Notes under the pieces: generated by a model
What the model was told of the DNA's origin: nothing
Database searches by the model: none
Seen by the model: only the letters and a program-made list of their open reading frames with translations
Shown: positions 1 to 28,001 of the stretch, piece by piece
Layout of the letters: every line of letters starts with the position of its first letter
Numbering within the stretch: position 1 is the first letter of the stretch
Source of the DNA: a virus
DNA: 28,001 nt
Virus record (IMG/VR): IMGVR_UViG_3300025438_000103
Location: 1 to 28,001 of that record
Direction: 5' to 3' (one strand)
Translations under genes and position numbers: made by a program

Positions 1-3000
1 CATTGGAGGAGCAGGTGGAGTAACTACTTGAGCATTAGGTTGAGGTTGCGGTGCTAATGGTGGAACCATAGTCACTTGCTGCTCGCTGCTAGCTGCTGGG
101 GCCTGGCTTAAGTAATCTGTTAAAGGTATCTCTATATTAAAATCGTCATTTAAATCAAGCCTAAACATATCTCTTCTCATTTCTTGAATGACTCTAAATG
201 TTTCTCTACTTAATCCAGCTGGAATTTCTAGATCATTAAACTCTTCTCTCAATGCTTCTTCTTGTTCTTGAAATTTTTTTCTAGCTGTTTTAGTTATATC
301 AAAAGGAATAAATTTATCTCTACGAATAGCGTTGTAGTTTTTACTTTCTGCACGTTCTTTAAACAAAACAAACAAATCTTTTCTATCTGCTTCTAATATT
401 TCTGCAGCTTGTATTTTTCTTTTTAATGTTTGAAACTCTTTAAAACGTTGTTGATTCGCTACATAATATCTTGAAATAATAGTGTCTTCATCAATAGCAC
501 CACCTTTTAATACATCTGAAGTAAATAAATTTCTTGTTTGTCTAATTCCTTGTTTAAAGTCATTAATTTTATAGTTAAGACTTTTAATCGGATTTAAAGG
601 AATAGGTCTTAATCCTACTAATCCTGCTAATTCTTTTCCCGTGTCATATTTTTCTCCACGTTTTCCTGGGAGTTCTGCCATAGCTCTTACTAGTCGGTCG
701 GTTTGTTTATAAGATAAAGGAGCTACTTCTATAAATGCATATTTAGCAGCCTTAGCTATTTTTTCACCCCAAGGAGCCCTATCATTCCATAACTGTCTTC
801 CTTCTGCAGTTCGACCATTTCTAATAATTAAATTATTCATAACGTTAAACCAAATAGACTCATCTACATAAGGTCGTACAAATCTTCTTAAACCTTTAGT
901 TAAACCTTTTAAAACTCCTACGGTTAAGGGAGCATCAGGATTAAACGCATCTTCTGAATTTACTCCAGCGATGACTGATTGAAAGGGATTGACTACGGTA
1001 TCATAAACTAAAGCTCCCGTACCATCGATGTAATTAAAACTACCATCTTCGTTTCTAGTTAAAAACAAAGTAGAGGTTTCTGAAAAATCTGGAATAAATT
1101 CTCTAGCCGCAGAAATCATTTCTTTCGTAATTCCATACATTCCTGCTACCATAGCGGTAGCTACTACTGGTGCCGTTGCTGTTGCAGCTCCAAATCCAAC
1201 TAATCTATTTAATCCCACTGTTTGTAAAATAGGATTTTGAGCTTCTTTTAATCCTAACTCCGCAATATTAGCAGCGGTCCTGGTTACTTCAATAGGAAAT
1301 GATACAAAGTTTCCAGTAGGTAATCTTCTACTTGCTTGTCCAAATTGTCCTACGTATGCATAATTAGGAACTGTGTTTCTAACAATATTAGCAGCTTCTT
1401 TCATGATAGAAAGATCGTCAGGCATTTTTTTAATTAATCCTTTTTTTAATGCTTTAGTGTACGCATTTTTATAGGTATCAAATTCTCCTAAAAAGTTAAA
1501 TATTTTCCATTGGTCATCTTCTGCTACATATACATCGGCTGCTTTCTCGTATATTTTTTTCATGGCTTTTCCAAACTTGCCAAAAAATTTCATATACACA
1601 TCTCCACCGCTTCCAATATCATCTAATAATCCTTGAATATCTCTTGCAGAAGCAGAAGAACTTACGACTTGTTCTTCTAACAAAAATTTATACATAGCCT
1701 GATCTTTAGGTGCATTACGATACAATATTTGTGGTTGAATCGTGTTAAACGCTTGTTTAAAATTTTTTACCATAGTAACTGGGTTTTTAAATAAATTACC
1801 GGTCCCTAATGCAAATTGAGCGGATGTTGTAAAGTTTCTAGCATGGGTAAAAGGACCTAACATTGTTTTAGATATTTGAGTTAATCCTTTAGGAATTAAA
1901 ACTAAATTTCTATAAATAGTGGTCTTTGCCATATCGTCAAACAATAATTTTTCACTAAAATTAAATGCGTCTTGTAATTCTCTAGTAGTAAACTGACCAT
2001 TTAAAGGATTGGTATAAATAGATTCTCCTAAAGGAGATTTTATTTGCATACCTTGTGGGTTAGCAATAACCGGTTGATTTCTTAAATTTTTAATAGCTTG
2101 TACACGAGTAGGATACACCGCAGCACGTTCTCCTTTTTTTATTAATTCTTTAGATTGTTGTAAGACTCCATTATAAAAATCATCCTTAGCTGCCAACGTA
2201 GATAGATCGCTCATGGTGTTAATAATGGTATTTCTTATATCTCTTTTTTGACCAAAAAATCTTTGAAAAGATCTTAAATCTTTTTCAGATTGAATTAACG
2301 TAGTAGGTTTAAAAGTACCCCCTTTAACATTATCTGCAATATTAATAAGTTGAGTTGCCTTATCATCTAATACGCTTAATACGGTTAAAGGAAATTCTGG
2401 AGTTTTAGTAAGAGGATTAAATGTAATATTATTATAGACATCATCTATAATGTCATCCAAATCTTGAGGACCTAGATTTACTCCATTTTGTTTTGCATAA
2501 CGTTTATATACTTCTTTAACTCCATCAATAGCAGATTGAGCTGGTTTATAATTAAGCATAGGAAGAATACTTTTACCTTCTGCTATTCTATATTCGGAAT
2601 TAAAAATATTTCTCATTCGGTCATTCATAATTTTGGAAAACTCTGAACTAGACGCATTGATATTTTTCCCTTGTAATACTGTATTTTTAAATACATTCAT
2701 TTGATTTCTAACTTTCATCATTTCTCCTACTAAAACATTTCCCTGTTTTTTAGTAAGTCCTATTTCATCTAAGAAACCATAGAATTGATTTAATTGTTTA
2801 CCATCAAATCCTTTAAAGACTACATTGCCTCCTTGAATAACATCATCCGTAGAAGTTAATAATTCATCTAATCTTCCTGTTAATCTTTTCCAAGCAGGAT
2901 TACGACTAGACATTCCCGATTCTTTAGCAATGTTATATAAACTTTTATCAATGTCTTTAATTAAATCTCTAGCAGTAATTTGACCTCCTGCTATTTTTCC

Positions 3001-4053
3001 TTCTACTTTTTTTACACCTTCAAAACTTAATTGATCTTTAGCTCCCCTAGGTCTAAAAGGTTGTGCTATATATTTATCAATTAATCTATCTAACTCATCA
3101 TCGCTATATTTTAAATTTTTTCCAGCTTCGGATATTCTTTTTACAACTCTATTAATTCCATAAGCAATAGGAACGGATACGATTGCTCCTTCTGCTCCAA
3201 ATTTAAACCGATTCCACAATCTTCTAGCTGCTTCATCTTGTGTTGTAAATTTTTTGTCTCTATCTAAAGCACTGGGTCCTCCTAACACATCTCCCCAAGT
3301 TCCAATTCCTTCTAAATCTGCTACCAGAGCAGTTCCCGTAGCTCCTCCTAAAGTAACGGCAGCAAAATTTTGTTTTCCTGATAATTTGTTAAAATTTTTA
3401 GCACTAATAGAAGCCTTTACCGCCCCTGGATTAGCTCTTGCTACTTTATTTAATTTAGCAGCTTTAGACCATTTGCCATAAATTTGTTTTGCTTTAACTG
3501 CTGCTTTAACTCCATAACTTGCTCCTACTCTTCCAAAAGCATATAACTGACCTAAGGCAGAAGTTAATTTTCCTACCGCAGAATCTTTTATAATATCTTC
3601 TGATCCTTGTACTATTTTACCAAATACACTGTTACTAAAATATTCTTCTAATGCAGCTATTTTTCCTTGATCGGCTGGAACTCCTTCTTCAGCTAATGCG
3701 TCTGCAATTTCTGCAGTCAAAGATACTACCCCATAAGGAATTTTAATAGTGGAATCTATAATTCCAGCTACAAATCCATCTAATGCATTAACATTTCCTA
3801 AAGGAGTTAATTCACTTTCTGGAACACCTTGTACTCGTTCCGCTATTCTTCTAGCTGTTTTTCCAGCTTTTAGAAAAGTATCTCCTGCTAATTCTACGCC
3901 CTTAGGTCCAAATAAAATATCTGCAACAGGAGTAGGTTCTCCCGTTCGTTCTGGTACTTGTATAATTTTTTTAGGTTCTTCTTCTAATTCTTCTGGAATT
4001 AATTGGTAATCGGACTCGATATAGTCTTCTATATTATTAAATTCTTCCGCCAT
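1..4053 (-). CDS. Very large internal virion/ejection-type protein (partial, C-terminus off the window)
   Basis: The frame is open from an ATG at 4053 to the left edge, giving at least 1351 residues with no stop. The start follows a strong AAGGAGG ribosome site four bases upstream, which overlaps the stop of the preceding gene. The protein opens with an acidic stretch, continues as a long helical, Lys/Asn-rich protein without recognisable enzyme motifs, has one strongly hydrophobic Ala/Val/Gly segment near residues 947-975, and becomes Pro/Gln-rich near the window edge. Podoviruses encode very large internal proteins (for example T7 gp16) that are ejected and cross the host membrane; size, last position in a run of similar genes and the single hydrophobic segment fit that role. 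I see no lysozyme or transglycosylase catalytic motif. Function is inferred from context. Confidence 0.8.
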   Translation of the reverse strand, partial: MAEEFNNIEDYIESDYQLIPEELEEEPKKIIQVPERTGEPTPVADILFGPKGVELAGDTFLKAGKTARRIAERVQGVPESELTPLGNVNALDGFVAGIIDSTIKIPYGVVSLTAEIADALAEEGVPADQGKIAALEEYFSNSVFGKIVQGSEDIIKDSAVGKLTSALGQLYAFGRVGASYGVKAAVKAKQIYGKWSKAAKLNKVARANPGAVKASISAKNFNKLSGKQNFAAVTLGGATGTALVADLEGIGTWGDVLGGPSALDRDKKFTTQDEAARRLWNRFKFGAEGAIVSVPIAYGINRVVKRISEAGKNLKYSDDELDRLIDKYIAQPFRPRGAKDQLSFEGVKKVEGKIAGGQITARDLIKDIDKSLYNIAKESGMSSRNPAWKRLTGRLDELLTSTDDVIQGGNVVFKGFDGKQLNQFYGFLDEIGLTKKQGNVLVGEMMKVRNQMNVFKNTVLQGKNINASSSEFSKIMNDRMRNIFNSEYRIAEGKSILPMLNYKPAQSAIDGVKEVYKRYAKQNGVNLGPQDLDDIIDDVYNNITFNPLTKTPEFPLTVLSVLDDKATQLINIADNVKGGTFKPTTLIQSEKDLRSFQRFFGQKRDIRNTIINTMSDLSTLAAKDDFYNGVLQQSKELIKKGERAAVYPTRVQAIKNLRNQPVIANPQGMQIKSPLGESIYTNPLNGQFTTRELQDAFNFSEKLLFDDMAKTTIYRNLVLIPKGLTQISKTMLGPFTHARNFTTSAQFALGTGNLFKNPVTMVKNFKQAFNTIQPQILYRNAPKDQAMYKFLLEEQVVSSSASARDIQGLLDDIGSGGDVYMKFFGKFGKAMKKIYEKAADVYVAEDDQWKIFNFLGEFDTYKNAYTKALKKGLIKKMPDDLSIMKEAANIVRNTVPNYAYVGQFGQASRRLPTGNFVSFPIEVTRTAANIAELGLKEAQNPILQTVGLNRLVGFGAATATAPVVATAMVAGMYGITKEMISAAREFIPDFSETSTLFLTRNEDGSFNYIDGTGALVYDTVVNPFQSVIAGVNSEDAFNPDAPLTVGVLKGLTKGLRRFVRPYVDESIWFNVMNNLIIRNGRTAEGRQLWNDRAPWGEKIAKAAKYAFIEVAPLSYKQTDRLVRAMAELPGKRGEKYDTGKELAGLVGLRPIPLNPIKSLNYKINDFKQGIRQTRNLFTSDVLKGGAIDEDTIISRYYVANQQRFKEFQTLKRKIQAAEILEADRKDLFVLFKERAESKNYNAIRRDKFIPFDITKTARKKFQEQEEALREEFNDLEIPAGLSRETFRVIQEMRRDMFRLDLNDDFNIEIPLTDYLSQAPAASSEQQVTMVPPLAPQPQPNAQVVTPPAPPM

Positions 4054-4062
4054 GGAACCTCC

Positions 4063-4890
4063 TTAGTATCCTGGTGCTTTTACAAATTTTGTTCCGTCGT
4101 ATATATAAATTTTTCCGTCCGCTGGACTAACGTATGCTCTGCCAGGGCTATACCTAGTTCTTTTACTATCAGTCGCTTCTGTTTTAAAGGACCCTATTCC
4201 AGTTTTAGGATCTACTATAATTATTTTAGTATCTAATATGGTATTGCCTACATCTAATTTTGCTCTTAGATCTGGTGGTATTTTATTAGACTGAAGAGCT
4301 ATTTTATATTTAGCTAAATTAATTGCTTCAATTTCATCATATCCTGCTTCTTCATATTGTTTTGCTGCTTTAATCATTCTATTTTCAGGAGAGTCTCCTT
4401 TTAAGAAAGGAGAATTTTCTTTCATGTAATTATCTAATACTAAACCTAACGCTTCATTGTAAGGTATGCCTCTTTGTTGAGCTACTAAAGCAGCTCTTTT
4501 TTCTAAAATATCTCTATCATCTTTAGTTAAATTTTTAACTGCTTGTATTCCAGCTTGTGTTTTAAATTTATTTGCTTCTGCAGTTTGTTGTGCATTTAAA
4601 CCAGCACCTATTTTTGAAGCTTGTCCAAAAGCGCTTCCAAACGTTTGAAGTGCCATAGGGTCTTTGGCAGCACTTGCACCAAATCCAGTTATATAATTTC
4701 TTATGCTATCTCCTTGGCTCGGAAGCATCTTTTGATATTGGTTTTCAATAAGAATCTCGTAGGGTTCTTTTTTTTGTACGTTTCCTTGCTCTTGATAGTT
4801 TTGTCTAGGAGTTAATCCAGAAGTAATACCAGTACCTTCGGAAGTAGAACCTCCTTTTCGAAACATAGGTCTTTTAAATATATTAGGCAT
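4063..4890 (-). CDS. Candidate internal virion protein, 275 aa
   Basis: A 275-residue protein with a basic N-terminus containing the short motif FRKGGS, then a Gln/Ala-rich helical part (about residues 50-125), a charged helical middle, and a compact C-terminal part rich in Tyr, Lys and Gly (about 225-275). It lies between two other helical Gln/Ala-rich proteins, and its stop codon is part of the ribosome site of the giant protein downstream. This arrangement, a series of helical proteins after the tail nozzle, matches ejection or internal-core protein clusters of podoviruses. No enzyme motif is visible. It begins two bases after the stop of the upstream gene, so the two are probably translated together. 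The role is inferred from position. Confidence 0.75.
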   Translation of the reverse strand: MPNIFKRPMFRKGGSTSEGTGITSGLTPRQNYQEQGNVQKKEPYEILIENQYQKMLPSQGDSIRNYITGFGASAAKDPMALQTFGSAFGQASKIGAGLNAQQTAEANKFKTQAGIQAVKNLTKDDRDILEKRAALVAQQRGIPYNEALGLVLDNYMKENSPFLKGDSPENRMIKAAKQYEEAGYDEIEAINLAKYKIALQSNKIPPDLRAKLDVGNTILDTKIIIVDPKTGIGSFKTEATDSKRTRYSPGRAYVSPADGKIYIYDGTKFVKAPGY

Positions 4891-4892
4891 GG

Positions 4893-5777
4893 TTACCTAC
4901 CCATCAATGACATTAATCCACCGTAAGCAGCTGTTGGTCTTGGATTGAACATTCCATATAAATTAGCTAACGTTTGTGATGCTGCTAAACCAGGGCTAGT
5001 CATAATCGGTTGTTGAGGGCTTTGAGGTGTACCACTTGCAATTGTTCCATATATACCTGAAGCAGTTCCTAACCTTTGTAGTGGATATTGTTCTTGTAAA
5101 ATATTTCCTTGTTGAATAGCATCTAGAATAGATTGAGAGTAATTTTGCGCTCCTGCACCTGTAGCCCCTAATTGTCCGGTGATACCTGATTCAAAAGCTT
5201 GTTGTTGTTGACCAAAACCTAATTGATTTTGTAAACCTTGTTGTTGTAAACTTTGTGCTTGTGTTAAACCTTGTTGTCTTAGTGCCGCTAGCTGTCCTGC
5301 ATCTGAAATATCTCTACCTCTTAAATATTCTGCTTCTCCAATTTGTCCTCGTCCTTGTCCATAAGCTCCTTGTGCATATTGACCTCCTCGTAATGTATTT
5401 AACCCTGACGCTCGCTGCTCGTTCATTAGTGCTTGAGTCGCGTCAATGACTTCTGTTTGATACGGAGACATATACGATTGATATGCACTTGGCGCAGCTA
5501 AATCTTCTGCTGCTTGTAAATAAGGTTGATATGCTGCAACACCGGTTCCAGCGCCTACTCCTGTTACATCTCCTTGAGGAGAAAATTGTAAGGATCCTAA
5601 TCCTGCTTGCGTTGCGGTTCTTTGTTGAGATGCTTGAATTAATGGATTAACTTGGGAAACCTTAGGCGCCATTCCACCTATATTAACTGGTTGGTTAATT
5701 TGATCTATGGTAAGATCTGTTATTCGTTCACCCGCTGGTTCTAAAAAAGGAGCAGGGGTAGTAATATTATAAGCCAT
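4893..5777 (-). CDS. Gln/Ala/Gly-rich candidate internal virion protein, 294 aa
   Basis: A 294-residue protein of low complexity, very rich in Gln, Ala, Gly and Leu. A run of Gln-rich helix occupies about residues 165-205, followed by a Gly/Ala segment and a C-terminus with Pro and Tyr. There is no signal peptide or hydrophobic helix long enough to cross a membrane. The start ATG overlaps the stop of the upstream gene in a TAATG junction, with a GGAGG ribosome site just ahead, so translation is likely coupled. Podovirus internal core proteins often have this Gln/Ala-rich helical composition, which supports but does not prove a role in genome ejection. Confidence 0.75.
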   Translation of the reverse strand: MAYNITTPAPFLEPAGERITDLTIDQINQPVNIGGMAPKVSQVNPLIQASQQRTATQAGLGSLQFSPQGDVTGVGAGTGVAAYQPYLQAAEDLAAPSAYQSYMSPYQTEVIDATQALMNEQRASGLNTLRGGQYAQGAYGQGRGQIGEAEYLRGRDISDAGQLAALRQQGLTQAQSLQQQGLQNQLGFGQQQQAFESGITGQLGATGAGAQNYSQSILDAIQQGNILQEQYPLQRLGTASGIYGTIASGTPQSPQQPIMTSPGLAASQTLANLYGMFNPRPTAAYGGLMSLMGR

Positions 5778-6844
5778 TAAACACTTCCTCCGTTTTCAAG
5801 TTGTTTCATCATAGAATACATTTTCTGAGCACCTAAGTTAGTGTCTCCACCGCCTGCATTTCTTACTGCATCGGCTGTAAATACAAATTCGTTATTAGAT
5901 AACATCGCAGGGATATCATCCTCCTTTTCTTTTATACCAATTGGCGGAACAAATCCACCCTGATCTCTATAATCTAGTTCTGCAATTCCTTGTTGATTTT
6001 GTCTAGGGTTACCTACCGGCATTCCCATTTGATCTGCTATTTGAGGAGCTGACATAATTCCGTCTTGTACTGAATTTCCATATGCATAACCCATTCTTCC
6101 ACCATTCATTGCAGGTGCTCGTACTACATCGGCTGCAGTAAAAGATGCTCTAGGAGCATTGGTTGCTTCACCTGGATTATATTGTGCTCGTTTACCTGCT
6201 TGAGCGGCTTCAAATTTTGCTTGAATTTCTTCTCTTAATTTATTAATTCTTTTTTGATCTAAGTAACTTAAAGTCGTACCTGCAAGGTAAGTAGCTGCTT
6301 TAAACAACTCTTGCAATGTTTTTGGATCAGCATTCATTAATGAGTTAAATCCTTGTGAAATAAATTCTCCTACACTAGAAGCTCCGCTTTGAATACTCTC
6401 TAGTATGTCTATGCTTTTTACAGATTCAGGTATTAAATTAGTAATCCCGTCAACTCCTCCTGAAATATTACCACCAAGTCTATCAAAAAAAGAAGATGTA
6501 TCTCCAGTTCCTGCTTGGACTTCTCCTCCAAACATTCCCGGTACATTCAAACCATCTGCACCAGTTGCTTTTCCAAAACCATACGTTGCTCCCGCTTGTT
6601 TTACAGCATCGCTGATACTTCCTCGTTGATCAAATCTTCCAATACCTCTCATTGCTGCTGCAATACCTGGTTGAAAAGGTGCAACAAACGGTGCAGCTTT
6701 CACTGCAATATCTGCTATTTCATTAGGTATAATGTTCCTTACGAATTTTTTAAATTTACTTCCAAAGCCGTAGTTCTCTCTTGCTACGCCCATAATTCCG
6801 CCGTTTTGATATAATTGTCTGCTCATCTGTGATCTAGATATCAT
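5777..6844 (-). CDS. Candidate internal virion protein with conserved C-terminal motif, 355 aa
   Basis: A 355-residue protein. The N-terminus is basic and carries a Gly-rich stretch (YQNGG), the middle is mixed helical and Gly-rich, and the last 50 residues contain a DDIPAMLSNNEFVFTADAV-type segment (about 312-330) followed by Gly-rich and Met-rich ends. I recognise this C-terminal segment from many marine phage structural proteins, usually encoded near the end of the tail module, but no biochemical role is established to my knowledge. It is the first gene after the glycosyltransferases, preceded by 79 bases holding a weak promoter candidate, and it overlaps the next gene by one base. Confidence 0.75.
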   Translation of the reverse strand: MISRSQMSRQLYQNGGIMGVARENYGFGSKFKKFVRNIIPNEIADIAVKAAPFVAPFQPGIAAAMRGIGRFDQRGSISDAVKQAGATYGFGKATGADGLNVPGMFGGEVQAGTGDTSSFFDRLGGNISGGVDGITNLIPESVKSIDILESIQSGASSVGEFISQGFNSLMNADPKTLQELFKAATYLAGTTLSYLDQKRINKLREEIQAKFEAAQAGKRAQYNPGEATNAPRASFTAADVVRAPAMNGGRMGYAYGNSVQDGIMSAPQIADQMGMPVGNPRQNQQGIAELDYRDQGGFVPPIGIKEKEDDIPAMLSNNEFVFTADAVRNAGGGDTNLGAQKMYSMMKQLENGGSV

Positions 6845-6898
6845 AATCCTTTAAATATTGTTAGTAATGAAGCAGGCGCAAAAGTCCTGAAAATACAT

Positions 6899-6927
6899 AC
6901 TTTACTTGTTTTTACAGTATAGGTCAA
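6899..6927 (-). promoter_or_regulatory. Weak sigma70-like promoter candidate ahead of the internal-protein genes
   Basis: On the minus strand TTGACC (6922-6927, five of six matches to the -35 consensus) is followed after 17 bases by TAAAGT (6899-6904, four of six to -10). It overlaps the end of the GT-A gene and would serve the gene starting at 6844. In AT-rich DNA such matches are common, so this is tentative. Confidence 0.25.
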
Positions 6928-7754
6928 TCTTTTTTAAAATCAAGATCATCCATAAACCTACCGGTATATCGATACTCACCTATATGAGTAATATATTCAT
7001 CCACTAAAATGTGACATTTACCACCTATTTCAGCCCATCTTTTACAGAATCCAAAGTCTTCTCCGTAGTACTTTTTGGTTTCTGGTTCATGATAACAATC
7101 AAAGAAGTTGTACATAAACTTCTTCTCAACCATTTCACCATTAACAATAGTGGGTTGATTAATTTTTAATTCTGGTAACTTCTCAATCATGGTATCAAAC
7201 ACTTCTTTTTTAATTAACATACATCCGGTAGGAGCATGACTTACTTCTGCTACTCCATTGATTGCAGTTATTTGATTCTTTCCATCTAATTTTAACGGCC
7301 AAGTAAATCCTTGTTTAGACATAGTAGCACCGTCTTGTATATTTTTATATTTAATTCTATTAGCAATCTTATTCCAGTCTAAATCTTTTAATGGATAAGG
7401 AGCAGCTATTACATCTTTTTCTGCTGCTACTAATTTCATAATGGTATCAAAAGAAAACTCAATATCGGAATCAATAAATAACATGTGAGTGTAGGGATGT
7501 TTTTCAAATTCTTCCATAAACGCATTGACACATAAGTTTCTACCTTGCGTTACTAAAGAAGATTTTAATAAAGAAAAAGAAACTAGAATACCATTGACCA
7601 TACATTTTTGTTGAAATGCTAATAACGCTTGAGTGTAATGAATAGAGCATTCGCTATGAACCGGAGTAGCTACAAAGATAGAAGGTAGTTTACTTACATT
7701 AGGTACTTCTTTTTTGTTATCTTTTACCCAGATAGGTTTACTTGGATCTTGCAT
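6924..7754 (-). CDS. GT-A-type glycosyltransferase
   Basis: A 276-residue protein. After a short lead it reads IFVATPVHSE (residues 26-35), the usual first strand of a GT-A nucleotide-sugar fold. A DxD metal-binding motif lies at D95-S-D97 within FIDSDIEF. A GEDFGFCKRW segment (231-240) resembles the acidic ED motif that ends the catalytic site in this fold, followed by H257. Enzymes of this type transfer a sugar from a nucleotide donor; the acceptor cannot be told here. The gene overlaps the upstream GT-B glycosyltransferase by 17 bases, with an AAGGAG ribosome site inside that gene, so the two are probably made together. Lying among virion genes, it may decorate a virion protein or alter the host surface. 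Confidence 0.85.
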   Translation of the reverse strand: MQDPSKPIWVKDNKKEVPNVSKLPSIFVATPVHSECSIHYTQALLAFQQKCMVNGILVSFSLLKSSLVTQGRNLCVNAFMEEFEKHPYTHMLFIDSDIEFSFDTIMKLVAAEKDVIAAPYPLKDLDWNKIANRIKYKNIQDGATMSKQGFTWPLKLDGKNQITAINGVAEVSHAPTGCMLIKKEVFDTMIEKLPELKINQPTIVNGEMVEKKFMYNFFDCYHEPETKKYYGEDFGFCKRWAEIGGKCHILVDEYITHIGEYRYTGRFMDDLDFKKD

Positions 7755-8673
7755 TGATAGCTCCTTTTAAAAAGTTATTCCATAACGAACCAATACGAGT
7801 CCAGTTATAAAATCGGTTAGTATAAATAATTTGATCTTGTAAATGTTTTTGAACAATCTCGTTGTCTAAATTACCTACCGCTGTTTCAATAGCATAGGCA
7901 AAATTTTTAGCTAAATTTGCATACGATTTTTGATAAGGAATATAGGCCGCATATTCTGCACACGTTTCATATAAAGCTCCATAATTGGTAGTAATACAAT
8001 AGAGTCCTGCCGACATAGCTTCGAGCGCCGAGACGCAAGAGGTCTCTTCAAAGATACTAGGATAGGCAAAAATATGATAGTTTTTTAATTGATCTACAAT
8101 ATACTCATTCGATTTATATCCAATGTAATTAACATTGGATAATTTTTTTGCTTGTTCAAACAAACCTTCAAATTGTTGATTGTTTGCTTGTTTAAATTGA
8201 TCTCCGTAAATTTCGGTAGAAGAATAAACATCTAAGGTGATGAGGGGATTTTGAATCATTTGCATTGCTGCTAGTATCACATTCAATCCTCTCCAAGGAG
8301 TAGGTTGAAAGATAAGTTTGATGGGATCCCCTTTTTTGTAAACTAAATTTCTAGGTGTAATTTCTGGAATTCCGTTTTTAATAACCAAACATCGTTCGGT
8401 AGGAATATCAAAATGCATTCTATATTTTTCATAGTTCCAATGAGAATTAAATACATACCAATCATATTTAGAATGATTCGAAGTATCTTTAAACCAAGGT
8501 GCTAAATTAGCTTGATCATATGAATTATGTTGCCATAAGATATTTACTTTATCTTTAGACAAAGGAATTTTTTCAGGAACGGAAGTAGTAATTTGAACTT
8601 GATCTAATAGTTCTTTATCTACATGTCTTTCTAAGAACTGCATTTGCAGTTCGGTTCCACCAAGTGGCTGCAT
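7738..8673 (-). CDS. GT-B fold glycosyltransferase, GT4-like
   Basis: A 311-residue protein. It starts close to a PLGGTE motif (residues 3-8), has an NG pair (100-101), a W-R-G-L stretch in the donor-binding half (127-130), and the GT4 signature E210-x7-E218 inside a segment ending SALEAMSAG. The conserved Rossmann-type beta strands are visible around 44-49 and 118-123. It is short for GT4 enzymes, which usually have 350 or more residues, because the first strand before the GGTE motif is missing. The start ATG lies in a TAATG junction with the small upstream gene and the ribosome site is weak, so coupling to that gene is likely. Substrate unknown. Confidence 0.85.
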   Translation of the reverse strand: MQPLGGTELQMQFLERHVDKELLDQVQITTSVPEKIPLSKDKVNILWQHNSYDQANLAPWFKDTSNHSKYDWYVFNSHWNYEKYRMHFDIPTERCLVIKNGIPEITPRNLVYKKGDPIKLIFQPTPWRGLNVILAAMQMIQNPLITLDVYSSTEIYGDQFKQANNQQFEGLFEQAKKLSNVNYIGYKSNEYIVDQLKNYHIFAYPSIFEETSCVSALEAMSAGLYCITTNYGALYETCAEYAAYIPYQKSYANLAKNFAYAIETAVGNLDNEIVQKHLQDQIIYTNRFYNWTRIGSLWNNFLKGAINARSK

Positions 8674-8852
8674 TATTTTTGTCCCATTATTTTCTGTAAA
8701 AGATTTAATCCTTCATTGGTAACGGTCACTGCTGTATCGACTGCTAAATCGTCTTCAGCATGATGTTGTAAAAACTGTTCCTTTGTTTCATACGTCTTAT
8801 TAGTAGACTTACTTCTAAAGGTGTGTTTCGTGGTCGTTTCTATTTTATCCAT
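8673..8852 (-). CDS. Small protein of unknown function, 59 aa
   Basis: A 59-residue reading frame that fills the space between the upstream 111-residue gene and the GT4 gene. Its ATG lies eight bases inside the end of the upstream gene and its TAA shares one base with the next ATG. The protein starts with a charged, Thr/Lys-rich part, has a His-His-Ala-Glu-Asp-Asp stretch near residue 30 and ends with a short amphipathic helix. I do not recognise a family. The tight overlaps on both sides are the main reason to believe it is translated. Confidence 0.65.
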   Translation of the reverse strand: MDKIETTTKHTFRSKSTNKTYETKEQFLQHHAEDDLAVDTAVTVTNEGLNLLQKIMGQK

Positions 8853-9180
8853 TCTCTTGTGATCTGTCTATTAACATGTAAGACACTGCTCCGCTAACGG
8901 CATCAGCAGTACTCGCTTGCACGCTTATAGCATCTCCTGCTTCTAAATTCAAGGTATCTACTAATAGATTTGCAGTAGATTTATTTAATTGTGCATGACC
9001 TATTTGAACCGCACTTGCACCATTCTTAGTAAGAAAAAGATCTGTATCTACATTACTAGCAGTATCATGAACCGCTTGTACCGTTTTAACAATAGCTACA
9101 GAAGAAGTACTTACGGATAATACAATAGTTACATTAGTAGTGGTTAAATCAAATGTATTGCTTTTAAAAAAATTTGCCAT
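8845..9180 (-). CDS. Small beta-rich structural protein, 111 aa
   Basis: A 111-residue protein with alternating hydrophobic and Thr/Ser residues, the pattern of a beta-sandwich, with no Cys, no membrane segment and no signal peptide. It begins immediately after the stop of the preceding small gene. Small beta-rich proteins of this size next to tail-nozzle genes are common in marine podoviruses and are usually taken as minor tail or decoration proteins. The assignment is by composition and position only. Confidence 0.65.
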   Translation of the reverse strand: MANFFKSNTFDLTTTNVTIVLSVSTSSVAIVKTVQAVHDTASNVDTDLFLTKNGASAVQIGHAQLNKSTANLLVDTLNLEAGDAISVQASTADAVSGAVSYMLIDRSQENG

Positions 9181-9345
9181 TTACGTTAAAAACCATTCTA
9201 TTTGCGCTTGTTCATTTTTTAAATCTTTTTGATAACCAAAGTTTAACTCATTCTTTAATGTATTCAACCCTTCGTTCAACTGTCGTTGATTAAACACATC
9301 ATATTCTTCTCTTGGTTCTGGAATCACTGCAGTAATTTTTGCCAT
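9181..9345 (-). CDS. Small helical protein, 54 aa
   Basis: The frame could be extended upstream through a non-ATG codon, but the natural start is the ATG at 9345. It overlaps the stop of the nozzle gene by one base (TAATG) and has an AGGAGG-type ribosome site inside that gene's last codons. The 54-residue product has a Pro-rich lead, then a charged amphipathic helix rich in Asn, Leu, Lys and Glu, possibly a short coiled coil. No known family is recognised. Its setting between nozzle and beta-rich proteins suggests a minor virion or assembly role. Confidence 0.65.
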   Translation of the reverse strand: MAKITAVIPEPREEYDVFNQRQLNEGLNTLKNELNFGYQKDLKNEQAQIEWFLT

Positions 9346-11285
9346 TATCTTCTTCCTCCTGCATGAATATCTAACCTCAAGGTTCCATATCTCCAAGTTT
9401 CATCCTGACCATCGTTTTCTATTTTTAAACTAACCTGCCTACCTCTAACCCTAGTGCTTACAAAATTAGTAGTGGTACTAATAGTAAAAGGACCAGTAAT
9501 TAAAGATCCTGAAGCAGATGATTGTGAATCGGTGGCTGGATAGTTAGTAAAGAACATGGTTACTTTTGCATTTCCACTTAAGTTTTTAAAGTCTGGTATA
9601 AATCTAGATACTCTCATAATATATTCACCATCTCCTGCAATTCCTTGTTCGGAAATATCATAATCCCCTGACAAAATATAAGAAGCAATAGCAGTAGTAG
9701 ATCCTCCAGCGGTTACTTCATTGGTCCCTGTTTCTTGAGCCCAGTACTGAGAAGAACCATATCTATTGGTTACCCCTTGAATGGCTGGGAAGCTCGGAGT
9801 TCCATTAGTAGTAAATTCAGTAGCGTAGGGTAAATCATAGGTAGTAGCATCATTATAGGTAGTTCTAGATAAAGAACCGGTAGTCCAACTTTGTTCGATA
9901 AAGTTATATACTACATTCCTATTAATTTGTTGCGAGCCGCTCGCTGCATAGTACCAACCCACTTCATTAAATAATGAGTTGTGATATCCATAGGTAATTT
10001 GATTAGCATCATAATTAATTCCTAATCCATCTCCTTGAGTGGTAAATACAAAATCTTCTACTAAGGATGGAAGTTGTTTTACCGTTCCATCGTACATAAA
10101 AAATCCACCACCAAAACCCATCCAGTACACCGCTCCTTGTGCATAGACGGCAGTGTGTTGCCCTAAACATCCACAGTTGGAACCAACTTGTCTTAATGAA
10201 AAAGTGTAAGGAGTTCCCACAAATTGTATTACATAAGCTGCTTGATCGGTTAACACTAATACATAATCTTTTCCTTGTACGGCTGTTACGATTTCATTTC
10301 CTTGGTCAAGCAAGAAAGTACCTGCTGTATTAGTCGCGGTAGGAGCCCAAGTATTAATATCTTCTTGATTAGAAAAACGTACCAACATTTTGTTTTGTGT
10401 AGAAGCATCTCCGACAGTAGTTTCGGTTCCCATTAAAAATAAATGTCTATCTCTGTCAGAAACTAAACTCATTAATGATCTAGTAGGAGCATCTGCTACG
10501 ATAGCAGCTCTCGTTTCTAATGCTGCAGGCTCTCCTGCTAAAGGAGTCCAAGTATAGGTAGAACCGTTTCTAGCAGTTGCAACTAACAACTGTCCATAGT
10601 TATCGAGCGACCAGGAGCCAGGATCTAAGACCACGGTAGAAGCAGATCGTGCAGTTCCCCATGCTTCTCTTCCATAAGGACCGGTTCCAAATCCATAAGC
10701 GGGGGTTTCAAATACAGGACCAATGGTTACATAAGGCGTAACCGTTGCAGAACCTTGAGTAGACATACCTGAACCAGATTCGGTAGTAGACATAGTAATA
10801 GTAAAATCATCATCATCTGTGGAAGTAACTTCATAAGTATTGTTAGTAAATTGACTAGCTGAAAAACCTGTTTCACCCCCAGTAGGTAAGGTAATACTAG
10901 TAAAAATAATATAAGAACCGTTTGCAACTCCATGAGCTACTTTATTAACCGTAACGGTTGCTGATCCAGTAGTAGAAGTAAAGGTAAATCCTGTAATAGG
11001 GGTCTCTAAAGGAGTAATATCATAAAACGCTCCTTCATAATAAATAACTAGCACTTTAGAAGTACCTAGTGCTGCGTATCGAACACCAGTTAAATCAGTC
11101 CAAGTGTGTTGTCCTCTGACAGGTCCTGCTATGGTAGAGTTAACTAATTCTTCCCAACCACCTATTTTTTCAGGTTGGCCGTATCTAAAACGTACGTTAT
11201 CACCGTCTACCCATTGCCCTTCGGCACCGGTTTCGGTCTGTTGTTTGTTGAATCCAGGCTTAAATTGTATCTTCTGTAATGGCAT
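9345..11285 (-). CDS. Tail nozzle-like protein (P22 gp10 / T7 gp12 type)
   Basis: A 646-residue beta-rich protein. The N-terminal part, with a GFNKQQTETGAEGQWVDGDN-type segment (residues 11-30) followed by VRFRYGQPEKIGGW, is a pattern I associate with P22 gp10-like tail proteins that close the channel beneath the portal and carry the fibres. An extra beta module with an HGV motif (118-120) is inserted at about 100-187. Repeated blade-like segments follow, with a Cys-Gly-Cys pair in the middle and a basic C-terminus ending HAGGRR. The length is within the range for this family. There is no clear ribosome site at the usual distance; a 13-base inverted repeat lies between an AAAAGG and the ATG. 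Family membership is inferred without a search. Confidence 0.65.
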   Translation of the reverse strand: MPLQKIQFKPGFNKQQTETGAEGQWVDGDNVRFRYGQPEKIGGWEELVNSTIAGPVRGQHTWTDLTGVRYAALGTSKVLVIYYEGAFYDITPLETPITGFTFTSTTGSATVTVNKVAHGVANGSYIIFTSITLPTGGETGFSASQFTNNTYEVTSTDDDDFTITMSTTESGSGMSTQGSATVTPYVTIGPVFETPAYGFGTGPYGREAWGTARSASTVVLDPGSWSLDNYGQLLVATARNGSTYTWTPLAGEPAALETRAAIVADAPTRSLMSLVSDRDRHLFLMGTETTVGDASTQNKMLVRFSNQEDINTWAPTATNTAGTFLLDQGNEIVTAVQGKDYVLVLTDQAAYVIQFVGTPYTFSLRQVGSNCGCLGQHTAVYAQGAVYWMGFGGGFFMYDGTVKQLPSLVEDFVFTTQGDGLGINYDANQITYGYHNSLFNEVGWYYAASGSQQINRNVVYNFIEQSWTTGSLSRTTYNDATTYDLPYATEFTTNGTPSFPAIQGVTNRYGSSQYWAQETGTNEVTAGGSTTAIASYILSGDYDISEQGIAGDGEYIMRVSRFIPDFKNLSGNAKVTMFFTNYPATDSQSSASGSLITGPFTISTTTNFVSTRVRGRQVSLKIENDGQDETWRYGTLRLDIHAGGRR

Positions 11286-11327
11286 AATAGTATTTATAAT
11301 ACCTTTTGAACCTAAAATAAAGATGTT

Positions 11328-12359
11328 TTATCTTGCTGTTCCTGGTATTCCTGTTGAAGTTACAAAAGGAGAAGAAGCAAATGCCATGTAGATGTAATTG
11401 TTTCCTGAAGCATTAAAGTCTGCATTAGTAAATCTCCATTTAAAACCATTGGATAAGAAATCAGCAAAAGTTGTATTAGATGTATCTTCAGTACTGTTTG
11501 TATTTGGAGCAAGAATATCTGATTTACTATTATAACCTGCTCGTCTATTGTCAAACATAGACCAATTTGATGCATAACCTGTATCTTTAAACATTATAAA
11601 AGCTGGTTTAAATCCTGTGTATATAAATGTACCATCAGCATTTCCGTTCCCTGTGTATGAGCCAAATTTTGAGTAGCCTTTAATTTCTGCAAAGCAGTAA
11701 GCTATCATAGTATTATTATTATTGGTTTCGTTTCCAGCACCAAGAGTAACTACTGAACTAGATGGAGTAGTATTATTCCACCCACCAATTGATGTATCTC
11801 CAGCACTAGTACTGTTTAAAAAAATTCTTCTAGTATTACCTAAACTTGAGTGATAACAAGTCCAATCCCATGCCGCAACAGCTCTATTTTTAACTATTAC
11901 CATTGAAGGTGCAACACCTAACCCATGTCCAATAGTTGCACCAGCAGTTAAATTACCCGTATAACTTACAATACTAAATCCAGCGGTTGTATTAGCTGAA
12001 ACACTAGAAGTAATTGAACCATCAGAATTAGATGATGCTGAACCACCACCTAACCAATTCCAAGATGCGTAAGTTGCTGAACTTGTATTATAAGAGCCAT
12101 CTGTACCAACTGTAAAACCATCTGTACCAAAAGCTGTTAATCCTTGTGCTACAGTTTCTTCTGCACCAGTATCATTTGAACTTAATTCTTTTGTTACTCC
12201 TCTTACTGAATCTGTTAATACATGCTCAGTTGCACCACTTCTACCTTTAATCCATGTAAGGTCTGGGGTGAAGTTGACCCCAGTTATTGATTGTGTAGCA
12301 CCAGTACCAGTGTAAAGTTTAGTATTAAAATAATCTGAGGGTTTATTTATTTGTGCCAT
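11328..12359 (-). CDS. DUF7483-like tail fibre/adhesion protein, 343 aa
   Basis: A 343-residue protein rich in Ser, Thr, Gly, Asn and aromatic residues, with repeated elements of the type FTPDLTWIKGR, APSMVIVKNR and KPAFIMFKDTG and a C-terminal segment ending MAFASSPFVTSTGIPGTAR. These are marks of a domain, DUF7483 as I recall it, found at the ends of many marine phage fibre proteins. The gene has an AGGAG ribosome site and follows the LamG/SPRY fibre gene by 27 bases. In other phages the two parts can lie on one chain; here they are separate genes. Its CpG content is far below that of flanking genes, in common with the next two genes upstream. Likely role: receptor contact. Confidence 0.75.
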   Translation of the reverse strand: MAQINKPSDYFNTKLYTGTGATQSITGVNFTPDLTWIKGRSGATEHVLTDSVRGVTKELSSNDTGAEETVAQGLTAFGTDGFTVGTDGSYNTSSATYASWNWLGGGSASSNSDGSITSSVSANTTAGFSIVSYTGNLTAGATIGHGLGVAPSMVIVKNRAVAAWDWTCYHSSLGNTRRIFLNSTSAGDTSIGGWNNTTPSSSVVTLGAGNETNNNNTMIAYCFAEIKGYSKFGSYTGNGNADGTFIYTGFKPAFIMFKDTGYASNWSMFDNRRAGYNSKSDILAPNTNSTEDTSNTTFADFLSNGFKWRFTNADFNASGNNYIYMAFASSPFVTSTGIPGTAR

Positions 12360-12386
12360 TAGCTGTACTCCTGTGCGTTAATTGAT

Positions 12387-13832
12387 TTAGTCATAATTAA
12401 ACTCATTTAAGTTTTTTGTACAAAGTGCATAAAATTTTTTTGCTGCACCATCTCCAGTAATGTTTGGCGAATATTCAAACGCACCATATCCATTATCATC
12501 TGCTATTGCTGTGTCTGCTAAAGCTTGAAAACCATTACCAAAATTAACTTCAAATACAGCCGCACCACCAGTATTATAATCTCCTACAAATGGAATATAA
12601 TGACCTGTTCCATTACTTGCCAAAGCAGTTAAAGCAATACCAGTTCCACTATTTTCAAGTGTACCATTTTTACTCCAATAAGTTTTCATATCTTCAAGAT
12701 CAAGATAAACTCCTAAAATATCTCCAGCAGCATATGAACTTAATGTAGCAAGAGTAATGCTACCACCAGATCCATTACCTGATTGTAATGTTCCACTTTT
12801 ATTCCAAGTATGAGTAAAAGGTGTAACACCCCCAGATTTTCCATAAGAAGAGTTTTGATGAGAAGGTGTTGCAGTTACACCAAGATTTGCTGTACCACTA
12901 GCACCTATTGAAATACAATCAACTTCAAAATACCAACGACCAGCAGATACAGCAAAAGTTGCTGTACTCATAGCTTCTGCACTAGCATCAGTTGTAAGTT
13001 TTATATTGCCTTCTGCAAAAAGAGCACTAGCATAATAATTATCTAAAGGATTCATGGTTGCAAAATTATTAGTAGGTGTGTCGGTAGTCTGGTCTACTGC
13101 TGTTAAATTATTAACTGTAAAATCATTACCATTACCTGATGTATCTGCACCTAAAGCACCGCTATCTTCAAAGTCTAAATAGAATCCGTTAGTACCAAAG
13201 GTTAATCCAGAAACATCTATTGGTTTCCATATTCCACTATCTTCATCAAATTCTCCAAAGTCTGTAGGTGCTAATGCTTGACCATCTATACCATAAACAT
13301 CAGACATGTAGCCGTCTAAATACCCTGAACTTCCTCCATAAGAACCTAAATAATAGGTATATGAACTTGTACCAAGTCTTAAGTCTTCATTTAATGAAGG
13401 ATAAATAGCTGTAACAAAAGAAGTTTCTTGAACTCCATTAACATATATTTTAACTCTATTAGAAGCTGTTGCTTGTGTAGTGTCCATAGCAACTACAATA
13501 TGATACCAAGCTGATACATCTCTAAATAATCTATTTGTAACTAAAATTATTGTGTTACTACCACCACTTCTATTACCGATACTTAGTCGTTGAGAACTAT
13601 CAAATAATATCTTTATTCTTTCATCTATAGAATAATAACTTAAGAATAATGTATTATCACCGTCAGGGTTTTGACATTTTTTAACCCATGTTGAAAAAGT
13701 TTGTATTTTTCTATTAGTCCCTGTAGTTGGAACTTTTGATAAATAATCTGAACTAGCAGAATTAAATCGTAAAGAATTATCTACTGTATAACCACCTGCT
13801 GATAGAGAGTTAGCTGGTAAGATAAAAGGCAT
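12387..13832 (-). CDS. Tail fibre protein with LamG-like and SPRY-like domains, 481 aa
   Basis: The N-terminal half (about residues 20-185) has the concanavalin/LamG pattern: FSTWVKK, then WYHIVVAMDTT with RVKIYVNGV (109-134), then YLDGYMSDVYGIDGQ. The C-terminal half (about 297-432) has the SPRY pattern: GRWYFEV, a GANLGV-like strand, and GDILGVYLDLEDMKTYWSKNG (370-390). Both folds bind sugars or proteins, so the product is a good candidate for host receptor binding. There is no cleavage or hydrolase motif. It lies one base after the stop of the 218-residue gene and belongs to a CpG-poor three-gene cassette. Domain calls are from motif recognition, not a profile search. Confidence 0.8.
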   Translation of the reverse strand: MPFILPANSLSAGGYTVDNSLRFNSASSDYLSKVPTTGTNRKIQTFSTWVKKCQNPDGDNTLFLSYYSIDERIKILFDSSQRLSIGNRSGGSNTIILVTNRLFRDVSAWYHIVVAMDTTQATASNRVKIYVNGVQETSFVTAIYPSLNEDLRLGTSSYTYYLGSYGGSSGYLDGYMSDVYGIDGQALAPTDFGEFDEDSGIWKPIDVSGLTFGTNGFYLDFEDSGALGADTSGNGNDFTVNNLTAVDQTTDTPTNNFATMNPLDNYYASALFAEGNIKLTTDASAEAMSTATFAVSAGRWYFEVDCISIGASGTANLGVTATPSHQNSSYGKSGGVTPFTHTWNKSGTLQSGNGSGGSITLATLSSYAAGDILGVYLDLEDMKTYWSKNGTLENSGTGIALTALASNGTGHYIPFVGDYNTGGAAVFEVNFGNGFQALADTAIADDNGYGAFEYSPNITGDGAAKKFYALCTKNLNEFNYD

Positions 13833-13833
13833 A

Positions 13834-14490
13834 TTAAACTACCTCTTTTGGAAATTCTCCAAGAGGTCTAGTAACTGTACCATCATCTTGCATTGTGTAG
13901 GTAAGTAAAGTTATAAGAGTATTTACATTGGCACAATTATCTATTGCAGTTTCCATTGCATTGACTTTAGTTCTAACTGCTGCTCTGTAAGTAGTAACAG
14001 CACTAGGTACTGAATAATCTGAAACTTCGGTTGCCTTAACCACATACCAATCTGTAGGAGCTAATAGACCAGCTGCTTCTAAATTAAAACCTGTTTTGTA
14101 TTTTGTTTTTAAACCAGTGGTTACAATTTGATTGCCTTTTTCATCATTCATAGGATCACCTGCAGAAGCACCTTCTGGTGAGCTTTCGTTATCTACATCT
14201 TCTTGTGTCCAAACTTCATTCGTGTCTGTTAGTTTTTTACCAACAGCAGTTCCATAAGAAGCAGTAACTACTCCATCTGCATAATTAAAAGATTGATTTG
14301 TATTAATGTAATAGTCTTCATCTTTTTTATTAGAACTATCAAAGACTACTTCATAAATTCCAATAGCTTCTTTTTCAGCTACAGACCATTTACTAAATAT
14401 GTCTGCTGGGTATTGATTACCATTAAGAGTAAATCCTTTAGGGTAACTAAAGTATTTTGTGATTGTTTCGTCTATGACTAATGTGTACAT
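13834..14490 (-). CDS. DUF4376-like / tail-fibre-associated protein, 218 aa
   Basis: A 218-residue protein. The first part contains an aromatic-rich stretch and is acidic through about residues 85-115; the last 80 residues have a DWYVVKATEV segment followed by a helix with TYRAAVRTKVNAMETAI, the arrangement seen in DUF4376-type proteins that sit next to phage fibre genes and are often annotated as fibre assembly factors. An AGGAA ribosome site lies close to the ATG. It is the first gene of the CpG-poor cassette. A structural role rather than a chaperone role is equally possible. Confidence 0.6.
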   Translation of the reverse strand: MYTLVIDETITKYFSYPKGFTLNGNQYPADIFSKWSVAEKEAIGIYEVVFDSSNKKDEDYYINTNQSFNYADGVVTASYGTAVGKKLTDTNEVWTQEDVDNESSPEGASAGDPMNDEKGNQIVTTGLKTKYKTGFNLEAAGLLAPTDWYVVKATEVSDYSVPSAVTTYRAAVRTKVNAMETAIDNCANVNTLITLLTYTMQDDGTVTRPLGEFPKEVV

Positions 14491-14497
14491 AATATTC

Positions 14498-15502
14498 CTA
14501 TGATAAAGTTAATGCTAAATTTCTTCCAACTTCTAACCATTTTGTTCCATTGTATCTAAAAGTAAATACATCTCCAAGACTAGCTGTTGCTGTTAATGTT
14601 GGTGCAGTATCCGCTGCAAATTCATATATTGCGTTCCATGTAATAGTTCTTCCGCCAGTTCCATCTTGAATAACTAATAGAGAAGCAAATTGACCTGTAC
14701 TTCCATTGGTAGGTGCGTTTAAAGTTCTGTTTCCACCGAGTGTTACTGCGGACACAGCTTGTGTTGCCATATCCCAATCAATCGTAGCACCATCTGTTAA
14801 AGTGGTTTCAGCTAAGTATGCTTTGTCAGCTAGCAGTGTGCCAGTAACATCAACTACCCCTGTTCCTTTAGGAGTTAAAGTTATTCCAATATTAGAGTCA
14901 TCCCCTGTCGCAGATAAAATAGGTGCAGAACCTGTTGCATTATTTGTAATAGTAAATTCATTAACTGCACTTGCGGTTTCTGTAAAGTTTAAGAGTTGTA
15001 AAGTTCCATCACCTAAACCAAATGTATTAACATCTAACATACCACCGAGCTGTGGAGAGGTATCTTGAACAACCGCTGTAATACCTGCAGTTAAACCTGT
15101 ATCCACAACATTAGTTCCATCAGAATACAATAATTTAGTACCTTTATCAGTAGTACTAAAGGTAGCTCCCGTACCAGACGCTGTTTTAACTACTACGTCA
15201 TGAGCTCCTGAAGTTGAGTTTCTAACGATATAGGTTTTTTCAATTGCATCTGGAATAATAACATTAACAGAAGTAGTAATCGTTCCTGTTAAATCAAGAA
15301 CTGCATTTTTACCATCAGAAATAGTTCCATTGGAAAAAGTTAAAGTTACACCGGTAGTCGCATTTAATGGAATTGCTTCATAACCAGCAATGGCTTGTTG
15401 TACGATGTTTAAATTGGTATTAGTAATATCTCCCCATAGACCGGCTTTTTCACCAGTGACCATGAGTTCTAGTTTTAAATCTCCAGAATAGCTTGATGGC
15501 AT
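14498..15502 (-). CDS. Short tail fibre-like protein, 334 aa
   Basis: A 334-residue beta-rich protein. The N-terminus (about 1-45) has an LKLELMVTGEKAGLWGDITN stretch and a helical NLNIVQQAIAGYE segment that I recognise from phage fibre N-termini that attach to the tail. The middle consists of Thr/Gly/Val-rich strands of a beta-helix type. The last 80 residues (LGGNRTLNAPTNG, then DVFTFRYNGTKWLEVGRNL) match the common end domain of such fibres. Its CpG content is like that of the tail genes upstream, unlike the cassette that follows. It may be the adaptor or trunk on which the exchangeable fibres sit. Confidence 0.7.
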   Translation of the reverse strand: MPSSYSGDLKLELMVTGEKAGLWGDITNTNLNIVQQAIAGYEAIPLNATTGVTLTFSNGTISDGKNAVLDLTGTITTSVNVIIPDAIEKTYIVRNSTSGAHDVVVKTASGTGATFSTTDKGTKLLYSDGTNVVDTGLTAGITAVVQDTSPQLGGMLDVNTFGLGDGTLQLLNFTETASAVNEFTITNNATGSAPILSATGDDSNIGITLTPKGTGVVDVTGTLLADKAYLAETTLTDGATIDWDMATQAVSAVTLGGNRTLNAPTNGSTGQFASLLVIQDGTGGRTITWNAIYEFAADTAPTLTATASLGDVFTFRYNGTKWLEVGRNLALTLS

Positions 15503-15540
15503 ATTTTATATAATTCCTTAATTAATAGTTTTTATTCAAA

Positions 15541-16404
15541 TTATGCGGCTGTGTCAATATTATTCCAAGTGACATTAGATCCGGTAGAAACTTCAGTATA
15601 CGCTACAGAGGTGCCTGTGTCAACGATTGTCCATATCTGAGACACTTCATTTCCAAGCTCTAAAGTTAACTGATTTCCTGTTAATAGTACGGATCCTGAG
15701 ATCGTAAAAGTAACACTTCCTGCAGTCGTATTAATCTGTTGTCCAGTAACATCTACTAGAGTATTGGCATCTAAAACAGCGGTTCCTAAAGTAGCACTTA
15801 TTTGTTGACCGGTTAAAGCCACATCCGGTGCTACATCTACGGTTCCTACAGCTGTTGATAATTCATTTCCTACAACCGGTATATTTGCAATACCTCCTAT
15901 GACTACATTTCCAGTATCGGTTTCTAAAACAAAACCAGTTAAATCTGCAAAGGTAATAGCATCGAGCGTCGCGGTGCCAGAGACAATAGATAATTCATTA
16001 CCGGTAACATTAAATGCTACATCGGTTTTACCAATAGCATCTCCTAAAGAAAGTGGGATTTGATTTCCAGATGCCATAGCATCCGGTGAAGCGTCTACAG
16101 AACTTAATGCAAAAGCAGCAGTAACACCTGTTGGTGAAGCAATTGTCAAAAGATCTAATGTAGTATCTCCAAGATCTAAATTTAATTGTGAACCGGTAAT
16201 AGGAACTTGAGTAGATATAGAATTGTTTCCCCAGTCAAGAGTACCCCAACCGAGTTCTCTTCCCCATCCTGAATTTAATTCTACAGTAGTAGTTACGTCT
16301 CCTTGAGACGTACTTAATTGAGTACCAGTGACAGATATACTTACATCACTTTGTTCTCCCCAGCTGTTTATTCCCCAGGTTAGTGTACCCCAAGTATTGA
16401 CCAT
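15541..16404 (-). CDS. Tandem-repeat tail protein with 22-residue period, 287 aa
   Basis: A 287-residue protein made almost wholly of a repeat with the core [VIL]-T-G-x-[QE]-[LI] and a Gly about eight residues after the TG. The TG or equivalent pair falls at residues 26, 70, 92, 112, 134, 156, 178, 198, 220 and 242, so the spacing is 22 with two steps of 20 and one of 44. Two Trp-Gly clusters, at residues 5-16 and 47-59, interrupt the N-terminal part and a Trp-containing segment ends the protein. The regular period implies a beta-solenoid or stacked beta-hairpin rod. No enzyme motif or Cys. Likely a fibre or tail spike component; no family name is recognised. Confidence 0.7.
   Translation of the reverse strand: MVNTWGTLTWGINSWGEQSDVSISVTGTQLSTSQGDVTTTVELNSGWGRELGWGTLDWGNNSISTQVPITGSQLNLDLGDTTLDLLTIASPTGVTAAFALSSVDASPDAMASGNQIPLSLGDAIGKTDVAFNVTGNELSIVSGTATLDAITFADLTGFVLETDTGNVVIGGIANIPVVGNELSTAVGTVDVAPDVALTGQQISATLGTAVLDANTLVDVTGQQINTTAGSVTFTISGSVLLTGNQLTLELGNEVSQIWTIVDTGTSVAYTEVSTGSNVTWNNIDTAA
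15649..16335 (-). repeat. Coding tandem repeat, about nine copies of a 22-residue unit
   Basis: Within the 287-residue gene the unit of 66 bases recurs from about residue 24 to 252. The repeat is clear at protein level; the DNA copies are diverged, so it is not a recent tandem duplication. The step between the first and second recognisable cores is 44 residues, and the Trp-rich insert lies there in place of a normal copy. Confidence 0.7.
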
Positions 16405-16420
16405 AATAGGTTAGCTCCTA

Positions 16421-16861
16421 TTAGTTGCCGATTCTTAGAATAGCTGCTGAAGTGGTAAATGCTGGAAACTGAATTGTAAAAGTTCCTGAAGTCGCTGCTT
16501 TGTCTGCACCAAAATCTAATACTGCCACCGCTTTGTTAGTCGATGAAGTATTATAAATTAAAGCTCCTCTAGCTGTGATCGTTACACCCGTAAAAGATAA
16601 ATCTGCAAAATCAACAATCGCAACACCTGATGAGACTGAAGTACTTGGATTTGGTTTTACTAAGGTTCCACCGCCGGCAGCATATTGTCCAGAATTTGGA
16701 ACTTCATTGGTAGAAGCATATGCCGTAGTAGTAGAATTTAACGTTGCATCAGAAGTGTACAGAGCAAGTTTAAAAGTATCACCACCAGAAAATTGAAACG
16801 TATGTTCCCCTTCTAGTAGTTCTTGTTTAAAACTGTTTGCAACCGCTTGTGTTATAGCCAT
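16421..16861 (-). CDS. Beta-rich virion protein, 146 aa
   Basis: A 146-residue protein. An N-terminal helix (residues 1-20) is followed by FKLALYTSDATLNSTTTAY and then alternating strands ending in TFTIQFPAFTTSAAILRI. I recognise this pattern from small proteins encoded beside tail fibres in many marine phages, where the function is unknown. The ATG follows an AAGGAG ribosome site. It stands between the adaptor and the 22-residue-repeat protein. Role inferred: minor tail or fibre-joint protein. Confidence 0.65.
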   Translation of the reverse strand: MAITQAVANSFKQELLEGEHTFQFSGGDTFKLALYTSDATLNSTTTAYASTNEVPNSGQYAAGGGTLVKPNPSTSVSSGVAIVDFADLSFTGVTITARGALIYNTSSTNKAVAVLDFGADKAATSGTFTIQFPAFTTSAAILRIGN

Positions 16862-16871
16862 AGTTTACTCC

Positions 16872-17537
16872 TTATTTTTGTTTTCCGACTTTCGGAACTC
16901 CTGTTTGGAATTCATCAGTTCGTCTTCTTCCCATTTGCTCAATTGTAAATCCTTGTAGAGCTTGTTGATATTTACCTTCATAATATTGAATCATATCAGC
17001 TGGACCTTTTAAAAATCCAAAAGCCTCTACTAGGCATGCATACAATAAGCCATTAGGAAATTCTGTACTTAAGTATGTAGTGGTATTACTACTAGATAAT
17101 CCCTCTGGTTTCAAGATATAATTTATCTGCATGTTATAATTTATATCTGGGGTAGGAGCCACCACAATGGTGTTCTCATCCCAATAACTGTAATATCTAG
17201 GTAATCCTTGTACTCCAGTAGGATCATACTCCGACATGAAGCTGGTATCCCTAAAATCTAAAAAATATCTATCTGAATTATCTGCTCCACCGGTAGAGTT
17301 AGTAATTTGACAAGACCTGATTATTAAAGTTTGATTATTAATAAGAGGGGTACTTACAAATCGTTGCCCTGCTATAATATCTGCTTGTGCATATTGTCTA
17401 TTATTATCAGAGTCTACGTCTCTTAAAAGTCTAAATTCAGTATCTGAAAGAAAGCCATCTACAATAGTAGAGGTAAATACATTGGCATCTACTTCACAAT
17501 AATCTCTAATTTTTTGTACTAATTCTGCATATGTCAT
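16872..17537 (-). CDS. Head-tail adaptor protein (SU10 adaptor-like), 221 aa
   Basis: A 221-residue protein that begins with the helical pattern MTYAELVQKIRDYCE, continues with a helix containing ID/FLSDTEFRLLRDVD, a strand region with PRYYSYWDENTIVVAPTPD (about 120-140) and a C-terminal helix with YYEGKYQQAL. This order matches phage adaptor proteins of the SU10 type that sit below the portal and join it to the tail. It overlaps the previous gene by one base in a TAATG junction, and no clear ribosome site precedes it, so its translation is probably coupled. Length is normal for the family. Assignment is by pattern only. Confidence 0.7.
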   Translation of the reverse strand: MTYAELVQKIRDYCEVDANVFTSTIVDGFLSDTEFRLLRDVDSDNNRQYAQADIIAGQRFVSTPLINNQTLIIRSCQITNSTGGADNSDRYFLDFRDTSFMSEYDPTGVQGLPRYYSYWDENTIVVAPTPDINYNMQINYILKPEGLSSSNTTTYLSTEFPNGLLYACLVEAFGFLKGPADMIQYYEGKYQQALQGFTIEQMGRRRTDEFQTGVPKVGKQK

Positions 17538-18139
17538 TATGGTTGTAAAGTAATTGGTCCTGAACTACAGCCAATTCCTCCTCCTTGTACATTTCCAAAA
17601 GTAGCCGTTCCCGGTATTTGGAAATAATAATAATTTAAAACATCTCCTACAATTCCAGAAGAATTTATTTGTCCTACGGTAATAGTATAACCGTTTTCAT
17701 TATCAATGTCACTGATTGAGTCAAAAGTAGGAATCGGATTAAAGTAATATAAATCGTTATCATTAGTTGGATCAGGTATAATAGGACCGGTAGGAGGACT
17801 ACCTGCTAAACCTCTAAATCGAACTGTATTGCCAGTGCTTAATCCATGATTTTGAGAGTTTACATTAATATAAGTACTTCCAGAATATAAAATAGTTTCA
17901 AATGGATTAGGAACTAATAACACAGTAACCGGTGGTTCTTTACGATCGGGTCTAGCAAATTGTAAACCTTGTGCATCGGTACCTGCTGGTCTTGGATTTA
18001 ATTGAGGTTGTTTTGATTCAAACTCAGAAGTATGAACTCTTGCTCCATTCCACTCTACTACCATTTCTTTGTAAGGAAATGCCATACCACTTCTATCGGA
18101 AATAAATTGTGCAAATTTTCCTCTCGATAAATTAGTCAT
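17537..18139 (-). CDS. Conserved connector/tail protein with beta module, 200 aa
   Basis: A 200-residue protein. The first 60 residues contain SDRSGMAFPY and EMVVEWNG, a pattern shared by many phages for a small protein encoded between head-completion and adaptor genes. The second half (about 85-170) is a beta module with NHGLSTGNTVRF, similar in style to the module inside the nozzle protein. A TAATG junction joins it to the 316-residue gene, with AGGAG four bases ahead of the ATG. Its exact role is not known; position suggests it belongs to the neck. Confidence 0.65.
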   Translation of the reverse strand: MTNLSRGKFAQFISDRSGMAFPYKEMVVEWNGARVHTSEFESKQPQLNPRPAGTDAQGLQFARPDRKEPPVTVLLVPNPFETILYSGSTYINVNSQNHGLSTGNTVRFRGLAGSPPTGPIIPDPTNDNDLYYFNPIPTFDSISDIDNENGYTITVGQINSSGIVGDVLNYYYFQIPGTATFGNVQGGGIGCSSGPITLQP

Positions 18140-19089
18140 TAGACTCCTGGGTAATAAGTTCGTGGACTAATATAAGAACTAGCAGAAGAACCATCTTCTT
18201 GTAAAGCTCTTAGTAATTCATCCTCGTATAATAATTTTAATTCTTGTACACGTTGAGGTGCTAATTTTTGTGCTAAATAATAAGTAAGTCCTGAACACAT
18301 TGCCGGAACAAATCTATACACTATATCCGAAGCGTTCGTGTACGATCCTGCATCTTGTATTCTTTTTACAAAAAAGAAGTTAATAGTATTTCCTGCTTCC
18401 GTAGCACTAGGTGCTAGATATAAAGTAACCGATACTCTATCAATAAGTCTTTGAACAAAATATTGAGTAGGAGTTCCTTGTTGAGACTTAGCCGATAAAC
18501 CTTGATAGGTTGATCTGTCAATTTTAGTCAAAGGAAAATCTACTTGAGTAGAATTTCTATAAGAAGCTTCTAACATATCGTCATAACCATATAAAATAGT
18601 TGCATGGTCGTATACGACATCATCATCCGCGTGACTAGCTGCGGAAGTACTATTCGCGCCACGAGTGGCTCCGGTTAAACTAGTAGTGTCTGAATTTTGT
18701 CCTGAGTAAGTAATCTGTTCTGTTCCAATTAAAATAGTTCCAGAAGTAGGAAACCCTACTAAAGAATTTAAAGGAATAGTGGTCGCTGTATCATTAATGG
18801 CTGCGGATAAACTATTGAAAACCCCACTGGAAGTTCCATCAGAAGGAGATCTATAAAAATTATAAACGATTTGACCTTGAACTAAAGTAAAAGAATTATT
18901 TTCTACTTCCCAAAATTTAAGACCTCTGTTTCCCCATTCTGAAAATAAAATATTTAAAGAACGTCTAGAAGTTCTCATGTTATTTCCAGACATAGGATTT
19001 AATCCTAATCTTTCAAAAGCTTCCGTGATAACGTCATCAATGAAGAAATTCTTATCCCAAGTATATGTGCCGGAAGTAATGTTAGTCAT
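18139..19089 (-). CDS. Head completion/tail accessory protein (P22 gp4-like), 316 aa
   Basis: A 316-residue protein. The helical N-terminus (about 16-60), with DDVITEAFERLGLNP, RRSLNILFSEWGNRGLKFW, resembles P22 gp4-like factors in which two helices pack under the portal. Residues about 94-162 form an inserted beta module (IPLNSLVGFPTSG, ILIGTEQITYSG, TGATRG, AASHADDD) that is frequent in phage structural proteins. The C-terminal part has a strand pair and a helix ending in LKLLYEDELLRALQ. It starts eight bases after the preceding gene with an AGGAG ribosome site. The gp4-like call comes from motif order, without a search. Confidence 0.6.
   Translation of the reverse strand: MTNITSGTYTWDKNFFIDDVITEAFERLGLNPMSGNNMRTSRRSLNILFSEWGNRGLKFWEVENNSFTLVQGQIVYNFYRSPSDGTSSGVFNSLSAAINDTATTIPLNSLVGFPTSGTILIGTEQITYSGQNSDTTSLTGATRGANSTSAASHADDDVVYDHATILYGYDDMLEASYRNSTQVDFPLTKIDRSTYQGLSAKSQQGTPTQYFVQRLIDRVSVTLYLAPSATEAGNTINFFFVKRIQDAGSYTNASDIVYRFVPAMCSGLTYYLAQKLAPQRVQELKLLYEDELLRALQEDGSSASSYISPRTYYPGV
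18604..18810 (-). other. Inserted beta module inside the head-completion protein
   Basis: Residues about 94-162 interrupt an otherwise helical protein with a Thr/Gly/Ser-rich beta segment that has the recurrent pattern T-T-I-P-L, G-F-P-x-S-G, I-G-x-E-x-I-x-Y, T-G-x-x-R-G and A-A-S-H. Modules of this style occur in unrelated phage virion proteins, which suggests it can be gained or lost independently. Confidence 0.5.
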
Positions 19090-19097
19090 TTAGACTC

Positions 19098-19415
19098 CTA
19101 CCCTGCTGTTAGACCTGGACCAGAATATTTATCTGTTAATAAAGTAACTGCAGCTACTGTAAAAGTAGAAACATAAACTCCTTTTGGAAATAAAATTCCA
19201 TCTTCAGGAAAAGAAAAATTAATAATATCTCCTGCAGGGACATCCGCTTGGAATAATGTGTCTCCAGTTGCACTGGTAGTTTTTAAAATAACAGTACCGG
19301 ACGTTGCTAGTCCTGCAACAACAATTCCTCTTAGTCTTACAGGTGGTGCTACGATTACATTGGTAGTTTCTCCTGCAATTCTTGTTGCTTGTATGTCTGC
19401 TTTATATGAACCCAT
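19098..19415 (-). CDS. Small beta-rich virion protein, 105 aa
   Basis: A 105-residue protein of alternating hydrophobic and small polar residues, with an RLRGIVVAGLATSGTVILKTTSA-like middle and a DIINFSFPEDGILFPKGVYV segment, consistent with a compact beta barrel. No Cys, no membrane segment. An AAGGAG ribosome site stands seven bases ahead of the ATG, directly after the UUCG-loop hairpin. Proteins of this size and pattern in this position are common in marine phages and unnamed. Decoration or neck protein is a reasonable guess. Confidence 0.65.
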   Translation of the reverse strand: MGSYKADIQATRIAGETTNVIVAPPVRLRGIVVAGLATSGTVILKTTSATGDTLFQADVPAGDIINFSFPEDGILFPKGVYVSTFTVAAVTLLTDKYSGPGLTAG

Positions 19416-19431
19416 TTTATTCTCCTTAGTA

Positions 19432-19453
19432 AAGAGCTCCCGAAGGAGCTCTT
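19432..19453 (-). terminator. UUCG-capped intergenic hairpin, possible attenuator
   Basis: On the minus strand AAGAGCTCC, loop TTCG, then GGAGCTCTT form a perfect nine-pair stem closed by the stable C(UUCG)G tetraloop. Only three T residues follow before ACTAAGGAG, the ribosome site of the 105-residue gene, so it is a poor full terminator. It may act as partial terminator or as a 3' stabiliser for the 104-residue gene. Confidence 0.7.
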
Positions 19454-19465
19454 AAATTATTTAAA

Positions 19466-19780
19466 CTACGAAGCAGCTACTGCTGTTCTAGTGTCTGCAC
19501 GTAACCAGTCTGTTCCATTTGAAAAAGCATAAACTGAATTTCCAGTTGCTCCATCTGCAACGTATACAAGTACGCCTTCACTAGTTACAGCGTTTAACGC
19601 TTCTCCAGCTCTTGGTCCAGTAGCAATAGTTAGTGTAGAAATATTTGCTCCTACAGTCCAAGCTACGTTAGAACCTTGTTGTGTATCTGCTGAAGTACCT
19701 GTTACTCCTGCATTTACGTTTGCTCCTCCAATAAAACCGTTAAGTGCGGTTACTGGACCTGTGAATGTTGTGTTTGCCAT
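19466..19780 (-). CDS. Small virion protein, 104 aa, first gene after a promoter candidate
   Basis: A 104-residue protein rich in Ala, Gly, Thr and Val. It ends with a YAFSNGTDWLRADTRTAV segment like the end pieces of small head or tail decoration proteins. The ribosome site is strong (AGGAGG nine bases before the ATG). It follows a 166-base space that contains a promoter candidate and is followed by the UUCG hairpin, so it looks set up for high and perhaps independent expression. I do not recognise the family; a decoration or abundant virion protein is inferred. Confidence 0.65.
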   Translation of the reverse strand: MANTTFTGPVTALNGFIGGANVNAGVTGTSADTQQGSNVAWTVGANISTLTIATGPRAGEALNAVTSEGVLVYVADGATGNSVYAFSNGTDWLRADTRTAVAAS

Positions 19781-19854
19781 GATATTTATCCTCCTAGTTA
19801 ATTCTACACAGTCTCTAGGCTGTCGACTATACGCGTCTATGCAGAATATATTTA

Positions 19855-19876
19855 TATATAGTAATCAAACTATATA
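19855..19876. repeat. AT inverted repeat overlapping the promoter candidate
   Basis: TATATAGT (19855-19862) and ACTATATA (19869-19876) are perfect inverted copies separated by six bases. One arm covers the -10 element of the promoter candidate, so it could be an operator, or merely reflect AT-rich sequence. Confidence 0.5.
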
Positions 19877-19897
19877 GAATTTTTGAATGAAGTGCAA
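19869..19897 (-). promoter_or_regulatory. Candidate sigma70-type promoter for the tail genes
   Basis: On the minus strand TTGCAC (19892-19897) and TATAGT (19869-19874, five of six to consensus) are 17 bases apart, the preferred spacing. It lies in the longest gap in the window, between two small genes and the 104-residue gene, with a leader of roughly 80 bases. This location, downstream of the capsid terminator, is where a second promoter would be needed. Confidence 0.45.
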
Positions 19898-19909
19898 GAT
19901 ATCCTTATG

Positions 19910-19926
19910 GGAAAAACGCTTTTTCC
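19910..19926. terminator. Terminator-like hairpin after the two small genes
   Basis: GGAAAAA, loop CGC, TTTTTCC is a perfect seven-pair stem just downstream (minus strand) of the 73-residue gene. Its T run is inside the stem and no further T run follows, so termination would be weak; it is symmetric and could work in both directions. Confidence 0.35.
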
Positions 19927-19946
19927 AGCGATAGTAGCTTGACTAT

Positions 19947-20168
19947 TTAGCCAGCTATAGAATAGTCAGAAGCAACGGATTCTATCTTTACTTGATGTAA
20001 GATCTCTTTAGCTTCAGTCGCTTTAATTTGACTGATTACTTTTTTGATCTCTTCATCGATCCTAACCATATTTAAGGTATACACACCTTCTTTATTATGG
20101 TCTTGCTCCCACTCTAGTTCAAGCGATCTTTTGGTTTGATAAAGATCCTTGATCTGATTGTGTTCCAT
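19947..20168 (-). CDS. Small charged coiled-coil-like protein, 73 aa
   Basis: The frame can be extended two codons to a TTG, but the ATG at 20168 has a GAGGAG ribosome site seven bases upstream and is preferred. The 73-residue product is highly charged, with two helical stretches (about 5-22 and 34-58) suited to a coiled coil. It overlaps the upstream small gene by 50 bases in another frame. No family recognised. It does not look like a capsid or tail component, so it may be a regulatory or accessory protein lodged between the head and tail modules. Confidence 0.55.
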   Translation of the reverse strand: MEHNQIKDLYQTKRSLELEWEQDHNKEGVYTLNMVRIDEEIKKVISQIKATEAKEILHQVKIESVASDYSIAG

Positions 20169-20355
20169 GTACAATCTCCTCGTAGGTTAAATGACAGTTC
20201 TTTGTAGAACTACCATTAGGAGTGAACTTTATATCTTTTTTTCCTATTTTGTCAAGGATAGCACTTTCTACTCCGTGTGCACTATCTAATGCCTCTATGG
20301 TCATTTCTGCTTTATATCCGTATGCGCTTATTTTAACTAAAAATTGTTTCATCAT
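20119..20355 (-). CDS. Small protein of unknown function, 78 aa
   Basis: A 78-residue protein starting with two Met codons. The N-terminal half reads like a beta-alpha-beta unit (KQFLVKISAYGYKAEMTIEALDSAHGVESAIL), and there is one Cys-His pair near residue 54. It begins 18 bases after the T run of the capsid terminator with an AAGGA ribosome site, so there is no room for a promoter of its own and it depends on readthrough. It overlaps the next gene by 50 bases. No family recognised. Confidence 0.6.
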   Translation of the reverse strand: MMKQFLVKISAYGYKAEMTIEALDSAHGVESAILDKIGKKDIKFTPNGSSTKNCHLTYEEIVHGTQSDQGSLSNQKIA

Positions 20356-20372
20356 GGTTCGTCCTTTCTATC

Positions 20373-20403
20373 AAAAAGAAAGGCCCCAGTAAAGGGGCCT
20401 TTC
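20373..20403 (-). terminator. Strong intrinsic terminator after the major capsid gene
   Basis: On the minus strand GAAAGGCCCC, loop TTTACT, GGGGCCTTTC make a perfect ten-pair stem followed by TTTTTGA. It starts 28 bases after the capsid stop. There is no T run on the other strand, so it works for minus-strand transcription. This is the clearest terminator in the window. Confidence 0.9.
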
Positions 20404-20430
20404 AAATAATTAATACTTTAAAATCAAGTA

Positions 20431-21345
20431 CTAAGCTGCGCCTGAAGAACCGAACATTCCTCTAGGGTCAGACCAACCAAAAGAGTATCTCTCTCTTGCT
20501 TTGTATCTAACGTTTCCAGTATCGAAGTCACCTTCCATAGCTGTTTTGATAGCTGTTCTGACAAAATGCTTCATTCCATTAGGAACGTCCGTTTTGATAA
20601 AGAATGCATCAGGATCAGTAAAGAAATTGTTCACAGAGTAACCTTGTGGAACCATTCCCATGTTCTTGATTGCATTGATATCATTGTCAGCAGTACCAAC
20701 TCTATTTGAAGATTTCATTAGTCTGTCAGCTGTAAATTGAAGCTCAGAAGGAATAAGTAATTTCATTCCTCTAGCAGCAATTTTTAAACCTCTTTCATCA
20801 GTGAAAGCAGCGATGTCAATTAATGACTGCTCTAATGAAGTTTCGTTTAAATCAGCTTGAGTTGCTAATGTATTACTGAAAGTTCCAGCAATAGTTGGGT
20901 GTGATTGAGATAGTAATGGTTGTCCATCACCACCTGCAAACGATGTATTAAACGCGTTGTTTAATACGCCGGCAGCTTTTACTTGTTTGGTATTTGCCAT
21001 AGATCTTGCTAAAGCTTTTGTATATCTAGACGCTAATCTATCATACAAATTATCTTCGATCGCTTCTTCTGTGATCGCAAATGCTAAAGCAATTGTCTCA
21101 GCAGTATATCTAGCAGTAAAAGTCTCTTGAGCGTTATCGAACACAACACCTGAACCTTCAGGTTTAACTTGTGCATTCGCGAATCCTGATAACATTACTT
21201 CCTCTTCGAAAGCTCTGTCGGAAGATTCAATTCCGCCGTCGTAGATCTCTACGTGCTGGTTTTCATACCGTTTATATTCCAGGCCGAATAGTGCATTCAA
21301 TCCTGGCTCTAGTTCTTTAACTAGTTGTCCTCTTGATATAGCCAT
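20431..21345 (-). CDS. Major capsid protein (HK97 fold, Mu gpT-like)
   Basis: A 304-residue protein. The long N-terminal helix (MAISRGQLVKELEPGLNALF), an E-loop-like region with FEEEVMLSGFANAQVKPEG, the spine-helix segment with AITEEAIEDNLYDRLASRYTKALARSM (about 90-120), a P-domain segment with LLIPSELQFTADRLMKSSNR (about 190-210) and an A-domain end with DPDAFFIKTDVPNGMKHFVR match the Mu-gpT-like branch of HK97-fold capsids. Length is normal. It follows scaffold and two head proteins and precedes the terminator, the usual end of a head operon. An AGGAG ribosome site is present. Shell protein of the phage head. Confidence 0.85.
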   Translation of the reverse strand: MAISRGQLVKELEPGLNALFGLEYKRYENQHVEIYDGGIESSDRAFEEEVMLSGFANAQVKPEGSGVVFDNAQETFTARYTAETIALAFAITEEAIEDNLYDRLASRYTKALARSMANTKQVKAAGVLNNAFNTSFAGGDGQPLLSQSHPTIAGTFSNTLATQADLNETSLEQSLIDIAAFTDERGLKIAARGMKLLIPSELQFTADRLMKSSNRVGTADNDINAIKNMGMVPQGYSVNNFFTDPDAFFIKTDVPNGMKHFVRTAIKTAMEGDFDTGNVRYKARERYSFGWSDPRGMFGSSGAA

Positions 21346-21359
21346 AATTTATTCTCCTA

Positions 21360-21947
21360 TTATATGCCTGTTGATTGTTTTAAGAAATGTTCATTGATGA
21401 TTCCTACAACATTCACGTTTGCCGCATAAGTAGTGGCATTCGCTAAAGACTTATTAAGAATATCTTTCGATACACCTAATATTCTAAATTGTGCTGTTGC
21501 TGAGGTTACACCTGATGAAGACAACTCTACGTCCGAATTGTAGTTCGAAACCGAACCTGCCGTATAAACAGTATTGGTATTTAAACCGATATTAGCTATA
21601 GGTAGAGTTCCGTCCATTTGAACTTCAAATCTTTCATAAGGATCATCACTTACAAAGCCAACAATATCTGTTGCAGTATTGCTCGCAGCTAAGTGATTAG
21701 CCCATCTTGGTTTTTGGTCTGGTACATCAGTATAAAAAACACCGTTTAAGGAACCTAATAGTACCGCAGTTGACGTTGCAGCTACACCAATATAACCAGT
21801 TGCTAAAAATTGCACTGGGTCATGTTGGTATATCGCATCTGAACTTGCAGCAATATTATATTCACTTAAACCTTGGTTGTCATTATTCTGTCCAGCTTTG
21901 CCGATGGCTCTAAAGCCAAAAGCACTGTCTTGGTTTACTAGTGACAT
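21360..21947 (-). CDS. Candidate head decoration/capsid-associated protein, 195 aa
   Basis: A 195-residue protein, neutral, rich in Ala, Asn, Ser and Val, with a beta-rich middle containing DPVQFLATGYIGVAAT and GVFYTDVPDQKPRWANHL (about 43-85). It lies between the scaffold-linked genes and the capsid gene, with a 14-base gap to the latter. Many marine phages have a protein of this type directly before the capsid gene, commonly taken as a decoration or minor capsid protein. There is no protease motif. AGGAG ribosome site present; the 58-base leader contains the second arm of an AT hairpin at the previous stop codon. Confidence 0.65.
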   Translation of the reverse strand: MSLVNQDSAFGFRAIGKAGQNNDNQGLSEYNIAASSDAIYQHDPVQFLATGYIGVAATSTAVLLGSLNGVFYTDVPDQKPRWANHLAASNTATDIVGFVSDDPYERFEVQMDGTLPIANIGLNTNTVYTAGSVSNYNSDVELSSSGVTSATAQFRILGVSKDILNKSLANATTYAANVNVVGIINEHFLKQSTGI

Positions 21948-21997
21948 TTTGTTTACTCCTGTTTAAGTTTAATAATATCGCGTTCTTTTTGGAATTA

Positions 21998-22016
21998 CTA
22001 AAAAATTATTTTTTAG
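21998..22016. repeat. AT inverted repeat centred on a stop codon
   Basis: CTAAAAAA, the stop-codon triplet as loop, then TTTTTTAG: a perfect eight-pair stem whose loop is the TAA of the 152-residue gene. Being almost all A-T it would be weak as RNA; no terminator T run follows beyond the stem. Confidence 0.4.
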
Positions 22017-22464
22017 AACCACCAAAAGTTACACGACTCTGCCTTTCACTATTGAAAGGCATACTTGGGTGCTGCTCCTTCATGAGATCGTTATTAACCG
22101 CTTCGTCACGGTCTTTAGTTTGTTGCTCGTAATATTTCGTACGTGCTTCTGCAATCTCCTTGGGTATCCTAGCCAGCACTAGGCCACCATGTCCAATAAC
22201 ACCTGCGTATTTTCCTTCTTTAATCGTGGAATAAGATCCTTCTGGATATTCATCGGTTCTCACCAATTCCCATCCTGATCTTAGTTTGCTCGAGATATTT
22301 TTACTATCATCGTTTCCTAAGATTTCGGTTCTCAACCAACGATGGACGAATCCGTCCTTCGGCGCCGGTGCATCTAAACTTGATGGTGGAGTCCATGTCA
22401 CAGGTCTCTTTTCAGAAACTCGGGATTGGCTCGCACGAGGGGTCTTCATTTTATCATTTTCCAT
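22006..22464 (-). CDS. Conserved head-module protein of unknown function, 152 aa
   Basis: A 152-residue basic protein. A conserved-looking core has WTPPSSLDAP, HRWLRTEILGNDDSKN and a GWELVR segment (about 24-68), then GHGGLVLARIPKEIAEAR, then a charged helix and a basic Gly/Ser/Lys tail. I recognise it as a frequent neighbour of scaffold and capsid genes in marine phages but know no function. It starts five bases after the scaffold gene. No Cys and no membrane segment. It might assist assembly or be a minor head protein. Confidence 0.65.
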   Translation of the reverse strand: MENDKMKTPRASQSRVSEKRPVTWTPPSSLDAPAPKDGFVHRWLRTEILGNDDSKNISSKLRSGWELVRTDEYPEGSYSTIKEGKYAGVIGHGGLVLARIPKEIAEARTKYYEQQTKDRDEAVNNDLMKEQHPSMPFNSERQSRVTFGGSKK

Positions 22465-22468
22465 ATGC

Positions 22469-23443
22469 CTATACCTCCTTCATGTATTTTTTTTGTTTCG
22501 CATACTCTTCGAGTGGCACTCCTAGTTTTTTAGCAATTACAACTTCAGTAGGTGTGAGTCTGACAGTTTTGCGACTAGAATTTACACTTCGCCTTGCTGA
22601 AGCTACTTGTTGTGTCGGCCTAGTCGTATTAGTTTTTGCCGTTCCATCATTAGTATCAAATTTATGGGGAAATTCAAGTCTTATTCTTTTATCAATTTCA
22701 ACATAATATTCGTCACTTTGAGGATCATAACCTTCTTCTTCGGTTAAGGTCTTATGCAGATCAAAAGCAGTATACGTCATTGCTTTATCCGAACCAAACC
22801 ATCTATTACTAGAGGCCCAGCCTTCTGCTTTTTCATCCGGTACGTTTCTTCTAGGTTGTTGAGGGATCTCTAAATTATTCATAGTCGGAATAATAGCATC
22901 TTGTTCCTCTTTGTAAGCTTTTTGCTCTAACAATCTAGCTTCTTCGTAACCGAGACGAGAAATATCTTTTTGGATATCTACCTCTAAATTAACGTCATTT
23001 GCATCTCGCGCCTGAGCCAGTCTGGCCTTGGCACCTTCTAAAGCAGAGGCTAATTTAGATTCTCGATCTTTTAAGCTGTTGGTTTCTAAAGAAGAATATT
23101 TTTTACCTAGTTTCTCTGCAGTCTCTTTTTGAGTTCTGGCATAGGTTAAGGCTTCGTCTTTTTGACGTTCTGCTTCTCTCCATTTTTTGGTGAGTTTAGC
23201 AATTCTTCTTTGCACATCTTTACTATAAACTTCTAATTCGTCTTTCTTTCCTTCTGGCTTATCTTCTGTAGTCTCTTGCTGCTCGCTACTTGCGTCTAGA
23301 GGCGAGGGGCTAGTGACTTCTTGTACTACTTCTTGTTCTTCTTTGATTGATACTTCTTCTTCAGGTGTAGATGTTTCAATATCTACGTCTACTTCAGGTC
23401 CTGAACTATCAATATCTACCATTTTCTTTTCTTCGTCTGGCAT
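22469..23443 (-). CDS. Capsid scaffolding protein, 324 aa
   Basis: A 324-residue protein with the classic scaffold layout: a very acidic disordered N-terminus (residues 1-65), a long charged coiled-coil region with RIAKLTKKWREAERQKDEAL and KRDE-rich helices (about 80-185), a linker, and a basic C-terminal part with VRLTPTEVVIAKKLGVPLEEYAKQ (about 294-317). That end motif recurs in phage scaffolds and is thought to contact the capsid shell. The gene lies two genes before the capsid gene, as expected, with an AGGAGG ribosome site. No separate protease is visible, so removal would be by exit through the shell or by an unseen protease. Confidence 0.8.
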   Translation of the reverse strand: MPDEEKKMVDIDSSGPEVDVDIETSTPEEEVSIKEEQEVVQEVTSPSPLDASSEQQETTEDKPEGKKDELEVYSKDVQRRIAKLTKKWREAERQKDEALTYARTQKETAEKLGKKYSSLETNSLKDRESKLASALEGAKARLAQARDANDVNLEVDIQKDISRLGYEEARLLEQKAYKEEQDAIIPTMNNLEIPQQPRRNVPDEKAEGWASSNRWFGSDKAMTYTAFDLHKTLTEEEGYDPQSDEYYVEIDKRIRLEFPHKFDTNDGTAKTNTTRPTQQVASARRSVNSSRKTVRLTPTEVVIAKKLGVPLEEYAKQKKYMKEV

Positions 23444-23457
23444 AGTGTCCTCCTATG

Positions 23458-23955
23458 TTAAATGTAATGCAACACAGATTCAGGATCTTGTACAGTTCCT
23501 AAAACTTCGTCGTCGTTGAGAATTCGGATCTCTCCGCCTTCTATTGGTAGTCGTGATCCTGCATATCTTGCAAAGATCACCCAATCTCCTTTTTTACACC
23601 AAGGATCTTCAAATTTATCTTTGTCCTTGTATGCTAATGGACCCATTTTTAAAACGTAACCACAGTTGGTTGCGATTCTTAATCGGTCTAACGATTCTTG
23701 TGCGATAATTAATCCACCTTTAGTTTTTTCTTTAGGGGTAAAAGGTAGAACTAGTATTCTCCAACCAGATGGTTCTGGAAGTTGATCTATAACTGGTTCA
23801 ATAGACTCAGGGTTAAGGGGTTCCTTTTCTGGTGCTATGTTTTTTTCTTCTTGTTTTTCTTTTTCGTATTTCTCTTGGAGTCCAAGTTTAATCTTTGGTA
23901 CTTCCTGATCCGAAAGGGACGATGGTATCGTCTCCTGATTGTTCTTGTCCGTCAT
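23458..23955 (-). CDS. GroES-like co-chaperonin with charged N-terminal extension
   Basis: A 165-residue protein. Residues about 60-163 match the GroES/Cpn10 fold: GWRILVLPF (first strand), then the mobile loop KEKTKGGLII (75-84) with the hydrophobic tripeptide LII where GroES has IVL for binding GroEL, then GYVLKMGP, WCKKGDWVIFARYAG and IRILNDDEVLGTV at the end. Cpn10 proteins are about 95-100 residues; the first 58 residues are an added, highly charged extension. It lies just before scaffold and capsid, so it likely works with the host GroEL to fold the capsid protein, like T4 gp31. It begins 68 bases inside the upstream gene, with AAGGAG five bases before the ATG; no later ATG would keep the fold. 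Confidence 0.85.
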   Translation of the reverse strand: MTDKNNQETIPSSLSDQEVPKIKLGLQEKYEKEKQEEKNIAPEKEPLNPESIEPVIDQLPEPSGWRILVLPFTPKEKTKGGLIIAQESLDRLRIATNCGYVLKMGPLAYKDKDKFEDPWCKKGDWVIFARYAGSRLPIEGGEIRILNDDEVLGTVQDPESVLHYI

Positions 23956-24142
23956 TTTGCTCCTTCTTATTTAGCAGGTTAGAGATTTCCTGTAATATAT
24001 ATTGATAGGCATGTGCCTGACCTAGTAAATACTTGTATTTATCCATATTGTCAACACCACCTGTAATCATAGTATCTCCAATGTTTTGATATAACTTACG
24101 TAGGGCTTTCTGTACTTGTTGTACGAGTATTAGGTCGTCCAT
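23888..24142 (-). CDS. Small helical protein, 84 aa
   Basis: An 84-residue protein. It is a helical hairpin-like sequence (about 1-60: DDLILVQQVQKALRKLYQN, then YKYLLGQAHAYQYILQEISNLL) with a charged, Gly-rich tail. It starts directly after the stop of the basic 93-residue gene (TAAATG). The last 23 codons overlap the start of the GroES-like gene in another frame. I do not recognise a family; similar short helical proteins accompany portal and scaffold genes in many phages. Confidence 0.65.
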   Translation of the reverse strand: MDDLILVQQVQKALRKLYQNIGDTMITGGVDNMDKYKYLLGQAHAYQYILQEISNLLNKKEQNDGQEQSGDDTIVPFGSGSTKD

Positions 24143-24424
24143 TTAGCAGTTCCACTTTCTTAGAGACTTATTAATTCTGCTATCCGGGTCTCTGGCCGTT
24201 TTTGCAGAGGTACGTTTTGACTTCATACCACTCATTCTAGCACAAAAAGACTTACGTCTATTTGCTGCTTTAGAACCTTTTTTTAATTTAGATGGCTTCG
24301 TAGTTACGGCCGTCTTTAATTTAGATCCAGGGTTAGCTGCTCTATAAGAAGCAACACCTTTTTTATTTAATCCACCGGATTTAGACTTTCCTTCTTTTCT
24401 AGTCCAGGCTGCTGTTCTAGCCAT
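24143..24424 (-). CDS. DUF6321-like highly basic protein, 93 aa
   Basis: A 93-residue protein dominated by Lys, Arg, Ser and Ala. The pattern WTRKEGKSKSGGLNKKGVASY near the N-terminus and RRKSFCARMSGMKSK, DPDSRINKSLRKW near the end match what I recall as DUF6321, a phage-associated family without a known function. It has two Cys. The strong positive charge suggests binding to DNA or RNA, but no specific fold is evident. It is the fifth of a run of small basic genes after the portal. Confidence 0.75.
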   Translation of the reverse strand: MARTAAWTRKEGKSKSGGLNKKGVASYRAANPGSKLKTAVTTKPSKLKKGSKAANRRKSFCARMSGMKSKRTSAKTARDPDSRINKSLRKWNC

Positions 24425-24426
24425 TA

Positions 24427-24534
24427 TTAGCCCTTCATTTTTTTAATATGTTTTTTAATTATTTTAGCTTGTTTAGCATGTGTCTTCGATGCTTTTTTCA
24501 AGCCTGTAACTACTTTCTTTAATACTTTTACCAT
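24427..24534 (-). CDS. Tiny Lys-rich protein, 35 aa
   Basis: A 35-residue frame, ATG at 24534 sharing its A with the TAA of the upstream gene. Fifteen of 35 residues are Lys or Arg, all the rest suited to a single amphipathic helix. It has no separate ribosome site of note, so translation is probably by reinitiation. It is too short to assign, but the unbroken chain of overlapping frames on both sides supports it being real. Confidence 0.6.
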   Translation of the reverse strand: MVKVLKKVVTGLKKASKTHAKQAKIIKKHIKKMKG

Positions 24535-24695
24535 TATTTTTTCTTTTTAGGTTTTTTAGCAGTTTTTGCTGATCTTACAAAATTAGCTTTTGTAGGAGCA
24601 CCTTTGGTTCCAGGCTTTCTCATTGTTTCTCCTGAACCTGCTTTTATTCTTTTTCTTTTTGCTTGTATGTTTGCGTATAATCCTCGTTTAGCCAT
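24534..24695 (-). CDS. Small basic protein, GLYANI-type, 53 aa
   Basis: A 53-residue protein starting AKRGLYANIQAKRKRIKAG, then SGETMRKPGTKGAPT, and ending in KKPKKKK. This pattern is one I have seen as a short protein in many aquatic phages, usually near portal and capsid genes. Function unknown; binding to nucleic acid by its charge is possible. TAATG junctions at both ends; the upstream one follows the slippery run AAAAAAA. Confidence 0.7.
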   Translation of the reverse strand: MAKRGLYANIQAKRKRIKAGSGETMRKPGTKGAPTKANFVRSAKTAKKPKKKK

Positions 24696-24704
24696 TATTT
24701 TTTT
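24686..24704 (-). repeat. 19-base direct repeat, copy 2, at a gene junction
   Basis: AAAAAAATAATGGCTAAAC on the minus strand, identical to the copy at 24772-24790. Each copy holds the end of one small gene, the TAATG overlap and the first codons of the next, so the pair flanks exactly one gene (the 28-residue gene). Recombination between copies would delete or duplicate that gene cleanly. Confidence 0.85.
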
Positions 24705-24781
24705 CTTTTAGGTTTAGATTTTACTATTTTATCTTTTAAAAACTTAGGTAAAGTTTTTTGTTTTTTTGTTAGTTTAGCCAT
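24695..24781 (-). CDS. Tiny basic protein, 28 aa
   Basis: A 28-residue frame with KLTKKQKTLPKFLKDKI, a motif I recognise from short phage proteins near the portal and capsid genes, followed by a KSKPKRKK tail. Flanked on both sides by TAATG overlaps and by the two copies of a 19-base direct repeat. Its last codons are AGA AAA AAA TAA, which contain a slippery A_AAA_AAA in the phase needed for a -1 shift into the next gene. Unknown function. Confidence 0.65.
   Translation of the reverse strand: MAKLTKKQKTLPKFLKDKIVKSKPKRKK
24698..24704 (-). other. Candidate -1 frameshift heptamer A_AAA_AAA (28 aa to 53 aa genes)
   Basis: The seven A residues lie directly before the TAA at 24695-24697, split in the zero frame as A AAA AAA. 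A slip of one base back would continue through ATA ATG into the frame of the 53-residue gene, bypassing the stop. Confidence 0.4.
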
Positions 24782-24790
24782 TATTTTTTT
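24772..24790 (-). repeat. 19-base direct repeat, copy 1, at a gene junction
   Basis: Identical 19-base copy of the sequence at 24686-24704, 86 bases away. It spans the last codons of the Cys-rich gene and the first codons of the 28-residue gene. Confidence 0.85.
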
Positions 24791-24891
24791 GCCTCTTTTT
24801 TACAGTTACATTCATGTGCACACACACATTGTGTAATACCAAATACTTTACACACTAATTCACAAAGTTTTCTTTTAATTTTTTTAAACAT
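24781..24891 (-). CDS. Small Cys-rich protein, 36 aa
   Basis: A 36-residue frame starting FKKIKRKLCELVC and having six Cys (10, 14, 22, 24, 28, 30) and one His (26), in the order C-x3-C-x7-C-x-C-x3-C-x-C. This density suggests metal binding or disulfides; such a pattern is not typical of a chance frame. Its ATG overlaps the TAA of the membrane protein gene. The last codons GCA AAA AAA TAA contain a slippery A_AAA_AAA. No family is recognised with certainty. Confidence 0.65.
   Translation of the reverse strand: MFKKIKRKLCELVCKVFGITQCVCAHECNCKKEAKK
24784..24790 (-). other. Candidate -1 frameshift heptamer A_AAA_AAA (Cys-rich to 28 aa genes)
   Basis: Seven A residues in the phase A AAA AAA directly before the TAA at 24781-24783; a -1 slip would read ATA ATG and join the Cys-rich peptide to the 28-residue protein. 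Confidence 0.4.
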
Positions 24892-25283
24892 TATTTTTTA
24901 CTCCCGTTTGTTTTAATTATATCGGTAGCTTTAATTCCATAAATGGCTGCAACCACAGAAATCCAAAGTCCTGTTATCCACCAAGGCATACCATCCAATT
25001 TGTCAAAATACAAGTCTAGCTTTTTACCAATATCTTCGTCTTCTGCAAATACAGAATACCCTAATAAAAATAAAGGGCTTGAAAGCACTAATAAAACGAA
25101 TTCGTCTTTCCAATCGCCTTTTTGATGTTCCATTATTTTGCCAGAGTATTCAATATCTCCACGTTTCATTTTTTCGGCGTGAAATAATTGAGCTTCTGAC
25201 ATAGCAATCTTAGTTGCTTGTCTATTTTTGTAAATTTCGGAACCAGCTTTAAAAGCTGTACCTAACAGACTCCAGGGAAACAT
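24891..25283 (-). CDS. Two-helix membrane protein, holin candidate, 130 aa
   Basis: A 130-residue protein. The first 60 residues are amphipathic and charged, with HAEKMKRGDIEYSGKIMEHQKGDWKD. Hydrophobic helices lie at about 61-79 and 101-117, separated by a 20-residue acidic loop (AEDEDIGKKLDLYFDKLDG), and a basic tail follows. This layout, seen in many marine phages just after the portal gene, fits a small inner membrane protein such as a holin, but no endolysin is nearby, so the role is open. Starts three bases after the 50-residue gene, ends in a TAATG overlap. Confidence 0.75.
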   Translation of the reverse strand: MFPWSLLGTAFKAGSEIYKNRQATKIAMSEAQLFHAEKMKRGDIEYSGKIMEHQKGDWKDEFVLLVLSSPLFLLGYSVFAEDEDIGKKLDLYFDKLDGMPWWITGLWISVVAAIYGIKATDIIKTNGSKK

Positions 25284-25286
25284 GGT

Positions 25287-25439
25287 TTAGTACCAAGTAG
25301 CTTTAACTGGTAATTTATCTGCTCTCATACCTTTAGTACCTTTAACAGTAACCGTTTGAGATTTATTAGGTGCAGTCATCTCTATTGTTTTAATAGGTGC
25401 TCCGACTTGAGATACTTTTATAGTTTTATCTTTTTTCAT
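25287..25439 (-). CDS. Small basic protein, 50 aa
   Basis: A 50-residue frame, ATG at 25437-25439, starting KKDKTIKVSQVGAPIKTIEMT and ending LPVKATWY. Alternating strands with many Lys suggest a short beta-rich protein. The style recalls short conserved proteins beside portal genes of aquatic phages. The ribosome site is weak (AAGG about 14 bases ahead). Unknown function. Confidence 0.65.
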   Translation of the reverse strand: MKKDKTIKVSQVGAPIKTIEMTAPNKSQTVTVKGTKGMRADKLPVKATWY

Positions 25440-25473
25440 ATTGTCTTTTTAACCTTTTTTTATGCTTTTGTCA

Positions 25474-27933
25474 TTAATTTTGATACTTATCTTTTAGTTT
25501 TGCAGATAAGATTGTTTTTTCAATAGAAGTATCGGCTCTTAAATTAGCTAATTCTTCGTTTTGGTCTATTTTTTGTTGATCGGTAGACTGATTCATCATC
25601 GCTTTCATACGATCTAAGTTATTTCTTTGCTCATCGTACTGTTTTTTACGTTCGTTGTCTTGCGCTTTGAGGTCTAACTCTCTTGCTTTTAGTTTTGCAA
25701 GCGGATCATTGTCAAATTGAGAAGTAATTTCATTTTCTTCCTTCATAAACTCTTCCATCATCTCAGAAATCAACACAGCTTTTCTAGATTCGATCTTTTC
25801 AGAGATCATTCTCATCTGCACCTGCATTTGTTGTCCTGCTTGAGGATTTTGTTGCATCATTTGTTGCATTTGCTGCATCTGTTGCATTTCATTTCTAAAT
25901 TCTACTTCTACTTGCTCTTGAGCCATCAAAGAAATATGTTCAAAGATGTTTTTTTCTAAAGCTGCCATAATAGGAGGTGCATTTCTTGCTAAGTTCGTAG
26001 ACATAAAACTTAAATGAGTAGTGATATGTGCTCTATGATCTTGTCCTGGAAAGGCTTGGAATGGTTTCCCTGCAAGAGCATCAATTTGCTCTAATGCAGG
26101 GTCCTTTGGTTGTGGGGGCGTGGGTCGAATTAATATTTTATCAATGTCTTTTACACCTAATGCTTCATACATATTTCTATATACTTCGTATTGGTTATGA
26201 ATAGCTGGATTCGAAGTAGCTAATTGTAATTCGGTTTGAGCTAAACTAATTCTCTGCGTTTGAGAAAAAATATTAGGGTCTGCTACCGGTAAAATATCTA
26301 CTTTGTCGTCAAAGTCTGTTTGTTTAATTGTTTTTTCTGCTCCTGGTACATCGTATGGATATTCTTGCGGTAAATATAATTTAAATACTCTTGCTAGTAG
26401 GTTAAACTCTTGTTTGAGAGAAGAATAAATTCTTTTATGAATTGCCGACATCGTTCTCGATCCTCTTTCCAACAGCGCTACGGTCGTTCCCACTGCCGCT
26501 TGTTGATTCCCGTCTCCTACCTGCATGTCTGCTATTGAAGCAAAGCGTTGACCTGCATTTACAACGACCCCCATTAATTGCAATAATGTCTGTGAAGGTT
26601 CCTTAAAAGGAAGCATCATAAAGGAATCTTTAATGTTTCCTCCTGGTGCATCTACATCTCTAAATTCTCCGGGTTGTATTGCTTGCGCATCGTCTCTAAT
26701 TCTTATTCCTCGTTGCTTGAATCCAGCTGGTAGGTTAGAAAGCGTTCCTGCATCTAACAACTGTCTTAGTGCTGAAGTAGCTGTTCTAGATAATCCACCA
26801 ATCATGTGAATTAAACCAAAACCATAAAAGCCTAAACCTGGTAAAAATCTAAAGTGAATAAAATATTGTATCTTAGATTTCTTAGGATCATTTACTTCGT
26901 AATTTCTTTTAATAGATAAAACTTCTCTGGAGCTTTCTTCTATCGTTACAATGTAAGGTAATTTAATTCCAGTAGGTTCACCATCTGGACCCATGTCTTC
27001 AAAACCTTCTATTTCTAAATTTACATGGTACTCTAATAAAGTAAAAATATCGTCCGTAGCTGTTTTAGTAATTCCTTCTAGTTCTCGTTCTTTTTTTTGA
27101 ACATCTGTCTCTGGTTGTTCTCCAGGAGTTAGTTCTACATCTCTATAAAATCCTGCTACTTGTTGTTTACGTAATTCATTTTCAGACATTTTTACAACGT
27201 GCACAATAGCTTCTGCTTCTTCTAAAGAAGCTGCATTGTATGGAACCACTAATTCATCTGCAGGTACAAATTTAGAAACGGCTCTTTGTGAGAGTTCATC
27301 GTAATACACTTTTTTAAAAGCAGATCCTGCAAGAGGTAAATGAAATAACATGGTATCAAATTCTGGTTCATATTCTTTCATGACATCCATGATTTGGTAA
27401 TTCATAAAATCTTTAACTCTTTGAGACTGTTGTTCTTTTTCCGGAGTAGCGTTTCCTAAAATTTGAGTTCTCACGGGTCCGCCCGCGGGTAATAATTCTT
27501 TGTACGCCAAAGCTTGAAACTGAGTTACGGCTTCTGCTAATACAGGGTGAGTTGCACCTGACGCACCTTGGAAAGGTTCTGTACGTTGTTCGTACTTAAA
27601 CCCAAGCAAGTCTAGTCCTTGTCGGTATGCGTTTTCCCAATCTCTTCTAGAACTTTTATATTCTTGATAGTTTTGGTATAATTCAGTTCCCATTCTAGAC
27701 AAGTCGTTGTCTTCGATAAATTCAGCTAGGTTAGCGTAATGGTCTTGACTTTCCCCTGCAGCCATAGCAGTAGGATCAAAATCGATATCTACCGATCCGT
27801 CTTCGTTTTCTACAATATCTGTTTCTTCAGAAACTTCTGTTTCACCCGGTTCCATTACTTCTATTTCCTCTTGAATCTCTTCTTCAGGAAATGGGTTAGC
27901 TTCGTTGGGTAATGATTTTTCTATGTCGGCCAT
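25474..27933 (-). CDS. Portal protein (P22-like, with long C-terminal helix), 819 aa
   Basis: An 819-residue protein. An acidic N-terminus (1-60) is followed by the portal clip and wing regions, with YRQGLDLLGFKYEQRTEPFQGASGATHP (about 103-130) and LAYKELLPAGGPVRTQILG, then KDFMNYQI, a stem with ARTATSALRQLLDAGTLSNLPAGF-type sequence, a crown helix region, and a long C-terminal part (about 670-819) rich in Gln, Met and charged residues, suited to the alpha-helical barrel seen in P22 gp1. Length and order match this portal group. Candidate promoter and hairpin stand upstream. The portal forms the ring through which DNA is packaged and ejected. Confidence 0.85.
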   Translation of the reverse strand: MADIEKSLPNEANPFPEEEIQEEIEVMEPGETEVSEETDIVENEDGSVDIDFDPTAMAAGESQDHYANLAEFIEDNDLSRMGTELYQNYQEYKSSRRDWENAYRQGLDLLGFKYEQRTEPFQGASGATHPVLAEAVTQFQALAYKELLPAGGPVRTQILGNATPEKEQQSQRVKDFMNYQIMDVMKEYEPEFDTMLFHLPLAGSAFKKVYYDELSQRAVSKFVPADELVVPYNAASLEEAEAIVHVVKMSENELRKQQVAGFYRDVELTPGEQPETDVQKKERELEGITKTATDDIFTLLEYHVNLEIEGFEDMGPDGEPTGIKLPYIVTIEESSREVLSIKRNYEVNDPKKSKIQYFIHFRFLPGLGFYGFGLIHMIGGLSRTATSALRQLLDAGTLSNLPAGFKQRGIRIRDDAQAIQPGEFRDVDAPGGNIKDSFMMLPFKEPSQTLLQLMGVVVNAGQRFASIADMQVGDGNQQAAVGTTVALLERGSRTMSAIHKRIYSSLKQEFNLLARVFKLYLPQEYPYDVPGAEKTIKQTDFDDKVDILPVADPNIFSQTQRISLAQTELQLATSNPAIHNQYEVYRNMYEALGVKDIDKILIRPTPPQPKDPALEQIDALAGKPFQAFPGQDHRAHITTHLSFMSTNLARNAPPIMAALEKNIFEHISLMAQEQVEVEFRNEMQQMQQMQQMMQQNPQAGQQMQVQMRMISEKIESRKAVLISEMMEEFMKEENEITSQFDNDPLAKLKARELDLKAQDNERKKQYDEQRNNLDRMKAMMNQSTDQQKIDQNEELANLRADTSIEKTILSAKLKDKYQN

Positions 27934-27950
27934 TTATTTTCTCCGTTTGC

Positions 27951-27970
27951 ACTGTCTTAACAGTATTATA
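27951..27970 (-). promoter_or_regulatory. Candidate -10 element and adjacent inverted repeat before the portal gene
   Basis: On the minus strand TATAAT (27965-27970) is followed at once by ACTGTTAAGACAGT (27951-27964), a perfect five-pair inverted repeat with a four-base loop. No good -35 element lies 17 bases upstream; that space is occupied by the hairpin at 27983-27999. A phage-specific promoter or an operator is possible. Confidence 0.35.
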
Positions 27971-27982
27971 GTTAATATTCAA

Positions 27983-27999
27983 GCCCTGTGGGACAGGGC
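27983..27999 (-). terminator. Hairpin at the right edge, possible terminator of the upstream gene
   Basis: GCCCTGT, loop CCC, ACAGGGC (minus strand) make a perfect seven-pair stem. Only TT then GAATATT follows, so it is a modest terminator. The gene it would end lies outside the window. Confidence 0.4.
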
Positions 28000-28001
28000 C
28001 T

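Follow-up and report, generated by a model that had tools for sequence, protein, structure and literature searches.

Organization of the locus

The window, that is, the whole 28,001-nucleotide stretch of IMG/VR record IMGVR_UViG_3300025438_000103 that was analyzed, carries on its minus strand a slot between two conserved flanks, occupied by the variable part of a fiber-like protein and three CpG-poor cassette genes:

9345..11285, minus strand: conserved flank, phrog_3287 virion structural protein (phrog_3287 E 2.7e-76)
11219..11285, minus strand: downstream junction zone, first codons of the phrog_3287 gene (L002 alignment)
11328..12359, minus strand: DUF7483 protein, 343 aa, CpG-poor cassette gene (Pfam PF24299)
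12387..13832, minus strand: LamG/SPRY-like putative adhesin, 481 aa, CpG-poor cassette gene (SPRY profile and fold matches)
13834..14490, minus strand: 218-aa protein, weakly tail-fiber-assembly-like, CpG-poor cassette gene (phrog_4912)
14498..15373, minus strand: fiber-like protein, variable C-terminal part, swapped with the cassette relative to L002, L003, and L005 (alignments)
15374..15502, minus strand: fiber protein, conserved N-terminal 43 residues, upstream junction at the end (L002 alignment)
15541..16404, minus strand: conserved gene of 287 aa bordering the slot on its upstream side (in the block shared with L002 and L003)

Judged by sequence, the window phage is a pelagiphage of the HTVC023P/HTVC027P type. 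Its portal, capsid, and phrog_3287 proteins share 71%, 81%, and 54% amino-acid identity with those of HTVC027P, and in the HTVC023P-type backbone test 68% of positions 20431 to 27933 was covered at 71.6% nucleotide identity. HTVC023P-type pelagiphages have genomes of about 58 to 61 kb and a SAR11 host; by extension from these isolates, the window phage probably infects a SAR11-type host.

The name DUF7483, given in an earlier note on this DNA, is solid, with a PF24299 match of 428 bits against a cut-off of 27 covering profile positions 1 to 330 of 330. The AF2 model (pLDDT 94.9) consists of three tandem homologous beta domains, and the thirds match pairwise (hhalign E 6e-12 to 1e-14, the second and third segments overlapping by 13 residues). 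No confident PDB match to the fold was found (best Foldseek E 0.015; best Z 5.2), which is not proof of a new fold, and weak profile matches point to kappa-carrageenase and CanA (E 5e-4 to 5e-3). The name DUF7483 was not found in the open-licence literature. For the second protein, the SPRY part of its name holds by PDB profile search (E 2.6e-11) and Foldseek (best E 5.6e-10, TM by target 0.74) and is subthreshold in Pfam (PF00622, 23.7 bits, cut-off 26.3); the LamG part rests on a laminin LG4-5 fold match (Foldseek E 2.5e-8, TM low over the whole chain) with no Pfam LamG match. Such lectin-like (SPRY, laminin-G-like) predicted folds point to a putative role in receptor binding. The third gene had been called DUF4376-like, a name that falls, as the 218-aa protein matched no Pfam family up to E 10; it has a weak PHROG match to phrog_4912, "tail fiber assembly" (E 1.4e-4). 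The order fiber, 218-aa protein, LamG, DUF7483 recurs in many contigs and departs from the usual in some, such as L065; starting from the fiber C-terminal part, it is collinear in HTVC202P as well as in many contigs that lack window-backbone genes.

CpG deficit and codon choice

By exact count, the three-gene block (11328 to 14490, 3,163 nt) contains 24 CpG dinucleotides (7.6 per kb, observed/expected 0.26), distributed as 7 in DUF7483, 12 in LamG/SPRY, 4 in the third gene, and one intergenic. The ratio is about 0.70 to 0.73 in flanking DNA and 0.68 in the whole window (614 CpG), with 45 CpG at 14521 to 16380 (0.67) and 35 at 9361 to 10800 (0.62). The earlier hand counts of about 23, 45, and 35 were therefore nearly exact. 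A change-point scan placed the strongest CpG-poor segment at 11251 to 14600 with a log-likelihood ratio of 25.2, a value reached in none of 500 permutations and none of 500 bootstraps with 500-bp blocks; the best leftover segment in the rest of the window scored 5.2. The steps at about 11.25 and 14.5 to 14.6 kb agree with those predicted at about 11.3 and 14.5 kb, and they lie close to the gene borders, as had also been claimed, with CpG-free gaps at both cassette edges (11235 to 11541 and 14470 to 14611).

Amino-acid content was ruled out as the reason for the deficit by holding the protein sequence fixed and drawing codons from the flanking genes to obtain the expected CpG. Codon usage remained different from that of the flanks under this control, the observed CpG being 0.25 (z −4.6), 0.31 (z −4.8), and 0.23 (z −3.5) of that expected for DUF7483, LamG/SPRY, and the third gene, respectively; the lowest ratio among the 25 other genes examined was 0.43. 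The cassette is also poorer in GCC, TCC, ACC, GTG, and TTG, C- or G-ending codons without CpG, so its codon choice differs in general.

Exchange slot and junctions

The slot between the first 43 residues of the fiber protein and the first phrog_3287 codons holds unrelated gene sets. Contigs L002, L003, and L005 are 98.5% identical to the window over 1 to 11286 and 97.5 to 97.7% from 15101 onward, and between these flanks they hold unrelated genes for glycine-rich proteins and 2OG-Fe(II) oxygenases, which is the arrangement predicted for relatives in the event of a transfer. Among 53 close relatives with a readable slot, 50 had oxygenase-type genes and one the DUF7483 cassette; this survey read each slot over its nearest 4 kb and covered 54 loci including the window, after loci with less than 3 kb before phrog_3287 and L012, a second IMG/VR contig with the same cassette, were dropped.

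Upstream, the window and L002 show a single mismatch from 15560 to about 15374 and diverge beyond, weak similarity of the fiber C-terminal part continuing to about 15100; the phrog_31104 match spans residues 1 to 216 of the fiber protein. The flanking gene at 15541 to 16404 lies within the 97.5% block shared with L002 and L003 (15101 to 19452), with CpG at 1.02 of expected. Downstream, the first phrog_3287 codons differ between the window and L002 and identity follows, the last CpG of the CpG-normal side being at 11234. The best segment of the phrog_3287 protein is 100% identical in amino acids in L002 to L005, among the best 80 of 455 relatives. Only short weak repeats were found in the search for junction repeats and attachment sites at 11100 to 15600 (longest 34 nt at 71%), and promoter-like and terminator-like sites at 8700 to 16600 did not exceed shuffled counts (24 versus 28.5 and 3 versus 3.8).

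Measured against the 98.5% relatives, the swapped block extends from about 11.22 to 11.28 kb to about 15.37 kb. It takes in 291 of the 334 residues of the fiber protein, and since the CpG deficit of the fiber DNA is not strong (0.59), the CpG-poor part is a subset of the block. The third gene contains another, nested junction near 14.22 kb, so the region is a mosaic rather than a single clean unit. Of the proposal that three genes were exchanged recently as a unit, the exchange stands and the single unit does not, and "recent" applies only in the sense of later than the divergence from the near-identical relatives. Identity of the cassette genes does not equal that of the flanks in the best-placed relative, L140/L213, which has a similar backbone: 68, 46, and 57% amino-acid identity for the cassette genes, compared to 59, 80, 81, 86, and 88% for backbone pieces and 98% for the fiber C-terminal part. 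In the preferred explanation, the fiber C-terminal part has an exchange history of its own among HTVC023P-type phages.

Kin of the cassette genes

Kin of DUF7483 and LamG are found mostly in contigs without window-backbone genes. Such contigs, some of them short, held 6 of the 10 nearest proteins for DUF7483, 9 of 10 for LamG, and 5 of 10 for the third gene; the relative sets were the best 80 of 455, of 147, and of 175, so distant relatives are underrepresented. In the DUF7483 tree (132 rows, after removal of duplicates, four window copies, and pieces shorter than 300 aa or interrupted by a stop), the window groups with L131 (support 96); L225, L129, and HTVC202P share an open fork with this pair (support 88), and none of these four relatives has window-backbone genes. 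The tree requires 31 backbone changes, at least 10 of them forced by starred branches, and the backbone label is partly clustered (31 changes versus 40 in shuffles).

The dinucleotide profile of the cassette resembles that of CpG-poor pelagiphages (CpG 0.14 to 0.31), unlike the window flanks (0.73) and SAR11 DNA (0.61). The DUF7483 gene of L131 is less CpG-poor (0.53), and HTVC202P, the nearest isolate, has intermediate CpG (0.44) and a CpG-poor cassette (0.25). A swap of the same kind was seen in another lineage, between L225 and HTVC204P, which are 95.8% identical over 8.3 kb, differ in a 4.7-kb slot, and are 94.9% identical over the final 409 nt of the available sequence. A close donor did not turn up among the matches listed, the best proteins being 63%, 56% (partial), and 72% identical, each in a different contig.

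For a cellular source, one DUF7483 scan of genome contigs returned 11 pattern stretches, none of which was confirmed as a relative. A source of SAR11-like composition was not supported, since SAR11 loci have a CpG ratio (about 0.61 to 0.62) nearer to that of the window flanks than that of the cassette. The SAR11 loci were environmental SAR11 genomes found by probe and not the isolates' own hosts; 67 of the 80 loci listed (at least 120 stretches) had a 1-kb piece below 35% G+C without N, a filter that left out rRNA-like pieces.

Cassette composition in other backbones

Cassette CpG was compared with that of the surroundings in 106 loci, from which window copies, cassette spans above 4,500, cassettes below 1,200 nt, remainders below 2,500 nt, and repeated cassette starts had been dropped. 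In HTVC027P-like backbones, including more distant contigs of this kind, the cassette averaged 0.41 versus 0.56 (lower in 24/27, P = 3e-6), and in other phage backbones 0.35 versus 0.36 (lower in 44/79, P = 0.23); backbone classes were assigned from the homology of fragments to the window, and some of these assignments may be wrong, as L109 and L186 have a capsid-protein match and yet were classed as other. The class rule differs from that of the DUF7483 tree and the nearest-protein comparison. The amino-acid-controlled difference between backbone classes was modest (median 0.50 versus 0.59, P = 0.03), with 19 and 90 loci left after those with less than 2,400 nt of other open frames were dropped and a control gene in 17 and 76. 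A slot that is CpG-poor whatever its content was ruled out by the 50 oxygenase-type slots, with a mean CpG of 0.44 versus 0.42 beyond the slot (lower in 20/50).

Origin of the cassette

The region is very probably an adhesion cassette in an exchange slot of an HTVC023P/HTVC027P-type pelagiphage, swapped in from a CpG-poor phage lineage, because its DNA composition is odd and near-identical relatives have unrelated genes there. The proposed donor of different composition is thus supported by the CpG step, the slot swaps, the dinucleotide profile, and the DUF7483 grouping.

Whether the donor belonged to a different pelagiphage group is less certain, and there is perhaps one chance in a few that the HTVC023P-type lineage itself supplied the cassette, from a CpG-poor member. 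CpG beyond the slot varies from 0.26 to 0.73 within the wider lineage of the window, which leaves room for a CpG-poor donor of the same type; the fiber C-terminal part of L140/L213 shows exchange within the lineage, and half of the nearest third-gene relatives have window-backbone genes. Against such a donor stand the nearest DUF7483 and LamG proteins, mostly on other backbones, and the oxygenase-type slots of nearly all close relatives.

It is rather improbable that the deficit is intrinsic to the protein families, by selection on adhesin genes or codons, with swap and composition being separate matters. DUF7483 homologs fall below the rest of their own contig in 26 of 33 contigs, and the cassette is CpG-poor in the CpG-richer MEP301 (0.33 versus 0.66), HTVC202P (0.25 versus 0.47), and HTVC121P (0.28 versus 0.47); the same genes are, however, CpG-normal in CRP-811 (0.87), C72C1 (0.88), L103, L109, and L139, the cassette is on average like its surroundings in the 79 other-backbone contigs, and amino-acid content was controlled. 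An assembly chimera joining two viruses at the slot, suggested by the metagenomic origin of the contig and the coincidence of composition step and homology break, can practically be dismissed, given the same arrangement in L012 (3 mismatches in 19,495 nt, none in the cassette, possibly from a related sample), the same gene order on the different backbone of L140, and both junctions within continuous reading frames.

In the window phage, the slot holds the fiber C-terminal part, the assembly-like protein, LamG/SPRY, and DUF7483; in most of its closest relatives it holds 2OG-Fe(II) oxygenases, accompanied in some by glycine-rich proteins. In the preferred reading, transfer from a CpG-poor phage lineage, recombination in conserved DNA at the borders of the slot, in a coinfected SAR11-type cell, would have replaced the resident gene set by one from the CpG-poor lineage, and the deficit would be a mark of origin that has not yet ameliorated. 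The conserved fiber N terminus would keep the fiber protein anchored to the virion, and the new C-terminal part and lectin-like proteins may change the surface structure bound.

The locus shows cleanly, down to the bases of the junctions, the replacement of a host-recognition cassette between phages that are otherwise 98% identical, and it ties an abundant ocean lineage to a cassette circulating through several pelagiphage groups. Cassette swapping is a known phage route to altered host recognition.

Several pelagiphages lie far below SAR11 DNA in CpG (0.14 to 0.31 versus about 0.61), with an excess of CA/TG, and no account of a process behind this depletion was found in the open-licence papers searched. 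This depletion, the CpG tracer, and the DUF7483 triplication are new side issues. We tentatively propose, as a doubtful combination, that the depletion is phage-side, that exchanged cassettes keep its mark, and that DUF7483 forms a single-chain three-fold cap for a trimeric fiber. If the mark is kept, CpG could be used to trace the lineage from which a host-recognition gene came and to judge in which direction cassettes were exchanged; the three-fold cap, if true, would explain how DUF7483 plugs into many unrelated phages.

Comparison with known systems

Host-recognition exchange of this kind is already known, as the same gene pair occurs in the published hypervariable region of Skadi-1 (13,646 to 15,713), described as encoding an uncharacterized protein and a lectin-domain protein (PMC10504331). 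That region falls on a DUF7483 gene (13353 to 14408) and a SPRY gene (14408 to 15730). Skadi-1 belongs to another phage lineage, and the region, which is described for HTVC010P-type phages as well, was recognized by read underrecruitment, whereas flanking homology was used here; in the parts of that account devoted to the region, no composition signal or cross-lineage transfer figures.

Metaviromic islands of marine phages carry genes for carbohydrate-binding, tail fiber, lectin-like, Fe(II)-dependent oxygenase, tail fiber assembly, and gp38 adhesin proteins (PMC3909814), types that resemble both the window cassette and the L002 alternative. They were defined by read recruitment and the window slot by homology; the slot has unrelated genes in near-identical phages, and lectin-like folds of putative recognition function are present. 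A common host recognition module occurs in Alteromonas phages A5, V22, and P24, which are related only distantly (PMC10579305); its fiber and assembly-protein genes are syntenic across morphologically distinct phages, like the window cassette. A module of this type is defined by a host-binding fiber and an assembly protein that serves as its chaperone. Binding is experimental there, whereas the likeness of the cassette is one of gene order.

In HTVC023P-type pelagiphages, the lineage of the window, whole gene clusters move between phage families (PMC9599517); the transfer described concerns curli/T8SS auxiliary genes, and the terms tail fiber, LamG, CpG, and receptor do not occur in its main text. 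The host recognition cluster of pelagimyophages is likewise a hypervariable island with tail-fiber genes in SAR11 phages (PMC7029224). As described there, however, these are large T4-like phages with islands averaging 44.6 kb, and one pair is put down to gradual divergence and not to complete replacement.

Position of the CpG-poor cassette in the phage genome

The 28,001-base record is a virus contig whose structural genes match those of the pelagiphages HTVC027P and HTVC023P, with amino acid identities to HTVC027P of 71% for the portal, 81% for the capsid, and 54% for the phrog_3287 protein. Both phages are members of the HTVC023P-type lineage, which PMC9599517 describes. The genes concerned are listed below.

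9345-11285, minus strand, phrog_3287 gene
11328-12359, minus strand, DUF7483 gene of the cassette
12387-13832, minus strand, LamG/SPRY gene of the cassette
13834-14490, minus strand, cassette gene for a 218-aa protein

The CpG deficit flagged by the earlier note at 11328-14490 was borne out. Exact counting gave 24 CpG, an observed/expected ratio of 0.26, compared to 0.62 to 0.67 in the two flank samples of that note and 0.68 in the entire window. The strongest CpG-poor segment, 11251-14600, was not reached in 500 permutations or 500 bootstraps (500-bp blocks). When the encoded proteins were kept constant and the flanking genes supplied the codons, CpG in the three cassette genes came to 0.25, 0.31, and 0.23 of expectation, compared to 0.43 or more in each of the 25 other genes examined. 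Given the exact counts, the segment null, and the amino-acid-controlled counts, the deficit is real, local, and synonymous. Two genes at 22006-22464 and 23458-23955 were CpG-rich for their amino acid content (2.0 and 1.7 times the expectation).

Two gene sets between near-identical flanks

Three related contigs, L002, L003, and L005, were 98.5% identical to the window over 1-11286 and 97.5 to 97.7% identical from 15101 on, with no similarity in between. Their slot encodes a short fibre, a protein of 120 aa, a pair of glycine-rich proteins, a protein of 162 aa, and three putative 2OG-Fe(II) oxygenases; two of the oxygenases score above the Pfam cut-off and the third does not. Base-level alignment with L002 located one junction at about 15374, past residue 43 of the fibre protein, with weak similarity on to about 15100, and the other at 11219-11285, among the opening codons of phrog_3287. 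The swapped block therefore measures about 4.1 kb and exceeds the CpG-poor part, the C-part of the fibre gene (CpG 0.59) having been swapped along with the cassette. The proposal that three genes moved as a unit was thus right about transfer and too narrow in extent.

The alternative set itself varies, the second glycine-rich protein having 296 aa in L002 (6380-7270) and 111 aa in L003 (6380-6715) through internal shortening within a repeat-like region. Oxygenases of this type (L002:7326-9416; slots of 50 loci) occupy the slot in most of the window's closest relatives; beside fibres, their role is perhaps protein hydroxylation.

A nested junction was found in contigs L140 and L213. Their fibre C-part was 98% identical to the window, with high identity extending to about 14.22 kb within the 218-aa gene and then dropping, compared to amino acid identities of 59 to 88% for five backbone pieces and 46 to 68% for the three cassette proteins. 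The fibre C-part was therefore exchanged on its own inside the lineage. The three genes of L213 were CpG-poor as well (0.32, 0.33, and 0.23; backbone 0.66).

Direction and source of the transfer

The slot beside phrog_3287 was readable in 53 close relatives, and was of the oxygenase type in 50, of neither type in 2, and held a DUF7483 cassette in one (L065), with a different gene order. By parsimony, the cassette would be a newcomer among the window's close kin; it was found in more distant HTVC027P-like contigs also. CpG in the oxygenase-type slots (0.44) was like that of the sequence beyond them (0.42) and was the lower of the two in 20 of 50, so the location by itself is not CpG-poor. In HTVC027P-like contigs, cassette CpG was 0.41 versus 0.56 in the surroundings (lower in 24 of 27), and in contigs with other backbones it was on a par with the surroundings (0.35 versus 0.36; lower in 44 of 79). 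Controlled for amino acids with each locus's own codons, the medians for cassette and control gene were 0.50 and 0.81 across 19 HTVC027P-like loci and 0.59 and 0.52 across the 90 loci classed as other, and the cassettes differed modestly from one class to the next (P = 0.03).

In dinucleotide profile (CG 0.26, CA/TG 1.21) the cassette matches CpG-poor pelagiphages and differs from the window flanks (0.73 and 0.97) and from SAR11 DNA (0.61 and 1.03; 67 loci, 288 kb). HTVC104P, HTVC011P, Greip, HTVC204P, and Skadi-7 (L289, L297, L293, L288, and L292), three of the five measured on stretches of 9 to 14 kb, gave CG of 0.14 to 0.31, far under the SAR11 level, and CA/TG near 1.2 (1.16 to 1.24). No account of this depletion was found in the open-licence literature searched. 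HTVC121P (0.43), HTVC202P (0.44), HTVC023P (0.53), and HTVC027P (0.55) were intermediate. As in the window, the cassette was CpG-poorer than its surroundings in MEP301, HTVC202P, and HTVC121P; in CRP-811 and C72C1 both were CpG-normal.

A quick tree built from 132 DUF7483 proteins paired the window with contig L131 (support 96) and set contigs L225 and L129 and phage HTVC202P beside them (88, open fork); all four lack window-backbone genes. On this tree the backbone label requires 31 changes, of which starred branches force at least 10, compared to 40 in shuffles, and is thus partly clustered. The ten nearest proteins came from contigs lacking window-backbone genes in 6 cases for DUF7483, 9 for LamG, and 5 for the product of the 218-aa gene. 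The searches revealed no close donor, the best protein identities (63%, 56% over a partial match, and 72%) lying in three different contigs.

Cassette proteins

The LamG/SPRY model (pLDDT 84.7) matched SPRY domains (E = 5.6e-10) and laminin LG4-5 (E = 2.5e-8). In HTVC202P (L286, 26008-27484), its homologue is annotated as two genes, gp49 and gp50, with a 41-nt overlap, reflecting either a frameshift or a genuine split. DUF7483 (pLDDT 94.9) repeats one beta domain three times in tandem, its thirds being homologous to one another by hhalign (E = 6e-12 to 1e-14). Comparison with solved structures gave it no confident match; being a three-fold protein in a single chain, it might cap a trimeric fibre. 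For the 218-aa protein, the one hint was a weak match to the "tail fiber assembly" PHROG, and Pfam did not support its former DUF4376 label. The folds and the position beside the fibre gene suggest putative attachment to the host surface.

Proposed mechanism and comparison with known phages

Unrelated genes lie between near-identical flanks, the three genes are of foreign composition, and their kin sit largely in other lineages, all of which upholds the earlier reading of a transfer. A host-recognition cassette very probably entered the slot from a CpG-poor phage lineage, a view held a shade less firmly in light of the 218-aa protein, whose kin divide equally between backbones. Two phages would have co-infected one cell and recombined within the conserved sequences bordering the slot, and the new set would have been kept for changing or restoring the recognition of hosts.

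Another adhesion slot with altered content (L225:8300-13090) was seen on comparing L225 with HTVC204P, both of which resemble HTVC010P. They were 95.8% identical over 8.3 kb, differed over the next 4.7 kb, and were 94.9% identical across the final 409 nt compared. Both slots contain diverged LamG and DUF7483 genes (DUF7483 68% nucleotide identity); L225 has in addition a homologue of the 218-aa protein and a weak match to the fibre C-part.

The hypervariable region of Skadi-1 given in PMC10504331 (13,646-15,713) falls on that phage's DUF7483 and SPRY genes, types also present in the window cassette. Genes of such types are likewise described as exchanged or variable in PMC10504331, PMC3909814, and PMC7029224, and modules common to distant phages in PMC10579305. 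The kind of phenomenon is therefore already known, and to it are added the base-level junctions, a composition tracer, and the triplication within DUF7483.

Follow-up and report, generated by a model that had tools for sequence, protein, structure and literature searches.

The window analysed here, 28,001 nucleotides of the IMG/VR virus record IMGVR_UViG_3300025438_000103, encodes a phage GroES/Cpn10 whose N-terminal extension is a real, lineage-specific addition under purifying selection. The protein itself is known, being already annotated in relatives. What is new here is that the extension has an internal structure: an (A/G)LxxK(Y/W) helix, then a variable linker, then a conserved pre-barrel segment. 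Taken as a whole, the gene probably supplies a GroES lid for host GroEL that aids the folding of virion proteins and that bears a lineage-specific N-terminal tail. Phage-encoded GroES genes recur in marine viruses and, to our knowledge, only the gp31-type phage proteins have been studied in depth so far.

Table 1. Features of the GroES locus in the window (aa, amino acids; residues are those of the GroES-like protein)
Feature	Position	Strand	Basis
GroES-like co-chaperonin gene	23458..23955	-	ORF; Pfam Cpn10 and PHROG 3188; AlphaFold2 Cpn10 barrel
Shine-Dalgarno AAGGAG ahead of ATG	23960..23965	-	read from sequence
N-terminal extension, residues 1-58	23782..23955	-	outside Cpn10 match; purifying selection; absent from GroES
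Overlap of 68 nt, upstream gene end with GroES codons 1-23	23888..23955	-	ORF coordinates
Motif GLQEKY, residues 25-30, opening predicted helix 25-38	23866..23883	-	outside gene overlap
Conserved pre-barrel segment LNPESI...QLP, residues 47-60	23776..23817	-	alignment; dN/dS 0.19-0.25
Cpn10 barrel domain, residues 62-154	23494..23772	-	profile match; structural matches
Hydrophobic tripeptide LII of the mobile loop, residues 82-84	23704..23712	-	aligned with GroES GG-hydrophobic tripeptide
Family-specific C-terminal tail, residues 156-165, QDPESVLHYI	23461..23490	-	beyond Cpn10 match
Small upstream helical protein, 84 aa	23888..24142	-	PHROG 32603 (function unassigned)
Scaffold-like gene, directly after GroES	22469..23443	-	PHROG 28737; weak head scaffolding PHROG match, E 0.003
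Major capsid protein, 304 aa	20431..21345	-	Pfam Phage_capsid_4 / Mu gpT; PHROG 371 major head protein

The ORF, whose coordinates include the stop codon, starts with ATG and specifies a product of 165 aa. Residues 62-154 match Pfam Cpn10 (PF00166; 42.8 bits against a cut-off of 21.1, E 5e-11) and residues 61-156 match PHROG 3188 'co-chaperonin GroES' (E 3e-18), the nearest solved relatives in sequence profile matches being bacterial and plastid Cpn10 proteins. Since P62, the first Cpn10-aligned residue, pairs with residue 5 of bacterial GroES 3nx6, about 57 residues precede the normal GroES start, in agreement with the roughly 58 extra residues proposed in the initial annotation. The extension is also charged, as had been stated (38% D/E/K/R versus 29% in the rest of the protein). 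A wrong start codon can be ruled out, because relatives share both the Shine-Dalgarno site and the place of the start: of 85 family members examined, 84 have an SD-like site ahead of the GroES start. No alternative ATG was found within the extension of the window protein. A bacterial origin was likewise rejected, since all four contig matches, although placed in MAG bins, are probably of phage origin. These contigs carry a phage-type GroES and are binned as SAR86, a Pacearchaeota archaeon, an alphaproteobacterium and an Armatimonadetes bacterium, but they look misbinned; since they are probably phage, they yield no host information.

Relatives from IMG/VR form three sets, namely clade A, to which the window belongs (64 unique proteins), the DSL-LC04-like clade B (66) and the HTVC023P-like clade C (38). 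The Cpn10 fold asserted in the initial annotation is borne out by the profile matches and by structure prediction, which, as stated there, could have refuted it: an AlphaFold2 model of the window protein (mean pLDDT 69, pTM 0.59) contains a Cpn10 beta-barrel. Its best structural match is 8wuc_a (Z 10.4, rmsd 3.1, 93 residues); E. coli GroES 1aon_O scores Z 8.4, and T4 gp31 (1g31) scores Z 7.1 at about 9% identity on the structural alignment. For a clade B model GroES chains also rank first (1wnr_G, Z 9.5), with gp31 at Z 8.3. The GroEL-binding mobile loop that had been recognised in GGLII (residues 80-84) does align with GroES mobile loops, and relatives keep it, the tripeptide being hydrophobic in every clade A and clade C protein and in most of clade B; seven clade B proteins have GGIAL at the loop. 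Alignment gaps indicate a loop that exceeds that of GroES by about four residues, with a four-residue insertion after the tripeptide, and the roof segment, from the mobile loop to the next strand, has GroES length. In the clade B model the mobile loop (residues 60-79) is the only long low-confidence region (pLDDT below 50), as would be expected of a disordered mobile loop. The window protein would presumably form a heptamer and bind GroEL. At the other end of the protein, P158, E159, L162 and H163 are nearly invariant among 70 aligned proteins. This C-terminal (D/N)PE..LH signature, nearly invariant across clades A-C, is no part of GroES and was absent from the initial annotation.

The extension spans 43-60 aa in clade A, 43-56 aa in clade B and 38-39 aa in clade C, that of the window protein (58 aa) being among the longest. 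The motif [AGSTP]L..K[YW] is present in 64/64 clade A unique proteins and in 62/64 clade B unique proteins with a locatable barrel start, compared with 0.4% of shuffled extensions; the two clade B exceptions are near variants (ALERKR and ELERKW), and clade C does not have the motif (0/37). These counts are not independent because clade members are related. However, clades A and B are only about 50% identical overall, yet they have the motif in common at the same relative place, and it is this shared position, rather than the raw counts, that is informative. The helix that the motif opens in the window model is predicted with modest confidence (pLDDT about 56-62), and the clade B model has a more confident one at residues 5-17 (pLDDT about 72-74). 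Further along, the conserved pre-barrel stretch (residues 47-60) of the window model is predicted to be ordered, with pLDDT about 83-86 over residues 51-70. It was also considered whether the motif is common to neighbouring proteins, but the sole non-GroES match, ALEDKYNSE in a 68-aa protein encoded at three clade C loci, is taken as chance.

Selection on the extension was gauged by Nei-Gojobori dN/dS, computed pairwise within the closest clade, where the pairs are related and provide no independent error estimate; all values are below 1. In the window's clade, extension residues 24-58 give 0.36 for all pairs and 0.26 for close pairs, the barrel gives 0.12 and 0.06, and the linker (residues 35-46) is looser, at 0.62 and 0.44. 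Together with the recurring SD site and start, these values indicate that the extension is translated and constrained, though less so than the barrel. This front tail with its small conserved helix appears to have gone undescribed so far. No description of the motif was found in a literature search that did not take in the main paper on viral chaperonins, and nothing relevant was found on phage co-chaperonins with an N-terminal extension. No structural match covers the N-terminal part of the extension in either the window or the clade B model, which is no proof of a new fold.

The gene lies in a conserved cassette with the order portal, small helical gene, GroES, scaffold-like gene, two structural-region genes and capsid, which recurs with small variations in HTVC027P, HTVC023P, 023Pt_psg01, DSL-LC04, CRP-902, Caulobacter phage RW and others. 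Thus, of the placement before scaffold and capsid proposed in the initial annotation, the first part stands, whereas two genes separate the scaffold from the capsid. The scaffold assignment reflects position, the weak PHROG match and composition. An ORF of 100 aa or more begins at most 120 nt downstream of GroES in all 204 loci with enough sequence, and an upstream ORF is present in 212 of 217 GroES loci. Across clades A-C, and also in distant phages, similar small genes hold the PHROG 32603 slot as a conserved cassette companion. Database labels in the scaffold position vary: the scaffold-like protein of 023Pt_psg01 (12496-13458) is annotated as 'kinesin-like protein', a label that its charged coiled-coil composition probably explains, and the corresponding protein of MW202675 (2868-3740) as 'endopeptidase clp ATP-binding subunit C', which looks like a misannotation because its composition suggests a scaffold. 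Upstream of the small helical gene, positions 24143-24424 (-) encode a strongly basic protein of 93 aa that contains DUF6321 (PF19846, E 3e-18), a domain that several larger phage proteins (PHROGs 727, 3477 and 30733) carry as their C-terminus. A run of very short lysine-rich ORFs (24425-24890, -) lies between it and the gene at 24891-25283, and 023Pt_psg01 has several tiny annotated genes at the matching place.

The capsid of the window is 76-82% identical to those of MW574966, HTVC027P and HTVC023P. Cpn10 was detected in all 20 tested phage records with this capsid lineage (14 by Pfam search, six by tblastn), a descriptive count to which no probability is attached for want of a baseline for Cpn10 in unrelated phages. 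There are 21 such records in all; MW202604, the one left, matches the Cpn10-carrying MW202601 in length and in capsid coordinates. In the two most distant records, BK063670 and MW202601, Cpn10 is sited away from the capsid cassette; BK063670.1 is a virus assigned to Methanomicrobiales whose capsid is a distant relative of that of the window. Descent of the whole cassette, without physical dependence, could also produce the co-occurrence of Cpn10 and capsid. A phage-encoded GroEL partner was considered and rejected, since GroEL/Cpn60 was found neither in the window record nor in any of the 14 Cpn10-bearing phage records searched with Pfam. With Cpn10 in every record tested and GroEL in none of those searched, the host presumably supplies GroEL, which supports the dependence on host GroEL that had been proposed. 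Since the cassette regularly carries a GroES along with the capsid but no GroEL, dependence of this capsid on host GroEL is testable.

Why the extension is maintained can be read in several ways. It is possible, if rather doubtful, that it is mostly an incidental disordered tail, with the conserved residues explained by the gene overlap and the upstream C-terminus and with all function residing in the barrel. In clade A the upstream gene extends 41-68 nt into the GroES gene, 79 of 80 members have the stop codon of that gene inside the codons for PKxK, and synonymous change is depressed in the overlap (close pairs: 0.24, versus 0.43 elsewhere in the extension). Conservation of EVPKIK/PKxK is therefore owed in part to the upstream stop codon. 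The weak constraint on the linker and the several relatives without an extension are also in keeping with an incidental tail. However, the (A/G)LxxK(Y/W) motif and the pre-barrel segment are conserved outside the overlap, and clade B keeps the motif without any gene overlap. Thus, the overlapping gene cannot by itself account for the conservation of LxxKY.

The initial annotation had suggested that the extension could recruit substrate; in that reading it would specifically bind the capsid protein (or the scaffold) of the phage and hand it over to GroEL. GroES adjoins the scaffold and is near the capsid in all loci examined, the extension is conserved and charged, and its helix, in which some residues are conserved, could plausibly serve for docking. 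However, the HTVC023P capsid is 75.7% identical to that of the window, and its GroES has a different extension without the motif. Moreover, QDWS535 and ct2G2228 (capsids 50% and 43.5% identical) keep the cassette with essentially no extension: at its position these two and ct2os315 have from 0 to about 8 residues. Since the same capsid lineage occurs without the motif or without the whole extension, recruitment of the capsid is disfavoured and we regard it as unlikely. It is also conceivable, though we lean against it, that the protein is a general-purpose GroES substitute serving many phage proteins during infection rather than the capsid specifically. T4 gp31 replaces GroES generally besides helping gp23 (PMC6318259), and neither the roof, which resembles that of GroES, nor the short capsid points to a special cage: at 304 aa, the capsid protein is small enough for an ordinary GroES cage and may do without a specialised lid. 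Against such a general role stand the close association with a single capsid lineage and the fixed place in the head cassette.

The explanation that we favour is that the phage co-chaperonin would cap host GroEL through its mobile loop, and that this lid would help the virion proteins of the phage to fold. Its likeliest main client would be the capsid protein, whose gene belongs to the same cassette, and we give about even chances to the capsid protein being a client of this GroES. Of the dedicated capsid folding partner envisaged in the initial annotation, the link with capsid assembly is upheld by the conserved order of the genes and by the joint occurrence with a single capsid lineage, and the identity of the client is plausible. 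The tail would comprise a flexible stretch, the short (A/G)LxxK(Y/W) helix, a variable linker and an ordered segment lying against the barrel. Our best guess, held tentatively, is that the extension works as a docking peptide on a tether, which would engage a partner from phage or host and would not itself belong to the lid. A co-chaperonin is normally an unselective lid, and we know of no GroES that selects its clients by a tethered helix; that the extension is a substrate- or partner-recruiting arm of this kind strikes us as very unlikely. If the tail does recruit a partner, a co-chaperonin can be given specificity.

The closest known counterparts are the GroES proteins of HTVC023P-type pelagiphages (HTVC027P gp55, 023Pt_psg01, HTVC023P gp36), in which GroES is one of 13 core genes (PMC9599517). 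They belong to the same family, with the same gene order and capsid lineage, and the order in the window matches that in MW574966, HTVC027P and HTVC023P, as expected of an orthologue. The window protein is 69.5% identical to the 023Pt_psg01 GroES over the full length and 65.7% identical to that of HTVC027P over residues 57-163, and both have the extension motif, unlike HTVC023P GroES. Like bacterial GroES/Cpn10, the window protein has the barrel, the GG-hydrophobic tripeptide and a roof segment of similar length; it differs in the additional N-terminal residues, the insertion after the tripeptide and the conserved C-terminal tail. T4 gp31 is likewise a phage-encoded Cpn10 fold that works with host GroEL and is linked to capsid folding, being needed for gp23 (PMC6318259). 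However, gp31 has neither the extension nor roof loops, and its mobile loop counts 22 residues versus 16 in GroES (PMC6318259), whereas the window protein keeps a roof segment and exceeds the GroES loop by only about four residues. The window protein is therefore closer to bacterial GroES (Z 10.4) than to gp31 (Z 7.1), and the likeness to gp31 raised in the initial annotation would hold at most for function. A viral GroES with a comparable extension is already in UniProt as a database entry (A0A221S4I5, BFVD; 155 aa, from an uncultured virus); it shares 65% identity with a clade B relative along almost the whole protein, including the extension, which we did not find discussed in the literature. 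Chloroplast Cpn20 (7ekq), a profile match, also carries extra sequence ahead of a Cpn10 domain, but there the extra part is a second Cpn10 domain, whereas in the window protein it is a tail with a short helix.
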